Of a DNA stretch of 64,000 nucleotides, positions 1 to 64,000 are shown one piece after another. The notes below the pieces were generated by a model, which had not been told where the DNA came from, searched no databases, and worked only from the letters and a program-made list of their open reading frames with translations. Every line of letters begins with the position of its first letter. Position 1 is the stretch's first letter. Source of the DNA: Clostridium sp. M62/1 (GTDB taxonomy: Bacteria > Bacillota > Clostridia > Lachnospirales > Lachnospiraceae); assembly GCF_020736365.1 (NCBI RefSeq), contig NZ_CP085988.1:2486001-2550000 (forward strand), written 5' to 3'. A program made the position numbers and the translations under genes.

Positions 1-129
1 GCCAAAGTAATTCAATCCCGCATCACCCAGTACGATCATAACATCGTCCCGCTTTGTACCCATAACAGAGCAGAAGTCTCCAATCTGCCGGAAATCCCCG
101 TGAGTATCTCCTGTAACATATACCGCCAT
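1..129 (-). CDS. Metallophosphoesterase, N-terminal fragment (runs off the left edge)
   Basis: The 43 visible residues begin MAVYVTGDTHGDFRQIG and include GDAGLNY. The GDTHG motif is the first metal-binding block of calcineurin-like phosphoesterases (D-x-H), and GDAG fits the second block. The catalytic histidines further along are outside the window, so substrate and exact family cannot be given. The gene lies 33 bases downstream of the next minus-strand gene and probably shares its transcript. Confidence 0.7.
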   Translation of the reverse strand, partial: MAVYVTGDTHGDFRQIGDFCSVMGTKRDDVMIVLGDAGLNYFG

Positions 130-162
130 TGTGTCGCCGCCTCCAATCTGCTCAGCTATCCT

Positions 163-783
163 CTAATCCCACAGGTCGTAAAACCATTTCGAAAACAGGT
201 CAAATGCCTTATTCTTGCATTCTTCCCTGTATTGTTCCAGTTTCTTCTCTTCTTCGTCATATCTCTTGCAGAGTTCTTTATATTCCGGCAGTTCGCGCAT
301 GCCGTGGTAGGTAATGACATTCTGCTCGCTGTCACGTTTCCGCTCTTCCGGCGTCCTCAGTTTCTCCCCAAGCAGCCCGTATTTGTCCATAAACAGCGAA
401 AATGCCTTGGAATGCTCTTCTTCATATGGATTTTTGCACCTGCACTGTCTTTCATCCGCCTCCCGGAACAGAAAAATCATTTCATCCAGGATCCGATCCC
501 ACTCGCCGTGGCAGGTATCATTGACCAGGAACCCTTCCTCATTTTGGTAATTCTCTCCCAGTATGCCGGGGCTTCCGTGACGGCATTTCTTATATTCCTC
601 CAGCATATCCGGGACGACATCCAGGAACCAGTCCCGGATGCTCCACAGATCCTTTCCGCAGTATCCTTTCGTAATCCTTTGTCTGCAGCAGCGCAGATCC
701 AGACGGAACTGCCTCACGATTGCCTTCCAGTCCTTTTTGTATTTGTACCATCGGTAAGGCTCCCGGTCCCAAACATTTCTCAT
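163..783 (-). CDS. Hypothetical protein, 206 aa
   Basis: No family is recognised. The protein is rich in charged and aromatic residues, has no signal peptide or membrane segment, and its last 60 residues (YKELCKRYDEEEKKLEQYREE) look like a coiled coil. The start is set at the ATG giving MRNVWDREPYRW, preceded by a purine-rich stretch; an in-frame extension of 23 residues reaches further upstream but overlaps a TATAGTATAATG sequence that could be its promoter. It sits directly upstream of the phosphoesterase fragment and divergently from kptA. Confidence 0.55.
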   Translation of the reverse strand: MRNVWDREPYRWYKYKKDWKAIVRQFRLDLRCCRQRITKGYCGKDLWSIRDWFLDVVPDMLEEYKKCRHGSPGILGENYQNEEGFLVNDTCHGEWDRILDEMIFLFREADERQCRCKNPYEEEHSKAFSLFMDKYGLLGEKLRTPEERKRDSEQNVITYHGMRELPEYKELCKRYDEEEKKLEQYREECKNKAFDLFSKWFYDLWD

Positions 784-983
784 TTGGCGCTCACTCTCTT
801 TCTGTAACCTGGTAAATACCATCATTATACTATAAATGGGCGCAAAATACATTGAACCACAGGTTGAATTGTCGCTGTCGCTGTGGATTCATAAGCACCG
901 GAATGCTTCACAGGAATACTTGATTTTGGATCCATCGCCGGGTAGAATACCCCTATAGAATCAATCGAAAGGAAGTGATCACC

Positions 984-1535
984 GTGAATCTGACTGCCAT
1001 CAGCCGCTATATCAGCCTGATCCTGCGCCATAAGCCGGAAGTCATCGGCATTACCCTGAACGAACACGGGTGGGCCGACGTAAATGCGCTGATCCGGGGG
1101 ATTAGGGAAACCAGGGAACCCGCCTTCTCCAAGGAACTGCTGGACGAAATCGTCCGCACCGACAGCAAACAGCGCTATGCTTACAATGAAGACCATTCAT
1201 TGATCCGGGCCAGCCAGGGCCACTCCATTCCCGTGGATGTGGAGCTGACGCAGGCCATGCCGCCGGAGTTCCTCTGGCACGGCACAGGGGAGAAATATAC
1301 GGCTTCCATTGAGAAAACCGGCCTGATCCCCAAAAGCCGGCTTTACGTCCATCTTTCCAAGGATATGGATACAGCCATTGCCGTAGGAAAACGGCATGGA
1401 AAACCTGTTGTTTATCAGGTCAGCGCTGGGCGTATGGCGCGGGCCGGTTACGCCTTCTATCTTTCCGCAAACGGTGTATGGTTGACAAAGGAAGTTCCCA
1501 CAGAATTTTTTCAAAGACTTCCGCAGGAAATTTAA
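984..1535 (+). CDS. kptA: RNA 2'-phosphotransferase (Tpt1/KptA family)
   Basis: Enzymes of this family transfer the 2'-phosphate of RNA to NAD, producing ADP-ribose 1'',2''-cyclic phosphate. The N-terminal winged helix carries ISLILRHKPE, whose R-H-K-P block is typical, followed by HGWADVNALI. The ADP-ribosyltransferase half has LWHGTGEKY, YVHLSKD and VYQVSAGRM, matching the family's NAD-pocket blocks. At 183 aa it is of normal length. GTG at 984 is chosen because AAGGAAG lies eight bases upstream; GTG at 975 is the alternative. It is the only plus-strand gene among minus-strand accessory genes. Bacterial physiological substrates are uncertain; a role in RNA repair next to defence genes is only inference. 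Confidence 0.9.
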   Translation: MNLTAISRYISLILRHKPEVIGITLNEHGWADVNALIRGIRETREPAFSKELLDEIVRTDSKQRYAYNEDHSLIRASQGHSIPVDVELTQAMPPEFLWHGTGEKYTASIEKTGLIPKSRLYVHLSKDMDTAIAVGKRHGKPVVYQVSAGRMARAGYAFYLSANGVWLTKEVPTEFFQRLPQEI

Positions 1536-1623
1536 ACCGGCTATAAAAAAGATACGGGAGCTGCATCCGCGCTGCTCCCGCACCTTTTTGCTTCCAGTAT
1601 GCTATGATTCCGCTTATCAGCCA

Positions 1624-1989
1624 TCACTCTGATTCGGAAACAGCGGCAAACTCTGCATATCCCGTCTCATATTCCACATAAATTGTGGACGTATCATTGG
1701 AAACATATATCTTCTGACCCACCTCAACACGGCTTCCGCACCAATCCTCCGCAGGTTCCTGTCTATTGTCTACTTCTTTTACTTCGCCAACCTGCTCATA
1801 ACCATCCGGAAGTGGATGATCAAATCCATCCGCCGTATAGAAATAAATTACCCCATTGTACATAATCTGCGGACGCTGCACCTCTCCGGATGGATACCCG
1901 GTCGGAGTCGGTTCATCATGATTGGGGTTACAGCCGCTTAAGCCGAGCAGGCAAAGCATGATCAAAAGAATTTCTATTCTCTTTTTCAT
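1624..1989 (-). CDS. Small predicted lipoprotein, 121 aa
   Basis: A lysine-rich N-terminus and hydrophobic core end in the lipobox LSGC, so the mature protein should begin at Cys20 and be anchored on the outer face of the membrane. The rest is acidic, with a predicted beta-rich segment (EVGQKIYVSNDTSTIYVEY). GGAGG lies ahead of the ATG. No family is recognised. It heads the left end of a run of small envelope-protein genes on the same strand. Confidence 0.7.
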   Translation of the reverse strand: MKKRIEILLIMLCLLGLSGCNPNHDEPTPTGYPSGEVQRPQIMYNGVIYFYTADGFDHPLPDGYEQVGEVKEVDNRQEPAEDWCGSRVEVGQKIYVSNDTSTIYVEYETGYAEFAAVSESE

Positions 1990-2050
1990 ACGATTGATTC
2001 CTCCAGAATGTCTAATTTGTGAACCGTCTTATTCCCAGGTAAATAGAAAA

Positions 2051-2275
2051 TCAAAAGCGAGATGTACCGTTCTTATAATCAAATAAAATCAGGCCGCACT
2101 CTTTACAGATAAAGCCTGGAAAATCTGTTCCCGTAAATGCCTTTCGGGCAATCATAACATCATCCTCACACTCAGGATTTAATGAAATTTTATGTTTTCT
2201 TTTGTTAAATGCGACAATCTTCGATGTCTGTAAATAACCCGGCTTCATATCTTTTCCACACTTAGGACATTTCAT
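2051..2275 (-). CDS. Zinc-ribbon protein, 74 aa
   Basis: Two C-x2-C knuckles are visible, MKCPKCGKDM at the N-terminus and FICKECGLILF near the C-terminus, giving a four-cysteine zinc ribbon separated by a short basic beta region. It resembles the small PF20097/DUF6487-type zinc ribbons; function unknown. The start at 2275 is preferred because AAGGAGT lies eight bases upstream; ATG at 2281 would leave only two. It follows the 49-residue membrane protein closely. Confidence 0.65.
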   Translation of the reverse strand: MKCPKCGKDMKPGYLQTSKIVAFNKRKHKISLNPECEDDVMIARKAFTGTDFPGFICKECGLILFDYKNGTSRF

Positions 2276-2312
2276 CAGCATTACTCCTTTTTGCTCATCA
2301 ATGAACTGTGAG

Positions 2313-2462
2313 CTAGTTGTTTTTCTCTTTCCAAAAACACCCCATAGAAATAATTCCAAAACCTACAACTCCCAGCGTATAAGCCCAAAAATTATTTGTG
2401 CTAAGTGCAATTCCTAATAAAATAATACCAATACCCAACAATTCAATTCTGATGCCTTTCAT
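2313..2462 (-). CDS. Two-helix small membrane protein, 49 aa
   Basis: The reading frame begins MKGIRIELLGIGIILLG, then STNNFWAY, and a second hydrophobic segment TLGVVGFGIISMG, ending in the basic tail FWKEKNN. This is a hairpin of two membrane helices with a charged C-terminus. A strong GGAGGTG ribosome site stands seven bases before the ATG, which is the best evidence that it is translated. It sits between the zinc-ribbon gene and another membrane-protein gene on the same strand. No function is known. Confidence 0.6.
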   Translation of the reverse strand: MKGIRIELLGIGIILLGIALSTNNFWAYTLGVVGFGIISMGCFWKEKNN

Positions 2463-2497
2463 AACGCAACACCTCCGTATTTTAATTTATGCTATTT

Positions 2498-2734
2498 TCA
2501 TTCACCCTTTTTCACTTTTTCCCTAATCATGACCTTCACAAGCATCGCCGCTAAAATAATCGCGCCTGATACGATGCCAAACAGCAGGATAGCCGTGTAC
2601 CATGGTGCGGATGACACCGCATAAATCTCAGGATGCGTCGTATAATCCCAGTATGTATAAACGCTTCTTGCCAAAAACACTCCGATAAACGCCCCAATCA
2701 GACAGTTTAAAAATGTATTGAGTTTATTCCACAT
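2498..2734 (-). CDS. Small membrane protein, 78 aa
   Basis: Two hydrophobic segments are separated by a short loop: LNTFLNCLIGAFIGVFLARS and AILLFGIVSGAIILAAMLVK, with a basic C-terminus IREKVKKGE. MWNKLNTF is taken as the start because GGGAGCGGG precedes it; a longer frame upstream overlaps the preceding gene. The neighbouring gene on the same strand also encodes a membrane-anchored protein, and its stop codon lies just upstream, so the two are likely co-transcribed. Family not recognised. Confidence 0.6.
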   Translation of the reverse strand: MWNKLNTFLNCLIGAFIGVFLARSVYTYWDYTTHPEIYAVSSAPWYTAILLFGIVSGAIILAAMLVKVMIREKVKKGE

Positions 2735-2759
2735 AGAGTCCCGCTCCCTTAAACAACCA

Positions 2760-3164
2760 TCAGCCCTCAAAATCATCGTCCAGCAGCTGCACCTTCAAGA
2801 CTTCCTGGATCCCGGCTGGAGATGTTTCCTGTACCAGTCCCGTAAAGGTAATCGAAATGTTGTCACCCTCTTCCAGGTCTTTGGGGCTGATCCTCGTCCC
2901 TCGCCACAGATAAGAGGTCTCTTCCATTACGGGAAATGTAAATCTGCCCCTGAAATTAATATCATTGATCTCCATGCCCTGGACCGTTATGGAACTGTCG
3001 GTAATGTCGGTAATGGCCGCGTAGAACGTCTCGGTCTCATAACTGACTGCCGCACGTTCCATCCGGTCATACGCCGTCTTATATCCGATCAGATATGCTC
3101 CGACAGCAATAAAAATCATTAAAACTGCTGTGCCGGCATAACGCATTGTTTTTCCATTCATCAT
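2760..3164 (-). CDS. Membrane-anchored protein with beta-rich extracytoplasmic domain, 134 aa
   Basis: One N-terminal membrane helix (AGTAVLMIFIAVGAYLIGY) is followed by about 100 residues with the pattern of an OB-like or small beta barrel fold (ITDSSITVQGMEIND, DNISITFTGLV). That layout is like DUF3221/YobA-type envelope proteins, but the identity is not secure. ATG at 3164 or 3161 fits the GGGGTGG ribosome site; GTG at 3170 overlaps it. It is upstream of the small membrane protein on the same strand. Confidence 0.6.
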   Translation of the reverse strand: MMNGKTMRYAGTAVLMIFIAVGAYLIGYKTAYDRMERAAVSYETETFYAAITDITDSSITVQGMEINDINFRGRFTFPVMEETSYLWRGTRISPKDLEEGDNISITFTGLVQETSPAGIQEVLKVQLLDDDFEG

Positions 3165-3217
3165 GTCCACCCCGCTTTTGCGTTTCCTATCCTGATATTC
3201 ACGTCGATTAAAAGCGG

Positions 3218-4087
3218 TCAGTCCGCCTGCGCATCCGTTTCCTCTGTCCTGGAAATTCCGCTTTCATCCAGCAGATCCGCCGGGACGGCACTGATGCACG
3301 CCTGCTCTTCTTCACTTAAACCATTATACCACGCAAGCCACCGGAGGGTATCCTCCGACAGTCCGCTTTTATCATGCCATCTTCCCGCAAAATAAACCCG
3401 ATTGTCGTCCACGTACCGCCGCTCAAATACCAGCCATTTGCCATCCATGCACACTTCCAGGGTTCCTTCCTCCGGCCCCCACTGATATCCATACCCGGTG
3501 CCGAAATTGGACTGGTTGTTTTCAGACGGCACTTCCGTCCGCTCCACCGCAGATGTGATCTCGCCGTCCATGACGCCGCATCGGCCCGTAACCGTGCTTT
3601 CCCTTCCGGTGTCATAATACATCGCCCCGCCCGCCATAACCATGGGAATCCTGTCATTTAGCGGCGCTTCCCCTGATTTCAGCAGACTGTCCAAAAGCTC
3701 GCCAAGGGCTGGGGCCGGCTTGTAGATCCCCTGGTAGGACTGCTCCACATAATCCGTGCCTTCCGTTTCGTAATAGAAAATCGTGTAAACACGGCCTTCG
3801 GTATCTTCAAAATGAATGGATGTATATGCATCCGCCTGCGGGACATCCTGCACAGACTGCAGGTTTGTTGGTTCCATGTCCGCCAGAATGGAAAGCAGTT
3901 CGCCGATCTGTTCCCGGTTCCCGCAGTCCGCAGCCACTCCATCCCGCTCCACGGAAACCGTCCGCACCTGTTCCTCCGGCGGCAGCACGGCAGGTTCCGC
4001 CGCGGGAGACGGACTGCAGGCGGAGATTACTGCCACACAAGCCATCCACATCATTCCGATAAATCCTTTTTTTAATCCATGACTCAT
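3218..4087 (-). CDS. Predicted lipoprotein, 289 aa
   Basis: A signal peptide (MSHGLKKGFIGMMWMACVAV) ends in the lipobox ISAC, followed by a Ser/Pro/Ala-rich linker. The mature part has a first domain (residues about 40 to 130) and an acidic tryptophan-containing C-terminal part (GRWHDKSGLSEDTLRWLAWYNGLSEEEQ is split here: GRWHDKSG then TLRWLAWYNGLS). GGGGGAGG precedes the ATG. No catalytic motif and no named family are visible. It is the most upstream gene of the small envelope cluster. Confidence 0.65.
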   Translation of the reverse strand: MSHGLKKGFIGMMWMACVAVISACSPSPAAEPAVLPPEEQVRTVSVERDGVAADCGNREQIGELLSILADMEPTNLQSVQDVPQADAYTSIHFEDTEGRVYTIFYYETEGTDYVEQSYQGIYKPAPALGELLDSLLKSGEAPLNDRIPMVMAGGAMYYDTGRESTVTGRCGVMDGEITSAVERTEVPSENNQSNFGTGYGYQWGPEEGTLEVCMDGKWLVFERRYVDDNRVYFAGRWHDKSGLSEDTLRWLAWYNGLSEEEQACISAVPADLLDESGISRTEETDAQAD

Positions 4088-4225
4088 AACGCCCGCCTCC
4101 CCCGTAATGCAATCTTCAACGTCCGGTTCCTTTAATAAAACTATACCATATTCCGGCGCTCCGTGTATTACTTATGCCTTACATTTTATTAAAATCTCCG
4201 ATTAGATGACAGCGATCCACGGCAC

Positions 4226-5251
4226 TTAAACTTCCAGTATCCCGTCATCCTGCGCTTGTCTTTTGGAGCCTTTGGGCTGCTTTCCGCTCCGCGCAGACGG
4301 AAGTTCCTCAAAACAGCTGTAAGCGGGATAGAACCTGTAAGGGATGCGGATCCCGACAGCCCCGTATCTCTGTTTCAGTACGCAGACCTCCAGTTCCCGC
4401 GGGTTCTGCCCCTGTGCCTGAAAAACATCAAAGTCCCTGGCCCCGACACCCCTGTACTGCATCCCCAGCACGGTATCGCAGGAATATTCAATGCTCCCGG
4501 TATCCTTATACGATCGGAGGGATACCGGCTGGTCGTAGCTTTCCCGGTTGAGGCTGCTGATCAGGACAACCGGCAGTTTCCTGGAATCACTCAGGGACTT
4601 AAGCACACGTAGGCTTTCATCCACTGCCTGCTTGTCGGTAAGGCTGCCCTTTCCTTCCGGCGCGGCAAGGATCTGCAGGTAGTCCACGATGACCACCGGG
4701 ATAACCCCAAATGCGGATATGTATTTTTCCACATACTGTGCGATGTCCTCCGCGGTCCATGCCTTGGCCCCGCATTCTTCCACCGTGATGGTACGGCTGC
4801 GCTTTTCCACTTTCCCGGCGGCTTCTTCCACGGCCATCCATTCGCGGCCCGTAAGCTTTATAACGGCCGTGCGGCTTCTCAGCTCGCCGGATGTCTTTAA
4901 CAGACCTGCGGATGTTTCATGCCAGTCCATGTAAAGCTGCCTGCTGACAGCCTTTGCCGCCAGATCCACGGGCTTCATTTCCAGGGAAATCACAATCACA
5001 TGGGTCCCCTCTGCTGCCATTTGTTCCGCCATCTGCATCACATAGGTTGATTTTCCCAAGGACGGGACCGCGCCAAGACAGTGAAGTCCGGCAGTCAGTC
5101 CGCCGCCAAGGCACCTGTCCAGTTCCGCGTATCCGGTCGGGCGGCAGGCTTCAAATACGGCGTCATCCGCCTTCCCAATCAGCGCCGCCGCATTGGACAG
5201 ACGCTTCCGCGTATTCCGTTCGCGGAAAACAGTTAAGTCATCGTTAGTCAT
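4226..5251 (-). CDS. DnaB-like replicative helicase, RecA-fold domain only
   Basis: The 341-residue protein begins with a short leader and then matches the C-terminal ATPase domain of DnaB. Walker A is GAVPSLGKST (about residues 60 to 69), HVIVISLEM is the next conserved strand, Walker B is VVIVDYLQIL, and SSLNRESYDQP corresponds to the DnaB switch region. The 150-residue DnaB N-terminal hexamerisation domain is missing, so this is a mobile-element-type helicase and not the chromosomal DnaB. AAGGAG lies eight bases from the ATG. The neighbouring iterons and initiator-like gene suggest it serves replication of this island. Confidence 0.8.
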   Translation of the reverse strand: MTNDDLTVFRERNTRKRLSNAAALIGKADDAVFEACRPTGYAELDRCLGGGLTAGLHCLGAVPSLGKSTYVMQMAEQMAAEGTHVIVISLEMKPVDLAAKAVSRQLYMDWHETSAGLLKTSGELRSRTAVIKLTGREWMAVEEAAGKVEKRSRTITVEECGAKAWTAEDIAQYVEKYISAFGVIPVVIVDYLQILAAPEGKGSLTDKQAVDESLRVLKSLSDSRKLPVVLISSLNRESYDQPVSLRSYKDTGSIEYSCDTVLGMQYRGVGARDFDVFQAQGQNPRELEVCVLKQRYGAVGIRIPYRFYPAYSCFEELPSARSGKQPKGSKRQAQDDGILEV

Positions 5252-5666
5252 ATGGTCATCTCCTTCTTACATTTTATCAAAACGGCCGTCGTGCCTTCCA
5301 ATGCGTCCGGCTTAGGAGGCGTCAGGGGCGTGGATGCAACACGCACCCGCCTCCGTATCGGAACCCCATGGTTTTACTTCGTTTAATAAACGGTTGGCGG
5401 CCATTATCCTTCACGTCGGATAATACGCCAGACCGGCAGACACGGCAGCGCACCGCATTTACGGTCCAGACTGTCCATCACCTTACGCCTTCGCTAGTAC
5501 AGCCGCCGGGGCACAAGGGACAAGGCGCAGGCGGGCTCCCGTGCCCGGACGGAGCCGCAGGCCCTGCAGTTACCTACAGTTACCTACTGGTAACTACATC
5601 CCAAAAACCGGCACCCGGAAAACCCTTATTTTATCAGCAAAATCGACCCAATACGGCATTTATGGG
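5252..5666. other. Gene-free stretch before the iterons, possible origin region
   Basis: No convincing gene is present in these 415 bases. The DNA is GC-rich and contains short symmetrical pieces: TTATCC and GGATAA eight bases apart near 5405, and GTTACC-TACT-GGTAAC near 5580 next to a direct repeat of CAGTTACCTA. Lying between a helicase gene and tandem iterons, it may be part of a replication origin, which is inference. Confidence 0.35.
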
Positions 5667-5754
5667 AATCACCACTTTTCGGTGGTCCAATCACCACTTT
5701 TCGGTGGTTCAATCATCACTTTTCGGTGGTCCAATCATCACTTTTCGGTGGTCT
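5667..5754. repeat. Four tandem 22-bp iterons
   Basis: The unit AATCACCACTTTTCGGTGGT plus two bases is repeated four times with no gap, at 5667, 5689, 5711 and 5733; units 3 and 4 have AATCATCAC and the last two bases vary. The 22-bp period places every copy on the same DNA face. Units 1 and 2 each contain the inverted repeat ACCAC/GTGGT. The fourth unit encodes the last residues and stop of the initiator-like gene. Tandem iterons beside a rep gene are the usual initiator-binding array of theta replicons. Confidence 0.8.
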
Positions 5755-6676
5755 CCCCCAGCAGGATCTCCACCCCCGTAATGGTATTTCCCTCCCTGGT
5801 TTCTGAATATCCCGCAATGTAACCGGCCTGCCGGAAGGCATCCAGTATCTGTTTGACCACCTTATGTACTTTGGCCCGTTTGTTGAGCCAGGAGGATCTT
5901 GATGCAAAATCTTCCTCCCTGTACCCCAGTTCGGCAAACATTCCCTTTTCACGCTGGGCTTTCCTGTCATACCACTCATAACGGATACGGCGGCTGTAGA
6001 CTGTGGCTTTTTCCTTTTTCATCCGGGCAATCCGCTTCAGCAGATACCGCTTCAGGATAACATTCTCATCCGTATCCGGCAGGAACCCTCCCGTGGAAGC
6101 CAACAGCTCGATCGGGACACTAATCATCTGCTTTATTCTTTCGGCATATGCATAAAGTGCGGGCAATTCCAGCAGCCTGTACCCTTCCACAACCGTCTGA
6201 TTGCCGGACTGTATTTCCACGCTTGATACCGGCAGGAAATAGCTCCGGTACTTTGCTGTTTCATTCTTTTCGATTAATTTTCTGGCCCTCAGCTCATTCG
6301 TACAGTCAATCGTAATCAGGATAAGCCGCAGTTTCTCCACGCTTTCCTTCAGCCTGGCGATTTTTTGTGCCGTAATGTCCTGGTCCATGTTGCCGGACAT
6401 GACCCGGATGACGGTCTGCAGTGAAAATGTCTGGTATCCGCTTTTATACAGCGTATAGAACGCATCCATGACAGCCATATCATACGGAGAAATATCATTG
6501 CATGACAGCTGTATGTTTTTATCCTGACACAGATTGACCAAGGTTACGACCTTCCGGCTGGGAAGGGTGGAAACCCGGATCATCTGTTTTTCCGCCATCC
6601 CCTTGTTAACGGTCAGCATATTCGCCACTTTACAGTTATTCATGCATTCCTTTTTAACTTTTATCGATCCGCCCAT
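5738..6676 (-). CDS. Replication-initiator-like protein, 312 aa
   Basis: No exact family is certain. The protein has a helical N-terminal half with a winged-helix-like stretch (SPYDMAVMDAFYTLYKSGY, SLQTVIRVMSG) and a second half with KRYLLKRIARMKKEK and YEWYDRKAQREKG, the general layout of plasmid initiators with two winged helices. The strongest argument is position: its last codons lie inside a 22-bp iteron array. ATG at 6676 is used because GAGGAGG stands six bases upstream. It would bind the iterons and open the origin, with the solitary DnaB-like helicase gene just downstream as a likely partner. Function is inferred from context. Confidence 0.6.
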   Translation of the reverse strand: MGGSIKVKKECMNNCKVANMLTVNKGMAEKQMIRVSTLPSRKVVTLVNLCQDKNIQLSCNDISPYDMAVMDAFYTLYKSGYQTFSLQTVIRVMSGNMDQDITAQKIARLKESVEKLRLILITIDCTNELRARKLIEKNETAKYRSYFLPVSSVEIQSGNQTVVEGYRLLELPALYAYAERIKQMISVPIELLASTGGFLPDTDENVILKRYLLKRIARMKKEKATVYSRRIRYEWYDRKAQREKGMFAELGYREEDFASRSSWLNKRAKVHKVVKQILDAFRQAGYIAGYSETREGNTITGVEILLGETTEK

Positions 6677-6750
6677 GTTATCCCTCCTCACGATTAATCC
6701 TTCTACCTATAATTGTGGGCGCGATAAGGCCAAAATTGGTTTTTTCTTTC

Positions 6751-6792
6751 AAAAAAATAAAAAAGCAGACGAAATTAGTCGCTTCGCCTGCT
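6751..6792 (-). terminator. Rho-independent terminator
   Basis: AGCAGACGAA at 6764 pairs with TTCGCCTGCT at 6783 (one mismatch). Read on the minus strand, the stem is followed by a T-rich run. It should end the transcript of the 154-residue gene just upstream on that strand. Confidence 0.75.
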
Positions 6793-6841
6793 CTATTTGT
6801 CCTGTATTTCTTGTTTTCTTGTTTTATGACTGGTGTACAGC

Positions 6842-7306
6842 TTAAATTACCATTTCGTCAAAAAGGTCAAATCGTAAATCGAGTTCGAACGCCTCCCCTT
6901 TCGGCCGGATCAGCACGTCATCCGCCATTCTCAGCAACAGCAGCAACTCCTCTTTTCCGGCGTTCCTGGTCGGCTCTCCAAACAGTATCAACCCGGTCAC
7001 CATCTTAATAGAGCCATGCTCCTCATTGCTTTCCACGACAATGTCCGCATCAATTTTTCCAGCCAACTCCAATCCTATAATGGACAATTCCTTAAAGTAT
7101 TCTGTCTTCTCTGGATTACTGACTTTTTTGCATCGCCGCCGTTCCAATTCCATTCGATCCATCAGTTTCTTCCAGCCAATCGAATTTTCCTGCTTCTCAG
7201 CCTGGCGCTCTTCCTCAGTCATCGCCTCACGTTCTTTCCGAACCTCTGCTTCTGCCTCATCAAATTCACGTTTTGATGCCGTGTAATAATGCCTCTCTAT
7301 CCTCAC
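6842..7306 (-). CDS. Hypothetical protein, 154 aa
   Basis: The first 60 residues are strongly charged and helical (KREFDEAEAEVRKEREAMT, EEERQAEKQE), suggesting a coiled coil; the C-terminal half is mixed alpha/beta (DADIVVES, GSIKMVTGLILFGEP). No family is recognised. GTG is the start, eight bases after GGAGG. A TTGATG-N17-TATAAT promoter stands upstream, divergent from an XRE regulator gene and sharing an inverted repeat with it, so the regulator probably controls this gene. A terminator follows. Confidence 0.6.
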   Translation of the reverse strand: MRIERHYYTASKREFDEAEAEVRKEREAMTEEERQAEKQENSIGWKKLMDRMELERRRCKKVSNPEKTEYFKELSIIGLELAGKIDADIVVESNEEHGSIKMVTGLILFGEPTRNAGKEELLLLLRMADDVLIRPKGEAFELDLRFDLFDEMVI

Positions 7307-7350
7307 ACTGCTTTCCTCCCCTGTATCTGTTTGATTCCATCATATAGTCC

Positions 7351-7408
7351 ATTATATCTTGTACAATCAGATACATCAAGAAAAATATATACTATACCAA
7401 GATATAAT
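7351..7408. promoter_or_regulatory. Divergent promoters inside a shared inverted repeat
   Basis: TTATATCTTG (7352) and CAAGATATAA (7398) form a perfect 10-bp inverted repeat. The left arm contains the minus-strand -10 box (TATAAT, 7356 to 7351) with -35 TTGATG at 7379 to 7374, spacing 17. The right arm contains a plus-strand TATAAT at 7403. A repressor binding both arms would cover both -10 boxes; the XRE protein encoded to the right is the natural candidate. Confidence 0.6.
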
Positions 7409-7452
7409 AGGTCAGTATGTAGGGTACAATCATACAGAGGATGGTATCGCAT

Positions 7453-7770
7453 ATGTATGAAGATTTATTTTACAAACGGCTGGCAGAATTGAGAGCGAAT
7501 AAAGGCGTATCAGCACGGGACATGAGCCTGTCCATCGGGCAGAGTGCCGGTTACATTAATGCGCTCGAAAATCGGAACGGCTTCCCGTCCATGCAGGTTT
7601 TCTTTTATATCTGCGAATACCTTGGCGTCACTCCTGCGGAATTTTTTGAGGAAGGAAACCGGTATCCCGGTGAGTACCAGGAAATTCTGGCGGACTTGAA
7701 GCATCTCGATCAGGCCAGCCTTCAGAATGTGAAGGCAATCGTTAAGGGACTGGCGCATAAGGATAAATAG
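7453..7770 (+). CDS. XRE-family transcriptional regulator, 105 aa
   Basis: A Cro/CI-type helix-turn-helix occupies the N-terminal 65 residues (RLAELRANKGVSARDMSLS, then SAGYINALENRNGFPSM as the recognition region), ending in YLGVTPAEFFEE. The C-terminal 35 residues form an acidic helix pair. ATG at 7453 (MYEDLFYKR) aligns with the start of a paralogue in the IME at 48208. It probably binds the inverted repeat in its own divergent promoter region. Confidence 0.8.
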   Translation: MYEDLFYKRLAELRANKGVSARDMSLSIGQSAGYINALENRNGFPSMQVFFYICEYLGVTPAEFFEEGNRYPGEYQEILADLKHLDQASLQNVKAIVKGLAHKDK

Positions 7771-7826
7771 GTTCTTCAATCCCGTGCTCCCTGCGGGGTG
7801 GGGACTTATCACTCAAACCACTAATT

Positions 7827-7859
7827 GTTAATCAGTCCGCTGAAAATCGGAGGATTAAC
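7827..7859. repeat. Hairpin downstream of the vsr gene
   Basis: GTTAATC and GATTAAC form the outer stem and TCCG/CGGA an inner stem around an eight-base loop. Neither strand has a clear T-run after it, so it is only terminator-like. It lies in the gap between the convergent XRE and vsr genes. Confidence 0.4.
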
Positions 7860-7942
7860 ATATGTTCAACGGCCATATTAACAGAAACTTCTTACCCATA
7901 TATAAACTATAACTGCACTTTCACTGCCTTTCTCTTTTACAA

Positions 7943-8410
7943 TTATTTCTCTTCTTCCGGCCAATATTCCGGCACTGAATTCTGTGCAATCATGTTATCA
8001 AATATCACTTCCTCCACTACTTTTACGCATTCATCCGTATTTTTTATAATATCCTTTCCCCAAAATCTTATAACCGTCCATCCGAGAAACAGCAGCTGTT
8101 TATTGACCTCATCATCACGTTCTCTGTTTCTGGAAATTTTTTTTATCCAAAATTCTCCGTTCTTTCCATGCTCCAGCTGTGGTTTCAGGATCTCCCAATC
8201 TTTTCCGTGAAAGAACTCACTGTCACAAAATATTGCAATTTTCTGTTTCGTAAGGACAATATCAGGCTTTCCCGGCAAGGCTTCATAGTTTTTTCTGTAT
8301 CTGTACCCTTTGTGCCAAAGCGCCTTTCGAAGGGCTATTTCAATTTTTGTGTTTTTCGAGCGGATACGGCGCATGTTTTCACTGCGTTCAACACTTACGT
8401 TACTTTTCAT
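7943..8410 (-). CDS. vsr: Very-short-patch-repair (Vsr) endonuclease family protein
   Basis: Vsr enzymes nick DNA beside T:G mismatches that arise when 5-methylcytosine deaminates. The 155 residues carry the family's blocks: RIRSKNTKIEIALRKALW near the N-terminus, the catalytic region LPGKPDIVLTKQKIAIFCDS with EFFHGKDW, and KISRNRERD, LGWTVIRFWGKDI. The usual place of W in the FWHGC block is F, and there is no nearby zinc-binding C. It lies 21 bases after the NERD-helicase gene. A repair role alongside the operon's cytosine methyltransferase is likely; an attacking-nuclease role is possible. Confidence 0.88.
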   Translation of the reverse strand: MKSNVSVERSENMRRIRSKNTKIEIALRKALWHKGYRYRKNYEALPGKPDIVLTKQKIAIFCDSEFFHGKDWEILKPQLEHGKNGEFWIKKISRNRERDDEVNKQLLFLGWTVIRFWGKDIIKNTDECVKVVEEVIFDNMIAQNSVPEYWPEEEK

Positions 8411-8431
8411 CTTCCGTCCATTTCCTCCGAA

Positions 8432-10132
8432 TCAATGATGCAGAATAGCGGTACAGTTAAGAAGTGAAGCAAATTCTCTCATGGGTCTTCTGAATTCCCT
8501 TTGTCCCACTGCGTTTTTCATAAAACGGCTACATGCAGCATTATCCATATCCGTCACCACTTCAAGACGCAAACGGGCTCTGGATGCGCCTACATAAAAA
8601 AGAAGAGTGTTCTTCAAAACTGTTTGCTCCGTAAAATCCACCAGTATTACGGCATCTGCTTCAAGCCCCTTGAATTTTCTACAAGTTGTAAAACGGCAAC
8701 CTCCATACGTTCCGAAGGCCGCATAGTTTCCCATGAAGCTGTCCCTTTCCGTTTCAAGCGTCAAAATTACAATGTTCTCAATCCCGGCTTCCTTCAATTC
8801 ATCTATTATGCCATCCACAATTTTTATTTGCGGAACTGAAGCCGCACAGAAATGCAACCTGGGAATTTTCCCTGCAATACTGTTAAGAAAAAGCGTATTA
8901 ATATCCTGCCGGATCAAACTCATGGACGTCCTGCATACATTCTCCGTATTCCGGCAGTTGCGATGCAAGGTCAACTTACAGTCCGCTTCCCTGATAAACT
9001 CTGGAATTTTATCGGCTTGAACTGTCTGGAGCCTGTCGTAGAATACATAAAATGAAGAATCATGATCCGATACAGCCATAACAGCATCATGAAGCAGTCG
9101 AAGAATTCCCGTCTCTTCAATGGCATCCCTACCAAAATCCTGTCCCTCGTCCACAATAACATGTTTATACGGAAAGCTTCCGAAAGCGGCATAATCCTTC
9201 AGTTTTTTTTCGGCCATTCCATAATCGGCACTGGCCGTTCCGCAAAGTCTGCACACATAACCGTCCAGAGTCATGAAATCGATCATGCAATGTCCATAGC
9301 AGGAGATCAGATGTTTTTTAAGTTCTGCGTTGTAGCAAAGAAAAAGGACATGTCCGCCTGCAGCGGCATGACGACGTGCCTTTTCCACCGCAATAAGGGT
9401 CTTTCCCGTTCCAGCGGCTCCGTTAATGACGGCCGTCCTCTGTTCGGAAAGAAAATTAAGAATGCCCGCCTGTTCATTCAGCATCCTGTAAAAGGCCCTG
9501 TGTTTCAAATCCGTATCAAAATTGGCGGAAGGAAATACATTGAATTCAGGGCATAATATTTCCATGATAAGCCTTTCAGACTCATTTTCAGTTAAATTGG
9601 TAATAATCCCTGATCGGACATTCAATGAAAACAGTGCCTCTATATAGGGAAGCGGATTATCAAGCGCTTCGGCACCAAACACAATTGCACGGTCACCCTC
9701 CGGCGGCATGGGAATGGAGTCTATCTGCTCTGCTGAAAGTGACGGCAGCCATACTCCGTGCAAAAACTTTATGCGATCCGCAAGATAGCGGAGCCGACTG
9801 TTCCCGATAAGCTCAATCAGCTTCCATTTATTTGAAGCCGCCTGATTAAACGGACCACCGTTATGCATTGGCTCACCGTTTCCATAGAACCACCGTCCGC
9901 CATGATACGTGACGGCTCCCGCTTTTGCTTCCAGGCAAAGAACTCCCTGCTTCCTGTGAAAAATTACAAAATCCGTCTCACTTTCATAAACGGTCCCATC
10001 TTTTATCCTGGTAATTCTGAAAGAATGAAAAACCGTGTATTCATCCGGAAGCCTTTTAAGAGCTTCAAACATCACATCCTCCAGACTTCCGGGATGAAAT
10101 CTGTTCGGTTTTTCGGGAATCATTACCGCCAT
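8432..10132 (-). CDS. NERD-domain nuclease / UvrD-like SF1 helicase fusion, 566 aa
   Basis: Residues about 14 to 110 form a NERD domain: GSLEDVMFEALKRLP, then ETDFVIFHRKQG and LCLEAKAG supply the D...E-x-K nuclease pattern. The rest is a superfamily 1 helicase core: Walker A INGAAGTGKT (about 235), Walker B VIVDEGQDFGRD, LHRNCRNTENV, and a C-terminal FKGLEADAVILVD and YVGASRARL block. It starts two bases after the drmB stop and is clearly part of the DISARM operon, in the place where DrmC is expected. It could process phage DNA unwound by DrmA/DrmB, which is inference. NERD helicases also occur in other defence islands. Confidence 0.85.
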   Translation of the reverse strand: MAVMIPEKPNRFHPGSLEDVMFEALKRLPDEYTVFHSFRITRIKDGTVYESETDFVIFHRKQGVLCLEAKAGAVTYHGGRWFYGNGEPMHNGGPFNQAASNKWKLIELIGNSRLRYLADRIKFLHGVWLPSLSAEQIDSIPMPPEGDRAIVFGAEALDNPLPYIEALFSLNVRSGIITNLTENESERLIMEILCPEFNVFPSANFDTDLKHRAFYRMLNEQAGILNFLSEQRTAVINGAAGTGKTLIAVEKARRHAAAGGHVLFLCYNAELKKHLISCYGHCMIDFMTLDGYVCRLCGTASADYGMAEKKLKDYAAFGSFPYKHVIVDEGQDFGRDAIEETGILRLLHDAVMAVSDHDSSFYVFYDRLQTVQADKIPEFIREADCKLTLHRNCRNTENVCRTSMSLIRQDINTLFLNSIAGKIPRLHFCAASVPQIKIVDGIIDELKEAGIENIVILTLETERDSFMGNYAAFGTYGGCRFTTCRKFKGLEADAVILVDFTEQTVLKNTLLFYVGASRARLRLEVVTDMDNAACSRFMKNAVGQREFRRPMREFASLLNCTAILHH

Positions 10133-10133
10133 T

Positions 10134-12476
10134 TCATTTCATCCCCTTAATAATCTTCTCCGCTTTCTCCGTATATCCGTCAGGACCATAAATGCATTTC
10201 ATTCCGGCTGCAGACGCAGCATCCCTCCCCGGCTCCTGACCGTAAGAAAAATACAAAATTTTCTGTTCAGGCCAACAGTAATCACACTCCCATTCAGTTG
10301 CGTTTCCTGACAGGGTAAATTTCACATCGCGAAACGGCATTTCTCTTCCTCTGAGCAGACCATTCTCGGTAAGCCGCCTGCTAAATTCACGCTCTCCGTC
10401 CGTTTCCGCAAACTGGAAAATATCCGAAAGAACGGAAGACCAGTCCTCTTCCCTCATATCCGTTCCCGCTACCATGATAAGGCTCCCGAATTCCGGATTA
10501 TTTTCCTCCATCCTTTTATCTGACAAATTGCCCTCACATGCTTTCCAGCCCGCATTTTCATAAAGCTGTTCCCGGAAAAAACCAAGTTTCCTGTTCTCAT
10601 ACGTTCCCACAATAACTCCCCTGTCAAGGAACACATTGAATTCCTCGCAGCAGGTTTCCGGTAAAAGTCCGCAGGAATAACATGCGGAAAGATTCAGAGA
10701 ATCCCTTCCCTGTCCGCTGCTGAGCAGACAAATCGGATCATTGGAACATGTGACGGCGGATTCCACTGCTTTTTTATATATCCGCGGAAACGTGTCATAC
10801 CTTCCCTGCCGTACAAGGCCTCCAAGTGTTCCCTCCGAATCCCCGCTGGCAGTATAAATCAAAATCCCGGCCATTTCTTTTCCCTCAGACGCCTCTCCGC
10901 AATAAATTCGTTCCTTCAGCGAGGATATATTGTACCCGCATTCAAAACTTAACTGCTTGATAAGCAAATGAGACATTGTGTGCAGCAAGAGGAATTTTCC
11001 GGTAATTCTCCTTGGATGCTGACTTCCAAGAAAAGAATTATTATAGTTTTCCTGAAGAATCCGCACACGCTTTTCCAGGGCTGTATTTCCACTGCGCCAC
11101 GCATTTATCACGTCATTATCAAATTCAATGAAAATACCCTCACCGTACACGTTATACCCCGGATACCATTCCGTCTCTTTCTCTTTTGCGGAAACAAACC
11201 TGTCGGATTTTGTTCCTATCATTGATGCGGGGAATGGCTCCATTCTTGAAAATCCCAACAGCACCTGAACTTCCCGTATTTTTTCTATAAGGGAGATCTC
11301 CTTTACAAATGGGATGTCATATCGGGCAATATCCGTCGGCACGCGCTTAAAGTCATCATATTTCGTGCCCTCCACGGATGCTCTCCCGGAAAGCGCGTCA
11401 AATTCGGCCGCGCGGTATTCAATGCTTCCCGTATCATAGTTAACCGCATTGTCCGGAAGCAGGCGGCGTTCAAGAATTTCTTTTACCTGTCCTTTCTCGC
11501 AGCCAATATTGTCGGCTATCTTTTTTGAGTAGTCTTCAACACTTGACAAAATGTTCTCTTCCATCACCTCAGTGGGTATTCCCCTCATGGTCCTTATCGT
11601 TTTTATTGCATTTCTGAATTCATCGTACAGCCTGCTATCCTCGATTTTTCGATTAATTATATTTGAAAACGGTGGAATCACAAGGGAACTCGCGGTTACC
11701 GGGAAATATACCGATGAGCTTCCCCTCTGAAGCACCTTTGGATACAAGCCGCAGTCTTTATCCCTTACCCCTTTCCACGGATGTCCTCCGTCACACGTAA
11801 AATTGTATTTTCCAGGATACTTTTTATCCAGTTTTTCGAATTCCCCTTCATTAAATGCACCGTTCAGGGTTGTTGCGGCACCGCAGGTTCTGCACCTTAA
11901 ACTGAGGCCTTCCAGGCCTTCCGAAGCTACGGGACTGGTTTTAAACTCCAGGCAGGGATTCTCACAGACATCCTTAGCCCCGCCGAAATTTTTGGCATGT
12001 GTCCATTTTACCCACGGAAAATCATTTATATGTCCATGCTCGCAAACCGTAATGATTCTTGCCACCACCAGCTCCACATGATCCCTCGGGCATCTCAGCC
12101 TGCGGCTCATATCGGGATTGTTAACTTTATCCCTTTCCTTCGTCTGACTGTTATACTCCGCAATCCATTTCGAAAGCGGTTGAAATCGGCGGCATTTCGG
12201 GCAAAAATACCATTCGGGAAAACGGGCATATGAAATTCCGTCACGATTCTTGCCTCCGGCCGGCATCCCAAAATACCGCACTCCGAGGGATTTTTCCAGA
12301 CGTTCATCGTGAATTGGGATAACCTCATCCTCCCAGTATTCCGGTGCCGCGGTCATCAAAGTCTGTGACGGAAAATCCACCATCGCGCCAACGCCGTACT
12401 GCAGTACCGCCTGTGCGGCACGTACCGAGTGCGATGTTGAATTAAGCCTGATTTTTTCAATTGACCTTACGTCCAT
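10134..12476 (-). CDS. drmB: DISARM protein DrmB (DUF1998), 780 aa
   Basis: The N-terminus IRLNSTSHSVRAAQAVLQYG and VGAMVDFPSQTL are typical of DrmB. Several C-x2-C pairs are visible (FCPKCRRF, LRCRTCGA, and later SACYSCGLLPETCCEE), with LLHTMSHLLIKQL and FECGY of the DUF1998 domain around residues 505 to 530. DrmB works with the DrmA helicase and is a core DISARM component. ATG at 12476 has GGAGGG about nine bases upstream, inside the end of drmA; the two genes are only two bases apart. Loss of this gene should abolish defence if the family parallel holds. Confidence 0.85.
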   Translation of the reverse strand: MDVRSIEKIRLNSTSHSVRAAQAVLQYGVGAMVDFPSQTLMTAAPEYWEDEVIPIHDERLEKSLGVRYFGMPAGGKNRDGISYARFPEWYFCPKCRRFQPLSKWIAEYNSQTKERDKVNNPDMSRRLRCPRDHVELVVARIITVCEHGHINDFPWVKWTHAKNFGGAKDVCENPCLEFKTSPVASEGLEGLSLRCRTCGAATTLNGAFNEGEFEKLDKKYPGKYNFTCDGGHPWKGVRDKDCGLYPKVLQRGSSSVYFPVTASSLVIPPFSNIINRKIEDSRLYDEFRNAIKTIRTMRGIPTEVMEENILSSVEDYSKKIADNIGCEKGQVKEILERRLLPDNAVNYDTGSIEYRAAEFDALSGRASVEGTKYDDFKRVPTDIARYDIPFVKEISLIEKIREVQVLLGFSRMEPFPASMIGTKSDRFVSAKEKETEWYPGYNVYGEGIFIEFDNDVINAWRSGNTALEKRVRILQENYNNSFLGSQHPRRITGKFLLLHTMSHLLIKQLSFECGYNISSLKERIYCGEASEGKEMAGILIYTASGDSEGTLGGLVRQGRYDTFPRIYKKAVESAVTCSNDPICLLSSGQGRDSLNLSACYSCGLLPETCCEEFNVFLDRGVIVGTYENRKLGFFREQLYENAGWKACEGNLSDKRMEENNPEFGSLIMVAGTDMREEDWSSVLSDIFQFAETDGEREFSRRLTENGLLRGREMPFRDVKFTLSGNATEWECDYCWPEQKILYFSYGQEPGRDAASAAGMKCIYGPDGYTEKAEKIIKGMK

Positions 12477-12478
12477 GC

Positions 12479-15400
12479 TTATTTTCCCTCCTTCCAATTA
12501 ATAACGCTGCCCGGAACCATGACATCGACGTTTCTCATGGAAGTCATTGTCTCAAATGCCGGATCATCACGGAATGTTCCGAATGTCTTCATCAGGCGTT
12601 GTCCCGGACCATCGGGGCCTTTCAACATAAATTTCTTTCCGTAACAAAAACCTTCTTCTGCCTCCTGAGCAAGTTCCTCCCATTTTTTCAGGATTTCCTT
12701 CATTTCCGAACGTATCGCTTCGGAATCATCCTCCATGTATGGATTTATCCTCCGATTGATGTCCGCACAGCGTTCCGCAATAAAATCACAGATTTTGTTG
12801 ACGGTTTCGCCGTATTCCTCACACCGGAATTTGACCGCATCGTTTTCCCCGCACAATAACTTTTCGGAAAGCCTTATGTATGCAATCAGTACGGCATGAA
12901 GGGCTCTCTTCCTTGACGGTCCCGAAAACGGGGTCGCCCCCGTCGGTTCCACATGCCGATAAAAGGATTCGTGATAGGAACGAAACTGTTCATAATGTGA
13001 CCGATCCCTGCTCTTCCCCCCGTCATACATGACAAATGCCACACCGGGATATTCGCGTCCCACGCGGCTGGATGCCTGAATGTACTCACTCGTAAGTTTT
13101 GGCTGTCCGACAATCAGCATTACGTTCAGCCGGGCCACATCTATTCCGACTGAAATCATGTTCGTTGCAAGAAGAACATTGCATGGATACGGCGGCATAC
13201 GTTTTTTTATGCGCTCCGTCGAATAACATACCTTTTCCAGCTTGTCCAGAGTATGATTCAACTGCGTTGTGGTCACACGGCTTGTCAACTCATCGGCCGT
13301 TCCAATGCTTCTTACCTCTGCACTGGAGCGGAGGCGATAACACATTCTCTTCATGAAGTCCTTAACGTCATCATCCACCATCGTTGCGGCTTTTCCAAGA
13401 TCCTTAAGACTGTTGTAATAGGCAGTCAACGTCCAGAATTTATCTCTAACCTCATCCGGCAGATCCATGTCCTTTGCTTTTTGGAGCATTGCCGCCATGG
13501 CCCTGATTTCCATCATGGCCTTTGTCTTTCCCGAAGGCATAAGTCCGACGTATTTTCTCCCGAACACCTCATGCCCGTAATCAATTTTGGATTCCCTGGC
13601 AAAAAATGAATCCTCCGCATCAAGCGCCGGAGCCGGAAACTGGCTGACATCCCGGTCGTACAGAGCCGCGCATTGCTCAACCGCATGCCTGATCGTTGCA
13701 GTCGATGCCACGATTTTCGTGACATTTCCTTTCCGGCGGCAAAGGGCGTCTACGGCGCTCTCGTAAAGTCCCACCATTGTTCCCAAGGGTCCGGATATAA
13801 GATGCAGCTCGTCCTGTATGATAAGCTCTGGAGCCCTGTTGTCATTTCCAAGCGCAAAGAAATTCCCGATCCTTTCATTCCAAGGAAGCATGGCAAACTT
13901 ATCAACGGTTCCAAAAAGCAGCGTCGGCGGATCCCTGTAAAGTTCATCATCCACAACCTGAACCGGGAGTCCAGCTCCGAATTGGCAGCTCTGTCTCGTG
14001 CAGAAAAGCTCAAATCTGTTTCCACCACGCATTCTGTAACCGAATTCGCCCCGGATTTTCCCCTTTGAATCCGTTTCCCTTACCATCCTCGTCCCACACC
14101 ATGGACATTTCAGAACCTGAAACTTATTATGAGTCTCCTTGGCATATCCCAGGCTGTTCTCCGTCGCGGAAGTTAATTTTTCCAAATGTATTTTTGCCTT
14201 TTTCGACTCATTCGGCGTATGATCCCCGCCGATCCAAAGTCCTATTGTAATCGGTGTCTTTCCCAGCGTATATACCGGGTAACGCGGATTTTTCGCACAG
14301 CAATCCTTTCTGATTACTTCACATGCACAGATCAGTGTTGAAGCCCTGGTAAACTGCTGAGCGGCAAGAAGTCTGAGCGTATATCTCATAATGACCGATG
14401 TTCCGGCACTCTCCTTCGGATAACGCAGACGTCTGTAAAAAATTGTCATTGCAGTAAGACCGAGATATGCTTCCGTCTTTCCTCCTCCGGTAGGAAACCA
14501 TATCAGATCCACCACGGATCTGTCCCTTGATTCCTCGCTGGTAACCGATGCAACATCAAGGAGCATAAATGCAAGCTGAAACGGTCTCCATGCATACCTG
14601 TCTTCCGGGAATTCCGTATCTGCAGTTCGGTAATCCAAGCTTTTCAGTACACCGGACAATTCCTTCTCATCCGGGAAGGTTGACGGCCATTTTCTCTGTA
14701 TGACAAGCTGAACCCTCTGCATAAACATTGCCCGGTTTGCCAGCTGAAATGCGCTCCATGCCCTGTCGTTGCTCTCAAGTATGGCAACTCCGTTCCGCAT
14801 CCTTTCGCATGCAGCACGACATCCTTCAAGATTTCTCTCTGCCACCGCCTTAAATCGATTCTCCAGATTTCCTATGCGCTTGCAAAGTCCGTCAATCCAT
14901 GCTGAATAGGAGCTCACAAGACTTGTTAAATCTCTTATTTTCAGTTCTTTGCCGGTATCGTCAAGATCGGAAAGATACTTCATGGACAGTGTTCTCTTGT
15001 CAACCCCGCAGTTTTCAGGGAGATTAAAGTCCATTGACGGCACCTCCGCCTCCGGGAAAAAGTCATTTCTGATGACCCCCTCTCCCTTTTCGTTAATATT
15101 CCAATTTACGGCCGTCCCAAGACCGGTTCCGTACACATGTTTGTTTCTGTATTGCAGTTCCAGGGACTTTTCTTCCTCATCAAGAATATTAAAGTCGGCA
15201 GTTCCGGCATATTCAATAAATTTAAACTTATTGTCGGATGTGTCAATCTTAAGTTCCGGCTGAAATACGCAGTTCTCACCCGTGGCATATCCCGTTCTCT
15301 TGTTTACCAGCATGATCGTAAGGGATGTACTTCCGTTCTCCATTTCCCTCCGAAGGGCGGTAATGCCTACCAGATCCGAATCCAGATTTTCCGCACATTC

Positions 15401-16177
15401 CACATAATCAGAGTTTCCAAACCGGATAACAACATCATGATATTCGTGCGGCTCCCTGACATGTCCTCTTTTCAGTTGATCCGCAAGTTTATACATATTA
15501 TCGATGATATGATCGTCATCCGTGTCCAAAAGATCCCGTTCCTTCAGTTTTCTTACTTCTCCCCGGTTAAACCCCCTGCACATTTTCAGACACTTTTCAG
15601 AATTATCATAAACAATGTATGATGATATCTCTTCGGGTACGGCCCAACCGTCCGGCCGTGCAAGAACAAATGGAATCCTGCAGTCCGTCAGCCGCGCTTT
15701 CCTGTATGTACCATATTTAACGGACATTCGTACAGCATCCGTGTCGCCCTTAACAAAAAAGGAAATTCCAAAGGAAGACGGCATGTTTTGGGCCGCAAGG
15801 CTTACTTCCTCATCCAGATTGTCCTCCGAATCGGGGTCATCATCCGCATCATCACTTTTGTCCTGTTTTTCCGTTATGTCCGCTTTTCTTTCAACATTGT
15901 CTTCCGGTTCTGCCACGGTTTCCTCGTCACTCATTTCAAAATCATCTGCTGCTTCATCCTCCTCGGAATCGCGGTCAACATCCCCGTTATCCGCTTTTAC
16001 CCTGTTTCCCTGGGGAAAGAGTATTCCTATGGAATATCTTTTTTCCGGAGAGGTGGTTATCAGTTCATGTTCCGCATCCGGAACGGAAACCTCGGAACCG
16101 GGACCCAGCAGTTCATTTCTTACCAGGGAGATAAATTCATCCCTTGCGCCAAGCATCTCACTTTTAACACTCATCAT
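12479..16177 (-). CDS. drmA: DISARM helicase DrmA, 1232 aa
   Basis: This large SF2-type helicase carries Walker A WFPTGGGKTEAYLGL (about residue 570), the DExH box LIIQDELHLISGPLG (about 795), motif III VASTATIR and the C-terminal helicase motif YIQASSRVGREYPG (about 1070). An acidic low-complexity stretch around residues 60 to 130 (DRDSEEDEAADDFEM) separates an N-terminal region from the core. Four cysteines (LKCPWCGTRM, ELFCTRQSC) may bind zinc. It is the size and arrangement of DrmA. Its start overlaps the stop of drmE as TAATG, so translation is coupled. Confidence 0.87.
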   Translation of the reverse strand: MMSVKSEMLGARDEFISLVRNELLGPGSEVSVPDAEHELITTSPEKRYSIGILFPQGNRVKADNGDVDRDSEEDEAADDFEMSDEETVAEPEDNVERKADITEKQDKSDDADDDPDSEDNLDEEVSLAAQNMPSSFGISFFVKGDTDAVRMSVKYGTYRKARLTDCRIPFVLARPDGWAVPEEISSYIVYDNSEKCLKMCRGFNRGEVRKLKERDLLDTDDDHIIDNMYKLADQLKRGHVREPHEYHDVVIRFGNSDYVECAENLDSDLVGITALRREMENGSTSLTIMLVNKRTGYATGENCVFQPELKIDTSDNKFKFIEYAGTADFNILDEEEKSLELQYRNKHVYGTGLGTAVNWNINEKGEGVIRNDFFPEAEVPSMDFNLPENCGVDKRTLSMKYLSDLDDTGKELKIRDLTSLVSSYSAWIDGLCKRIGNLENRFKAVAERNLEGCRAACERMRNGVAILESNDRAWSAFQLANRAMFMQRVQLVIQRKWPSTFPDEKELSGVLKSLDYRTADTEFPEDRYAWRPFQLAFMLLDVASVTSEESRDRSVVDLIWFPTGGGKTEAYLGLTAMTIFYRRLRYPKESAGTSVIMRYTLRLLAAQQFTRASTLICACEVIRKDCCAKNPRYPVYTLGKTPITIGLWIGGDHTPNESKKAKIHLEKLTSATENSLGYAKETHNKFQVLKCPWCGTRMVRETDSKGKIRGEFGYRMRGGNRFELFCTRQSCQFGAGLPVQVVDDELYRDPPTLLFGTVDKFAMLPWNERIGNFFALGNDNRAPELIIQDELHLISGPLGTMVGLYESAVDALCRRKGNVTKIVASTATIRHAVEQCAALYDRDVSQFPAPALDAEDSFFARESKIDYGHEVFGRKYVGLMPSGKTKAMMEIRAMAAMLQKAKDMDLPDEVRDKFWTLTAYYNSLKDLGKAATMVDDDVKDFMKRMCYRLRSSAEVRSIGTADELTSRVTTTQLNHTLDKLEKVCYSTERIKKRMPPYPCNVLLATNMISVGIDVARLNVMLIVGQPKLTSEYIQASSRVGREYPGVAFVMYDGGKSRDRSHYEQFRSYHESFYRHVEPTGATPFSGPSRKRALHAVLIAYIRLSEKLLCGENDAVKFRCEEYGETVNKICDFIAERCADINRRINPYMEDDSEAIRSEMKEILKKWEELAQEAEEGFCYGKKFMLKGPDGPGQRLMKTFGTFRDDPAFETMTSMRNVDVMVPGSVINWKEGK

Positions 16178-18771
16178 TAAATTCCTCCCTCAAGATCCAG
16201 CGGTCTGTTTGTCATATACGCCGGCACCGTTTTATCCAGCTTTACAATACTCTCAATTCGAAGAATTACTGCAAGCGTGTCCAACCTTTCCTGAACTTCC
16301 GGAGGAATCAAAGTTCCCGTCACGTTTTCTCCCTCCAGTCTCCTAATAATGGCTGTACCGAGTTCCTTTAAAATACTCTTACGAACCTTTCTTATGTATT
16401 TGCATGCTTCAAAATATTCCGAAGCATGGTCAAACATTTCCGTGTCGTCAGTCAAAAGAGCGATCTGTTCCAGATTTTCGGGCTTCTGCGGTCCTACCGT
16501 ATGGATATCTTCGTTAAGCCAATTTTTTATGGTGCCTGGCTGAACGGCGGTACCATTTGCAATCATTTCTTCCGCGATCCGCTGTGGAGTTTTTCCCGTC
16601 CGTTCCATGTACGCAGAAAGATCATTTTTCCATCGCTTGGACATCTCATAATTTTTTTCCGTTTTTCCCCCCGTTACGTCCGAACGGATTATCTCATTCA
16701 GTATGTAATCCACTATATCCTTTGTGTTATTATCCCTGTTCATAAATACCATGCTGTCTCCCGGACGTAGGGCGTCAATTTCCTTTTGAACCACTTCATC
16801 CTTTTCCTCATTCAATACGTATGCCTTGTAATATTGCGTAAGCATGGCACCTTCCCCGTCTTCAAATCTCACCAGCTTTGAAACATCTGCCGACGGAGCA
16901 GATGAATCCCCATTTTCCCGATGAACCATGGCTTCAAACTTTATTCGGATAACCTCTTCGGTATATCCAATAATTTCTTCGTCAGACCGGTTAACCTCTT
17001 CCTCTTCGCACATCAGTTTCTCATCCGCCGAGTCTTCTTCTGCCATCTCTTCGGAAAGGCTCTGTCTTGCATTAAAAAGTTTGTCCTTTCCCAATCCCCT
17101 TCTTTTTCTTGCCCGGAAAACCGCAGCTTCCGGTTCATAAAGAAGAACCGTTATTTCCGCCGCAGCCGTACAGCAAAACACGTCAAAATGCCTTCCTGTG
17201 ATATTCCCGACAAGCAGAATACCGTCATATGTACGGCTCCCGTCAAATCGATTTACGGAAACAACCTCAATTCCGGAATAATCCCTGTCAAAATCGCTTA
17301 GGACATATTTCCAAATCATGTCCGCATAATACGCCTTCGGGACAATAATCGCCAGTTTTTTTCTTCTTCGCGTTTTGACATACTGCCTTACACGGTCCAT
17401 CTTCGGAGAACCGTCGCTCCTGACATAATACATGTTTGTCAGGATTTCCATCATCTTCTTTCCGACATTCCTGAGATTATCCGGTAAAAGCTCAATCTTT
17501 CTTTCCAATTCCTCCAGTCTGTCCGCAGGATCATCAACCGCTATTTTTCCGTCATGAATCTCCTTTTCAAGTTCATTGATCGAAAACGGTGCCGTCATGA
17601 AAAGTTTCATCAGTGACCACGCCGGAATGACTATATCCGCCTTCTCGCTTTCATCCAGCTCATCCTGTCTGATCAGACGAACGGCAAATTTAAAATCCCT
17701 GTAATCCTGCCAGCTTATTTCGCCCGGAAGAATTTCTGTCCTTATTTCCCGATCAATAATCGCCCCCGTCTGCCGCTCCAGTTCCACCGTAAATTCATTC
17801 CTGTTTCTTGGCGGAAGCGTGTTTTCCAAAAGAAAGTCCTTCGTACACGCAAAAACTCCCGCTTCCCGGTAAGCAGAAACAAGTTCTTCCCCTTTTGAAA
17901 AATCCATCCCGCCAATCAAAAAAGCAAAATCCAGGCTTTCCCTGTTCATAACCTGCGGAATTTCCGTGATCCCGCGCTCTATCAAATCGTTCCCGCACAC
18001 CATTATTCCAAGATGGCTGTTTCCTTCCGTCTCGTATGTCATATTCAGTCCGACGGAAACACTGGATGTGAATTTAAGCATTGCCTCGTTTTTCCCGATA
18101 TTGCCCCCATAATGATATTCTTTTTCCTCTGTAAAGTAGGAAGCCGTCACGAGATCCAAAATTTTAATTTTTTTACTTCCGGAACAGATCTCTAAACCCT
18201 TCATGTACCGCCCCGCTCTGTGACGGTCCATGACAATGATAATGGAGGCATCAGTGATTCCCGGTATGTCCTTTCTGTCACATTCCAGTATTTCGGCAAG
18301 AAACTCTTCTCTCGCCCCATTTCCCGAACGGATTCCGCGGCCGTCATATCGATTGGAACTTCCCTGATAGGGCATAATCGCCGCCCAGCTTTTTCTTCCG
18401 ATTTTTTTAATGCTTGAACCGCCCTGCCCGATAACCGCCCATTCCTTTCCTTCACTATCCGTTTCAATCCCGCGAAATTCACCGCGTTTTCTTTCGTAAA
18501 GAACGGGACTTCCAGGCGAAAGAGAACGAACAATCCCATCCACATCGGTACCGTTACCCCAAATGACCGCAAAGGCCGCCCATACAATGGCTGCCGCATC
18601 AAAACATGGTGATCCCACATGCAGAATAATACTGCCCCTGTTCTCCCCTTTCCCAGCTTCCCCGGACAAAAATGCTAAAAAGGATTGGAGAATGAGTTCT
18701 TTGGAAATAATCTGATTTTCCAAATATATATCACACTTTTTTAGACTTCTGTTCAGATCTTCTACATTCAT
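16177..18771 (-). CDS. drmE: DISARM protein DrmE, 864 aa
   Basis: DrmE is the component that marks class 2 DISARM. The protein has no classical Walker motif. It starts with a region like an inactive helicase/transferase fold (SIILHVGSPCFDAAAIVWAA), has alpha/beta blocks (LAIIVPKAYYADMIW, YDGILLVGNITGRHFD), an acidic linker at about 610 to 650, and a C-terminal helical domain (KRWKNDLSAYMERTGKTPQ, GTIKNWLNEDIHTVG) resembling a helix-turn-helix. Length and position next to drmA agree. ATG at 18771 is preferred, 11 bases from AAGGAGG; a GTG at 18783 overlaps that site. Naming rests largely on context. Confidence 0.75.
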   Translation of the reverse strand: MNVEDLNRSLKKCDIYLENQIISKELILQSFLAFLSGEAGKGENRGSIILHVGSPCFDAAAIVWAAFAVIWGNGTDVDGIVRSLSPGSPVLYERKRGEFRGIETDSEGKEWAVIGQGGSSIKKIGRKSWAAIMPYQGSSNRYDGRGIRSGNGAREEFLAEILECDRKDIPGITDASIIIVMDRHRAGRYMKGLEICSGSKKIKILDLVTASYFTEEKEYHYGGNIGKNEAMLKFTSSVSVGLNMTYETEGNSHLGIMVCGNDLIERGITEIPQVMNRESLDFAFLIGGMDFSKGEELVSAYREAGVFACTKDFLLENTLPPRNRNEFTVELERQTGAIIDREIRTEILPGEISWQDYRDFKFAVRLIRQDELDESEKADIVIPAWSLMKLFMTAPFSINELEKEIHDGKIAVDDPADRLEELERKIELLPDNLRNVGKKMMEILTNMYYVRSDGSPKMDRVRQYVKTRRRKKLAIIVPKAYYADMIWKYVLSDFDRDYSGIEVVSVNRFDGSRTYDGILLVGNITGRHFDVFCCTAAAEITVLLYEPEAAVFRARKRRGLGKDKLFNARQSLSEEMAEEDSADEKLMCEEEEVNRSDEEIIGYTEEVIRIKFEAMVHRENGDSSAPSADVSKLVRFEDGEGAMLTQYYKAYVLNEEKDEVVQKEIDALRPGDSMVFMNRDNNTKDIVDYILNEIIRSDVTGGKTEKNYEMSKRWKNDLSAYMERTGKTPQRIAEEMIANGTAVQPGTIKNWLNEDIHTVGPQKPENLEQIALLTDDTEMFDHASEYFEACKYIRKVRKSILKELGTAIIRRLEGENVTGTLIPPEVQERLDTLAVILRIESIVKLDKTVPAYMTNRPLDLEGGI

Positions 18772-18793
18772 TACATTCTCCACCTCCTTCTTA

Positions 18794-20209
18794 TTAGACG
18801 TTCACCGCAAAATGATTTTTCTTGTTTTCCAGTTCATATCCACGTTTTTCTCTCCTGATACAGCCAGCCTGCTTAAGCCTGTGAAGAAAATTATATGCTG
18901 TCATCTGTGATACTCCGAGAATATTGCTTATGTCCTGCGCACAGAATTCATTTGAAACGCCCAATTCTGACACTATCCTGCAACATTTTTCAATTGTTTG
19001 AGGTCTGAGATTTTCTTTTAATGTTTCCTGAAGTTCCAGACACATTTTCAGCTGAGGTCCGGGAATCTCATATCGTCTCTTCTCATCTTCCGAAAAGGCA
19101 GCAGTCATAACAACTATGCATTTCTTAATAAACAGAGCCATTTCTTCTATAAGAGGTATCGAAACGGAATTGCCAAACTGTTTGAATTTTTGCTGATTCG
19201 ACATGTTTTCTGGAAAGGAAAATCCCTCATTTCCATTTTCATCAAGAAAAGCATAGCCGATAAATCCCTGCAGTCTTCCCCATTCCGCAGGCGTCATTGT
19301 TCGGATATATTTTTCGTTGATCGGAGATTTTTTCCCTTTTACATCCATCCCCGCATATTTTTTTCCGTTGATCGGATCATAAATCAGATTTCTTTCTTTT
19401 CCAGATCCTCCAGTGGCAAGAATCGTGCTTGCAATCGGGCACTCAATTTCCGTAGCATTGGCTATCCTACATCCGAAACCGTTCCCGTTTCTCTTCTGCC
19501 TTGCTTTATGCTCTTCCAGTGTTTTCAATAAGCCTGATGACAGAAAGAATCTTTCTGATACGTCAACGTCAAGTATATCCCTTACAGACTTAAATATCAC
19601 TTTTTCACTTTTTTCCGGCGTTCTTTCCGGAATGAGTTTCAAATGTTCTCCAAAATAATTTCTGCTGAATGCCACAATATATACCCTTGGTCGGTTTTGA
19701 GGAAGACCAAAGTTTCTCGTATTACGTATAAATGAGGATTTATCGTATGACAGTGTTCCGTCTGTTTTCCGTTTTACTCCGATCACATGATAATTTAGTT
19801 CATTCTCTAATGTATTGATTATTATTCGAAATGTTCTTCCTTCATCGTGGCTGACCAAATTCTCAACATTCTCCAAGAAAATGGCCTTGGGCATTGTCTG
19901 CTCGATAATCCTGGCAATATGAAAAAAAATAGTTCCCTTTGTTATATCTTTAAATCCTTCACGTAAACCTATTTTACTGAACGGTTGACAAGGAAATCCT
20001 GCCAAAAGTACATCATAATCTGTTCTGCAGACAAGTTTCCGGAACTCGTCATTTGTAACATCGTTCCGTGCGTCATCACCAAACAGGTGTTCATAAGTCT
20101 GACAGGCATATTTATCTATTTCCGCAGAGAGGACATTCTCAAAGTCCCCGGCCAGTTCAAATCCTCGCCGTATTCCTCCGATTCCGCTGCACAAATCTAT
20201 TGTACGCAT
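18794..20209 (-). CDS. drmMII: DNA (cytosine-5) methyltransferase with C-terminal winged helix (DrmMII-type), 471 aa
   Basis: The catalytic domain is complete: motif I MRTIDLCSGIGGIRRGFE, motif IV GFPCQPFSKIG with catalytic Cys, motif VI ENVENL, motif VIII QNRPRVYIV, and FGNSVSIPL of motif X. A target-recognition region lies between about 215 and 300. Beyond residue 395 there is an extra segment ending in a winged helix (CRIVSELGVSN, DISNILGVSQMTAYNFLHRL, KQAGCIRREKRGYELE). In DISARM it methylates host DNA to mark self. The added DNA-binding domain may regulate the operon or target the enzyme. First gene of the operon; a palindrome stands upstream. ATG at 20209 follows AGGAGG-like sequence by 11 bases. 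Confidence 0.9.
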   Translation of the reverse strand: MRTIDLCSGIGGIRRGFELAGDFENVLSAEIDKYACQTYEHLFGDDARNDVTNDEFRKLVCRTDYDVLLAGFPCQPFSKIGLREGFKDITKGTIFFHIARIIEQTMPKAIFLENVENLVSHDEGRTFRIIINTLENELNYHVIGVKRKTDGTLSYDKSSFIRNTRNFGLPQNRPRVYIVAFSRNYFGEHLKLIPERTPEKSEKVIFKSVRDILDVDVSERFFLSSGLLKTLEEHKARQKRNGNGFGCRIANATEIECPIASTILATGGSGKERNLIYDPINGKKYAGMDVKGKKSPINEKYIRTMTPAEWGRLQGFIGYAFLDENGNEGFSFPENMSNQQKFKQFGNSVSIPLIEEMALFIKKCIVVMTAAFSEDEKRRYEIPGPQLKMCLELQETLKENLRPQTIEKCCRIVSELGVSNEFCAQDISNILGVSQMTAYNFLHRLKQAGCIRREKRGYELENKKNHFAVNV

Positions 20210-20268
20210 TTTATACAGTTCCTCCATTCTGTACATTGTTCGACCGGTTATGTCGATTAAGTACATTT

Positions 20269-20283
20269 ATATACTCTGTATAT
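20269..20283. promoter_or_regulatory. 15-bp palindrome upstream of the methyltransferase gene
   Basis: ATATAC-TCT-GTATAT is a perfect inverted repeat just ahead of the first gene of the defence operon. A minus-strand TATAAT lies about 60 bases further upstream (near 20340). It is a candidate operator for the operon; the methyltransferase's own winged helix or the XRE protein could be the ligand. Confidence 0.4.
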
Positions 20284-20537
20284 GTAGATTATGGACCTGA
20301 TTTGGTAATTATTGGTCACACATCATAATTTTTTAATATTATAGCATAATAATCCTCAAAAAGGCGATTATACTCCATTATCTTTCCAATTTATTGTTTT
20401 GAGGAACAAATTAAATCCTGCTTCAATAAAGTCTTAAGGTCAAACTATTTACAAATTTTGAATTTCTGTCCCGGAATCCTTACTTGAAATAATCGTTGAA
20501 ATAGCATATATTATTTAGTAACAAGAGGTGATGTTTG

Positions 20538-20768
20538 ATGCTAACAGCAAAATTATTTGAAAACGAAGGAAGTCAAGCAGTTCAATTACCGCAGAGTTGT
20601 CGATTTACTGGCAGTGAGGTATTTGTGAGCAAAATCGGCGACATTGTAGTCTTGACTCCCCAAAATAGTCATTGGGTTGGATTTCTCACCAGCCTAAACA
20701 TGTTTACGGATGATTATATGGGAAACGGGCGAATGCCAATATTATGTCAAGAGCGTGAAGAGCTTTGA
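20538..20768 (+). CDS. VapB/VagC-type antitoxin (AbrB-like), 76 aa
   Basis: The protein starts MLTAKLFENEGSQAVQLPQS and continues FTGSEVFVSKIGDIVVLTP, the swapped-hairpin AbrB/SpoVT fold of VapB-type antitoxins, then a C-terminal toxin-binding tail (WVGFLTSLNMFTDDYM). GAGGTGATG precedes the ATG. A PIN-domain VapC gene would be expected to overlap its 3' end, but none is intact there, so it appears to be an orphan. Divergent from the DISARM operon. Confidence 0.8.
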   Translation: MLTAKLFENEGSQAVQLPQSCRFTGSEVFVSKIGDIVVLTPQNSHWVGFLTSLNMFTDDYMGNGRMPILCQEREEL

Positions 20769-20779
20769 AACATCTCCAA

Positions 20780-20990
20780 GAGCAAAGTTAATCAATCCCA
20801 ATATTTCCTCTGTTGATTCCATCTCTGGTGCCCTTGCAGGAAGAGTCCCTGCAAATCTTGACCGGCATTCTGTGAGAGAAGAAAGGCTTTCTAAATATAC
20901 GATTGCTGATTGATGCAAATATTTCTTGGATGTACTCATACACAAGGACAAGTTCCTTAATCCGGAGAAACCGTCCTCTTACCATCCCGG
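20780..20990 (+). pseudogene. Decayed toxin-antitoxin pair: antitoxin tail and frameshifted PIN-domain toxin
   Basis: The stretch AGRVPANLDRHSVREERLSK looks like the C-terminus of a small antitoxin, ending at 20913. Overlapping it, LLIDANI (from 20903) is the start of a PIN domain with its first acidic residue, and after a shift of one base the frame continues FLDVLIHKDKF. Together they read as the first 18 residues of a VapC-like ribonuclease broken by a single-base change; nothing recognisable follows. Inference from short motifs. Confidence 0.45.
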
Positions 20991-21077
20991 CTCTTTCCAT
21001 AAAATACAGAAAAAATCCCCCGAAAGACCAATATCTCCCGGAGGATTTCACCCTGTTTATCCACATATTTACTTTTC

Positions 21078-21359
21078 CTATCTGATCTCCCGCTCCACGG
21101 AAACAATCTCTGCCTCCGTACTGTTCTCTACAAAGGCCAGGATATCATCCATCATACTGTCCGCCTGAGCGGCATGAGCCACTATGCCCGCCACGCCGAT
21201 CACAAGCGTCTGGTGGATGTCCTGCTCACCCGTTTCGGCCGCAGATACAGCATACCGGCTTCTTATCTTTCCCAGCAGACTTTTTACCACCATTCGCTTT
21301 TCCTTTAATGAATGAACCCACGGTGCGTAAAGCCTGAGTTCCATCACGGCAACTTTCAA
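21078..21359 (-). CDS. DUF503 (YlxP-like) family protein, 93 aa
   Basis: The family signature is clear: MKVAVMELRLYAPWVHSLKE with KRMVVKSLLGKIRSRY, then SAAETGEQDIHQTLVIGVAG. DUF503 proteins have a ferredoxin-like fold and are often encoded near translation or ribosome-assembly genes; no activity is known. TTG at 21359 is chosen because it gives the family's usual N-terminus and has GGAAGGGG five bases upstream; an ATG 30 bases earlier is possible. Here it stands alone among decayed accessory genes, and may mark the edge of core DNA. Confidence 0.8.
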   Translation of the reverse strand: MKVAVMELRLYAPWVHSLKEKRMVVKSLLGKIRSRYAVSAAETGEQDIHQTLVIGVAGIVAHAAQADSMMDDILAFVENSTEAEIVSVEREIR

Positions 21360-21385
21360 GTTATCCCCTTCCTTAATATATGGCT

Positions 21386-21568
21386 TCATAAAGACCCGGA
21401 TTTTCTATCTGTTCCTCGGTTTCTGATGCGCTGCATGATTTTTGGTTTTTTAACTTTGTTTCTATATGGAAATTTTCTGTCCTTCCACTTTTCCAGTTCT
21501 TCACCGAGATCCCCAAAACAATATTCATGCGACATAATAACTTCCAACGGCGATTTACAGTCTGTCAT
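21386..21568 (-). CDS. Hypothetical small basic protein, 60 aa
   Basis: A charged helical N-terminal part (GDLGEELEKWKDRKFPYR) leads to a very basic tail. No family recognised. It follows another small gene by three bases and has AGAGGACG about ten bases before the ATG. It may be the partner of the antitoxin-like genes beside it, or a fragment. Confidence 0.35.
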   Translation of the reverse strand: MTDCKSPLEVIMSHEYCFGDLGEELEKWKDRKFPYRNKVKKPKIMQRIRNRGTDRKSGSL

Positions 21569-21571
21569 AGT

Positions 21572-21805
21572 TTACGTCCTCTCTTCTTCAAAATCAGGAT
21601 CCACCGTCAATATGATCTTGCTTCGTCCTGCCAACACTTCTTGACTGTACTGGAAGGGAATAATATCCTTCAGTGCTTCTTCTGTCGAGATACTTTTTAC
21701 AATATGGCTCTGAACCTTTGTTATGTTTAGTTCCCTCAAATATCTTTTTGATTTGATACCAATGGTATTACCGCACTTCTTTTCCAACTGATTCACCCCA
21801 AGCAT
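21572..21805 (-). pseudogene. Partial copy of the neighbouring antitoxin-like gene
   Basis: VQSHIVKSISTEEALKDIIP resembles IQKRIVRAVAAEEELKDAII of the next gene upstream, so the two look like tandem copies. The first 15 codons overlap the end of that gene in another frame, and there is no good internal start with a ribosome site. It is best read as a degraded duplicate, though translation from ATG 21805 is possible. Confidence 0.35.
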
Positions 21806-21971
21806 ATTCTCCGTCAAGATTTAAGTTTTCTCCGAATTCAGCTGACCGTTCCTCCAGGGTCTTATGACCAAACGCTTTTGTGAGTATAATCGCATCCTTC
21901 AGTTCTTCTTCCGCCGCAACAGCTCTGACTATACGTTTCTGAATCTTATCCATAATCAACCAATTTCTCAT
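21768..21971 (-). CDS. Antitoxin-like protein, 67 aa
   Basis: The C-terminal pattern TLEERSAEFGENLNLDGEYA with WGESVGKEV matches the tail of small antitoxins that end LDGEYDWGEPVGKEVW and are encoded next to MazF- or VapC-type toxins. The N-terminal part (MDKIQKRIVRAVAAEEELK) is helical. AAAGGAG lies five bases before ATG 21971. No toxin gene is found beside it. Function inferred from the tail motif only. Confidence 0.5.
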   Translation of the reverse strand: MRNWLIMDKIQKRIVRAVAAEEELKDAIILTKAFGHKTLEERSAEFGENLNLDGEYAWGESVGKEVR

Positions 21972-21981
21972 AATAGCTCCT

Positions 21982-22170
21982 TTACTCTTTCTGTTTCGAG
22001 AAAAAAGCAAGAATTTCTAGTGTTATGTCTTCTGGTTTTAAATTACGTTCTTTAACATACTGTGCATATCCCCGTAAATCAAATTGCAGCGGCTCATGTT
22101 TTTCATATGGATTGTAATCTTGCATATATTCATCTACCACCTTCTGTCTGCTATAACCCCTTAATGTCAT
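21982..22170 (-). CDS. Conserved-looking small protein overlapping hicB, 62 aa
   Basis: The sequence YNPYEKHEPLQFDLRGYAQY and VKERNLKPEDITLEILAFF reads as a compact helical protein of a type I have seen in clostridial genomes beside antitoxin genes, with no known function. Its ATG overlaps the stop of hicB as ATGA, so translation is coupled. It could be an accessory member of the same toxin-antitoxin-like unit. Confidence 0.55.
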   Translation of the reverse strand: MTLRGYSRQKVVDEYMQDYNPYEKHEPLQFDLRGYAQYVKERNLKPEDITLEILAFFSKQKE

Positions 22171-22370
22171 TTAATGATACAGCTCCTTTTTACCTCTTCC
22201 ACGCGCGTTTTCAGATAGTCATCTACCGCAGCGTGAAAGTCATTAAGAAGTTCTTTCTCATTTGCTCCTTCATAAGAGATCAAGGATCGGACTCCCATAA
22301 CCTTACCGTAAAAAATCCCGTCTTCTTCTGAAAACTCAACGCTGCCTACATATCCTTTATACTGAATCAT
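22167..22370 (-). CDS. hicB: HicB-family antitoxin, 67 aa
   Basis: HicB antitoxins have a degenerate RNase-H-like fold. MIQYKGYVGSVEFSEEDGIF, then YGKVMGVRSLISYEGA and ELLNDFHAAVDDYL, is the characteristic N-terminal pattern. There is no C-terminal ribbon-helix-helix, and no HicA toxin gene adjoins. ATG at 22370 has AAGGTGG upstream; an earlier ATG gives nine more residues. First gene of a run of small minus-strand genes. Confidence 0.75.
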   Translation of the reverse strand: MIQYKGYVGSVEFSEEDGIFYGKVMGVRSLISYEGANEKELLNDFHAAVDDYLKTRVEEVKRSCIIK

Positions 22371-22566
22371 ATTCCCCACCTTATAATCTGCCTTCATCCT
22401 TTATCCGATCTTATCTGCGGCTGCCTCCTTGAGATAGTCTTTATTATACACCCACAAAATATTTTTGTGTTGAACCTGCAATTCACTTTAAACGGATTTT
22501 TTCCGTAAAAAGGACCAGACCATTCACAAACTGCGAACAGCCCGGCCCTTTATACCTAAAACATAG

Positions 22567-22860
22567 TTCCGATATAAATGTAAAAATTTTTTCGTGCCAG
22601 ATTGCTATAATTCCTTTTCCTTTTTTGGAGCGCTTAATTCCCTTGTAAATGTAAAAAAATCACGATTCTGATTCCGATATAAATGTAAAAAATCCTTTTG
22701 GCATCAGACTCTCATAATTCCTTTACAAATGTACATTTTTCTCTTGGAATCCTTATTTTATAAGGCTTTCCAAAACCGGTAGTTCCGATATAAATGTAAA
22801 AAAATTCAGCTTTCCGACTCGCATCATTCCCTTTAAATGTCTTAAATTCCCTTATAAATG
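22567..22860. repeat. Threefold degenerate ~110-bp direct repeat, gene-free
   Basis: TTCCGATATAAATGTAAAAA occurs exactly at 22567, 22672 and 22783 (spacing 105 and 111). Each copy is followed about 65 bases later by a second related motif, ATTCCCTTGTAAATGTAAA or variants ending AAATGTAC or AAATGTC. Between them lie similar CT-rich spacers. No gene is present from 22,398 to 22,860. Function unknown; it separates accessory DNA from core genes. Confidence 0.7.
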
Positions 22861-24105
22861 TCAATCAACATCCTGCCCAACACTCTCCCCCGCCAGATGT
22901 CCCGTAGACCACGCAATCTGAAGATTAAATCCTCCCGTCACAGCGTCCAGATCCAGAACCTCCCCTGCAAAGTAGAGTCCCTTTACCTTCTTCGACTCCA
23001 TGGTGGAGGGATTGATCTCCTTCACCTGGACGCCTCCCTGGGTGATAATGGCCTCGCCAAATCCCCGAAGCCCGTTTAAGGTCAGGGTAAAGCCCTTAAC
23101 AGAGGCTGTCAGGCGTCTCCTCTCTTCCCTGGTGATCTCGTTGACCGGCTTCTCCGGGGCAATGCCGCTTCGCTCGATGATCACGGGTATCATCTTGGAG
23201 GGCAGAAGGCGGTTCAGGGAATTTTTGAACTGTTTATTCTTCGCCTCTTCAAAATCCCTGAGGATGCGGGCGTCGAGCTGCTCCTCGGAGAGGGCCGGCT
23301 TCAGATCGATGGTCAGTGTCAGGTTCCCTTTTTTCAGCTCCTTTGCCGCATAGCTGCTGGCGCTTAAAAGCACAGGGCCGCTGACACCGAAATGGGTAAA
23401 CAGCATCTCCCCAAAATCCCGGTAAATCTCCTTTTTCCCTCTCTTTACAGAGATCCCGATATTTTTGAGAGCCAGCCCCTGCAAATCCTTCACCACATCC
23501 TCCTCTGTGGTAAAGGGAACCAGCGCCGGCGAAAGCTCTGTCACCGCGTGCCCCGCTTCCCTGGCGAACCGGTAGCCGTCACCGTCAGAACCAGTTGTCG
23601 GATAAGACATGCCGCCGGTGGCCACTATCACCGCATCAGCATAAACTTTTTTCTTCTGGCGCTCTAAAACGACTCCCCGGCAGACGCCGTCCTCAATTAA
23701 AAGCTCCTTTACCGGCTCCTTCAGGCAGATCTCCACATCCAGATCCTTTAAGATTTTCGTCAGCGCGCGGATAATATCTGAGGCCTTGTCCGACTGGGGA
23801 AACACCCGGCCGCCCCTCTCTGTCTTCAGATGACAGCCTGCCCCTTCCACAAGGGCCATCATATCCTGATTCGTAAATCCATAAAAAGCGCTGTACAAAA
23901 AACGACGGTTGGTCACCACACTGTCAAACAGCGTTTCCATATCGCAGTCGTTTGTCACATTGCAGCGCCCCTTGCCTGTGATATAAATTTTTTTCCCGAG
24001 CTTCTCATTTTTCTCATAGATGACAGGGCGGCAGCCGTTTTGCGCCGCTGCTGCCGCTGCCATCATTCCGGCGGCTCCTCCGCCGATTACAATTACATGC
24101 TTCAT
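22861..24105 (-). CDS. BaiN/HI0933-like FAD-dependent oxidoreductase, 414 aa
   Basis: A Rossmann FAD motif opens the protein (VIVIGGGAAGMMAAAAAAQ), followed by LGKKIYITGKGRCNVTN, which is diagnostic of the HI0933/YhiN flavoprotein family, VIVATGGMSYPTTGSDGDGY, and GLYFAGEVLDLDAVTGGFNL near the C-terminus. Length is normal. BaiN, a member in bile-acid 7-dehydroxylating clostridia, reduces bile-acid intermediates, but most members have no proven substrate and no bai operon is present here. A single cytoplasmic core gene on the minus strand. Confidence 0.88.
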   Translation of the reverse strand: MKHVIVIGGGAAGMMAAAAAAQNGCRPVIYEKNEKLGKKIYITGKGRCNVTNDCDMETLFDSVVTNRRFLYSAFYGFTNQDMMALVEGAGCHLKTERGGRVFPQSDKASDIIRALTKILKDLDVEICLKEPVKELLIEDGVCRGVVLERQKKKVYADAVIVATGGMSYPTTGSDGDGYRFAREAGHAVTELSPALVPFTTEEDVVKDLQGLALKNIGISVKRGKKEIYRDFGEMLFTHFGVSGPVLLSASSYAAKELKKGNLTLTIDLKPALSEEQLDARILRDFEEAKNKQFKNSLNRLLPSKMIPVIIERSGIAPEKPVNEITREERRRLTASVKGFTLTLNGLRGFGEAIITQGGVQVKEINPSTMESKKVKGLYFAGEVLDLDAVTGGFNLQIAWSTGHLAGESVGQDVD

Positions 24106-24252
24106 CCTGTGTCTGCTTCCCGCCTCTCTTTTATCTAAAGATATCGAAAGAGGCCTTCCTTTCGTTTCTTTCCGTTTTCCCCTTCTTCTGGCCTTCTCCT
24201 GCCCTGCGTTCCTCTCTTGTCTTCCCCTTTTCTCTGCTGTTTTCTGTCTCTT

Positions 24253-25791
24253 CTACTTTCCTTTGTGCTCTCTGGCCTTCTTCTCCTGTTTTCCGGCCTC
24301 CTTTTTTTCGCGTATCTTCTCTTCCAGCGCATCTGCCACTGCCTCTAAAACCCGGATCCTTGCATAGCGTTTTGAATTTCCCTCCACTACAATCCAGGGC
24401 GCATATGTGGTGGAGGTGCGCACCAGCATCTCGTTGACCGCTTCCTCATACTCGCCCCACTTGGCGCGGTTTCTCCAGTCCTCATCTGTGATTTTCCACT
24501 GCTTGTCTGGATTTTCCATCCGCTCCTTAAACCTGCGCTCCTGCTCGTCCTTATCAATGTGAATCCAGAATTTCAGAACAACGGCTCCGAAGTTTGCCAT
24601 GTGAGCCTCCATCTCGTTAATCTCGCGGTAAGCCCGGCTCCACTCCTCCTCGCTGCAGAAGCCTTCAATCCTCTCTACCATCACACGCCCGTACCAGGTC
24701 CGGTCAAAGATCGCAATGTGGCCGGCCTTTGGCATACGGTTCCAGAACCGCCAGAGATAATGATGAACTCTCTCCTCATCATTCGGCGCAGCCGTAGGAT
24801 TTACGCGGTAGCCTCGCGGATCCAGGTGGCTTGTGAGTCTCCTGATCGCCCCTCCCTTTCCGGCGGCATCCCAGCCCTCAAATCCCAGAACTACAGGGAT
24901 TCTCAGCCTGTAAATTTCACTGTGGAGAAATTCCAGACGTTTCTGGGCCGCATCAAGGCGCCTGCGGTATTCCTCTCCATCCATGGTCTTTGTCAGATCC
25001 ACACCGGACAGCACTCCGTTTTTATAACCGTCTCTGAACGCCGGCCCCATGGCTTCCTCTCCATGCCTGTCCCTGCTTTCCCTTTTTTCAAGCTCATACT
25101 CCAGCCGTTCCAGAACAGCAGTCATAATTTTTGCAGAGGCATAATTTTTATCTGTGGCCTCGATAATGGTCCAGGGGGCCCGCCTTGTATCCGTCTTTTC
25201 CAGCATCTCCTCATTGATATGCAGGTACTCCTCGTAGTGGCGGTTTCTTTCCAGATCGCTGTCCGATACTCTCCACGCAGTTTCCCTGTTCCCCCGCAGC
25301 TTCTTAAAGCGCTTCTTCTGCTCCTCCTTGGAGATGCATAAAAACAGCTTGATTACCACAAACCCTCCGTCGCAGAGCTGTTCCTCGAAGGAGAGAATAT
25401 CCTCAAAGGCCCTTGTGATTTCCTGCTGCCCGGGCTTTTCCTCGAACCGCTCCTCTGTCACCTTCCGATACCAGCTTCTGTCAAAAATGGCAATCCTTCC
25501 CTGTTCCGGCGTCTTCGTCCAGAACCGCCACAAAAAGGGGCGCATCTGCTCCTCCTCCCCGGTCTGACGGCTTGCGTAGACCTCGAAGCCCCTGGGATCC
25601 AGAGGGGCTATCAGACGGTTAATCTGAATTCCCTTTCCGGCAGCTCCAAGTCCTTCAAATACAATAATGACAGGAATCTTTTTCTCCTTCAGTTCTCTCT
25701 GAACAGCTCCCAGGCGCACGCCCATGGCCTCACTTGCCTTCCGGTATTCCTCCCTGTCCATCTTCTTTTCCAGATCAATTTTTTCCAGCAT
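24253..25791 (-). CDS. pap: Polyphosphate:AMP phosphotransferase (two-domain class II PPK2), 512 aa
   Basis: The enzyme phosphorylates AMP to ADP with polyphosphate. Two tandem PPK2 domains are visible. The C-terminal one has a full Walker A, GFEGWDAAGKGGAIRRL, then LDPRGYRV and IFDRTWYGRVMVER. The N-terminal one has VFEGLGAAGKGIQINRL, lacking the aspartate of G-x-D-A-A-G-K, and IFDRSWYRKV; this loss is usual for the non-catalytic half of class II enzymes. The last 25 residues are a lysine-rich tail. ATG 25791 follows GGAGGGG by four bases. Alone or with the next gene upstream on the same strand. Confidence 0.9.
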   Translation of the reverse strand: MLEKIDLEKKMDREEYRKASEAMGVRLGAVQRELKEKKIPVIIVFEGLGAAGKGIQINRLIAPLDPRGFEVYASRQTGEEEQMRPFLWRFWTKTPEQGRIAIFDRSWYRKVTEERFEEKPGQQEITRAFEDILSFEEQLCDGGFVVIKLFLCISKEEQKKRFKKLRGNRETAWRVSDSDLERNRHYEEYLHINEEMLEKTDTRRAPWTIIEATDKNYASAKIMTAVLERLEYELEKRESRDRHGEEAMGPAFRDGYKNGVLSGVDLTKTMDGEEYRRRLDAAQKRLEFLHSEIYRLRIPVVLGFEGWDAAGKGGAIRRLTSHLDPRGYRVNPTAAPNDEERVHHYLWRFWNRMPKAGHIAIFDRTWYGRVMVERIEGFCSEEEWSRAYREINEMEAHMANFGAVVLKFWIHIDKDEQERRFKERMENPDKQWKITDEDWRNRAKWGEYEEAVNEMLVRTSTTYAPWIVVEGNSKRYARIRVLEAVADALEEKIREKKEAGKQEKKAREHKGK

Positions 25792-25861
25792 ATAACCCCT
25801 CCATTTCATCTCTCCGAAATGCTCCGTTCCTGCTCCGATCCCTTTCGCCAGACAGGCTCTT

Positions 25862-26980
25862 TTACGCCCCCTGCTTTTCTTTGAAGTATCCGGCAATTTG
25901 TTTCATCACCTGGCTGACAGAGATTCTCTGGGGACATTCCTTCTCACAGTGTCCGCAGGCCCGGCAGGAATCCGCCTTCACCTCCAGCTCCCCATAAAAC
26001 TTATCCGCCTCATCCTCGTCTACAGCTGTCATGTTCCAGGCTGCGAGGGTCTTTGGTATGTCGAGGCCAAAGGGGCAGGGCATACAGTAGCGGCAGGCGG
26101 TGCAGTTTACCAGAGCCATCCGGTCAAACACTTCCTTGGTCTTTAAAAGGGCCTCCCTGTCCTCCCGGCTCAGCATTCCCACTGCAGCCAGGTCTGCAAG
26201 GCGCAGGTTTTCCTGTACCTGCTCCATGGTGCTCATTCCGCTCAGCAGAAGGCTGACTTCCGGCTGATCCCAGAGAAAGCTAAATGCGCTTTCCACCGCC
26301 GTTTTTCCCTCCGGCAGACATTCCGCCACGTGGGACGACAGGTTTGCAAGCTTTCCTCCAAGCAGCGGTTCCATGACAACCACCCCGAGCCCTCTGTCAG
26401 CCGCCATTTTCAGTCCTTTCATTCCTGCCTGGTGATCCAGGTTAATGTAATTGTACTGGATCTGACAGAAATCCCACTGTTCCGTATAATTAAGTATCTC
26501 CTCAAACACATCCAGCGAATCATGGAAAGAAAAGCCAAGGAAACGGATCTTTCCCGCTTTCTTTGCCTCCAGCATACGCTCCACCAGATGAAATTTTTTT
26601 ACCTTCTCTTCAAAGCGGCTGCGGTTCAGAGCATGGAGAAGGTAGAAGTCGATGTGATCGGTTTTCAGTTTTTCAATCTGCTCGTCCAGAATCCTCTCAA
26701 AATCCCCCTCCTTTTCCAAAAGCCACACCGGGCTCTTGTCTGCCAGCCATACCTTTTCCCTGTAGCCGTCCTGAAGGGCCATACCCACAACCGTTTCGCT
26801 GACCCCCTCGTGATACCTGTAAGCAGTGTCCACGTAATTGATCCCCCCGTCAATTCCGGCGCGGATCATCTTTATAGCTTCGGCCTCGTCTACCTTTCCT
26901 TCCCTTACCGGAAGCCGCATTGCGCCGAAGCCTAGGGCTGACACCTCTGCCCCCGTTTTGCCGATTTTTCTGTACTTCAT
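25862..26980 (-). CDS. Aldo/keto reductase with C-terminal ferredoxin domain, 372 aa
   Basis: The AKR barrel shows YRKIGKTGAEVSALGFGAMR, the catalytic-tetrad region YVDTAYRYHEG (Asp, Tyr), the Lys in LADKSP and the His of YLLHALN. After the barrel come two cysteine clusters, CTACRYCMPCPFGLDIP and CRACGHCEKECPQRI, for two 4Fe-4S centres. This fusion is common in anaerobic clostridia; the substrate is unknown. Its ATG overlaps the stop of the DUF3783 gene by one base (TGATG), so the two form an operon. Confidence 0.9.
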   Translation of the reverse strand: MKYRKIGKTGAEVSALGFGAMRLPVREGKVDEAEAIKMIRAGIDGGINYVDTAYRYHEGVSETVVGMALQDGYREKVWLADKSPVWLLEKEGDFERILDEQIEKLKTDHIDFYLLHALNRSRFEEKVKKFHLVERMLEAKKAGKIRFLGFSFHDSLDVFEEILNYTEQWDFCQIQYNYINLDHQAGMKGLKMAADRGLGVVVMEPLLGGKLANLSSHVAECLPEGKTAVESAFSFLWDQPEVSLLLSGMSTMEQVQENLRLADLAAVGMLSREDREALLKTKEVFDRMALVNCTACRYCMPCPFGLDIPKTLAAWNMTAVDEDEADKFYGELEVKADSCRACGHCEKECPQRISVSQVMKQIAGYFKEKQGA

Positions 26981-27366
26981 CACTGTTTCCCCTCCCCTGT
27001 CATATATTCGTGTTCTCTCTTTATTTCTTTAAAAAGGCTGACAGAATCCCAGTTTTTATTTGTTTCTGTGAGAACTGCCTTATAGTTGATTCTGCCTGCG
27101 CCTTTCTTTCTGAGCGCCAGTATCAGAGTGTCGATCCTGGCTGAGGTAAAGCCTGCCATGAGGAGCATCTCATCCTCAAACTCCTCTCCCTCGTAGACCA
27201 TCCCGTTGTCCTCTATATCCTTTAACCCGGCCAGAAAGCCAACTGGCTTCAGGTAATCCTCCTTCGCCACTGCCTTCAGACGGAAGCCTAACGGCATCAG
27301 CGCCTGCCTGATTTTCATCAGACGCTCCGCATCCTTAAAATTATATAACAGCACTGTCTCCCTCAT
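26980..27366 (-). CDS. DUF3783 domain protein, 128 aa
   Basis: The protein starts MRETVLLYNFKDAERLMKIR and includes VAKEDYLKPVGFLAG and EEFEDEMLLMAGF, the pattern of DUF3783. No activity is known for the family. It is translationally coupled to the aldo/keto reductase gene, a pairing that suggests a shared redox or regulatory task, which is inference. Confidence 0.8.
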   Translation of the reverse strand: MRETVLLYNFKDAERLMKIRQALMPLGFRLKAVAKEDYLKPVGFLAGLKDIEDNGMVYEGEEFEDEMLLMAGFTSARIDTLILALRKKGAGRINYKAVLTETNKNWDSVSLFKEIKREHEYMTGEGKQ

Positions 27367-27522
27367 AGATTGTTCCTTTCTCTCCTGACTCTCCTGATTT
27401 TTGCTCTGCTCTTTTCACACTGCTTTACTTGTTCTCTCACGAAAGACCAGGCAAACTTTATCTCTATTATAAGAAAAACGGCAAAAAAATACAACTGCTA
27501 CCGCAGAAGCTCTTCCTCTCCG

Positions 27523-27566
27523 GCAAAAAAAAGCAGCCCTGGAACTTTTTCAAATCCAAGGCTGCT
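27523..27566 (-). terminator. Rho-independent terminator of the HPr-like gene
   Basis: AGCAGCCCTGGA pairs with TCCAAGGCTGCT (one G-T pair). On the minus strand the stem is followed by eight Ts. It lies 25 bases after the stop of the HPr-like gene. Confidence 0.85.
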
Positions 27567-27590
27567 ACCGCTCATTTCCTTCTTTCGTCC

Positions 27591-27857
27591 TCATGCTGTT
27601 TTTAAAAAACCTCCGAATAAGTTTTGGAATTTCACTTCCGCTTCTTTCTCATCTGCTCCATCAAAGCAAAGAATCAAAATTCTTCTGACCGGCTGAATCC
27701 CCCTCAGGAGTTCGTCATAGTTTTTCACATTGAAGTGTTCCGGTCCTGCAGCTATGTAGATATTGCAGCCAAATAGATTGGCGGCCTGCATCAGAGCCGA
27801 GATGGGAAGGGGCTGTGTTCTTCCGTTCATGGAAATACTGTACCGTCTTTCCAGCAT
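27591..27857 (-). CDS. HPr-like protein without phosphorylation sites, 88 aa
   Basis: Length and pattern follow the HPr fold of the phosphotransferase system: beta strand RYSISMNGRTQPLPISALMQ, helix AANLFGCNIYIAAG, then NVKNYDELLRGIQPVRRILI and the closing helix DEKEAEVKFQNLF. The active-site His15 region (normally GLHARPA) reads GRTQPLP, and the regulatory Ser46 site (normally KSIMGVM) reads KNYDELL, so neither phosphorylation can occur. It may be a regulator derived from HPr. GAGGAGG seven bases before ATG 27857; single gene with its own promoter and terminator. Confidence 0.6.
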   Translation of the reverse strand: MLERRYSISMNGRTQPLPISALMQAANLFGCNIYIAAGPEHFNVKNYDELLRGIQPVRRILILCFDGADEKEAEVKFQNLFGGFLKTA

Positions 27858-27906
27858 ACGCATACCTCCTCTCTCTATAAGCGAAACATGCTGTTACTCT
27901 AGCTTT

Positions 27907-27934
27907 ACTACAGCACATTTTAAAATTCTGTCAA
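27907..27934 (-). promoter_or_regulatory. Promoter of the HPr-like gene
   Basis: On the minus strand, TTGACA (27934 to 27929) is followed after 16 bases by TGTAGT. It lies about 50 bases before the start codon. Confidence 0.55.
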
Positions 27935-28216
27935 TATATACTAATAGCAAAATTTTCATTCTTTATAATTTTTTAATAATTTAAGCCAGAATTTTCTCAC
28001 TTTTTCTCTCTCCACACGCCCCTTTTTCATTATCTATGGTATGATGATTTATGAAAGAAATGAGATATTTTTATGCCTGTTGCTGCAGATTTCCCAGCCT
28101 CCTAAGGCTCGAAAAAATTTAAAACAGTTTCCAGTTTCTGTCATGTTTTCCCCCGCTTCCTAATATCCTTATATAGCTGCATAACTTAAAATTTATGATA
28201 ACGCGGAGGTTTGCAT
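27935..28216. other. AT-rich intergenic region between divergent genes
   Basis: No gene is seen. It must hold the promoter of the 166-residue gene to the right, but no TTGACA/TATAAT pair stands out. GGAGG seven bases before ATG 28217 is the ribosome site. Confidence 0.4.
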
Positions 28217-28717
28217 ATGAGCTCTTATCTTTCCATGACAGGGGTTGTCTCCCAGATTCAGCCCTCTGCAGTATCCGGTTCAGGAACCGAGGCGCAGACA
28301 GAACAGGACTGCCGCCTGAGCCTGACTCTCCAGACCTATTACCAGGGAACAGTCCTTTTCACTTTTACCGGAGATACCTATGTGCTGGACAATGAGACGA
28401 TCCGGCCCGGCGATCAGCTCACTGTTTTCTATGACAGGGACGCGCCGGTCCTCCTCATCTATCCGCCTACCTACCAGGCCGTTCTTCTGGCCAAATCCTC
28501 CGGCCGTCAGTTTTATCTCGGCCAGTTTAATGACAATTTCGTAAGCACAGATAACGCACTCCAGCTCACAGTCGATCCGAATACTCCGGTACTTCTTCCT
28601 AATGGTCAGGTATTTTCCGGGAATATCTCCGGAAAAACAGTGCTGGCTGAATACCAGGCATCCACCAGAAGTATTCCGGCCCAGACCACCCCTGATCGCC
28701 TGATTGTATTCTGCTGA
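28217..28717 (+). CDS. Hypothetical protein, 166 aa
   Basis: No signal peptide or membrane helix. The sequence is rich in Thr, Gln and beta-branched residues (LTLQTYYQGTVLFTFTGDTY, RPGDQLTVFYDRDAPVLLIY), indicating an all-beta fold, perhaps two small barrels. It resembles uncharacterised clostridial proteins that sit beside secreted cell-wall-binding proteins; no function is known. A perfect palindromic terminator follows. Confidence 0.6.
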   Translation: MSSYLSMTGVVSQIQPSAVSGSGTEAQTEQDCRLSLTLQTYYQGTVLFTFTGDTYVLDNETIRPGDQLTVFYDRDAPVLLIYPPTYQAVLLAKSSGRQFYLGQFNDNFVSTDNALQLTVDPNTPVLLPNGQVFSGNISGKTVLAEYQASTRSIPAQTTPDRLIVFC

Positions 28718-28725
28718 CCGGGCGG

Positions 28726-28763
28726 CAGCAGGCCCTGCCGGTATATACCGGCAGGGCCTGCTG
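28726..28763. terminator. 38-bp perfect palindrome, bidirectional terminator
   Basis: CAGCAGGCCCTGCCGGTA is followed by TA and its exact complement. It lies between the stops of two converging genes, and T-containing sequence follows on the plus strand. It probably ends both transcripts. Confidence 0.75.
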
Positions 28764-28768
28764 TTTGG

Positions 28769-29845
28769 CTATTTCTTCGCTATCTCCTCATACCCTTCTG
28801 TAGACGGAAGTTCAAACTCTGCCGGCTGTCCGGGATGATTGATTGTAATGTCCATATCCATGTGCATGTCCATTGCCGTATCGTCTGAAATTATGGTCAT
28901 GTCAATCACCGCCCTCTCTGCGGTAAGGGCTCCGGCTGAGTTCAGGGAAATCTCTCCCTCATAGCGCTTCAAGCTCACTGTCATGCCGCTTCCTGCATTC
29001 ATATTTCCCATAATTCCTTCTGTCAGGCCGTTGACCATATCCAGATCTCCGGTAAAACGGTATGTGACTGAGCCGTCCTCGTGGCGCTCCTCGGTGATAT
29101 CTCTGAGATAATCCATATTATCTGCAGTCAAAGAGCCTGTCTGTGTCTGCTCAAGAGCCTCTGTCATATCCATGGGCACCTTATATTTCATACCGCCTGT
29201 TTCCATGTAATAGTAGCCGCCTGTATAGAAGGTTCTCTGCTGTACCTGCTGTCCCAGGAAGGACGTATTCATATCCATCAGATATTCCGGATTTGTTCCC
29301 GAGAGCCCCCTCATCTTGAGAGTTCCTTCCATCGTTCCGTCCATGGCAATCCCCTGCGCAGATACAGAGTAATTCATCCTGATGGTGCTGTCCAGGCTGT
29401 CGCTCATCCCCTGCGTAAGAGCATCCTCAATCCGGCTCATGACATTCTGGGGCTCGGCACCATCGCTCGGAGCTGTCTGACCCTGAGAAATCTGATCTTC
29501 CCCCGTCTGTTCTCCTGCGGCCTGCCCCTCCGGCTGCTGGGATGTCACGGCTGCCGGCTGTGTCTGAACCTGTCCTCTCTGTACCCAGCATCCGTTTTTG
29601 TCTACCCGGTAGCCTTCCGCGATCGTATCTTCAGCCATATAGCCATTTGAATAGAAATAATAGCACTCCGCCGTTCCATCACCATTTCCATCCAGCCATC
29701 GCCAGCCGTCCCGCGCATAGCTTCCGTCGTCCTCCTGCCACCGCCAGCCTCCATTGTCCTGTTTCCACTCCCCCGCATATACGGCAGACGACAGCAGGAC
29801 GGAAAAAGCAGCTGCCGCAAGCATCATTTTTACTGCCCGTTTCAT
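28769..29845 (-). CDS. Secreted protein with a cell-wall-binding-type repeat, 358 aa
   Basis: A signal peptide (KRAVKMMLAAAAFSVLLSSA, then VYAGE) is followed by two Trp/Tyr/Gly repeats (WKQDNGGWRWQEDDGSYA and YYFYSNGYMAEDT) of the choline-binding/cell-wall-binding type, a Gln/Gly-rich linker, and a C-terminal domain of about 210 residues (MSRIEDALTQGMSDSLDSTI, YYMETGGMKYKVPMDM) like DUF6612-type lipid-carrier-fold proteins. Likely held at the cell surface. GGAG eight bases before ATG 29845. Confidence 0.75.
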   Translation of the reverse strand: MKRAVKMMLAAAAFSVLLSSAVYAGEWKQDNGGWRWQEDDGSYARDGWRWLDGNGDGTAECYYFYSNGYMAEDTIAEGYRVDKNGCWVQRGQVQTQPAAVTSQQPEGQAAGEQTGEDQISQGQTAPSDGAEPQNVMSRIEDALTQGMSDSLDSTIRMNYSVSAQGIAMDGTMEGTLKMRGLSGTNPEYLMDMNTSFLGQQVQQRTFYTGGYYYMETGGMKYKVPMDMTEALEQTQTGSLTADNMDYLRDITEERHEDGSVTYRFTGDLDMVNGLTEGIMGNMNAGSGMTVSLKRYEGEISLNSAGALTAERAVIDMTIISDDTAMDMHMDMDITINHPGQPAEFELPSTEGYEEIAKK

Positions 29846-30047
29846 ACATCCATCTCCTTTTTTTGCATCGGTCGTCAGTTTCCGTGCCAAGAATTCTGGT
29901 ATAGATGTATTATACTCCTTTCATTTCTAAATATATAGTATTTTGTTGTATTTTTTCTGTATTCTAATTCTTGTTCTGTTTTTTATTCTTATATTCAGGC
30001 ACCTGTTCTTATTACGTTTTGTTTTCCGTCTATATCAAAACAGAAGA

Positions 30048-30093
30048 AAGAGGCCGCTTTTCCGGTTTCTGTTCCGGAAAAACGGCCCCTCTC
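30048..30093 (-). terminator. Rho-independent terminator
   Basis: GAGGCCG plus TTTTCCGG pair with CCGGAAAA and CGGCCcCTC across an eight-base loop. On the minus strand it is followed by TTTCTTCTGTTTT, and ends the cell-wall-binding gene just upstream. The rest of the 348-base gap holds nothing else clear. Confidence 0.7.
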
Positions 30094-30193
30094 ACGTTTG
30101 CCACACTGTGCCTTTTAACCTTTTAACCTTTTATCCCATTCCATCTACTGTCGCATTTCCGGCCTGACCCCCGGCTGGAACAGGTGCTGTTCC

Positions 30194-31303
30194 TTACTGC
30201 ATAGCGCCGGAAGCATCCAGATAGCGGCCATTCGGCGCTGTACGGTTTGCCCACATGGCTCCGCTGTCGTCAAAATAGTAGGTCTTTCCGTCTATGGTCT
30301 GGTAGCCTGTCATCATAGCTCCCCTTGTTCCGTCGGAAACAGGATTTAAGTAGTACCATACGCCGTTAATCTGCTGCCAGCCGGTCTTCATGGCTCCCCT
30401 TGTTCCGTCAGAAACAGGATTCAGATAGAACCAGCGGTTGTCGATGAACTGCCAGTCTGTCTGCATGTAGCCGTTCCTGTTGAAGTGGAACCAGTTGTTG
30501 TCCACAAACAGCCATGCATTTACGACTGAGCTGCCATCCGCATTCCTGTACCACCATCCGTTTGCGTCCTGGATCCAGCCGGCACCTGAGCCGCCGCTGA
30601 TAGTATAAACCTCACTGGAATCAATATCAATATTGTCTGACTCTACCCACTCGCTCTTTTCGTCATCGCTGGTGCAGATTGCTCTGACTTTAAAATAGTA
30701 GTCGCCTGTCTTTGTCATGTAAGAATAGAAATCATAGTAATCATTGGTCGTACTCACGGTCTGTACAAGGCCGTCGTTCCTGTAGAGTTTTACCTCATAC
30801 TTGTTTGCATCGTCCACCTGGCTCCAGGTTGCCGTCTTGTCGGACCACTCCGCCTCGTCCGGCTCCTCCAGATCGCCGGAGATCTCTCTCATCTCAATGT
30901 ATACAATCAGCGTTGTATCATCATCGTCCTTTTTTATCTTCTTCAGCTTCGTGTGCATACCGCTGACCTTCACGCTGCTCTTGGAATACTTATCGAAATC
31001 ATATCCGCTTTCTGCCTCAAATTCCAGGCAGATGACCGGCTTGGTTCCTCTTGTAAACTCGTCCTCCTCGTCATCAAAGTATTCGTCTGAAACCTGATTT
31101 ATTACGCCTGTAGGCCAATTGGTCACTGTGTAACCCGGGATATCCATATTGTCCCCCGCCTCTGGCTCTTCCCCGTCAAAACGAATCTCAAGCCTTCCTG
31201 ACACGTCCTCTATGTCATCTTTGGCAAACGCCGTCACCGACATTCCCAGAGCCAGCAAGGCTGCCGCAGAGAGAGCCGCTATGCCTTTTACGCTCTTTCT
31301 CAT
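30194..31303 (-). CDS. Secreted cell-wall-binding-repeat protein, 369 aa
   Basis: After the signal peptide (MRKSVKGIAALSAAALLALG), an acidic domain of about 130 residues is followed by a fibronectin-III-like segment (AEWSDKTATWSQVDDANKYE, YYFKVRAICTSDDEKSEWVE). The C-terminal 120 residues are cell-wall-binding repeats such as GWIQDANGWWYRNADGSSV and two near-identical copies of YLNPVSDGTRGAM. It is exported and probably attached to wall polymers non-covalently. GGAGGAG stands before ATG 31303. Same strand and similar design as the neighbour downstream. Confidence 0.82.
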   Translation of the reverse strand: MRKSVKGIAALSAAALLALGMSVTAFAKDDIEDVSGRLEIRFDGEEPEAGDNMDIPGYTVTNWPTGVINQVSDEYFDDEEDEFTRGTKPVICLEFEAESGYDFDKYSKSSVKVSGMHTKLKKIKKDDDDTTLIVYIEMREISGDLEEPDEAEWSDKTATWSQVDDANKYEVKLYRNDGLVQTVSTTNDYYDFYSYMTKTGDYYFKVRAICTSDDEKSEWVESDNIDIDSSEVYTISGGSGAGWIQDANGWWYRNADGSSVVNAWLFVDNNWFHFNRNGYMQTDWQFIDNRWFYLNPVSDGTRGAMKTGWQQINGVWYYLNPVSDGTRGAMMTGYQTIDGKTYYFDDSGAMWANRTAPNGRYLDASGAMQ

Positions 31304-31610
31304 CTTCTCTCCTCCTTTACCTTCTACTCTTTTGTCAGAATCGTTTTTCAATTCCTCTGAACTCATTATATCAAATCCCATACCTTTCGTCAAAGAGGTT
31401 TTGCCTGTTTTTGGCATCCTCCTCTGATATGGTTATTATATCAGGATTCTGCACAATATTTCTAACTTTTTATTTACAATTTTGTGACATTTCCCTGTTT
31501 TTAAGGAATTTTTTCAGAACAGCACAGCGAAAAATCAGGCACAGCTGTCAGAATCCTGTACAGTATCTCTTCTCCCTGCAGCTTTGAGTGCCGTCTCTCT
31601 CGGGCACGGG

Positions 31611-31639
31611 AAAGGCCCGGAGGAATATCCCCCGGGCCT
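31611..31639 (-). terminator. Hairpin after purL
   Basis: AGGCCCGG and CCGGGCCT form an eight-pair stem with a short loop, 37 bases beyond the purL stop. Only a short T-run follows on the minus strand, so termination efficiency is uncertain. Confidence 0.6.
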
Positions 31640-31675
31640 AAGGTGTCAGTCTGAACCGCTGCCTGGCCGCGGCTG

Positions 31676-34600
31676 TTACTGGAAATACTTCACGCCGGAT
31701 TCAAAAATCTTGATATCCTGGTTGCCGTAAATATTGACAGCCACGCCGTCGCCGATTCTCTCAGAGTGGGCCATCTTTCCGTAGATACGGCCGTCCTCAC
31801 TTGTAATTCCCTCGATTGCCATCATGGAGCCGTTGGGGTTCCATGCCTCATCCATGGTCGGTCTGCCCTCGGCATCCACATACTGGGTTGCCACCTGGCC
31901 GTTTGCATAGAGCTTCTCAATCCACTCGCTGCTTGCCACGAAACGTCCTTCTCCGTGGGAGACAGGATTTACATAGATTCCGCCAAGCTCTGCCTCGCGA
32001 AGCCATGGGGACTTGTTGGAAACTACCTTCAGGTTCACCATCTTGGAAATATGGCGTCCGATAGTATTCATGGCCAGTGTCGGAGAGTCGCTCTTTAACT
32101 CTGTAATCCTTCCCTCCGGCAGAAGTCCCAGCTTGATAAGAGCCTGGAAGCCGTTGCAGACGCCTAAAATCAGACCGTCTCTCTCGTTTAAGAGCTTTTC
32201 GATCTCCTCCTTGAGGACTGCATTTCTGAAGGTTGTGGCAAAGAATTTTGCAGAGCCGTCCGGCTCATCGCCTCCGGAGAAGCCTCCCGGGAACATCACG
32301 ATCTGGGACTGGGCGATGGCCTTTTTGTAGACCTCCACAGAATCCCTGATGTCTGCCGCATCCCGGTTTCTGAAAATCTTTGTGATAACTTCTGCACCTG
32401 CCCGCTCGAAAGCCTTGGCGCTGTCGTACTCACAGTTTGTGCCCGGAAATACCGGAATAAACACTCTTGGTTTCGCCACCTTATTTTTGCAGATGTAAAC
32501 CTTGTCTGTATTGTAAATCTCTGTTCTGACTTCCTTCTGCTCCACACCGGATTCTGTGGCGAACACGTCCTCCAGCGTCCTGGTCCATGCGTTTAATGCC
32601 TCGTCCATGGAGATGGTCACATTGCCATATTCAAAGGCTGCGCGGTCTGTCACCTCTCCGATGACTGTGTAGGTGATTCCAAGGTTTCCCACCTTTCCGT
32701 CCGGCACCTCGCATACGATGTTGCCCCAGCCCGGCGCGAAGAAATCTCTCGGATCCACATTGTGCTCTACTTTAACGCCCAGCTTGTTTCCAAAGGCCAT
32801 CTTGCTGACTGCCTCGGCGATTCCGCCGGCCTCCACGGCGTAGGCAGAGATGATGTTTCCGGCCTCCATATCGCGGTAGAGCTTCTCGTAGCTGTCCATC
32901 ACCTGGCTGTAAACAGGAAGGTCATAGCCGTCCTTCTCGATCTTCATCACCACAATCTTGCTTCCGGCCTTCTTAAACTCCGGCGTTACCACATGCTGTT
33001 TGTCGGAAATGTCTACAGCAAAGGAGACAAGTGTCGGCGGAACATTGATCTCCCCGTGAACTTCATCGTTGAAGGTTCCGGACATACTGTCCTTTCCTCC
33101 GATGGACGGAAGTCCGAAGCCCATCTGTGCGCTGTATGCACCGAGGAGAGCGGAGAATGGCGTTCCCCATCTGGTTCTGTCCTCTGTCATCCTCTTGAAA
33201 TACTCCTGGAAGGTGAAGCGGATCTTCTTAAAGTCGCCTCCGTTAGCCGCAATCTTGGCAACAGAATCCAGGACAGCATAGACAGCCCCGTGATACGGGC
33301 TCCAGCTTGAAAGATACGGGTCATAGCCGTAGCTCATCATGGTCACAGTGTCGCACTTGCCCTCCAGAACAGGGAGCTTTGCCACCATAGCCTGGGTCTC
33401 TGTGAGCTGGTATTTTCCGCCGTAAGGCATGAACACGCTTCCCGCTCCGATGGATGCGTCAAACATTTCCACCAGTCCCTTCTGGGAGCATACGTTTAAG
33501 CCGGAAAGCAGCTTCAGCCAGTGCTCTTTCACATCGCCGATCTCTTTTCGCTCAAATACATTGCCCTCTCTTGTGGGAACCTCCACTGTGACAGAAGCCT
33601 CCTGGTGAGCTCCGTTTGTATCCAGGAACGCGCGGCTGATATCCACGATGGTCTTTCCTCTCCAGTGCATCACAAGCCTTGGAGATTCTGTGACTACGGC
33701 AACGGGAACTGCCTCCAGGTTTTCCTCTGCCACATAGGCCATCATCTGCTCAACATCCTTTTTGTCTACCACAACGGCCATTCTCTCCTGGGACTCGGAA
33801 ATGGCAATCTCCGTTCCGTCCAGTCCCGCATATTTCTTCGGCACCTTGTCAAGGTCAATCTCAAGTCCTGCTGCCAGCTCGCCGATGGCCACAGATACAC
33901 CGCCGGCGCCGAAGTCGTTGCACTTCTTGATCAGGCGGCTTACCTCCGGACGGCGGAATAAGCGCTGGAGCTTTCTCTCTGTCGGCGGATTTCCCTTCTG
34001 AACCTCAGCGCCGCAGACCTCGATGGACTCCTCTGTATGTACCTTGGAGGAACCGGTAGCTCCGCCGATTCCGTCACGGCCTGTCCTTCCTCCCATGAGG
34101 ATGATCACATCGCCCGGATCAGAGGTCTCGCGGATGACATTCTTTCTCGGTGCTGCCGCCATCACTGCGCCGATCTCCATTCTCTTGGCAGCGTAGTTCG
34201 GGTGGTAGATCTCCTTCACATAGCCGGTGGCAAGGCCGATCTGATTTCCGTAGGAGCTGTAGCCGTGAGCCGCATCTGTGACGATCCTCCTCTGGGGCAG
34301 CTTTCCGTGCATTGTCTCAGACATAGGTCTGGTAGGATCGGCAGCTCCCGTCACGCGCATGGCCTGATAGACATAGGTACGGCCGGAAAGTGGATCGCGG
34401 ATGGCTCCGCCCAGACAGGTAGCCGCCCCTCCGAAGGGCTCGATCTCAGTCGGATGGTTGTGTGTCTCGTTTTTGAAGTTTACGAGCCACTCCTCCTCCT
34501 TTCCGTCGATGACAACGGGAACCACGATGCTGCAGGCGTTGATCTCCTCAGAAACCTCCATGTCCTGAAGCTTTCCTTCTTTTCTCAGCTTCTTCATCGC

Positions 34601-35440
34601 CATCAGGGCCAGATCCATCAGGCAGACAAACTTGTCGCTTCTCCCTGCATACAGCTCCTCCCTGTCAGCCAGGTACTGTCTGTATGTATTCTCGATAGGC
34701 TCATTGTAATCGCCCTTTGTAAACTCCACATCCTTGAGCTCTGTCTGGAAGGTGGTGTGGCGGCAGTGATCGGACCAGTAGGTATCAAGCACGCGGATCT
34801 CTGTCACAGACGGATCGCGCTTCTCCTCATTCTTGAAGTAATTCTGAATGTGAAGGAAATCCTTGAAGGTCATAGCCAGGTTTAAGGACTCATAGAGGGA
34901 CTTAAGCTCCTCCTTCGGCATATCCATGAAGCCGGCAAAGATCTTTACATCCTCCGGCTGCTCGAATACGGCCACAAGGGTTTCCGGCTTCGGGTTGTTG
35001 TTTTCTCTGGAATCCACCGGGTTAATGCAGAGAGACTTGACGGCTGCCTTCTCCTCCTCTGTCAGAGTTCCGGATACCACATACGTTGTGGCGGATCGTA
35101 TGATCGGTTCTTCCTCCTCGCTTAAGAGCTTCACGCACTGTTCTGCGGAGTCCGCTCTCTGATCGAACTGACCGGGCAGATACTCTACTGTAAAAACGGT
35201 ATCTCCTTCGCCTGTCTCAAAGCTCTCCTCATATACATCATCCATCGGCGGCTCGGAAAAGATGGTAGAGAGAGCCTCCCTGTAGGCAGCCTCTGACACG
35301 TTCTCAATGTCATAGCGGATGAGAACTCTCACTCCGGTCACTGTCTTAATGCCCAGATAACTCTCGATCTCATCGCGAAGCTCCTTTGCCTTAACAGCAA
35401 ATTCTGGTCTTTTTTCCACAAAAATACGTCTTACGCTCAT
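31676..35440 (-). CDS. purL: Phosphoribosylformylglycinamidine synthase, single-chain, 1254 aa
   Basis: This enzyme makes FGAM from FGAR, glutamine and ATP in de novo purine synthesis. The AIRS-like synthase half has NETHNHPTEIEPFGGAATC and GRTGRDGIGGATGSSKV, with a second ATP/ADP site half around KDSMSGTFND. The C-terminal glutaminase carries MFPGGFSGGDEPDG, the nucleophile in LGVCNGFQALIKLG, and a histidine in VSHGEGRF. The single-chain form with about 1250 residues is the one used by Lachnospiraceae. AAGGAGG is near the ATG. It stands alone, behind a long structured leader. Confidence 0.97.
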   Translation of the reverse strand: MSVRRIFVEKRPEFAVKAKELRDEIESYLGIKTVTGVRVLIRYDIENVSEAAYREALSTIFSEPPMDDVYEESFETGEGDTVFTVEYLPGQFDQRADSAEQCVKLLSEEEEPIIRSATTYVVSGTLTEEEKAAVKSLCINPVDSRENNNPKPETLVAVFEQPEDVKIFAGFMDMPKEELKSLYESLNLAMTFKDFLHIQNYFKNEEKRDPSVTEIRVLDTYWSDHCRHTTFQTELKDVEFTKGDYNEPIENTYRQYLADREELYAGRSDKFVCLMDLALMAMKKLRKEGKLQDMEVSEEINACSIVVPVVIDGKEEEWLVNFKNETHNHPTEIEPFGGAATCLGGAIRDPLSGRTYVYQAMRVTGAADPTRPMSETMHGKLPQRRIVTDAAHGYSSYGNQIGLATGYVKEIYHPNYAAKRMEIGAVMAAAPRKNVIRETSDPGDVIILMGGRTGRDGIGGATGSSKVHTEESIEVCGAEVQKGNPPTERKLQRLFRRPEVSRLIKKCNDFGAGGVSVAIGELAAGLEIDLDKVPKKYAGLDGTEIAISESQERMAVVVDKKDVEQMMAYVAEENLEAVPVAVVTESPRLVMHWRGKTIVDISRAFLDTNGAHQEASVTVEVPTREGNVFERKEIGDVKEHWLKLLSGLNVCSQKGLVEMFDASIGAGSVFMPYGGKYQLTETQAMVAKLPVLEGKCDTVTMMSYGYDPYLSSWSPYHGAVYAVLDSVAKIAANGGDFKKIRFTFQEYFKRMTEDRTRWGTPFSALLGAYSAQMGFGLPSIGGKDSMSGTFNDEVHGEINVPPTLVSFAVDISDKQHVVTPEFKKAGSKIVVMKIEKDGYDLPVYSQVMDSYEKLYRDMEAGNIISAYAVEAGGIAEAVSKMAFGNKLGVKVEHNVDPRDFFAPGWGNIVCEVPDGKVGNLGITYTVIGEVTDRAAFEYGNVTISMDEALNAWTRTLEDVFATESGVEQKEVRTEIYNTDKVYICKNKVAKPRVFIPVFPGTNCEYDSAKAFERAGAEVITKIFRNRDAADIRDSVEVYKKAIAQSQIVMFPGGFSGGDEPDGSAKFFATTFRNAVLKEEIEKLLNERDGLILGVCNGFQALIKLGLLPEGRITELKSDSPTLAMNTIGRHISKMVNLKVVSNKSPWLREAELGGIYVNPVSHGEGRFVASSEWIEKLYANGQVATQYVDAEGRPTMDEAWNPNGSMMAIEGITSEDGRIYGKMAHSERIGDGVAVNIYGNQDIKIFESGVKYFQ

Positions 35441-35620
35441 AGGATCCTCCTTACAGATCTCGCCTTTTGTAATTGAACTGTTTTGTATTGCATCAAAGCG
35501 GAAAGCCCGCTTCTTTTTTCCATAAGTCCAGCCTCTGCGCCGGCGCTTTCGCGCTGCCGGAAGCTGCGCTGCCCCTGACCGCTCTTTATGCGGTTTCAGC
35601 CCGGACAGCCTTTTTCCTTC
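35441..35620 (-). promoter_or_regulatory. Structured 5' leader of purL
   Basis: About 180 bases separate the likely transcription start from purL. On the minus strand it can form CCGC/GCGG, a strong GNRA-capped hairpin (CCGGCAGCGCGAAAGCGC then CGG), and AAGCGG-GCTTT-CCGCTT close to the gene. It does not match the purine, ZTP or PRPP riboswitch consensus that I can recall. It may be an attenuator of unknown type. Confidence 0.4.
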
Positions 35621-35626
35621 CGCTTT

Positions 35627-35655
35627 ATCATAAACAAAAAATATAAATAAGTAAA
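35627..35655 (-). promoter_or_regulatory. Candidate purL promoter
   Basis: On the minus strand TTTACT (35655 to 35650) is followed after 17 bases by TATGAT (35632 to 35627), in a very AT-rich stretch. Confidence 0.55.
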
Positions 35656-35703
35656 ATTAATATATTTAATATATATTATAATTTTGACTAATTAATCAGA
35701 TTC

Positions 35704-35731
35704 TTGACTCTCTGCACCAATCTGCTATAAT
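35704..35731 (+). promoter_or_regulatory. Strong promoter ahead of the MATE gene leader
   Basis: TTGACT at 35704 and TATAAT at 35726 with a 16-base spacer match the housekeeping sigma consensus closely. Confidence 0.8.
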
Positions 35732-35737
35732 AAGGAT

Positions 35738-35873
35738 GCCTGTTCGTAGGTCATATTATTCCCAGGAAGCAGCGTGAATGAGGTGCAGGAAATACCCCCT
35801 GTGCATATTCATCCATAAATGGTAAGCCGGATAAGACAGCAGACTTATATATCTGTTCCTTATCCGGCTTTTA
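35738..35873 (+). promoter_or_regulatory. Structured leader with intrinsic terminator (candidate riboswitch or attenuator)
   Basis: From the likely start the leader forms a long hairpin, TGAAT and GTGCAGG pairing with CCTGTGC and ATTCA (35774 to 35811), then a 12-pair terminator, AAGCCGGATAAG (35824) with CTTATCCGGCTT (35859), followed by TTTA. The MATE gene begins 100 bases later. A terminator between a strong promoter and a transporter gene is the usual arrangement of a transcription-attenuating switch. The ligand is not recognised. Confidence 0.55.
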
Positions 35874-35975
35874 TCTGTGCGGAGGGGGATATGAAAGACT
35901 TTGCCGGTGTTCCTGGAAAGTGGTTTTCACAGCACGGGAGAATCCATTTTATTTACAGAAGGAGAATTAACAGAT

Positions 35976-37337
35976 ATGAAATCAACAGAAGCTTTCACAG
36001 AGGGACGCATTCTAAGTTCCCTGCTGCGCTTTGCAGTTCCCGTACTCTTCAGCCTGTTTCTGCAGGCGCTCTACGGCGGAGTTGACCTTCTGGTGGTGGG
36101 GCAGTTTGCCTCTACTTCTGATGTATCGGGAGTAGCCACGGGAAGCATGCTGCTTCAGACCGTCACGATGATCATTACGGGACTCTCCATGGGAATTACC
36201 ATATTAGTCGGCGAGAAGACGGGAATGAAAAAGCTCCAGGAGGCCGGGCAGGCTGTAGGAACCGGCATCTGCCTGTTTGCTGTCTTTGCCCTGGTGCTCA
36301 CTGCCGTCATGACCGGCGCGGCCGGACTTCTCGCCCGACTGATGCACGCTCCCCAGGAGGCCTATTCCCATACCTTATCCTATATCCGAATCTGCGGAGC
36401 CGGCTCTGTCTTCATCGTGTCCTACAATGTGCTGGGCGCTGTGTTCCGCGGAATCGGCGATTCCAAAACCCCTCTGATGACGGTTGCCATCGCATGTGTC
36501 ATCAACATTGCCGGAGATCTGCTGTTGGTAGCCGTGTTCCACATGGGCGCGGCGGGAGCTGCCCTGGCCACTGTGGCCGCCCAGGCTGCAAGTGTTGTCA
36601 TTTCCCTCTTTGTGATCCGTAAAAAAGGACTGCCTTTTCCCTTTTCACGAAGTTTCATCCGCTTCAGGAAGCATCTCATCCTGAAAGAGTTAAAGCTTGG
36701 AACACCTGTGGCCCTTCAGGAGCTTCTGGTCGGCTTTTCCTTTCTGGTAATCCAGACTGTAGTAAATTCTTTCGGGGTAACAGACTCCGCCGCCATCGGA
36801 GTCGGTGAAAAGGTATGCGTGTTTATTATGCTCGTCCCCTCCGCCTGTATGCAGTCCATGTCAGCCTTTACTGCGCAGAATATGGGAGCCGGGAAGCCAG
36901 AACGGGCAAAGCGGGCTCTCGGCTGCGGGATTTCAGTTTCCTTTGCGGCGGGGCTCATTATGGCCTGGCTGACCTTTTTCCACGGCGATCTGCTGGCTTC
37001 CGTTTTTTCAAAAGACGAAGCCGTTATCGCCGCTTCCCACAGCTATCTCATGGCCTACGCCATCGACTGCATGCTCACTCCGTTCCTGTTCTGCTTCACC
37101 GGCTATTACAACGGCTGTGAGAGAACTCTGTTCGTCATGATTCAGGGCCTCATCGGGGCCTTCCTTGTGAGGATTCCCCTTGTCCTCCTGACAAGCCGGA
37201 CAGCGGGAGTCACCCTGTTTCAGATCGGCCTTGCGACACCTTCCTCCACCGTTGTCCAGATCTGCCTGTGTCTGGCCATGTTTCTCTGGCTCAACCGGCA
37301 GGGAAAAGGCCGTCCTGCTCTGCACCCAGACGTTTAA
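35976..37337 (+). CDS. MATE-family efflux transporter, 453 aa
   Basis: Twelve hydrophobic segments and MATE blocks are visible: LRFAVPVLFSLFLQALYGGV with DLLVVGQFAS, VLGAVFRGIGDSKTPLM, and in the second half MQSMSAFTAQNMGAGKPERA. These proteins export drugs or metabolites with a Na+ or H+ gradient. ATG 35976 (MKSTEAFTEGRIL) is used, with AAGGAG 11 bases upstream; it is preceded by a small overlapping reading frame with a better ribosome site at 35891. A leader with a terminator suggests ligand-dependent expression. The last gene of the core segment before the ICE. Confidence 0.9.
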   Translation: MKSTEAFTEGRILSSLLRFAVPVLFSLFLQALYGGVDLLVVGQFASTSDVSGVATGSMLLQTVTMIITGLSMGITILVGEKTGMKKLQEAGQAVGTGICLFAVFALVLTAVMTGAAGLLARLMHAPQEAYSHTLSYIRICGAGSVFIVSYNVLGAVFRGIGDSKTPLMTVAIACVINIAGDLLLVAVFHMGAAGAALATVAAQAASVVISLFVIRKKGLPFPFSRSFIRFRKHLILKELKLGTPVALQELLVGFSFLVIQTVVNSFGVTDSAAIGVGEKVCVFIMLVPSACMQSMSAFTAQNMGAGKPERAKRALGCGISVSFAAGLIMAWLTFFHGDLLASVFSKDEAVIAASHSYLMAYAIDCMLTPFLFCFTGYYNGCERTLFVMIQGLIGAFLVRIPLVLLTSRTAGVTLFQIGLATPSSTVVQICLCLAMFLWLNRQGKGRPALHPDV

Positions 37338-37518
37338 ATTCCTGTTCGAAGGAGAGCTCAAACTGGACAGCTCTGTTTTTCTTCAGAAGCTCTCCCAGAT
37401 CCACATACCGGACACGGCTGTTTCCGTAGGTGAGCCAGTAAAAACGCAGGGACTCCGCACACATGACAGAAGTGTACACGGTGTAGTCAAAAGGCGTCAC
37501 CCCGGTATCACATAGTTA
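37291..37518 (-). pseudogene. 3' fragment of a gene cut by the ICE
   Basis: An open frame on the minus strand (CDTGVTPFDYTVYTSVMCAE, SLRFYWLTYGNSRVRYVDLG) ends after 75 codons and is preceded directly by the ICE end, where an in-frame TAA appears. There is no start codon with a ribosome site. The missing 5' part should lie beyond the right end of the ICE. Family not recognised. Its last codons overlap the end of the MATE gene on the other strand. Confidence 0.45.
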
Positions 37519-37534
37519 AAAATATTGGTGTCAT

Positions 37535-39037
37535 TTAATCAATTTTGCCGATAAAGCGGTAGAAGATTTCTACCTCCTGTTCCCGGCTTCCGTCCTCACC
37601 TTTGACCGCTTCATGGACAACGATTTTTTCAATCAGCGTATTCAAAAGTTCGGCGGTCAGTTCTGTTGGATTGACGCACTCTTTCATCAAGGCAATCCAT
37701 TTTTCTGCGTCTGCGGCGTTCTGGCTTTCAGTGGCGATAGCGGATTGAAGCTGTTCAATCTTTGTGTCCAGTTCAGCCTGTTCGCTCTGGTACTTCCCGG
37801 ACAGCATAGAGAAGTTGTATTCTGTGATACGCCCCGCCGCCCAGTCCTCATACATCCGGGCAAACAGGGTATCGACTTCGGCTTTCCGCTTCTCCGCTTT
37901 GTTCAACTCTGCGGCTTGCTTCTTTCTTGCGGCGGCCTGTCCCTTGTCATTGGCGTTTAACAGCCGCTTCAAGAGCCGTTCTTCATCATGCTGTACCAGC
38001 CCCGACCAGTATTGCAGACGGGAGAGGACATAGGCGTAAAGCACATCATAGCGGATATAATGCATGGAGCATTGGCGTGTGCCCTGTCCGTACTTGCTAC
38101 AATGATAATGGCCGTAAGGCTTGCTGTTCTGCCTGTTCTCCCCATAGGACAACGACCAGCCGCAATCCGAACATTTTACCAATCCGGAAAAAATCTGTGT
38201 TGTACCGTCCTTGCATTTTCTGCGGCGGTTTGCTATCTGCTCCTGTACCTGCCGGAAAACCTGTTCGCTGATAATCGGCTCCTGCGTGTTCTCCACCCGC
38301 ACCCATTCACTTTGGGGCTTGCGTATCCTCCGCTTGTTCTTAAAGGAAATGTTTGTTTCCCGGTAGTGGATGGTATGGCCGATATAGGTTTCGTCTTTCA
38401 TAATGCTCTTGACCTGCGCTATCGTCCATGCGTAGCTTTTTTCCTCTGGCGCACCCGCATAGATGTTTGCGAAAGTCCCGTCACGCTGGAAGTTGATAAA
38501 TCCCGGCGTGGGAACCTTTTCCGCAATCAGTATTCTTGTGATACTGGCCGCCCCTCTGCCATGAATGGCGAGGTCAAAAATCTTCTCCACTATCCAGCGG
38601 GTTTCCTCGTCGATTATCAGCTTGTTTTTGATTTCCGGGTGTTTCCTGTACCCGATGGGAGCATAAGCGCCGATACGCTGTCCTGTGGCAAACTTTGCTT
38701 TGAAAGCGGCCTTTACCTTGCGGCTTGTATCTTTCGCAAACCATTCATTGAACAGGTTTTTGAACGGGACAAAATCGGAAAGCCCTTTCTCTGTGTCCTC
38801 ATTCTCCGCAACGGCGATGTAGCGCACCCGTTTTTCCGGGAACAGAAATTCCAGATAGTAGTCCATCATCACATGTTCCCGCCCGAAACGGGAAAGGTCT
38901 TTCGTGACAATGCAGTTTACTTTTCCGGCTTCCACATCGTCCATCATGCGCTGAAAATCCGGGCGTTCAAAAGCTGACGTTAGATAACGATACTTTTGAA
39001 AACACTGGAAAATCAAGGTTTTTCGAGCGACGGACAA
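37535..39037 (-). pseudogene. Large serine recombinase lacking its catalytic N-terminus
   Basis: From FERPDFQRMMDDVEAGKVNC onward this is a TndX/TnpX-type integrase: VTKDLSRFGREH, the recombinase domain (AYAPIGYRKHPE), the zinc ribbon (LVKCSDCGWSLSYG, then C-x4-C) and a coiled coil near the C-terminus. Members normally begin about 65 residues earlier with the catalytic serine (Y-x-R-x-S). Here those residues are replaced by unrelated sequence (KTLIFQCFQKYRYLTSA), and no Y-R-S motif occurs upstream. The enzyme should be inactive, so the ICE cannot excise with it unless another integrase exists beyond the window. Confidence 0.8.
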
Positions 39038-39072
39038 GCAGGGTATTGTACTAAAAACTGAATACGACGCAG

Positions 39073-39122
39073 AAGCGGCGTTTCTTACTCTCTACATGGG
39101 AGAACAGGAACGCCGCTTTTTT
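39073..39122 (+). terminator. Rho-independent terminator
   Basis: AAGCGGCG (39073) pairs with CGCCGCTT (39111), with GTT/GAAC next to it, followed by six Ts. It would end a plus-strand gene whose upstream part is missing at the junction with the truncated recombinase. Confidence 0.7.
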
Positions 39123-39128
39123 ATGCCC

Positions 39129-39246
39129 TTTGTTACGCAGTAGGGGCAGAAAAAGCCTTGCTACAAGCGATTTTGCGGGCGCGTATCTGGCGCGGCAAGG
39201 GATTTATACCTTATCCCCCGAAACCGCGCTTCTACTGCGTAACAAA
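39129..39246. repeat. 15-bp perfect inverted repeat upstream of repA
   Basis: TTTGTTACGCAGTAG (39129) and CTACTGCGTAACAAA (39232) are exact complements 88 bases apart. The interior also contains CCTTGC and GCAAGG, so a cruciform or a long RNA hairpin is possible. It lies 26 bases before the repA start, suggesting control of repA or part of an origin. Confidence 0.65.
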
Positions 39247-39271
39247 TCCACAGCAAAAGGAGTGATTTACT

Positions 39272-40255
39272 ATGGCAGTTTTCAGAGTGGAACGGAACAA
39301 GGGCTACACCGTAATGAGCAACCACCACCTACGCAACAAGGAGCTTTCCTTAAAGGCAAAAGGGCTGTTGTCGCAAATGCTGTCACTCCCCGAAGATTGG
39401 GACTACACCTTGAAAGGCTTATCCCTTATCAACCGGGAGAAGATAGACGCTATCCGCGAAGCCATTAAGGAGCTTGAACGCGCCGGGTATATCGTTCGGT
39501 CAAGGGAGCGCGACGAGAAAGGACGCTTGCGGGGCGCGGACTATGTGATATTCGAGCAGCCGCAGCCGCCTACGCCGGATTTACCTACATTGGAAAATCC
39601 AACATTGGATAATCCAACGCAGGAAAAACCAACATTGGAAAAACCTACGTTGGAAAATCCAACGCAATTAAATAAAGATATACAAAGAACTGACTTACCA
39701 AAAAAAGAAAAATCAAATACAGATTTATCAAGTACCCATTCCATTCCTATCCTTTCCCCTAACCCCTCTCCTTGCAGAGAAGCGGCTACGCCGCCGGAAC
39801 GGAAAGGAACGGAAGCGGCAGCACAGAGCGCAGTTGATATATACCGGGAAATCATCAAGGACAATATCGACTACCACATTCTCAAACAGGACATGAAGTT
39901 TGACGGGGACAGGCTGGACGAGATTGTAGACCTCATGCTTGAAACCGTATGCACCGCCAGAAAGCGGGTACGGATTGCGGGGGACGACTACCCGGCAGAG
40001 CTTGTGAAATCTAAGTTTATGAAACTGGACGGCGAGCATATCCGCTTTGTGCTTGACTGTATGCGGGAGAACACAACGAAAATCCGCAACATCAAGCAAT
40101 ATCTGAAAGCAGCCCTTTTCAACGCCCCGTCCACTATCGGCAATTATTACACTTCCCTTGTCGCCCATGACATGGCAAGCGGCGCACTGTCACCGAAGAA
40201 GCCGCAGTACGGCGACCCGGACTATTATTCATTCAAACCGGGCGAAAGCCTGTAA
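39272..40255 (+). CDS. repA: RepA_N-type replication initiator with DUF6017 C-terminal domain, 327 aa
   Basis: The N-terminal winged helix reads VERNKGYTVMSNHHLRNKEL, then LKAKGLLSQMLSLPEDWDY, LREKIDAIREAIKEL-like and YVIFEQ, typical of RepA_N initiators. A linker of repeated PTLEN/PTQEK units (residues about 105 to 134) is encoded by 15-bp DNA repeats. The C-terminal DUF6017 domain starts near VDIYREIIKDNIDYHIL. RepA_N proteins bind repeats inside their own gene to start replication, so excised ICE circles may replicate. AGGAG nine bases before the ATG; first gene of the conjugation operon. Confidence 0.88.
   Translation: MAVFRVERNKGYTVMSNHHLRNKELSLKAKGLLSQMLSLPEDWDYTLKGLSLINREKIDAIREAIKELERAGYIVRSRERDEKGRLRGADYVIFEQPQPPTPDLPTLENPTLDNPTQEKPTLEKPTLENPTQLNKDIQRTDLPKKEKSNTDLSSTHSIPILSPNPSPCREAATPPERKGTEAAAQSAVDIYREIIKDNIDYHILKQDMKFDGDRLDEIVDLMLETVCTARKRVRIAGDDYPAELVKSKFMKLDGEHIRFVLDCMRENTTKIRNIKQYLKAALFNAPSTIGNYYTSLVAHDMASGALSPKKPQYGDPDYYSFKPGESL
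39584..39673 (+). repeat. Six 15-bp iterons inside the repA coding sequence
   Basis: Units start every 15 bases from 39584: CCTACATTGGAAAAT, CCAACATTGGATAAT, CCAACGCAGGAAAAA, CCAACATTGGAAAAA, CCTACGTTGGAAAAT, CCAACGCAATTAAAT. They encode the PTLEN-type linker. In RepA_N replicons such internal repeats form the origin. Confidence 0.8.
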
Positions 40256-40278
40256 AACAACAAAAGGAGGATTTTATT

Positions 40279-40500
40279 ATGGCACAGAAAATGACAGGAG
40301 CATTGGTATTTGACGAGCGCACCGACCGTTACGACATTCGCTTTGACTTAAACAGCTACTACGGGGGCTTGCATTGCGGTGAGTGCTTTGACGTATTCGT
40401 GCGGGGCAAGTGGAAGCCGACCCGGATTGAGTACGGCGACAACTGGTATCTTGTGGGTATCAGAGCCGAGGACTTGAACGGGCTGCGGGTGCGTATCTGA
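40279..40500 (+). CDS. DUF5348 family protein, 73 aa
   Basis: Small single-domain protein (LVFDERTDRYDIRFDLNSYY, GLHCGECFDVFVRGKW, DNWYLVGI) with the DUF5348 pattern, nearly always encoded after repA in Tn1549-type ICEs. Its role is unknown; the beta-rich fold suggests nucleic-acid or protein binding. AAAGGAGG is close before the ATG, and the gene lies 23 bases from repA. Confidence 0.85.
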   Translation: MAQKMTGALVFDERTDRYDIRFDLNSYYGGLHCGECFDVFVRGKWKPTRIEYGDNWYLVGIRAEDLNGLRVRI

Positions 40501-40541
40501 CCGCCGCCCCATAAAGAAACGCGAAAGGAGGACGCGAGGAA

Positions 40542-41018
40542 TTGCAGGACGAAGTAAACGAAAAGACCATAGCCCTTTACATCAAGACCGGGAAGCTGAC
40601 CGCCCAGACGCTCCAAAAGGCAATGAAAGCCATACTGTCAAAGGGCAAAAAGCAGCTTGCAAAACCGCCACAGGGAAAGCAGAGCTTAAAGCAGCTTATG
40701 AAGCAGAACGCGGGCGTTTCCAACATTGAGATTACCGAGGGCAATATCAAAGCCTTTGAGAGTACGGCGAAAAAGTACGGTATCGACTTTGCGCTGAAAA
40801 AGGACGCAACGGAAAGCCCGCCCCGCTATCTGGTTTTTTTCAAGGGGCGGGACGCGGACGTGCTGACCGCAGCCTTTAAGGAGTTTTCCGCAAAGAAGCT
40901 GACACAGGAGAAAAAGCCCTCTATCCGAAAGCTGCTCTCTACGCTCAAAGAAGCCGCACAGGGCAAGAACGCGGAACGGGCAAAGGTCAAGAACAAGGAC
41001 AGGGAGGTATCGCTATGA
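40542..41018 (+). CDS. pcfB: PcfB-like conjugation protein (DUF3801), 158 aa
   Basis: TTG start after GGAGGACGCGAGG. The first part TIALYIKTGKLTAQTLQKAM is typical for DUF3801/PcfB, followed by NIEITEGNIKAFESTAKKYG and RYLVFFKGRDADVLTAAF. PcfB is an accessory protein of the relaxosome and coupling protein in Gram-positive type IV secretion. Its stop overlaps the VirD4 start (ATGA), matching the pcfB-pcfC pairing. Confidence 0.88.
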   Translation: MQDEVNEKTIALYIKTGKLTAQTLQKAMKAILSKGKKQLAKPPQGKQSLKQLMKQNAGVSNIEITEGNIKAFESTAKKYGIDFALKKDATESPPRYLVFFKGRDADVLTAAFKEFSAKKLTQEKKPSIRKLLSTLKEAAQGKNAERAKVKNKDREVSL

Positions 41019-42823
41019 AGCCGGAAATCAAGAAGCTGCTTATCCTAAATCTCCCGTATCTGCTCTTTGTCTGGCTCTTTGATAAAGTGGGCGCGGCTGT
41101 CCGTCTATCCCCCGGCGCGGACGCAAGCGCAAAGCTGCTACATCTTGGGGACGGTTTTACCACCGCCTTTTCCAGTATCGCGCCGAGCTTCCACCCGGCA
41201 GACTTACTTATCGGCATTGCGGGGGCGGTCATTGTCCGGCTGATTATCTACACCAAAGGCAAGAACGCGAAGAAATACCGCCGCGGGACAGAATACGGTT
41301 CGGCGCGTTGGGGCGGGGCTGACGACATAAAGCCGTACACAGACCCGGTATTTGAGAACAATATCCCCTTAACGCAGACGGAACGGCTCACCATGAACAG
41401 CCGCCCGAAGCAGCCGAAATACGCAAGAAACAAAAATATTCTTGTAATCGGCGGTTCCGGCAGCGGCAAGACCCGGTTCTTTGTGAAACCGTCGCTCATG
41501 CAATGTACGTCAAAGGATTTTCCAACGTCGTATATCGTCACTGACCCGAAAGGAACACTGATTTTGGAAACCGGGAAAATGTTGCAGCGGTACAAATACC
41601 GTATCAAAGTGCTAAATACGATTAACTTCAAAAAATCCATGAAATACAATCCCTTTGCCTATCTGCGGAGCGAAAAGGACATTTTGAAATTAGTCAATAC
41701 CATTATCGCCAACACCAAAGGCGACGGGGAAAAATCCGGCGAGGATTTCTGGGTGAAAGCGGAAAAGCTCTACTACACCGCACTAATCGGCTATATCTGG
41801 TATGAAGCCCCAGAGGACGAGAAGAACTTCACGACGCTGCTTGAAATGATAAATGCGTCGGAAGCCCGCGAGGACGACGAGGATTTCCAGAACCCGGTTG
41901 ACCTCATGTTTGAACGTCTGGAAGAAAAAGACCCGGAACATTTTGCAGTCAAGCAGTACAAAAAATACAAACTGGCGGCGGGCAAGACCGCAAAAAGCAT
42001 ACTTATCTCATGCGGCGCGAGGTTAGCCCCATTCGACATTAAGGAGCTGCGGGAGCTTATGGAAACCGACGAAATGGAGCTTGACACCATAGGTGACAGA
42101 AAGACCGCCCTTTTCGTGATTATCAGCGACACCGACGACACCTTTAACTTTGTCGTGAGTATTCTCTACACACAGCTATTCAACCTCTTGTGCGACAAAG
42201 CAGATGATGAATACGGCGGGCGGCTTCCCGTCCATGTACGGTGCTTACTTGATGAATTTGCGAATATCGGGCAAATCCCCAAATTTGAGAAACTAATCGC
42301 AACCATACGGAGCCGGGAAATCTCCGCGTCAATCATCTTGCAGAGCCAGTCACAGCTAAAGGCAATCTACAAGGACAACGCCGATACCATAGTCGGCAAC
42401 TGCGACACCACGCTTTTCTTGGGCGGCAAGGAAAAAACCACGCTCAAAGAAATATCGGAGATTTTAGGCAAGGAAACGATAGACAGCTTCAACACTTCCG
42501 AAACAAGGGGGCGGGAGCTTTCGCATGGGCTGAACTATCAGAAATTGGGAAAGCAGCTTATGACGGAAGATGAAATCGCAGTCATGGACGGAGGGAAATG
42601 TATCTTGCAGCTACGCGGGGTGCGCCCGTTCTTTTCGGACAAATTCGACATAACGAAACACCCGAAATACAAGTACCTATCCGACGCAGACCCGAAGAAC
42701 GCCTTTGACATGGAAAAGCACCTTAAACGCCGCCCCGCCATTGTCAAGCCCGACGAGGTTTTTGACTATTACGAGATTGACGCAGCAGACTTACAGGAGG
42801 ACGCAGACCATGAGGAAACGTAG
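41015..42823 (+). CDS. VirD4/TraG/PcfC-type coupling protein, 602 aa
   Basis: Two N-terminal membrane helices (LLILNLPYLLFVWLFDKVG and ADLLIGIAGAVIVRLIIY) anchor a hexameric ATPase. Walker A is GGSGSGKTRFFVKPS (about residue 150) and VRCLLDEFANIGQIPKFE is the Walker B region of TraG-type proteins, followed by ISASIILQSQSQLKAIY. It brings the relaxase-DNA complex to the secretion channel. Complete and of normal length. The IME probably depends on it too, since it carries no coupling protein of its own. Confidence 0.94.
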   Translation: MKPEIKKLLILNLPYLLFVWLFDKVGAAVRLSPGADASAKLLHLGDGFTTAFSSIAPSFHPADLLIGIAGAVIVRLIIYTKGKNAKKYRRGTEYGSARWGGADDIKPYTDPVFENNIPLTQTERLTMNSRPKQPKYARNKNILVIGGSGSGKTRFFVKPSLMQCTSKDFPTSYIVTDPKGTLILETGKMLQRYKYRIKVLNTINFKKSMKYNPFAYLRSEKDILKLVNTIIANTKGDGEKSGEDFWVKAEKLYYTALIGYIWYEAPEDEKNFTTLLEMINASEAREDDEDFQNPVDLMFERLEEKDPEHFAVKQYKKYKLAAGKTAKSILISCGARLAPFDIKELRELMETDEMELDTIGDRKTALFVIISDTDDTFNFVVSILYTQLFNLLCDKADDEYGGRLPVHVRCLLDEFANIGQIPKFEKLIATIRSREISASIILQSQSQLKAIYKDNADTIVGNCDTTLFLGGKEKTTLKEISEILGKETIDSFNTSETRGRELSHGLNYQKLGKQLMTEDEIAVMDGGKCILQLRGVRPFFSDKFDITKHPKYKYLSDADPKNAFDMEKHLKRRPAIVKPDEVFDYYEIDAADLQEDADHEET

Positions 42824-42980
42824 CGCAGAGGAAAAACAAAAGCAGCTTGAACGGTTTTTAATGAATGTTGCGGAAGCCGCCGACGCTGCATTATGGGAGT
42901 ATTGGCGGGAAAAGGAAGCGGAACACCGCCGTTTTGCAACGGAGTATGTCACGCGCCGGGGGCTTATCCCTCAACAGTGA
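42810..42980 (+). CDS. Small conserved ICE protein, 56 aa
   Basis: MRKRSAEEKQKQLERFLMNV, then AEAADAALWEYWREKEAEHR: one charged amphipathic helix pair with no membrane segment. It overlaps the end of the coupling-protein gene by 14 bases and has CAGGAGG nine bases upstream. Similar small proteins stand here in related ICEs; function unknown. Confidence 0.6.
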   Translation: MRKRSAEEKQKQLERFLMNVAEAADAALWEYWREKEAEHRRFATEYVTRRGLIPQQ

Positions 42981-43011
42981 CAGCATGGCAGACCGCCGGG
43001 GAGGGGGGGGA

Positions 43012-43125
43012 CAGGGGAAGCTACACTTCCCCTACGCTGCCTTGCGGCAGCTACCCCTTTGTGAACTTGCGGGAAGCGAACACCTTGCTATGCAAGCTAT
43101 TCACTTCCCGCAAGTCTGAATAATA
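43012..43125. repeat. Structured repeat, copy 1 (ICE)
   Basis: Three successive hairpins: GGGGAAGCTACACTTCCCC, then GCTGCC-TTGC-GGCAGC, then a long arm ACTTGCGGGAAG ... CTTCCCGCAAGT capped by CTTGC-TAT-GCAAG. Copies 2 and 3 are in the IME. The second hairpin differs on both sides here compared with those copies (GCTGGC/GCCAGC), keeping the pairing. Confidence 0.75.
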
Positions 43126-43194
43126 CCCGTCCGGCAGCACAGCGGGACACCGAAAGGAGGAATCGAAGCAATCACATATATCAATATCGGCTAC

Positions 43195-43344
43195 ATGATA
43201 CGCGCCCCTACTTTCCGGCGCAGCACACAGCGGCAGGAGCCGCACCCCCCTACAACTGAATACCGCCGCGCCGCAGAACTTACGCAGCGCGGGGACAGCC
43301 GCCTTTACCAGAGGGCGGTTTTTTTATGCGGCGGCATACGCTGA
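43195..43344 (+). CDS. Possible small ORF, 49 to 57 aa
   Basis: A frame beginning MIRAPTFRRSTQRQEPHPPT follows AAAGGAGG, but the codon at the right distance from that site is ATC (43171), and the first ATG is 35 bases away. A terminator lies inside its last third. It may be a relic; no family is recognised. Nothing else is seen in the 42,981 to 43,398 gap apart from the repeat and the terminator. Confidence 0.25.
   Translation: MIRAPTFRRSTQRQEPHPPTTEYRRAAELTQRGDSRLYQRAVFLCGGIR
43299..43325 (+). terminator. Rho-independent terminator upstream of maff2
   Basis: CCGCC and GGCGG with a ten-base loop, followed by seven Ts. It separates the coupling-protein transcript from the channel genes. Confidence 0.65.
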
Positions 43345-43398
43345 CCGCCTTTTGTCCGCTTGCCGGACAGCCGCAGACGCGGCAGAAAGGATTTATTT

Positions 43399-43557
43399 AT
43401 GGCATTTTTCAATAGCGCAGTAGACGTTTTGCAGACCCTTGTTGTAGCACTTGGAGCCGGGCTTGGTATCTGGGGCGTTATCAATCTCATGGAGGGCTAC
43501 GGCAACGACAATCCGGGCGCGAAGAGCCAGGGCATGAAGCAGCTTATGGCTAATTAG
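43399..43557 (+). pseudogene. Maff2 family protein, 5' part, interrupted by the IME
   Basis: MAFFNSAVDVLQTLVVALGA and GIWGVINLMEGYGNDNPG are the typical start of Maff2 proteins, small membrane components of Tn1549-type conjugation systems. After GMKQLMA the frame meets AN and a stop, where the IME begins. The rest (GGGVALIGMTLVPLLSGLFG) is found at 55,745, in frame after the repeated core. Joined, they give a 71-residue protein. AAAGG precedes the ATG. Confidence 0.85.
43540..43550 (+). other. attL core of the IME
   Basis: CAGCTTATGGC, shared exactly with the right end at 55745. To its left the sequence is maff2; to its right TAATTAGATG begins the IME. Confidence 0.8.
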
Positions 43558-43615
43558 ATGTAATAAAAGCGGAGAAAGGAAAAGCACAATCCAGACGGAA
43601 ACGACGGTGTGGTCA

Positions 43616-43651
43616 AGAAATATTGTGGAAACGCAAGATTTCTGCTATAAT
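43616..43651 (+). promoter_or_regulatory. Promoter with inverted-repeat operator ahead of the XRE gene
   Basis: -35 TTGTGG (43623) and -10 TATAAT (43646), spacer 17. AGAAATATTG (43616), eight bases, CAAGATTTCT (43634) form a ten-base inverted repeat with one mismatch that covers the -35 box. The same arrangement occurs at the integrase promoter. Confidence 0.75.
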
Positions 43652-43693
43652 GGGTGCAGAACACTTGACGATGGAAAGAGGGACGGGAAGCCT

Positions 43694-43906
43694 ATGAACA
43701 TCAGCTATCAGCCATTATGGAACACCTTGAAAGAACGTGGCATGAGAAAAGAGGACTTGCGGCTTGCCGCCGGTCTGACAACCAACATGATTGCCAACAT
43801 GGGCAAGGGCGAGCATATCAGTATGAAAACACTGCTGCGTATCTGCGAAGCCCTAAATTGTGGCATTTTAGATGTGATTGAGTTGACGCAGGATGAAGAA
43901 AATTAA
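43694..43906 (+). CDS. XRE-family regulator (YozG-like), 70 aa
   Basis: A minimal Cro/CI helix-turn-helix fills the protein: ISYQPLWNTLKERGMRKEDL, LAAGLTTNMIANMGKGEHIS and LLRICEALNCGILDVIEL. It is of the short type that acts as a switch in mobile elements. ATG 43694 follows GGGAAG. It is the first gene inside the IME's left end, behind a promoter whose inverted repeat also occurs at the integrase promoter; it is the best candidate for the repressor of both. Confidence 0.85.
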   Translation: MNISYQPLWNTLKERGMRKEDLRLAAGLTTNMIANMGKGEHISMKTLLRICEALNCGILDVIELTQDEEN

Positions 43907-43947
43907 AATGTGGAATAAAACAAATTGAATCTTGGGAGGAAATGCTT

Positions 43948-44565
43948 ATGAGTAAAGTTTTAACACATAGTACGAAATCTTATATAAAAATCTTTTTTGT
44001 TGGAATTTTGGTCGGGTGTATTTGCAGATTAGCGGATTATTTCCCCGCAGATACATTATGGAGTTTTTCGTCAATCCAAACATTACTGGGTTTTTGGATA
44101 ATCACTAATACTACCATTGTTCTACTAAGCACGTCTAATATTTGTGCAGGAATTAGTTCGTTTTTGTATATGTTTGGAATGACCTTGAGTTTTTATGGAT
44201 TACAGGCAATTTTAGGAATGTTTGTACCCCTATTTTCCGGTGGTTTTCGTTTTTCGCTATTCGTTCTGTTTACGCTTCTTTCAATTCCTTGTGCAATAGC
44301 AGCCTACATCTTATACTACTGGAACAGAGAATATATTTTTAATTCCATATTATATTCTCTTCCGATAGGTGCTTTAGCTGCCGAAGCAACCGCAATTTTT
44401 ATTTATTTTTTGGAGCATCATACATTTCTGTTTCAACTGCTAATGGATGTTGTAGGCGTGATTGTTTTTTTCCTACTTTTTTATAAAAGAGCAAAAAGCA
44501 AGAAGATATTTATTGTGGCTTCAGTAATTAGTTCCTTAATAGTTTACTTTGTTTTTCCGTGGTAA
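43948..44565 (+). CDS. Polytopic membrane protein, 205 aa
   Basis: Five or six hydrophobic segments (IFFVGILVGCICRLADYF, LLGFWIITNTTIVLLS, LFVLFTLLSIPCAIAAYILY, FLFQLLMDVVGVIVFFLLFY) with positive loops; similar to DUF6518-type membrane proteins. It is clearly lower in GC than the IME backbone, so it looks like recently gained cargo. GGGAGG eight bases before ATG 43948, directly after the XRE gene, with which it may be co-transcribed. Function unknown. Confidence 0.6.
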   Translation: MSKVLTHSTKSYIKIFFVGILVGCICRLADYFPADTLWSFSSIQTLLGFWIITNTTIVLLSTSNICAGISSFLYMFGMTLSFYGLQAILGMFVPLFSGGFRFSLFVLFTLLSIPCAIAAYILYYWNREYIFNSILYSLPIGALAAEATAIFIYFLEHHTFLFQLLMDVVGVIVFFLLFYKRAKSKKIFIVASVISSLIVYFVFPW

Positions 44566-44652
44566 TATCGAATTGCAACTTGCATTTCTCAGAGGATGCA
44601 CCTCACAACTCCAATAGCAGAAGAATAAAAAGTGAATATTATCCCCCAGATT

Positions 44653-44692
44653 AACAGCCGTTGTAGGAAAATCCATTCGCACAACGGCTGTT
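44653..44692. terminator. Hairpin between converging genes
   Basis: AACAGCCGTTGT and ACAACGGCTGTT form a perfect 12-pair stem with a 16-base loop. On the plus strand TTTTCATTTT follows. It lies two bases after the stop of the minus-strand XRE gene and probably ends the membrane-protein transcript. Confidence 0.65.
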
Positions 44693-44693
44693 T

Positions 44694-45506
44694 TCATTTT
44701 CTCTTGCGTCGGAAGTTGACCGGACTGTTTTTGATAGCGGGCGATTTTGACAAAACCTTTTTGAATGTTTTCTGTTCATCAGGGGACAGCTTATAAAAAT
44801 CCATGCCAAGCATATTGAAAATGACTGCCCACACTTTTCCAAGATAGTCCCCGGAAGATTGAATGGCTTTTCGGATTTCCAGACCCATCTTCTTTGCGAG
44901 GGAATAGTCCGGTGTGCTGTCAATGTCATGCTCATGGGCTTTCCGTATATCGTGGAGAATGGCGTCCCATGTTTTGTGCGTCACATGACAGAAAAAATCT
45001 TCTTCCTTTACTTCTGCGGCAAGAAGTGTCTGCGAATAGAAATCTCTGTCCGCCTGCTTGTATTTCTGAACAATAACTTGCCGCTGTTCTTCCAAAGATT
45101 CATAAAGAGTACGGAAGGTAGAGGTTGCATGACCATCAATGTAAATTTCCGTATCGGTCATAAGCTGCTCAAATTTATCATTGGTTACAATCTCACAAAG
45201 AAGCCGGTTGTTGATACGACCGCTTTTCAGAAGTTCCACGGCTTCATCAGTCAAATGCAGTTCAGATAGCGGGGTGTTGATCTGCTCCCGGTTTTCTGTC
45301 CGGCAAAACAGATAATCAATAGACACCTCATAAAAGTCTGCCAGTGCAATGAGGCTGCCGTGATTGATTTCTTTGTTATCATCCGATTCATAGCTGGCAA
45401 GAGCAGATTTTGAAATGCCTGTTTTCTGTGACAGTTCTTCCAGATTCAAGCCTTTGTCCTTGCGAAGTTCCCAAAGGCGTTCCTGTATGGTGGTCGCTCC
45501 CTTCAT
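44694..45506 (-). CDS. XRE-family regulator with long C-terminal domain, 270 aa
   Basis: The N-terminal helix-turn-helix is classical: IQERLWELRKDKGLNLEELS, QKTGISKSALASYESDDNKE and LIALADFYEVSIDYLFCRT. The C-terminal 200 residues are helical and charged with no named domain; LLKSGRINNRLLCEIVTNDK and VWAVIFNMLGMDFYKLSPDE may be a ligand or protein-binding part. It is transcribed against most of the IME. GGAG lies upstream of ATG 45506. Probably regulates IME genes; target unknown. Confidence 0.8.
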   Translation of the reverse strand: MKGATTIQERLWELRKDKGLNLEELSQKTGISKSALASYESDDNKEINHGSLIALADFYEVSIDYLFCRTENREQINTPLSELHLTDEAVELLKSGRINNRLLCEIVTNDKFEQLMTDTEIYIDGHATSTFRTLYESLEEQRQVIVQKYKQADRDFYSQTLLAAEVKEEDFFCHVTHKTWDAILHDIRKAHEHDIDSTPDYSLAKKMGLEIRKAIQSSGDYLGKVWAVIFNMLGMDFYKLSPDEQKTFKKVLSKSPAIKNSPVNFRRKRK

Positions 45507-45549
45507 GGGCGGACACTCCTTCCTGTGGCTGGTTGCCATTATTATTTTC

Positions 45550-45593
45550 ATTATACCATACCGTTCCGAAATCGTGGAAATTTTCGATTTTGG
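45550..45593 (-). promoter_or_regulatory. Candidate promoter/operator of the long XRE gene
   Basis: Minus-strand TATAAT lies at 45555 to 45550. Upstream of it CCGAAATCG (45566) and CGATTTTGG (45585) make an imperfect inverted repeat in the -35 area. Confidence 0.4.
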
Positions 45594-45636
45594 GGCGGTA
45601 TTCCTATTTTCTGGACATACGGGAAAGGGGTCAAAA

Positions 45637-45756
45637 ATGAGCTATGATGTAGTCAGTTCATCGATGGATTATTCCAATCGAATGACCGGCCTGATGGGAT
45701 ATGCTCCCCGGCGATGTAGCGCAACGACCTGCGGCAAGGAGTTGGAGGAACCTTGA
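45637..45756 (+). CDS. Possible small ORF, 39 aa
   Basis: MSYDVVSSSMDYSNRMTGLM, then GYAPRRCSATTCGKELEEP. AAAGGGG stands six bases before the ATG. There is no recognised family. The rest of the 530-base interval between the divergent genes (45,507 to 46,036) shows no other gene. Confidence 0.3.
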   Translation: MSYDVVSSSMDYSNRMTGLMGYAPRRCSATTCGKELEEP

Positions 45757-46036
45757 CCGCAGCGAGCGTACCAACGGGAACGAAACGCCGCTGTGAGATT
45801 CAGGGGCAGGAACGACATCAGGAAAACCCGGCAGAACTGACACCAAAACGCTACCCAAACATGACAAATCGACGGGGCGTAGTCTGCCCTGTCCATGATA
45901 CTATGGGGCTTTTTAGGACGGCTCTATGGCCGTATTTTCCTTGAAAATCGCCCCGAAACATGACACCAAAAACCGCTATCCGTCCATCTCTACCATTACG
46001 GCTGAAATGGGCGGATTTTCTATGATAGGAGGCACC

Positions 46037-46222
46037 ATGCCGAGAATGAGCAAGAAACGGAAGTTGGAGTTGTCCTTCTTCCTCAATGACCGGGGGCGTG
46101 TGGCCTACAACGACCTGTGCCGGAAGTGTCAGCATGAGTGCAAACAGAGCTTCCGGGCTGTCGTGATCGACTGCCCCCATTACCTGTCCAAGCGAGCCAA
46201 GCGAAAGGAGAAAACCGACTAA
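46037..46222 (+). CDS. Small cysteine-containing basic protein, 61 aa
   Basis: MPRMSKKRKLELSFFLNDRG, then YNDLCRKCQHECKQSFRAVV and DCPHYLSKRAKRK. The C-x2-C-x3-C and later Cys could bind zinc; the ends are very basic, suggesting nucleic-acid binding. AGGAGG four bases before the ATG. Its stop touches the next start, so it is the first gene of a three-gene unit. No family name. Confidence 0.6.
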   Translation: MPRMSKKRKLELSFFLNDRGRVAYNDLCRKCQHECKQSFRAVVIDCPHYLSKRAKRKEKTD

Positions 46223-46564
46223 ATGGAATTTGAATTTATGACCGCAGACACCGTTCTGCCGCCCTGTATGCCACTTCCCACCGCCATGCTCCGGCTGCCG
46301 ATCAGCAGCACCGCAAAGATCATGTATGCCCGACTGCTGGATGCCACCCTTGCGGAAGGTGGGGAGGATACCAACGGGATACTGTTTGTCCGTTTCCCCA
46401 TTGTGGAGCTGGCAGCGGCCTTGTCCCGCAGCTCCGTGACCGTCAAGCGTTCCTTAAAAGAATTGGAGGACGCCGGACTGATCCTGCGGGTGCGCCGGGG
46501 CGTGGGAGAACCGAACCGCATTTACACGCTGCTCCCCAAAAAGGAGGGCTACCGTGATGAATGA
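46223..46564 (+). CDS. Winged-helix replication-initiator-like protein, 113 aa
   Basis: After PLPTAMLRLPISSTAKIMYA the protein has a winged helix (FVRFPIVELAAALSRSSVTV, KRSLKELEDAGLILRVRRG) like the N-terminal part of RepA_N-type initiators, but lacks any C-terminal domain. It may control IME replication or plasmid-like maintenance. It lies directly after the previous stop and overlaps the DUF3847 gene by eight bases. Confidence 0.65.
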   Translation: MEFEFMTADTVLPPCMPLPTAMLRLPISSTAKIMYARLLDATLAEGGEDTNGILFVRFPIVELAAALSRSSVTVKRSLKELEDAGLILRVRRGVGEPNRIYTLLPKKEGYRDE

Positions 46565-46856
46565 AAAGCTGGAAAAGCTCAACCGGCAGCTTGCCCAAGG
46601 CGAAGCCAGACTGCGGCGGGCGCAGCATGAAGAAAAGATACTGGAACACCAGATGAAGCAGCTTACCCGGAAGGAACGGACGCACCGGCTCTGTACCAGA
46701 GGGGCAATGCTGGAAAGTTTCCTGATAAGGCCGGAAGTGCTGACGGACGATGATGTGATGGACATTCTGAAACAGGCATTTTCCCAAACTGGTATGAAGG
46801 AAGCTGTTGCGGAGAGCGTGAAAGGTCGGGTATCCGGGAAACCCCTTACGGAGTAA
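46557..46856 (+). CDS. DUF3847 family protein, 99 aa
   Basis: MNEKLEKLNRQLAQGEARLR, then RAQHEEKILEHQMKQLTRKE and RTHRLCTRGAMLESFL are the signature of DUF3847, a coiled-coil protein encoded near mobilisation genes of Firmicutes. Similar in position to MobC-like accessory proteins; the role is inferred. GTG three bases earlier is an alternative start. Confidence 0.85.
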   Translation: MNEKLEKLNRQLAQGEARLRRAQHEEKILEHQMKQLTRKERTHRLCTRGAMLESFLIRPEVLTDDDVMDILKQAFSQTGMKEAVAESVKGRVSGKPLTE

Positions 46857-46960
46857 GGGCGCAACTATACACCGGTCAAGCCGGTGCGTTGCGCCCTGCC
46901 GGGGGCTTCCTGCGGAAAGCGGATGATTTCCAGCACACTTGCGACTGCTTCCAATCATCA

Positions 46961-47032
46961 CAGGGGACGCTACGCTTCCCCTGCGCTGGCTGCGCCAGCT
47001 ACCCCTTTGTGGACTTGCCGCCCGGAAACGAG
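46961..47032. repeat. Structured repeat, copy 2 (IME), partial
   Basis: GGGGACGCTACGCTTCCCC, then GCTGGC-TGC-GCCAGC, then the beginning of the third arm (GTGGACTTGCCGCCCGGAAA) which stops at the 3' end of the next gene. The first two hairpins are complete, the third is truncated. Nothing else is seen between the DUF3847 gene and this repeat. Confidence 0.7.
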
Positions 47033-47545
47033 TTACTTTTCTTCATAGGGTTCAGCACTTTCCGCCATCATGATTATTTCATCATCGGAAACCGCTTCTG
47101 GATTATATTCCAGAACATAGCTGACTTCTGGCGAATATGTCCAGCACAGATAGCAATGTTCTTTGGTTTTGTATAGTGCGGCGTCCCATTCCTGAATCTT
47201 CATGGTTTCACAACTGACGGCGGTTTCAGGATTAAAGAGGACGCCAAGCGCATCCACATTCAATCCGGTCACATCATTGGGATCTGCCTCATAATAGGTG
47301 GTCTTTAGGATGTGATAATTGATATTGTCACTTTCTTTGCCATTGCCATAAACGAGGGTCGCAACAACTTCTGTTTTAGTTTGCTTTTTGAAGTCGTCCC
47401 CCAGAGCGTTTTCTATCCGCTCAATCATTTTATCAGGGTCGGATAAATCCCCATGATTCCATCTTGATTTTGTGAATAGAAAAGTCACGACAAGCAAGAC
47501 TAACACAACAGCAACAGCAGTTAAGATTTTTCTTTTTTTACTCAT
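47033..47545 (-). CDS. Membrane-anchored protein, 170 aa
   Basis: One N-terminal membrane helix (KILTAVAVVLVLLVVTFLF) after a basic MSKKRK, then an extracytoplasmic acidic domain (DPDKMIERIENALGDDFKKQ, EVVATLVYGNGKESDNINYH). No lipobox, no named family. It is downstream of the SLOG-domain gene on the same strand, 16 bases away, so the two form a cargo pair. GAGGGAGGAAC before the ATG. Confidence 0.65.
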   Translation of the reverse strand: MSKKRKILTAVAVVLVLLVVTFLFTKSRWNHGDLSDPDKMIERIENALGDDFKKQTKTEVVATLVYGNGKESDNINYHILKTTYYEADPNDVTGLNVDALGVLFNPETAVSCETMKIQEWDAALYKTKEHCYLCWTYSPEVSYVLEYNPEAVSDDEIIMMAESAEPYEEK

Positions 47546-47561
47546 TGTTCCTCCCTCAGCT

Positions 47562-48044
47562 TTAGCGGAACCCCTCTGATTCCGCAGCTATATTGATGTA
47601 TTTCTTTCCAGACTTTTGCACATACCGAAAGGTCTGATAAGCGCCGCCGGATGAATGTTCGATGTACACAATAACCATATCGGAACGGTCAACCATTTCC
47701 CGGTTTCGGATTTGAAATGCGGATTTATAATGTGCTGCCGCCGCCTGCTCGCAAACTTCAATTTCATCGTAATAATCAAGGAATGAACTTTCGTTGTCAC
47801 GAAATTCGGCGGTAGGATACGGCATGACCCAAATAAGCGCACTGTTATCATCACGAATGTTCCTTTTGCACCTGCGTATGGTCGAGGATACAAGCTGGTC
47901 AAATTCTCCTTCCCGACCGACAAGAAATTCTACAAATTCATTCTGTTGCAGCAGTTGAGAAATGAGCTTTTCCAACTGTGATTCAACTTGAAACGGGGCT
48001 TCGATTTGTCGATGTCCAAAGAAACTGACCGTAAATGTCCGCAT
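47562..48044 (-). CDS. SLOG-domain (DUF1273/YpsA-like) protein, 160 aa
   Basis: MRTFTVSFFGHRQIEAPFQV and VGREGEFDQLVSSTIRRCKR give the Rossmann-like SLOG pattern; RNREMVDRSDMVIVYIEHSS and GGAYQTFRYVQKSGKKYINI close the nucleotide-binding fold. SLOG proteins bind nucleotide-derived ligands; several are parts of defence systems. Here it pairs with a membrane protein gene and faces an XRE gene in the other direction, a layout like small sensor-effector modules. Function inferred only. Confidence 0.75.
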   Translation of the reverse strand: MRTFTVSFFGHRQIEAPFQVESQLEKLISQLLQQNEFVEFLVGREGEFDQLVSSTIRRCKRNIRDDNSALIWVMPYPTAEFRDNESSFLDYYDEIEVCEQAAAAHYKSAFQIRNREMVDRSDMVIVYIEHSSGGAYQTFRYVQKSGKKYINIAAESEGFR

Positions 48045-48108
48045 AAAATCCCCTCCGCAGGACAGATTAGTAATGTAATCATCAACATTTTTTCATATTG
48101 ATAATTAT

Positions 48109-48160
48109 ACTACCAATGAAAGGGATGATAAAGCACAAATTGATTTTACCACTACCAATG
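48109..48160. promoter_or_regulatory. Two 10-bp direct repeats in a divergent promoter region
   Basis: ACTACCAATG occurs at 48109 and 48151, 42 bases apart (four helical turns), between the SLOG gene and the XRE gene. Candidate binding sites for that XRE protein. Confidence 0.5.
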
Positions 48161-48207
48161 CACTCTCCTGATTCGTAATAGAATAATTACCGAAGGGAGG
48201 GAAGGCA

Positions 48208-48528
48208 ATGGTTGATATGCCATACGAAGATTTTATCAGAAGCCGCATTACCGAACTGCGGATGGCCAGAGATGTTTCCGAACATCGTATGAGTTTGGAA
48301 TTAGGAAAAAGCGGCTCTTATATCCGAGGTGTGACCAGTGGAGCGGCCTTGCCATCGCTCAAAGAACTTTTCAATATCATAGCGTACTTCAACATGACAC
48401 CGGCGGAATTTTTCGCTCCATTGGAAGATGATGATTCCACCTATCATAAGCTCTGTGAACAGTTGAGAACTTTAAGTGATGAGGATTTGGATAAAGTCGC
48501 TACTTTCATAAACTGGATCACCAAATAA
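48208..48528 (+). CDS. XRE-family regulator, 106 aa
   Basis: Same family and length as the regulator at 7453: YEDFIRSRITELRMARDVSE, RMSLELGKSGSYIRGVTSGA and YFNMTPAEFFAPLEDD, followed by an acidic helix (CEQLRTLSDEDLDKVATFIN). The recognition helix differs, so its operator should differ. GGGAGGGAAGGCA precedes the ATG. Probably controls the divergent SLOG/membrane pair and itself through the ACTACCAATG repeats. Confidence 0.82.
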   Translation: MVDMPYEDFIRSRITELRMARDVSEHRMSLELGKSGSYIRGVTSGAALPSLKELFNIIAYFNMTPAEFFAPLEDDDSTYHKLCEQLRTLSDEDLDKVATFINWITK

Positions 48529-48643
48529 TCAATGCTTGTCAGAAAGGGCATTGGAACAATGAACACGCAGGTCAAAAAATAACCTGGGCAGCTTGAACGC
48601 TACTCAGGTTTTTCTTTTTATCAGCAGGCTTGTTCAGCTATCG

Positions 48644-48752
48644 CAGGGGACGCTACACTTCCCCTGCGCTGGCTGCGCCAGCTACCCCTTTGTGGACTTG
48701 CCACCCGGAAACATCTTGCGCTGTAAGTTGTTCCCGTCCAGCAAGTCTACAA
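48644..48752. repeat. Structured repeat, copy 3 (IME)
   Basis: GGGGACGCTACACTTCCCC, then GCTGGC-TGC-GCCAGC, then a third arm GTGGACTTGC ... GCAAGTCTAC with inner GGAAACA/TGTTCCC and CTTGC-GCT-GTAAG. The third arm has different bases from copy 1 while keeping most pairs. It lies in a 390-base gap with no gene. Confidence 0.75.
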
Positions 48753-48920
48753 TTCATCTATTCCCAAAGGATGCTAATCATAGTATAATAAATTAACGAT
48801 AAATTGGTTTTTATGCCGTTGTCAAAAGATTTTGACACACATTATAAGTGATGTCAAAGCCATTTGGTAGACGATACGGGGGACTTTTCCTACAATAAAA
48901 GTGCAAGGGAGGCAAGTGGC

Positions 48921-49577
48921 ATGGAGCATGACATTGGAAGCAAAATCAAGGCAGCCAGACTTGAGAAAAAGTTAACGCAAGAACAGGTTGCTGAATTGTT
49001 AGGAGTGAGTCGTCAGACCATCTCAAATTGGGAAAATGAAAAATCCTATCCGGATATCATTAGTGTCATAAAAATGAGCGAATGCTACGATGTCTCTCTT
49101 GACTATTTATTGAAGGGAGAACAGAAAATGAAAACCTATTATGATTATCTTGAAGAAAGTACAAATGTTGTGAAAAGCAACGCCAACAGAAACAAAATTA
49201 TTACAATTCTCTCCTATCTGTTGATTTGGGCATTTGCAATGATTGTGTTCTGGTTCTTTACAAGCGGAAGCGACGCCATGGGTTACAGTTTGATGTTCCT
49301 TTGGATTATTCTTCCTGTAACAACATTCATTGTGTCTGTTGTGATTGGTAAAAATAACTTCTGGGGAAAAGGAAAATGGGCGTTTACCCTTTTCTTTGGC
49401 GTAATGTATATGCTTGCCGAATACGGCACATTTAAGATGGCAAACAATATAACTTTTAACAAACTGAATGCTCCAGAATTTGGAATGATTGTAGCTGGAG
49501 CAATAATCTCTGCAATCGGTATGTTGTTAGGTTCGCTTTGTAATAGGAAACGCCACAATCTAAATAAAGAGGAATGA
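48921..49577 (+). CDS. XRE helix-turn-helix fused to membrane domain, 218 aa
   Basis: The first 65 residues are an XRE domain (IGSKIKAARLEKKLTQEQVA, ELLGVSRQTISNWENEKSYP, CYDVSLDYLLKGEQKMK). After a short linker there are four membrane helices (IITILSYLLIWAFAMIVFWF, SLMFLWIILPVTTFIVSVV, WAFTLFFGVMYMLAEYG, MIVAGAIISAIGMLLGSL). Such membrane-tethered regulators are common in Firmicutes. Lower GC than the IME backbone. AAGGGAGG before ATG 48921. The following 53-residue membrane protein may be its partner. Confidence 0.82.
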   Translation: MEHDIGSKIKAARLEKKLTQEQVAELLGVSRQTISNWENEKSYPDIISVIKMSECYDVSLDYLLKGEQKMKTYYDYLEESTNVVKSNANRNKIITILSYLLIWAFAMIVFWFFTSGSDAMGYSLMFLWIILPVTTFIVSVVIGKNNFWGKGKWAFTLFFGVMYMLAEYGTFKMANNITFNKLNAPEFGMIVAGAIISAIGMLLGSLCNRKRHNLNKEE

Positions 49578-49641
49578 AGTCCCGTAGCAAGTAGCAAAAA
49601 TAGAGCCAGCGACAAATCGGAATTTTGAAGGGAGGCGTTCA

Positions 49642-49803
49642 ATGAAAAAGATAATGTTTACATTGAGTGTGTTATTTGTTGTTTTGACTTTTGTTGGGGC
49701 TGGATATGTTCTATATAATGCAGGTAGTGTAAATGCGGGATATGCTGTTATTCCAATGGTCTTAGCACTTGTCTGTATCGCTTTTTATCGTAAAGCAAAG
49801 TAG
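49642..49803 (+). CDS. Small two-helix membrane protein, 53 aa
   Basis: MKKIMFTLSVLFVVLTFVGA and AGYAVIPMVLALVCIAFY are two hydrophobic segments, the second followed by the basic end RKAK. GGGAGG stands six bases before the ATG, which supports translation. It lies 64 bases after the XRE-membrane gene and is low in GC like it. Confidence 0.65.
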   Translation: MKKIMFTLSVLFVVLTFVGAGYVLYNAGSVNAGYAVIPMVLALVCIAFYRKAK

Positions 49804-49844
49804 CAATCCTAAAAAATATCAGCCGCCACCAGTGGCACCACCGA

Positions 49845-49878
49845 GCAGGAAATCAGAAACGGTTTCCTGCTTTTCTTT
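49845..49878 (+). terminator. Rho-independent terminator
   Basis: GCAGGAAA and TTTCCTGC pair across a ten-base loop, followed by TTTTCTTTT. It separates the cargo genes from the mobilisation operon. Confidence 0.8.
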
Positions 49879-49941
49879 TGCCCAAAATGAGGTGGTAAAC
49901 CACCAACCCATCCAATCAACCACAGGAAGGAGGAAGCCGTT

Positions 49942-51531
49942 ATGCCCTGTCCCCACCATGATATAAAAATCGTCCAGCGCAGCAATCGCCAGTCAGCCGT
50001 AGCCGCCGCAGCTTACCAGAGCGGCGAACGGCTGTTTTCCGAGTACGACCAGAAGCAGAAATACTATTCCGAGAAACGAGGAATCGTCCACACAGAAATC
50101 ATGCTGCCGCCCCACGCCCCGCCGGAGTACGCAGACCGCAATACCTTGTGGAACGCCGCCGAGACACAAGAAAAACAATGGAACTCCCAGCTTGCCCGCA
50201 GGATCGTGCTTGCCATACCGAGGGAAATTCCCCCAGAGCAACACGCCGACCTGATCCGGGACTACTGCCGGGAGTTTTTTGTTTCCAAAGGCATGATTGC
50301 CGATTTTGCCATTCACGACAAGGGGGACGGGAATCCCCACGCCCACATCCTGCTGACCATGCGGGCAATGGACGAAACTGGAAAATGGCTTCCCAAGAGC
50401 CGGAAGGTTTATGACCTTGACGAGAACGGCGAGCGTATCCGGCTCCCGTCCGGGAACTGGAAAAGCCACAAGGAGGACACCGTGGACTGGAACGACCAGA
50501 AGTACGGGGAGATATGGCGGCAGGGCTGGGCGGATGTCGCTAACCGCTATCTGGAAGCCATCGGCAGCCCGGAGCGCCTTGACCTTCGCTCCTATGAGCG
50601 GCAGGGGCTTGATAAAATCCCCACCGTCCACATGGGGCCAGCGGTCAGCCAGATGGAGAAACGAGGAATACAGACCAATATTGGCAATCTGAACCGGGAC
50701 ATTACCGCCGCCAACCGGCTCATGAAGTCTATCCGTCAGATGGTGCGGCACCTGAAAGGCTGGATCGCAGACCTGAAGGAGAAAAAGGCCGCCCTGCTGG
50801 AAACCTTGCAGGAAGCGAAGGAACCCACCCTGCCGGAGCTGCTGGGCAAATATCTGGATTTGCGCCGGGAGGAGCGCACCGGCTGGACGAGCAAAGGCCA
50901 GCTCAAAGGCACTGTAAATGACTTCAACAAGGTTATGGACGCCATTCGCTATCTGCGGGAAAAGGAGCTGTCCACCGTGGAGAGCCTTGACTCCTATCTG
51001 GATACCGTCAGCGAGCAGGCCATTTCTATCCGGGCAGAGATGAAGCCGAAGGAAAAGCGTATGAAGGAGATCGACACCCTGCTTTCCCATATCGCCAACT
51101 TTGAAGCCCACAAGCCGGTTCATGCGGAATATGCTGCCATCCGGTTTAAGAAGCCAAAGGAACAGTTTGCCGCCGCCCATCGGGACGAGCTGGACACCTA
51201 CAATGCCGCTGTCCGCTATTTCAAGGTGCATTTGGAGGGAACCAAGTACAGCACCAAGAAATTGAACGAGGAACGGACGCAGCTTGCCGGAGAGGTGGCC
51301 GAGTACAGGGAACGCCTGTCGGCGGTGCAGGAGGATGTGAAGATTCTCCGGGATGTGCGCCACTGGCTCAATCAGGTGCTTCCGTCCGAGCAGTACCGCC
51401 AGACCGCCGAACCGGGCAAGAAACCGTCCATCCAGCAGGCAGTCAAAGGCCGGGCGCAGCGTATCCGGGAGGAACAGGCCGAGAAACGCCAGCAGCCCCG
51501 CACAGAGAAAAAACAGGATATGGAACTTTAA
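49942..51531 (+). CDS. mobA: MobA/MobL-family relaxase, 529 aa
   Basis: This enzyme nicks oriT and leads the strand in transfer. The MOBQ-type blocks are present: QRSNRQSAVAAAAYQSGERL (motif I with the tyrosine), MIADFAIHDKGDGNPHAHIL with the three-histidine-type metal site (motif III), and LARRIVLAIPREI. The C-terminal 300 residues are coiled coil (LKEKKAALLETLQEAKEPT; ISIRAEMKPKEKRMKEID). AAGGAGG precedes the ATG. First gene of the mobilisation-replication operon. No coupling protein is encoded in the IME. Confidence 0.93.
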   Translation: MPCPHHDIKIVQRSNRQSAVAAAAYQSGERLFSEYDQKQKYYSEKRGIVHTEIMLPPHAPPEYADRNTLWNAAETQEKQWNSQLARRIVLAIPREIPPEQHADLIRDYCREFFVSKGMIADFAIHDKGDGNPHAHILLTMRAMDETGKWLPKSRKVYDLDENGERIRLPSGNWKSHKEDTVDWNDQKYGEIWRQGWADVANRYLEAIGSPERLDLRSYERQGLDKIPTVHMGPAVSQMEKRGIQTNIGNLNRDITAANRLMKSIRQMVRHLKGWIADLKEKKAALLETLQEAKEPTLPELLGKYLDLRREERTGWTSKGQLKGTVNDFNKVMDAIRYLREKELSTVESLDSYLDTVSEQAISIRAEMKPKEKRMKEIDTLLSHIANFEAHKPVHAEYAAIRFKKPKEQFAAAHRDELDTYNAAVRYFKVHLEGTKYSTKKLNEERTQLAGEVAEYRERLSAVQEDVKILRDVRHWLNQVLPSEQYRQTAEPGKKPSIQQAVKGRAQRIREEQAEKRQQPRTEKKQDMEL

Positions 51532-51594
51532 CAGGCGCTTGCCATTTTCTTTTCGAGAATGACAGGCGCTTTTCTTATTTTCAGGAGGATTTAG

Positions 51595-52230
51595 TTGAAT
51601 GTATTTGAAGCTGTCAAGCAGTCTGTTACCACCCGGCAGGCTGCCGAGCATTTCGGAATCCGGGTGGGACGGAACGGGATGTGCGTCTGTCCCTTCCATG
51701 CAGACAAAAACCCAAGCATGAAGGTTGACCGGCGCTTTCACTGTTTCGGCTGTCAGGCAGACGGGGATGTGATCGACTTTGTTTCCCGTCTGGAAGCTGT
51801 CAGCCCCAAGGAAGCCGCCCTCATGCTGGCACAGGAGTTTTCTATCCCCTATGAGGACAAGGAGCCGCCCCGCCACAGGAAGCCCCGGCAGGAAACCCCG
51901 GAACAGCGGTTCCGCCGCATGGAGCGGTACTGCTTCCGGGTGCTGTGCGACTATCGAAACCTGCTGCGCCGCTGGAAACGGGACTATGCCCCCAAGACGC
52001 CAGACGAGGATTTCCACCCTTTGTTTGTGGAAGCCCTGCAAAAGCAGGACTATGTGGACTATCTGCTGGATGTGCTGCTCTCCCCGGACATGGAGGAACG
52101 GGCAGCCCTTATCATTGACTGTGGAAAGGAAGTGAGCAATCTTGAAAGACGAATGGCAGAGCTTACCGCCGGAGATACGGCAGGCCGCAGAACAGACCAT
52201 GCAAGAAGCACCGCCGCCCCGGAGCGTTGA
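51595..52230 (+). CDS. CHC2 zinc-finger DNA primase-like protein, 211 aa
   Basis: The N-terminal zinc finger is typical of DnaG: VCPFHADKNPSMKVDRRFHC with FGCQADGDVIDFV. The catalytic TOPRIM domain is missing, so the protein is a primase-related DNA-binding factor. The C-terminal half is helical and basic (RFRRMERYCFRVLCDYRNLL). TTG is the start, six bases after AGGAGG. It overlaps the start of the helicase gene by 89 bases in another frame; both belong to IME replication after transfer. Confidence 0.88.
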   Translation: MNVFEAVKQSVTTRQAAEHFGIRVGRNGMCVCPFHADKNPSMKVDRRFHCFGCQADGDVIDFVSRLEAVSPKEAALMLAQEFSIPYEDKEPPRHRKPRQETPEQRFRRMERYCFRVLCDYRNLLRRWKRDYAPKTPDEDFHPLFVEALQKQDYVDYLLDVLLSPDMEERAALIIDCGKEVSNLERRMAELTAGDTAGRRTDHARSTAAPER

Positions 52231-53536
52231 GGAAGTCAAAGCCATGCTGGAAAGCACCGAGAAAGGCGGCGTCCGCAACAGTATCCGCAACTGCCTGACC
52301 GTCTTTCAGAATGACCCGCTACTTTCCGGGGCAATCGCCAAAAATCTGCTGACGGAGCGCACCGACATCATCAAGCCCATCGGCTACCACCGTACCGGCA
52401 CCGCCATCACGGACACGGACATGAATTATCTGCTCCTGTATCTGGAAGAAACCTATGGGCTGACCAGCGAAAAGAAGATTGCCGCCGCCATCGGGATCGT
52501 TGCCAACGAAAATAGCTATCACCCCATCAGGGACTACCTGAACGGCCTGACCTGGGACGGAACCGAGCGTATCCGTACCTGTCTGCACCACTTTTTAGGA
52601 GCCGACAGCGACCAGTACACCTATGAAGCCCTGCGGCTGTTCCTGCTGGGAGCCATCCACCGGGCATTTCATCCCGGCTGCAAGTTTGAGGTCATGCTCT
52701 GTCTGGTGGGCGGTCAGGGAGCCGGAAAATCCACCTTTTTCCGGCTGCTGGCTGTGAAAGACGAGTGGTTTTCCGATGACCTTCGCAAGCTGGACGATGA
52801 CAATGTGTACCGCAAGCTGCAAGGTCACTGGATTATCGAGATGTCGGAGATGATCGCCACCGCAAACGCCAAGAGCATTGAGGAAATCAAGTCTTTTTTG
52901 AGCCGACAGAAGGAGGTCTATAAAATCCCATACGAAACCCACCCGGAGGACAGGCTGCGGCAATGCGTGTTCGGCGGCACTTCCAACGCCCTGGACTTCC
53001 TGCCCCTTGACCGTTCCGGCAACCGGCGCTTTCTGCCGGTCATGGTGTACCCGGAACAGGCGGAAGTTCATATTCTGGACGATGAAGCCGCTTCCAGAGC
53101 CTACATGGAGCAGCTATGGGCGGAAGCCATGACCATTTACCGCAGCGGGGATTTTAAGCTGTCTTTCAGCCCCGAAATGGTGCGCTATCTCAAAGAACAC
53201 CAGCGGGATTTCATGCCGGAGGACACCAAGGCCGGGATGATCCAAGCCTACCTTGACCGCTACACCGGCAGCATGGTGTGTTCCAAGCAGCTTTTCCGGG
53301 AAGCCCTGAACCACTCCTTTGACGAGCCGAAACAATGGGAAATCCGGGAGGTCAACGACATTATGAACCATTGTGTCACAGGCTGGCACTACTTTTCCAA
53401 TCCCCGGATGTTCCCGGAATACGGCAGGCAGAAGGGCTGGGAGCGTGAAGCCCCGGCAACGGATACCAGCAACGGAGCCGAAAAAATCCCGGAGGGATTT
53501 GTGGAGGTCACAGAGCAGATGGAGCTTCCTTTCTGA
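52142..53536 (+). CDS. VapE/VirE-domain helicase-like protein, 464 aa
   Basis: The protein has the virulence-associated-E domain: Walker A LVGGQGAGKSTFFRLLA (about residue 200), the following WFSDDLRKLDDDNVYRKL and WIIEMSEMIATANAK (Walker B region), and IKSFLSRQKEVYKIPYETHP. These are SF3-like helicases used for replication by phage satellites and IMEs. TTG 52142 gives the start after AAAGGAAG; its first 29 codons overlap the CHC2 gene. The C-terminus ends in EVTEQMELPF. Together with the CHC2 protein it likely replicates the circular form. Confidence 0.9.
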   Translation: MKDEWQSLPPEIRQAAEQTMQEAPPPRSVEEVKAMLESTEKGGVRNSIRNCLTVFQNDPLLSGAIAKNLLTERTDIIKPIGYHRTGTAITDTDMNYLLLYLEETYGLTSEKKIAAAIGIVANENSYHPIRDYLNGLTWDGTERIRTCLHHFLGADSDQYTYEALRLFLLGAIHRAFHPGCKFEVMLCLVGGQGAGKSTFFRLLAVKDEWFSDDLRKLDDDNVYRKLQGHWIIEMSEMIATANAKSIEEIKSFLSRQKEVYKIPYETHPEDRLRQCVFGGTSNALDFLPLDRSGNRRFLPVMVYPEQAEVHILDDEAASRAYMEQLWAEAMTIYRSGDFKLSFSPEMVRYLKEHQRDFMPEDTKAGMIQAYLDRYTGSMVCSKQLFREALNHSFDEPKQWEIREVNDIMNHCVTGWHYFSNPRMFPEYGRQKGWEREAPATDTSNGAEKIPEGFVEVTEQMELPF

Positions 53537-53587
53537 AAATCCCACCCCGTTGCCGACTTTGTTGCACTCCCGTTGCCGGGCTGGTTG

Positions 53588-53622
53588 CCGGGGAAAGCCC
53601 CGTAGCTGCGGGCTTTTTCCCC
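53588..53622 (+). terminator. Terminator after the helicase gene
   Basis: GGGGAAAGCCC pairs with GGGCTTTTTCCCC. Around it and up to 53,740 the word GTTGCCG occurs five times (with GTTGC a sixth), a possible set of short iterons; the rest of the gap shows nothing. Confidence 0.55.
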
Positions 53623-53777
53623 TATCAGCAACCAAAGCAACAGAAAAATAAAAGAAAATATAAATTGTAACCAAACCGCCAGACAGAGATGGTTTTGAGG
53701 TTTTTTGAAGCCCGTTGCCGGACTTCGTTGCCGACCTTCTCCTTGTCTGGCTATTCTATTATGGAGGACAACTGCCT

Positions 53778-53975
53778 ATGGCAAAAACGAAAACAGAGAT
53801 TCATGTTACCACAGTTTTTGACGGCGAGCTGGACGCAGCGGATGTCTTTGTGAGCCTGATTGCCCAAAAATATGGGCAGAATACCGGTAAGGAAAATCTT
53901 GCGAAAACACAAGATTTAGGGTATAATAAAGACGAGGTTCAGAAGAACCGTGTTCCGTCTGGATTGTGCGGGTAA
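53778..53975 (+). CDS. Small protein upstream of the integrase, 65 aa
   Basis: MAKTKTEIHVTTVFDGELDA and ADVFVSLIAQKYGQNTGK make a beta-alpha mini-domain of the kind found before integrase genes in many IMEs of this family (TnpW-like position). AGGACAACTGCCT separates ATGGAGG from the ATG. The last 25 codons contain the promoter and operator of the integrase gene, so the C-terminal sequence may be constrained by those. Possibly an excision factor, which is inference. Confidence 0.65.
   Translation: MAKTKTEIHVTTVFDGELDAADVFVSLIAQKYGQNTGKENLAKTQDLGYNKDEVQKNRVPSGLCG
53894..53927 (+). promoter_or_regulatory. Integrase promoter with inverted-repeat operator
   Basis: -35 TTGCGA (53899) and -10 TATAAT (53922), spacer 17. 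AAATCTTG (53894), eight bases, CAAGATTT (53910) is a perfect inverted repeat covering the -35 box, matching the one at 43616. Same regulator likely. Confidence 0.78.
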
Positions 53976-53981
53976 ACGGTT

Positions 53982-55646
53982 ATGATGAACGGATATGAAT
54001 ACACAGGCATGGACGCAATTCTGGCGGGCAGCTTCCGGGCGGCCATCTATTGCAGGCTTTCCAAAGATGATGACCTTGACGGGGAGAGCGCCAGTATTGC
54101 CAACCAGCGGGATATGCTGGAAAGCTACTGCGAAAAGCAGGGATGGGAGGTTGTGGCAGTCTATCAGGACGATGGCTACACGGGGCTGAATATGGAGCGT
54201 CCCGACCTGAAACGGATGTTAAAAGCCATCGAGCGCAGGCAGATAAATCTTGTGATAACGAAAGATTTATCGAGGTTGGGTCGAAATTACTTGCAGACCG
54301 GCACACTGATCGAGGACTTCTTCCCCCGTCACGGCGTCCGCTATATCGCCATGAATGACGGTATCGACACCATGCGGGACAACAACGACATTGCGCCGTT
54401 CAAGAACATCCTGAATGAGATGTACAGCAAGGATATTTCCAAGAAGGTACATTCCTCATATCTTCTGAAAGCCCAGCAAGGCCAGTTTACCGGCTGTGTG
54501 GCTCCCTTTGGGTATCGGAAAGACCCGGAGGACAAAAACCACCTGCTGGTGGACGAGGAAACCGCCCCCATTGTCCGGCAAATCTTCCTTTGGGCGCTGG
54601 AAGGACACGGCCCCAACTTCATCCGGCGCAGGCTGGAAGAACAGAAAGTGCCTTGCCCTACATGGTGGAACCGGGAACGGGGCTTCCGCAATGTCCGCAC
54701 CAAATGGGAAAAGAAAGACCCGGAAAACGGGCGGTATATGTGGGACTTCTCCGTGATAAAGGACATCCTGATGAATCCCGTTTATACCGGGGCGATAGCT
54801 TCCCAAAAGAAGGATTACCGCTTCAAAATCGGCACCATTGGGGAGAAGAAGCCGCAGGACTGGATCGTGGTGGAGGAACGGCACGAACCGTTGATTGACA
54901 GCAAGAGTTTTGCCATCGTGCAGGACAAGCTGAAATCCCGCCAGCGTCCCCGGCAGGATGGGGAAACCAGCCTGTTTGCCGGGCTTATCAAGTGCGGCGA
55001 GTGCGGCAAGTCGCTGACCATCCGCACCACCCACGCCAAGCACCCGCAGCAGATTTACGCCTGTAAGACCTATGGGGCGTTCGGCAAGAACCATTGCACC
55101 CAGCACCGGGTGGAATACGATACCCTTTACCACCTTGTCCTGAACAAAATCCGGGAGTGCGCCAAGGCTGCCCTGACCGATGGGGAAGCCATTGCCGGGA
55201 AACTGACCAACACCTGCGAAGCCGAGCAGAAAGGCCAGCGGGAAGCGTTGGAGCGTTCCCTGACAAAAGACGAGGAACGGATTGATGTTCTGGAAAAGAT
55301 GGTGATGCGGCTCTATGAGGACATGGTTGCCGGACGGATCAGCGAAGCCAACTTCAATCTCATGCTGGACAAGACGCAGAAGGAACAGGTCGAGTTGAAA
55401 GAACGGGTTGCACAGGGGCGCAAGAAGCTGGCTGATGAAATGCGGCTGGCAATGGACGCCAAACAATGGGTGGACGCCATTCAGGAATATGCCGACATCA
55501 CGGAGCTGGACGCAGCCACCCTAAACCGCCTGATTAAAGAAATCGTTGTCCATGAACACATCGACAGCGATAAGACACGACACATTTCTATCGAAATTCA
55601 CTTCAATCTCAAACCCATCCCGGAGGTGGAACAGGTCAAAGGATGA
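53982..55646 (+). CDS. Large serine integrase of the IME, 554 aa
   Basis: Complete TndX/TnpX-type recombinase. The catalytic motif AIYCRLSKDDD places the serine near residue 27; SIANQRDMLESYCEKQGW, VITKDLSRLGRNYLQTG, the recombinase domain (APFGYRKDPEDKNHLLVDEE), the zinc ribbon (GLIKCGECGKSLTIRTTHAK) and the coiled coil follow. It should cut at CAGCTTATGGC and insert the IME in maff2; it lies 98 bases from the right core. Two ATG codons start the gene; the ribosome site is weak. Its promoter is inside the preceding gene and carries the common operator. Confidence 0.94.
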   Translation: MMNGYEYTGMDAILAGSFRAAIYCRLSKDDDLDGESASIANQRDMLESYCEKQGWEVVAVYQDDGYTGLNMERPDLKRMLKAIERRQINLVITKDLSRLGRNYLQTGTLIEDFFPRHGVRYIAMNDGIDTMRDNNDIAPFKNILNEMYSKDISKKVHSSYLLKAQQGQFTGCVAPFGYRKDPEDKNHLLVDEETAPIVRQIFLWALEGHGPNFIRRRLEEQKVPCPTWWNRERGFRNVRTKWEKKDPENGRYMWDFSVIKDILMNPVYTGAIASQKKDYRFKIGTIGEKKPQDWIVVEERHEPLIDSKSFAIVQDKLKSRQRPRQDGETSLFAGLIKCGECGKSLTIRTTHAKHPQQIYACKTYGAFGKNHCTQHRVEYDTLYHLVLNKIRECAKAALTDGEAIAGKLTNTCEAEQKGQREALERSLTKDEERIDVLEKMVMRLYEDMVAGRISEANFNLMLDKTQKEQVELKERVAQGRKKLADEMRLAMDAKQWVDAIQEYADITELDAATLNRLIKEIVVHEHIDSDKTRHISIEIHFNLKPIPEVEQVKG

Positions 55647-55744
55647 CCTGTTCCCGCCGGGGCGGTTCTAAAACAATTCCATATATTTTTTGACACGCCG
55701 CCGCCCGCCATCGAGCAAGGTTTTACTCCTAATTAGGGATAAAA

Positions 55745-55755
55745 CAGCTTATGGC
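55745..55755 (+). other. attR core of the IME
   Basis: CAGCTTATGGC, as at 43540. Upstream is IME sequence (CTAATTAGGGATAAAA), downstream is the rest of maff2. Confidence 0.8.
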
Positions 55756-55819
55756 GGGCGGCGGCGTTGCCCTTATCGGCATGACCCTTGTACCGCTGCT
55801 TTCCGGCTTGTTCGGTTAA
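55745..55819 (+). pseudogene. Maff2 family protein, 3' part
   Basis: In frame after the core: QLMAGGGVALIGMTLVPLLS then GLFG and a stop. This is the second membrane helix of Maff2. A start at ATG 55751 is unlikely to give a functional protein. Loss of Maff2 may weaken or stop conjugation of the ICE until the IME leaves. Confidence 0.85.
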
Positions 55820-55838
55820 GAAGCGCGGGTAAAGGCTT

Positions 55839-56708
55839 ATGCAGAGCATACTTGACGCGATTAACGAATGGATAAAGGAAATCCTCATAGGAGCCATAAA
55901 CGGTAATCTGTCAACTATGTTCGGGGACGTAAACGAGAAAGTCGGCACTATCGCCGCAGAGGTAGGGCAGACCCCGCAAGGGTGGAACGCAAATATATTC
56001 TCCATGATACAGACCCTTAGTGAGAATGTAATCGTACCCATTGCGGGGCTTGTCATTACCTACGTCCTATGCTATGAGCTTATCAGCATGGTAACGGAAA
56101 AGAACAATATGCACGACGTTGACACTTCCATGTTCTTCAAGTGGGTGTTCAAGGCGTTTGTGGCAGTCTACCTTGTGACGCACACCTTTGACATCACTAT
56201 GGCGGTGTTCGATATGGCGCAGCACGTTGTTTCCGGCGCGGCGGGGGTAATCGGCGGCAGCACAGAGATTGATGTTGCCGCCGCCCTTGCTTCCATGCAG
56301 GACGGGCTTGACGCTATGGAAATCCCCGAACTGCTCTTACTTGTCATGGAAACAAGCCTTGTGAGCTTGTGCATGAAAATCATGTCCGTACTGATAACCG
56401 TTATCCTCTACGGGCGCATGATAGAGATTTACCTTTACTGTTCGGTATCGCCTATCCCGTTTGCAACAATGACGAACCGGGAATGGGGGCAGATAGGAAA
56501 CAACTACCTCAAATCCCTGTTCGCTATCGGTTTTCAAGGCTTCCTCATTATGATATGCGTCGGCATTTACGCGGTTCTGGTAAACAACATGATAATAGCG
56601 GACAATCTGCACAGCGCGATATTCTCCCTTGCAGCCTATACCGTTATCCTCTGTTTCTCCCTGTTCAAATCCGGCGCACTGGCGAAGTCGATATTCTCCG
56701 CGCATTAG
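55839..56708 (+). CDS. VirB6/TrbL-like conjugation membrane protein, 289 aa
   Basis: Six hydrophobic segments (VIVPIAGLVITYVLCYELIS, FFKWVFKAFVAVYLVTHTF, LLLLVMETSLVSLCMKIMSV, FAIGFQGFLIMICVGIYAVL, AIFSLAAYTVILCFSLFKSG) are arranged as in the VirB6-like channel component of Tn1549-type ICEs. The central ISPIPFATM-like block reads SPIPFATMTNREWGQIG and is typical. It follows maff2 by 19 bases and should be co-transcribed with it; the IME now separates it from the ICE's upstream promoter. Confidence 0.88.
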   Translation: MQSILDAINEWIKEILIGAINGNLSTMFGDVNEKVGTIAAEVGQTPQGWNANIFSMIQTLSENVIVPIAGLVITYVLCYELISMVTEKNNMHDVDTSMFFKWVFKAFVAVYLVTHTFDITMAVFDMAQHVVSGAAGVIGGSTEIDVAAALASMQDGLDAMEIPELLLLVMETSLVSLCMKIMSVLITVILYGRMIEIYLYCSVSPIPFATMTNREWGQIGNNYLKSLFAIGFQGFLIMICVGIYAVLVNNMIIADNLHSAIFSLAAYTVILCFSLFKSGALAKSIFSAH

Positions 56709-56885
56709 CGGCGTGTCAAGGGCAGGGTGGAGATTTTCAGAGCGAAGCGGCGAAAATACGACCCGACCTTGACGCGGATAACCCCCATATAATACGGGCG
56801 GGCAAAGGGCATAGATTGACCTTTGCCTTGATTACCCTTATGGGAAGTTACAGCAACACCAAACCCAGAGAAAGGAGGTTTTCAC

Positions 56886-57287
56886 TTGGCGTATGTACCC
56901 GTACCCAAAGACTTATCCAAAGTCAAGACAAAAGTAGCGTTCAACCTTACCAAACGGCAGATTGTATGTTTTGCGGCGGCTCTCCTGTTCGGCTTGCCGC
57001 TTTTCTTTCTGCTCAAAGACAGCACAGGCACAAGCCTTGCGTCTATGGCTATGATTGCCGTCATGCTGCCCTGTTTCCTCTTTGCCATGTATGAGAAGCA
57101 TGGACAGCCCCTTGAAGTGGTGGTGAAGAACATCATTCAGACGAAATTCATAGCCCCCAAAGAACGACCATACAGGACAGACAACTTTTATTCCGTCTTA
57201 GAACGGCAGAGAAAACTTGAAAAGGAGGTATCAGCGATTGCAAAAGGAAACACGAAGAAACAGCGCGGCGGGAAGCGCAAAGCCTAA
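56886..57287 (+). CDS. PrgI family conjugation protein, 133 aa
   Basis: VPVPKDLSKVKTKVAFNLTK is the PrgI start, followed by two membrane helices (IVCFAAALLFGLPLFFLL and MAMIAVMLPCFLFAMYEK) and the tail VVKNIIQTKFIAPKERPYRT. PrgI is the VirB3-like partner of VirB4. TTG start after AAAGGAGG. Overlaps the virB4 start. The 177-base gap to virB6 holds no gene. Confidence 0.92.
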   Translation: MAYVPVPKDLSKVKTKVAFNLTKRQIVCFAAALLFGLPLFFLLKDSTGTSLASMAMIAVMLPCFLFAMYEKHGQPLEVVVKNIIQTKFIAPKERPYRTDNFYSVLERQRKLEKEVSAIAKGNTKKQRGGKRKA

Positions 57288-59676
57288 CCCGCCCCGCAAG
57301 CTCACCCGCGCCGAGAAAAAGCAGATTGCGGAAATCATCAGACAGGCAAAGGGCGACGGGAAAGCGCACACCGCGCAGCAGACAATCCCTTATATCCAGA
57401 TGTACCCGGACGGTATCTGCAAGGTTACGGGACGGAAATACTCAAAGACCGTCGCCTTTGAAGATATTAACTATCAGCTTGCACAGGCAGACGACAAGAC
57501 CGCCATTTTTGAGAACTGGTGCGACTTCCTCAACTACTTTGACGCTTCCGTTTCGGTGCAGCTCTCTTTCATCAATCAGGGGACGCAGCGCGGCGAAGCG
57601 GAAAAGGCGGTCAATATCCCGGCACAGGAGGACGCTTTCAATTCTATCCGCACAGAATACCGGGATATGCTGAAAAACCAGCTTGCAAAGGGCAACAACG
57701 GGCTTGTCAAAGCAAAATATATCACCTTTGCCATTGAAGCCGACAGTCTGGGCGCGGCGAAATCCCGCCTTGCCCGTATCGAAACGGACGTACTCAACAA
57801 CTTTAAGCTCTTGGGCGTGTCTGCCCGCCCCATGACAGGCTATGAACGCCTTAAAATGCTGCATGGCATTTTCCACCCGGAGGGCGGGCAGTTTGCCTTT
57901 GATTTTTCATGGCTTGCCCCGTCCGGGCTTTCCACAAAGGACTTTATCGCCCCGTCCTCTTTCCGTTTTGGCGAGGGGCGGTATTTCCGCATGGGGCGCA
58001 AAATCGGCGCGGTTTCATTCCTTGAAATCCTTGCGCCGGAATTAAACGACCGTATCTTATCTGACATTCTGGACTTGGAAACGGGCGTTATCGTCAATCT
58101 GCATATCCACAGTATCGACCAGACCGAAGCCATAAAGACAATCAAGCGGAAAATCACCGACCTTGACAAAATGAAAATCGAAGAACAGAAAAAAGCGGTA
58201 CGCAGCGGCTACGACATGGATATAATCCCGTCCGACCTTGCCACTTTCGGCAGCGAAGCGAAGAACCTCTTACAGGACTTGCAGAGCCGGAATGAAAGAA
58301 TGTTCCTCTTGACGTTCCTTGTGGTGAACATGGCAGACACAAAAAGGAAACTGGAAAATGACGTATTCGCGGCGGCGGGCATTGCACAGAAGAACAACTG
58401 CGCCTTAACCCGCCTTGACTACCAACAGGAAGCGGGGCTTATGTCCTCTGTACCGCTTGGGGAGAACCTTATCCCCATTCAAAGAGGGCTTACCACGTCA
58501 AGCACCGCTATCTTTATCCCCTTTATCACGCAGGAGCTTTTTCAGACGGGCGCGGCTTTGTATTACGGCTTAAACGCCCTGTCTAACAACATGATACTCT
58601 GCGACCGCAAGCAGCTAAAGAACCCCAACGGCTTAATCTTGGGTACGCCGGGAAGCGGGAAATCCTTTGCCGCCAAACGGGAAATGACAAACGCTTTCCT
58701 CATTACCGACGACGACATAATTATCTGCGACCCGGAAGCAGAGTATTTTTCCCTTGTGCAGCGGCTTGACGGGCAAGTGATACGGTTATCGCCTACGGGC
58801 AAGGGCATTGACGGGAAGCCCCAGTATGTGAACCCTATGGATATTAACCTCAATTACAGCGAGGACGACAGCCCCCTTGCGCTGAAATCCGACTTTATCC
58901 TCTCCCTCTGCGAGCTTGTCATAGGCGGCAAGGAGGGCTTGCAGCCCGTCGATAAGACCGTCATTGACCGCGCTGTTAGGAACGTGTACCGCCCTTTCCT
59001 TGCAGACCCCGACCCGGAGAAAATGCCTATCTTGGGCGACCTCTACAACGAGCTTTTGAAGCAGCCGGAGCCGGAAGCGGCGCGTATCGCGGCGGCGTTG
59101 GAGCTTTATGTTTCCGGGAGCCTTAACGTCTTTAACCACAGGACGAATGTAGAGCTTTCAAACCGCCTTGTCTGCTTTGACATCAAGCAGCTTGGGAAGC
59201 AGCTCAAAAAATTAGGTATGCTCATTGTGCAGGACCAGGTATGGAACCGCGTCACCGTCAACCGGGCAGAAAGGAAATCCACCCGGTATTTTATGGACGA
59301 ATTTCATCTTCTCTTGAAAGAGGAACAGACCGCCGCCTATTCCGTTGAAATCTGGAAGCGTTTCAGAAAATGGGGCGGCATACCCACAGCAATCACGCAG
59401 AACGTCAAAGATTTGCTTGCTTCCCGCGAAGTGGAGAATATCTTTGAAAACTCTGATTTTGTCCTCATGCTCAATCAGGCGGCGGGCGACCGGGCTATCC
59501 TTGCAAAGCAGCTCAACATCTCCCCGCAGCAGATGAAGTATGTCACCCACACCGAAGCGGGCGAGGGGCTTATCTTCTACGGGAACGTGGTGCTGCCCTT
59601 TGTAGACCGCTTCCCGAAAGACACCGAGCTTTACCGGGTAATGACGACGAAGCCGGAGGAAGTGGGCGAAGCATGA
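57238..59676 (+). CDS. VirB4-type conjugation ATPase, 812 aa
   Basis: The energising ATPase of the secretion channel. Residues 30 to 350 are the N-terminal VirB4 domain (IQMYPDGICKVTGRKYSKTV); Walker A is LGTPGSGKSFAAKREM (about 460), DDDIIICDPEAEYFSLVQ follows, Walker B lies at TRYFMDEFHLLLKEEQ, and WGGIPTAITQNVKDLL is typical. TTG 57238 is favoured with AAGGAGG nine bases upstream; this start lies inside the prgI gene. Its end overlaps the methyltransferase gene (ATGA). Confidence 0.93.
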   Translation: MQKETRRNSAAGSAKPNPPRKLTRAEKKQIAEIIRQAKGDGKAHTAQQTIPYIQMYPDGICKVTGRKYSKTVAFEDINYQLAQADDKTAIFENWCDFLNYFDASVSVQLSFINQGTQRGEAEKAVNIPAQEDAFNSIRTEYRDMLKNQLAKGNNGLVKAKYITFAIEADSLGAAKSRLARIETDVLNNFKLLGVSARPMTGYERLKMLHGIFHPEGGQFAFDFSWLAPSGLSTKDFIAPSSFRFGEGRYFRMGRKIGAVSFLEILAPELNDRILSDILDLETGVIVNLHIHSIDQTEAIKTIKRKITDLDKMKIEEQKKAVRSGYDMDIIPSDLATFGSEAKNLLQDLQSRNERMFLLTFLVVNMADTKRKLENDVFAAAGIAQKNNCALTRLDYQQEAGLMSSVPLGENLIPIQRGLTTSSTAIFIPFITQELFQTGAALYYGLNALSNNMILCDRKQLKNPNGLILGTPGSGKSFAAKREMTNAFLITDDDIIICDPEAEYFSLVQRLDGQVIRLSPTGKGIDGKPQYVNPMDINLNYSEDDSPLALKSDFILSLCELVIGGKEGLQPVDKTVIDRAVRNVYRPFLADPDPEKMPILGDLYNELLKQPEPEAARIAAALELYVSGSLNVFNHRTNVELSNRLVCFDIKQLGKQLKKLGMLIVQDQVWNRVTVNRAERKSTRYFMDEFHLLLKEEQTAAYSVEIWKRFRKWGGIPTAITQNVKDLLASREVENIFENSDFVLMLNQAAGDRAILAKQLNISPQQMKYVTHTEAGEGLIFYGNVVLPFVDRFPKDTELYRVMTTKPEEVGEA

Positions 59677-60632
59677 ACGGGCTGAAAACTGACACAATCA
59701 TCAACCGGGACGCGCTCTATGCCTTGCGGGAGCTTCCAGAGGAAAGCGTACACTGTTGCGTCACAAGCCCGCCCTACTATGCGCTTAGGGATTACGGGCT
59801 TGATATGCAGATTGGGCGGGAGGACACGCCGGAGCAGTACATTGACAGGCTGACCGAGGTTTTCCGCGAGCTGCGCCGGGTACTGCGTTCTGACGGTACG
59901 CTCTGGCTGAATATCGCGGACACCTACTGCGGCACAGGAAATAAAGGCTACCATGCAGACCCGAAGAACCCGAAAGGCAGAAACGGACAGCAGATTGCAA
60001 GAAACAACCGCGTTTCCGGCTGCAAACAAAAGGACTTAATCGGTATCCCTTGGCTTTTAGCCTTTGCCCTACGCGCTGACGGGTGGTATTTACGGAGCGA
60101 CATTATCTGGCAGAAAGAAAACCCCATGCCGGAGAGCGTGAAAGACCGCCCTACCCGCTGCTATGAACATATCTTTCTGCTTACGAAGTCAAAGAAGTAT
60201 TTTTATGACGCAGCCGCCATAGCCGAGCCGTTAGCCCCCACAACGGCGGCGCGGTACCGCACCGGGCGCAGCGCGGGACAGAAATATGCGGACGAAGTAC
60301 CCGGACAGGGGAACGTACAGGGGCTTAACCGGGCGCGAAGCGGCAGCTACTACGACGAAGCCCTCATGCCGACCATGCGGAACAGGCGGGACGTGTGGCT
60401 TATCAATACCGTTCCCTACAAGGGCGGGCATTTCGCCGCGTTCCCGCCAAAACTTGCCGAAACCTGTATCAAGGCGGGCTGTCCGAAAGGCGGCGTTGTG
60501 CTTGACCCCTTTTTCGGCAGCGGCACGACGGGGGCAGCCGCAAAGCAGCTTGACAGGCATTATATAGGCATTGAGATAAACGCCGAGTATTGCGCCCTTG
60601 CAAGGGCGCGGATTGGAGGGACAGACACATAA
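59673..60632 (+). CDS. DNA N4-cytosine/N6-adenine methyltransferase (beta class), 319 aa
   Basis: The catalytic motif TSPPYYALRDYG (motif IV) comes first, then the target region and motif I DPFFGSGTTGAAAKQLDRHY with IGIEINAEYC, a beta-class order. No restriction enzyme is nearby; the gene is regularly found between virB4 and the hydrolase in these ICEs and probably protects transferred DNA from restriction. Start overlaps the virB4 stop; its end overlaps the next gene. Confidence 0.9.
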   Translation: MNGLKTDTIINRDALYALRELPEESVHCCVTSPPYYALRDYGLDMQIGREDTPEQYIDRLTEVFRELRRVLRSDGTLWLNIADTYCGTGNKGYHADPKNPKGRNGQQIARNNRVSGCKQKDLIGIPWLLAFALRADGWYLRSDIIWQKENPMPESVKDRPTRCYEHIFLLTKSKKYFYDAAAIAEPLAPTTAARYRTGRSAGQKYADEVPGQGNVQGLNRARSGSYYDEALMPTMRNRRDVWLINTVPYKGGHFAAFPPKLAETCIKAGCPKGGVVLDPFFGSGTTGAAAKQLDRHYIGIEINAEYCALARARIGGTDT

Positions 60633-62737
60633 AACAATATAAGGCGCGTGAAAAAGTCACGCAGAAAATGACCCGCGAGGGGGCTGTCGAGGTAAACGCC
60701 GCTACCGGGAAAAAGAAACGTATCAGCAAGCGGATAAGGGACGCGGACTTTGCAAAGACCGAAGCCCCACCGCAGCCGGAACAGGCAGCGCAGCCCCTAC
60801 CGGGCGGCGCAACTTCCCCGCCCTTAACCGACACGCCGCCGCTTCCCCATGCGCCGGGGGCAGAACGGGAACAGGACACCGCAGCAGCCGAGCGCGTCTT
60901 GGAACGTATCGACGGGGCGCGTACCAGAAAGGCGAGCAAAAAGGCGGCGAGGAAAGCACAGGCAGAAGCCACAGCAAAAGAAAAATCTTCCCGCTTGCAG
61001 TTTACCGACGAGGAACGGGCAACGCCGGAGCTTGAAAGGTATATCCGAAAATCGGACAAAGCAGCCGACCGTCTGGACGCGGCAAAGGCGGCTATCCCCA
61101 AAGAAAAGAAACTTGTACGGGAGCGCACCTTTGATGAAGCCACCGGGAAAGGCAAGACCCGCCTACATTTTGAGGAACAGGAAAAGCCCATAGGAAAGAA
61201 TAAGCCCCACAATAACCCGCTATCCCGCCCCGCACAGGAAGCGGGTATTTTCGTCCACAACAAGATACATTCCGTTGAAAAGGACAATTCCGGCGTTGAG
61301 GGGGCGCACAAATCCGAAGAACTGGCAGAGCGCGGCGCAAAGTACGGGGCGCGGAAAGTCAAGGAGGGCTACCACAGCCACAAGCTCAAACCCTACCGGG
61401 CGGCGGCAAAGGCAGAGAAAGCGGCGTTCAAGGCGAATGTGGATTTTCAGTACCATAAAGCCCTGCATGACAATCCGCAGATTGCGGGCAATCCCCTTTC
61501 CCGCTTCATGCAGAAGCAGCAAATCAAGCGGCAGTATGCAAAGTCGGCAAGGAAAGGCGGCGCAAAAACGGCGCAGAAAGCCGCAGAGAACACCCGCAAG
61601 GCGGCAAAAAAGACCGCCGAGGAAACAAAAAAGGCAATCGCTTTTGTAGGGCGGCACCCGGCGGGCGTATGTATCGCCGTTGCCGCGCTACTCTTATTCA
61701 TCATGGTATCGGCGGGGCTTTCCTCTTGCGGTTCCATGTTCTCCGGCTTGATGAACGGCATACTTGGGACTTCCTACACGTCGGAGGACAGCGACCTTGT
61801 GGCGACGGAGAACAATTACGCCGCAAAGGAAAACGAGCTTCAGCAGCAGATTGACAATATCGAAAGCACCCACCCCGGCTATGACGAATACCGCTATGAC
61901 CTTGACAGTATCGGGCATAACCCCCATGAGTTAGCGTCCTACCTCACCGCCCTTTTACAGACCTACACCCCGCAGAGCGCACAGGCAGAGCTAAATCGCG
62001 TCTTTGCCATGCAGTACACTTTGACGCTGACAGAAGAAACGGAAATCCGCTACCGCACAGAAACAAGCACAGACCCGGAAACAGGGGAAACGACCACCGA
62101 GGAAGTACCCTACGAGTACCATATCCTCAACGTGAAGCTGACGAACAAGCCCATTTCCGAGATTGCGGAGGAACTTCTAACGCCACAGCAGCTTGAAATG
62201 TACCGCGTCTATCTGGAAACAAGCGGAAACAAACCGCTGATTTTCGGCGGCGGCTCCCCCGATATGGGCGCGTCCGAGGATTTAAGCGGCGTACAGCTTG
62301 TAAACGGCACACGCCCCGGCAACACCGCCGTTGTAGACCTTGCGAAGCGGCAAGTCGGCAACGTGGGCGGGCGACCCTTTTGGAGCTGGTACGGATTTAA
62401 CAGCCGCGTGGAATGGTGCGCCTGTTTCGTTTCATGGTGCTACAATCAAGCCGGAAAGAGCGAGCCGCGCTTTGCCGGGTGCCAGTCACAGGGCGTACCC
62501 TGGTTCCAGTCACGCGGGCAATGGGGCGCGAGGGGCTATGAGAATATCGCCCCCGGCGACGCTATCTTTTTCGACTGGGACGGGGACGGGAGCGCAGACC
62601 ATGTGGGGCTTGTTATCGGAACGGACGGGGAGCGCGTCTATACCGTCGAGGGCAATTCCGGCGACGCCTGCAAGATAAAGAGCTACCCCGTCAATTACTC
62701 CTGTATCAAAGGCTATGGGCTGATGAACTGGAATTAA
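60629..62737 (+). CDS. Conjugation protein with CHAP amidase/peptidase domain, 702 aa
   Basis: The first 350 residues are basic and coiled (KKRISKRIRDADFAKTEAPP; KKAARKAQAEATAKEKSS), a membrane helix is at GVCIAVAALLLFIMVSAGLS, and the C-terminal 130 residues form a CHAP domain with the nucleophile in EWCACFVSWCYN and the histidine in SADHVGLVIGTDG. It opens peptidoglycan for the channel. GGAGGG is eight bases before ATA at 60629, which overlaps the preceding stop (ATAA); the first ATG is 39 bases later. ATA initiation is unusual. Confidence 0.88.
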   Translation: MKQYKAREKVTQKMTREGAVEVNAATGKKKRISKRIRDADFAKTEAPPQPEQAAQPLPGGATSPPLTDTPPLPHAPGAEREQDTAAAERVLERIDGARTRKASKKAARKAQAEATAKEKSSRLQFTDEERATPELERYIRKSDKAADRLDAAKAAIPKEKKLVRERTFDEATGKGKTRLHFEEQEKPIGKNKPHNNPLSRPAQEAGIFVHNKIHSVEKDNSGVEGAHKSEELAERGAKYGARKVKEGYHSHKLKPYRAAAKAEKAAFKANVDFQYHKALHDNPQIAGNPLSRFMQKQQIKRQYAKSARKGGAKTAQKAAENTRKAAKKTAEETKKAIAFVGRHPAGVCIAVAALLLFIMVSAGLSSCGSMFSGLMNGILGTSYTSEDSDLVATENNYAAKENELQQQIDNIESTHPGYDEYRYDLDSIGHNPHELASYLTALLQTYTPQSAQAELNRVFAMQYTLTLTEETEIRYRTETSTDPETGETTTEEVPYEYHILNVKLTNKPISEIAEELLTPQQLEMYRVYLETSGNKPLIFGGGSPDMGASEDLSGVQLVNGTRPGNTAVVDLAKRQVGNVGGRPFWSWYGFNSRVEWCACFVSWCYNQAGKSEPRFAGCQSQGVPWFQSRGQWGARGYENIAPGDAIFFDWDGDGSADHVGLVIGTDGERVYTVEGNSGDACKIKSYPVNYSCIKGYGLMNWN

Positions 62738-62771
62738 CATATTTTTGAGCAAAGAAAGGAGAAATTTATTG

Positions 62772-63050
62772 ATGGCTATGAACAAAATTGAACGTATCGA
62801 CAAAGAGATTGCAAAGACCCGCGAGAAAATCACCGAGTACCAGAACAGATTAAGGGGGCTTGAAGCGCAGAAAACCGAAGCGGAAAACCTGCAAATCGTA
62901 CAGCTTGTGCGCTCCATGCGCCTTTCCCCGCATGAGCTTTCCGCTATGCTTTCCGGCGGCGGTATTCCGGGCATGGAAGCCGCGCCGGGCTACCCCGCAG
63001 AACCCGCAGACCACGACACCGAAGAAATGGAGGACACCGAGAATGAATAA
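62772..63050 (+). CDS. DUF4315 family protein, 92 aa
   Basis: [20 protein letters not shown] and [20 protein letters not shown] form the coiled coil that defines DUF4315; [14 protein letters not shown] is the conserved C-terminal block. Common in Tn1549-type ICEs, role unknown. AAAGGAG ten bases before the ATG. Overlaps the DUF4366 gene by eight bases. Confidence 0.9.
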
Positions 63051-63744
63051 GAAAATCCTTAGAACCTTGACCGCACTCTGCGCCGCCCTCATGCTGACGG
63101 GCGGCTTTTCCGTCACCGCCTTTGCACAGACCCCGGAGGGACAGGACGCGACCGACGACAGCGGCGTTGTCTATGAGGAACCCGAAAAGGAAGAACCCCT
63201 TACCCCGGACGGGAACGCGACCCTTGTAGACGATTTCGGCGGCAACAAGCAGCTTATCACAGTGACGACCAAAAACGGCAATTACTTTTATATCCTTATC
63301 GACCGGGACGACGAGGGCGAGGACACCGTACATTTCCTTAATCAAGTGGACGAAGCCGACCTTATGGCACTCATGGAGGACGGAAGCACCGAAGCAGCCC
63401 CGCCCGCCGTTTGCAGTTGCACCGATAAATGCGAAGCCGGAAAGGTAAATGTGAGCTGCCCTGTCTGCAAGGACAACATGACCGCTTGCAGCGGCAAGGA
63501 AGCGGAGCCGGAAACCGAGAAACCAACAGAGCAGCCCAAAGAGAAAGGCAATACAGGCGGGCTTGTGCTTTTCCTTGTCGTGGCACTTCTTGGCGGCGGG
63601 GGCGCGTTCTATTATTTTAAGTTTATGAAGCCAAAGCAGAACGTCAAGGGCGACACCGACCTTGAAGATTTCGATTTTGACGATTACGACGAGGACGAGG
63701 GGGACGGGCTTTCTGATGAAGAACAGGAGGACGAGGAAGCATGA
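63043..63744 (+). CDS. DUF4366 family membrane protein, 233 aa
   Basis: A signal peptide ([20 protein letters not shown]) is followed by an extracytoplasmic domain with a conserved block ([40 protein letters not shown]), a cysteine-rich part ([20 protein letters not shown]), a membrane helix ([20 protein letters not shown]) and a very acidic tail ([14 protein letters not shown]). It is a surface component of this ICE family. Overlaps its neighbours on both sides. Confidence 0.92.
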
Positions 63745-63929
63745 CGCTTTTTACCGAAAACCCTTTAGAAAAAATGATGGTACAAAGACCCACCGGGCGG
63801 CGTGACAGTGCGCCGCCCGTTCCAAAATCCCCGGCGTGTATGCGTTGCCCTTATAAGGCGCAATCCCCCTGTATCGGCTATTGTCTGAAACAGGCACAGG
63901 AGAAGAAGCACACCGCGCCGGAACGCTGA
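63741..63929 (+). CDS. Small cysteine-rich ICE protein, 62 aa
   Basis: [20 protein letters not shown], then [20 protein letters not shown] with a four-cysteine knuckle (C-x2-C-x7-C-x3-C) that may bind zinc. Its start overlaps the DUF4366 stop (ATGA). A usual gene between DUF4366 and topoisomerase in these elements; role unknown. Confidence 0.75.
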
Positions 63930-63944
63930 AAGGAGGATTTTTTC

Positions 63945-64000
63945 ATGGCATTTAGACTTGTGATTGCAGAAAAGCCGAGCGTGGCGCAGACTATCGCCGC
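63945..64000 (+). CDS. topB: DNA topoisomerase III, N-terminal end (cut by the right edge)
   Basis: MAFRLVIAEKPSVAQTIAA is the typical beginning of the TOPRIM domain of type IA topoisomerases of mobile elements (IAEKPS). AAAGGAGG is near the ATG. It probably resolves or relaxes ICE DNA during transfer. Confidence 0.85.
   Translation, partial: MAFRLVIAEKPSVAQTIA

Follow-up and report, generated by a model that had tools for sequence, protein, structure and literature searches.

Judged by its sequence, the operon at positions 7943-20209 of the window (the whole 64,000-nucleotide stretch of Clostridium sp. M62/1 DNA analysed here) is a DISARM-family operon encoding a C5 methyltransferase, a DrmE-family protein, DrmA, DrmB, a NERD-SF1 helicase and Vsr, and lacking DrmC. 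It is a variant of an already known family, distinguished by the nuclease-helicase gene behind the core genes; our literature searches returned no published description of such a DISARM variant. We consider it reasonably probable that this is a DrmC-less anti-phage operon in which the NERD-SF1 helicase is the subunit that degrades DNA.

Gene content and class assignment

The operon comprises the following features:

18794-20209, minus strand: cytosine-5 DNA methyltransferase, DrmMII-type, with a C-terminal winged-helix-like stretch (PF00145, PADLOC MTase_II/DrmMII)
16177-18783, minus strand: DrmE-family protein (NF038316 DrmE_fam, Pfam DrmE_C)
12479-16177, minus strand: DrmA, YprA-family SF2 helicase (PADLOC DrmA, NF038325)
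10134-12497, minus strand: DrmB, DUF1998/MZB protein, long form (NF038324, solved DrmB 7s9v)
10134-10625, minus strand: DrmB C-terminal extension, predicted degenerate PD-(D/E)xK-like, core at about residues 675-787
8432-10132, minus strand: NERD nuclease fused to an SF1 (UvrD-type) helicase (PF08378 and PF13538 above cut-off)
7943-8410, minus strand: Vsr-type endonuclease (TIGR00632)

An earlier note on this DNA had claimed six genes, and all six are present in the order given there, on the minus strand and tightly spaced. Profiles for DrmA, DrmB, DrmE and DrmMII give significant matches for DrmB (NF038324, 429 bits, cut-off 240) and for the DrmE family (NF038316 DrmE_fam, a full-length match of 693 bits, cut-off 80; Pfam DrmE_C, 56.6 bits, cut-off 27). 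DrmA scores 710 bits with the PADLOC DrmA profile and 931.6 bits with NF038325, slightly below the cut-off of 950, and its motif residues GGGKTE and DELH are kept across 13 aligned DrmAs. DrmB is a separate gene adjoining that of DrmA, and its residues 24-642 align to the solved DrmB 7s9v (7s9v_B, E 7e-80). The methyltransferase matches PF00145 (232 bits), the generic PADLOC profile MTase_II (270 bits) and DrmMII (181 bits), and residues 434-481 bear TrmB/MarR/Crp-like HTH matches under the Pfam cut-offs. Its reading frame is open as far as 20266; relatives in loci L017-L019 are 470-471 aa long, in keeping with the start given in the earlier note.

The gene set of DISARM class 2 is drmE, drmA, drmB, drmC and drmMII. 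The window's operon likewise groups a DrmE-family protein and a C5 methyltransferase with DrmA and DrmB, but differs in lacking DrmC, in the subfamily of its DrmE, in the additional C-terminal domain of its DrmB, and in the added NERD-helicase and Vsr. The assignment to class 2 thus holds for the C5 methyltransferase, DrmA and DrmB but not for DrmE, which falls in subfamily NF038316 and reaches 56 bits with the class 2 equivalog NF038323, far under its cut-off of 250, and is not canonical DrmE. None of 398 genomes exceeds the NF038323 cut-off, and there is therefore no canonical class 2 reference locus for comparison. The window's DrmE-family protein is predicted to adopt an SF2-helicase-like fold of two RecA-like parts in which the inferred Walker A position lacks its lysine; it matched no solved-structure sequence. 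Rfam gave zero matches in window positions 1-30000, and a promoter scan gave 36 matches against a shuffled mean of 28.3 (sd 5.0), near the shuffle expectation.

A nuclease-helicase gene beside an extended DrmB

Scanning genome contigs with the single DrmE sequence found no relative; an alignment-based scan yielded 36 database loci, comprising 14 with a NERD-helicase and long DrmB, 16 with short DrmB and no NERD-helicase, and 6 that are truncated. DrmB carries a C-terminal extension of about 145 residues in the window and in those 14 loci, so that extension and NERD-helicase coincide in 15 of 15 loci and are both absent from the 16 short-DrmB loci, a coupling that rests on few evolutionary events. 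In all 15, the NERD gene starts -1 to 4 nt after DrmB. The earlier note had tied its reading to close relatives keeping the NERD-helicase and vsr genes; the sister group contains relatives without them, but within the window's extended-DrmB group all 15 loci have the NERD-helicase.

Among the 398 genomes, a sample taken across the phylum, 15 carry DrmA, and in this small set a NERD-helicase occurs in six (one counted by inspection), DrmC in four, both in none and neither in three, with two undetermined. A NERD-helicase search of the same genomes, which missed five DISARM-linked NERD-helicases, gave 11 matches; only the window's adjoins DISARM, and two adjoin DruE. On plasmids, at least nine of 17 records with a NERD-helicase also match DrmA, and the genes are adjacent in all six examined, a set that left out records H52, H57 and three DrmA-sharing records. 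The pairing is repeated on plasmids of Rhizobium, Azospirillum, Shinella, Rhodococcus and Deinococcus. Of the earlier note's reading, the profiles and the locus survey support a DISARM-family operon that lacks DrmC, and they show that a NERD-helicase recurs in such operons.

A single-clade constraint was rejected (p-AU 1.9e-30), and the tree implies that the NERD-helicase was recruited several times separately beside DrmAB or DruE. NERD-helicases of DISARM loci other than the 15 have no DrmB extension alongside. The DrmA tree holds 53 of 56 collected rows, leaving out L135, which shares its genome and its search score with L015, and also L134 and L128, which run off their contigs; loci with a DrmA below 900 aa were never taken into the collection. 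In this tree L015 was assigned manually to the NERD group, L027 counts as "neither" although its contig breaks off within DrmB and leaves its status undetermined, and the pair L030/L036 is weakly placed.

The E-x-D-F...E-x-K motif, Walker A and Walker B are intact in 29 of 29 aligned NERD-helicases, the window's included, where E68 and K70 belong to the NERD motif and K244 to Walker A, and we propose from these sequences that the protein is the nuclease-helicase effector of the operon. Its best PADLOC profile is RTasNERD-Hel (162 bits); this profile and C3a187 (NERD+UvrD) have the same protein architecture, but their PADLOC labels are DRT or candidate proteins, not DISARM. The family alignment matched no solved-structure sequence. 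In viral contigs the NERD-helicase matched seven loci at 23-34% identity, and outside DISARM NERD-helicases lie behind TmtA-like proteins (L104, L143) or beside other genes (L096-L099, L101-L103, L142). SF1 helicases or pieces in L011, L077, L095, L127, L128, L130, L131 and L133 reach only 18-60 bits with the NERD-helicase profile and were not counted.

The DrmB extension, residues 643-787 in the window, is predicted to be a degenerate PD-(D/E)xK-like domain; none of the 15 extensions has the catalytic E-x-K of that fold where it would be expected. Taken alone, the extension has weak structural matches; it matched no solved-structure sequence, and hhalign detected no similarity to the 24 Vsr proteins (prob 0.1). 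Judged by profile alignment, it is homologous to the C-terminus of Druantia-type (DruE) YprA helicases: hhalign against two DruE tails gave a prob of 42.6 at first and 96.5 with a set of 53 rows, used from 120 DruE-type proteins listed out of 824 found.

A DruE gene is directly followed by a NERD-helicase in four loci (L095, L100, L145, L146). The nearest kin of the NERD-helicases in the window and the 14 loci sit directly behind DruE genes, and those of L095 and L100 group with the window's clade. Druantia-type loci thus share with the window a NERD-helicase immediately behind a YprA helicase and, in kin of L100, a YprA protein that ends in a homologous domain; they differ in that the YprA helicase is fused and that no DrmE or C5 methyltransferase was recognised in the stretch read. 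In the DruE of L145 and L146, hhalign did not find the C-terminal domain.

Similarly, ARMADA type II (ArmA-ArmD, preprint PMC12458937) has, behind its YprA-family helicase, an SF1 helicase whose N-terminus bears an effector domain. This protein, ArmD, is reported to be required for defence, but it carries a RelE-like RNase domain rather than NERD, and the YprA helicase of ARMADA is one protein. TALON also combines a YprA-family helicase with a NERD nuclease, but alongside TOTE components and an RNase H-fused YprA, and is reported to be extremely rare and found largely in Chloroflexota (PMC12458937). We note that the DrmC-carrying DISARM locus L130 has a ParE-UvrD fusion in the slot behind the core, a toxin-like arrangement.

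Absence of DrmC and features of Vsr

A combined DrmC HMM and tblastn with five DrmCs gave zero matches in window positions 1-30000, in agreement with the absence of DrmC claimed earlier. The NCBIfam profile DrmC_I proved too broad as a detector (it matches 135 of 299 genomes, always below its cut-off), and DrmCs annotated in plasmid records were therefore used; the references came from the plasmid loci L079 and L083, the latter with drmD, and from L130-L132. In the window's genome DrmC_I has four matches under cut-off, and the two listed, frames of 479 and 510 aa, lie far from the window. Of two reference DrmCs run with phmmer against the first 30 kb, only one gave a match, a weak one of 13.9 bits (E 0.0014) to a 136-aa ORF at 2760-3170 that has no Pfam, PADLOC, DrmC HMM or tblastn match.

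By tblastn, DrmC is absent from all 26 NERD-positive DISARM loci. ORFs with a PLD-motif pattern in L013 (796 aa), L014 (786 aa), L041 (123 aa) and L129 (564 aa, a transposase) have no DrmC-profile match and were not counted as DrmC. In L022, 1.6 kb past the NERD gene, a truncated ORF scores a weak 19.4 bits with the DrmC profile and has no tblastn match. That the NERD-helicase replaces DrmC is nevertheless too simple, although DrmC is lacking and the NERD-helicase recurs: because 16 DrmE-family relatives have neither DrmC nor an adjacent NERD-helicase, we regard it as an addition within a DrmC-less lineage. DrmC is reported to be dispensable and often missing (PMC9142583), and the same paper calls DNA degradation without it a mystery.

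The Vsr protein matches TIGR00632 with 126.5 bits (cut-off 97.85). We take the catalytic and zinc residues of E. coli Vsr to be the PD aspartate and histidines, with the HHHHCY stretch as zinc ligands; aligned to 1cw0, the window protein keeps the PD motif (aspartate) and one histidine, has D in place of the second histidine and lacks the HHHHCY stretch.

Proposed mechanism and alternatives

C5 methyltransferases of this family mark the host genome. In the mechanism we favour, the window's enzyme would do so, and Vsr would repair T:G mismatches arising from deaminated 5mC. DrmA-DrmB would load on unmodified single-stranded or 5'-overhang DNA, sense it and translocate, as reported of loading and translocation by Serratia DrmAB (PMC9142583). 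The NERD-helicase would then be recruited to DrmAB, in the window lineage probably via the predicted degenerate PD-(D/E)xK-like domain of DrmB, its SF1 motor unwinding or resecting and its NERD domain cutting; we place it here because of the 15 of 15 co-occurrence and the intact motifs. Such docking would not be general, since the other DISARM NERD loci and the DruE of L145 and L146 lack the domain, and the NERD-helicase may be an optional add-on, since sixteen DrmE-family relatives do without it. DrmE, predicted to have an SF2-like fold that has lost its P-loop, may act as a scaffold that binds DNA or has a regulatory role without hydrolysing ATP.

The earlier note had instead read the NERD-helicase and Vsr as jointly replacing DrmC as the cutters of class 2 DISARM. 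Both genes do stand in an operon without DrmC; its proposed survey for the pair without drmC finds both in 14 of the 15 NERD-positive long-DrmB loci, with DrmC in none, and the fifteenth contig ends inside the NERD gene. Vsr moreover lies behind the NERD gene in the window, in L017 and in L018, the operon of Clostridium sp. AT4, and directly behind DrmC in L132. However, it also occurs in DrmC-carrying DISARM loci (L083, L132) and without a NERD-helicase (L011, L037, L043, L052, L125), and the wider lineage lacks DrmC whatever its NERD status. It stands directly before the methyltransferase in 11 of the 14 loci and directly adjoins a C5 methyltransferase in 17 of 24 Vsr-bearing loci (not in seven, the window included). 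Its gene neighbourhoods suggest that Vsr is probably a companion of the C5 methyltransferase rather than a DrmC substitute, and we find joint replacement very improbable.

It is less far-fetched, though still unlikely, that the methyltransferase, DrmE, DrmA and DrmB work alone as a DrmC-less DISARM and that the NERD-helicase is a separate small defence module hitchhiking beside them. NERD-helicases in other contexts, the sixteen relatives without one and the reported dispensability of DrmC (PMC9142583) are consistent with two such neighbours, but the fixed place immediately 3' of DrmB, the full coupling to the DrmB extension and the separate recruitments beside DrmAB or DruE argue otherwise. 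The NERD-helicase might also be a backup or self-directed effector of an abortive response, firing only when DrmAB fails, a role that has been suggested for NERD in BREX PglW (PMC12839542) and is echoed by the ParE-UvrD fusion of L130; ARMADA, with its corresponding SF1 helicase, is however reported to act directly, without abortive infection (PMC12458937), and we give this role little chance.

Beyond the favoured role of the NERD-helicase as DNA-degrading subunit, a broader joint reading can be offered tentatively, as somewhat short of an even chance. DISARM, Druantia and ARMADA may share a rule in which a YprA-type SF2 sensor-translocase is paired with an SF1 helicase bearing an exchangeable N-terminal effector (NERD here; RelE- or ParE-like in ARMADA and L130). 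In the window lineage, the SF1 nuclease-helicase and, as its dock, an inactivated nuclease domain would have been transferred jointly to DrmB from a Druantia-type helicase, giving a chimeric DISARM that needs no DrmC, with DrmE as a dead SF2 scaffold.

The nuclease-helicase gene that recurs a few bases from DrmB where DrmC is lacking is a testable candidate for the viral-DNA cutter. In the small phylum sample, six of the 15 genomes with DrmA have the NERD-helicase next to DISARM, and four have DrmC. Through the domain shared at the C-terminus and the kinship of their NERD-helicases, DISARM and Druantia-type systems are linked via module exchange.

The operon and the absence of DrmC

The earlier note's reading of a six-gene set in one operon is borne out by PADLOC, Pfam and NCBIfam profiles, which back the identities of all six consecutive genes:

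20209-7943, minus strand: cytosine-5 methyltransferase, DrmE-family protein, DrmA, DrmB, NERD-SF1 helicase (a NERD nuclease fused to a UvrD-type helicase, hereafter NERD-helicase) and Vsr-type endonuclease, in this order

The gene that the note called DrmE-like indeed belongs to the DrmE family, already named by NCBI (NCBIfam subfamily NF038316, 693 bits), but not to the class 2 DrmE equivalog NF038323, against which it scores 56 bits with a cut-off of 250. The window DrmB exceeds the solved one (7s9v) in length: the alignment of the two spans residues 24-642 of its 787, and the residues past it constitute an extension of ~145 residues with a predicted degenerate PD-(D/E)xK-like domain (long DrmB; the form without it is short DrmB).

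Several features flank the operon. A divergent 75-aa ORF (20541-20768, plus strand) has no Pfam match and presumably resembles a VapB/AbrB-type antitoxin, and an HTH_19 regulator (7441-7770, plus strand) is convergent with the vsr end. A protein with a DnaB-like helicase C-terminal domain (4226-5251, minus strand), whose adjoining genes lack Pfam matches, may mark the edge of a mobile element. Upstream of the operon, non-coding DNA beside an HI0933-like gene holds six copies of a ~26-bp repeat (22564-22869; core TTCC..TATAAATGTAAA; 69-100% to the reference; spacing 34-71 bp).

That the operon lacks DrmC, the PLD-type nuclease of DISARM, was confirmed in the window's first 30 kb, where neither a combined profile of two reference DrmCs (plasmid loci L079 and L083) nor tblastn with five DrmCs as queries gave a match. 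One reference DrmC alone gave a 13.9-bit match there to a 136-aa ORF (2760-3170) without Pfam or PADLOC match. Near the L013 and L014 operons, pattern matching alone picks out ORFs with a PLD motif; the DrmC profile does not hit these. PMC9142583 describes DrmC as dispensable and often missing, the route of DNA degradation then being a mystery.

Among 398 evenly drawn genomes of the phylum, 15 carry DrmA, all of which were opened. With cut-offs set at 200 bits (NERD-helicase) and 25 bits (DrmC), and hits required to lie on the same strand at most 9 kb away, the former is present in six (G000, which is the window's genome, G009, G080, G119 and G209 by script; G153 by inspection) and the latter in four (G325, G344, G348, G361), with no genome of this small sample of 15 having both. 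In G153 the NERD-helicase (303 bits) directly follows DrmE on the same contig as DrmA, >9 kb from it, in a gene that runs off the fetched stretch. Three genomes have neither (G327, G357, G386), and the remaining two (G033, G331) are cut by contig ends.

Long DrmB, the NERD-helicase and Vsr

Scanning GTDB genomes with a DrmE-family alignment yielded 36 loci, classified by mechanical ORF calling and HMMs from window proteins. The subtype proposed by the earlier note was partly supported: the NERD-helicase recurs in 14 of the 36, directly behind a DrmB of 779-791 aa, and is absent from 16 short-DrmB loci. In thirteen of the latter DrmB measures 614-623 aa, in the more distant L043, L046 and L052 635-639 aa, and in each case the fetched stretch contains no NERD-helicase; six further loci (L025, L027, L031, L040, L045, L051) are cut by contig ends. 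Together with the window, long DrmB and the NERD-helicase are thus coupled in 15/15 loci, the gap from DrmB stop to NERD start being -1 to 4 nt throughout.

In the NERD-helicase tree, these 15 form one clade (100/100), whose nearest kin are the DruE-adjacent ones of L095 and L100 (99/93); the remaining DISARM NERD-helicases fall in two other parts. A constraint placing the tree's 25 DISARM NERD-helicases in a single clade was rejected (p-AU 1.9e-30), and a smaller set of 19 gave p-AU 1.9e-8, with groups named by context and the first test run after a first tree had been inspected. A quick-method tree of 53 DrmA rows unites 13 of the 15 long-DrmB rows with the truncated L027 and places the pair L030/L036 elsewhere with weak support; several long branches there call for caution. 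All six DrmC-positive rows fall to the same side of one of its branches (93).

The suggestion that Vsr substitutes for DrmC was not supported: Vsr is present alongside DrmC (L083, L132) as well as in loci lacking the NERD-helicase, and directly adjoins a methyltransferase gene in 17/24 Vsr-bearing loci. We read Vsr as a putative mismatch-repair companion of the methylase, a reading to which L132 (Vsr after DrmC) and the window (Vsr after the NERD gene) add no support. Vsr occurs in 14/15 long-DrmB loci: in 11 of them it immediately precedes the methyltransferase, and in three (window, L017, L018) it sits at the 3' end; L026 has none ahead of the methyltransferase, and its contig stops inside the NERD gene. 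Three of the 16 short-DrmB loci carry it (L037, L043, L052). Relative to E. coli Vsr (1cw0), the window protein keeps the PD-motif aspartate and one histidine; another histidine is replaced by D and the HHHHCY stretch is missing.

Settings of the NERD-helicase

The E-x-D-F...E-x-K, Walker A and Walker B motifs are intact in 29/29 aligned NERD-helicases, and both nuclease and helicase activities are therefore plausible from sequence. Searching the 398 genomes at E 1e-30 yielded 11 matches, spread over 9 genomes; these counts are lower bounds since at most three candidates were scored per genome and five DISARM-linked members (L012-L015, L127) were missed. Besides the window's own, they comprise two matches behind DruE genes (L095, L100), one that follows a TmtA-like protein (L104) and seven from different contexts; the NERD-helicase is therefore not exclusive to DISARM.

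A DruE-type YprA helicase with a NERD-SF1 helicase directly behind it is seen in L095, L100, L145 and L146, across the window's phylum and Alphaproteobacteria. In Leisingera L145 and Paracoccus L146 the NERD-helicase frame lies 3 nt behind, or overlaps by 1 nt, the DruE-type helicase (DruE1, 1528 and 1430 bits). A TmtA-like protein directly precedes it in L104 and L143.

NERD-helicase matches occur in 17 plasmid records, at least nine of which also match DrmA, as judged from the 40 of 85 DrmA-matching records that were listed. The gene directly precedes DrmA in Rhodococcus (L136) and Deinococcus (L140) plasmids and directly follows DrmB in those of Azospirillum (L137), Rhizobium (L138, L141) and Shinella (L139), with NERD and UvrD_C_2 domains exceeding the cut-off in L139 and L140; neither HMM nor tblastn found DrmC in these six loci. 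In the other three DrmA-sharing records it lies ~2 kb from DrmA by coordinates, and some of these are likely near-copies of the opened plasmids.

Other DISARM-like loci carry further helicases. The DrmC-carrying DISARM of L130 is followed by a fusion of a ParE-toxin domain and a UvrD helicase (3984-6065, minus strand), an arrangement like that of ArmD in ARMADA type II. In the Tsukamurella plasmid DISARM L080, genes for a UvrD helicase and a protein with a RelA/SpoT domain stand directly before DrmA (4270-7515). In the DISARM-like operon of L127 (7497-12654, minus strand), DrmA is preceded by an Hsp70 homologue and a second UvrD helicase, and DrmB is followed by a NERD-helicase. In the Burkholderia plasmid L144 (8935-18320), apparently a decayed DISARM, the NERD-helicase abuts DrmA and DrmB fragments that lie on the opposite strand.

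A proposed role for the NERD-helicase

We found no description of this arrangement in the largely open-access literature searched on DISARM DrmC/DrmE, DISARM variants or DISARM with NERD, on YprA/Druantia with NERD or UvrD-like helicases, on Vsr, or on NERD domains in defence islands or DrmE as an inactive helicase. The NERD-helicase is a module of several settings, of which YprA-type helicases (such as DrmA and DruE) are one recurrent class. In Serratia, DrmAB senses unmodified DNA and translocates, according to PMC9142583. For every step in the window's operon we infer a similar course as the most likely one: DrmAB would sense unmodified DNA and translocate, and the NERD-helicase would be its degrading partner, attached in the window's lineage perhaps via the predicted dead nuclease domain of DrmB.
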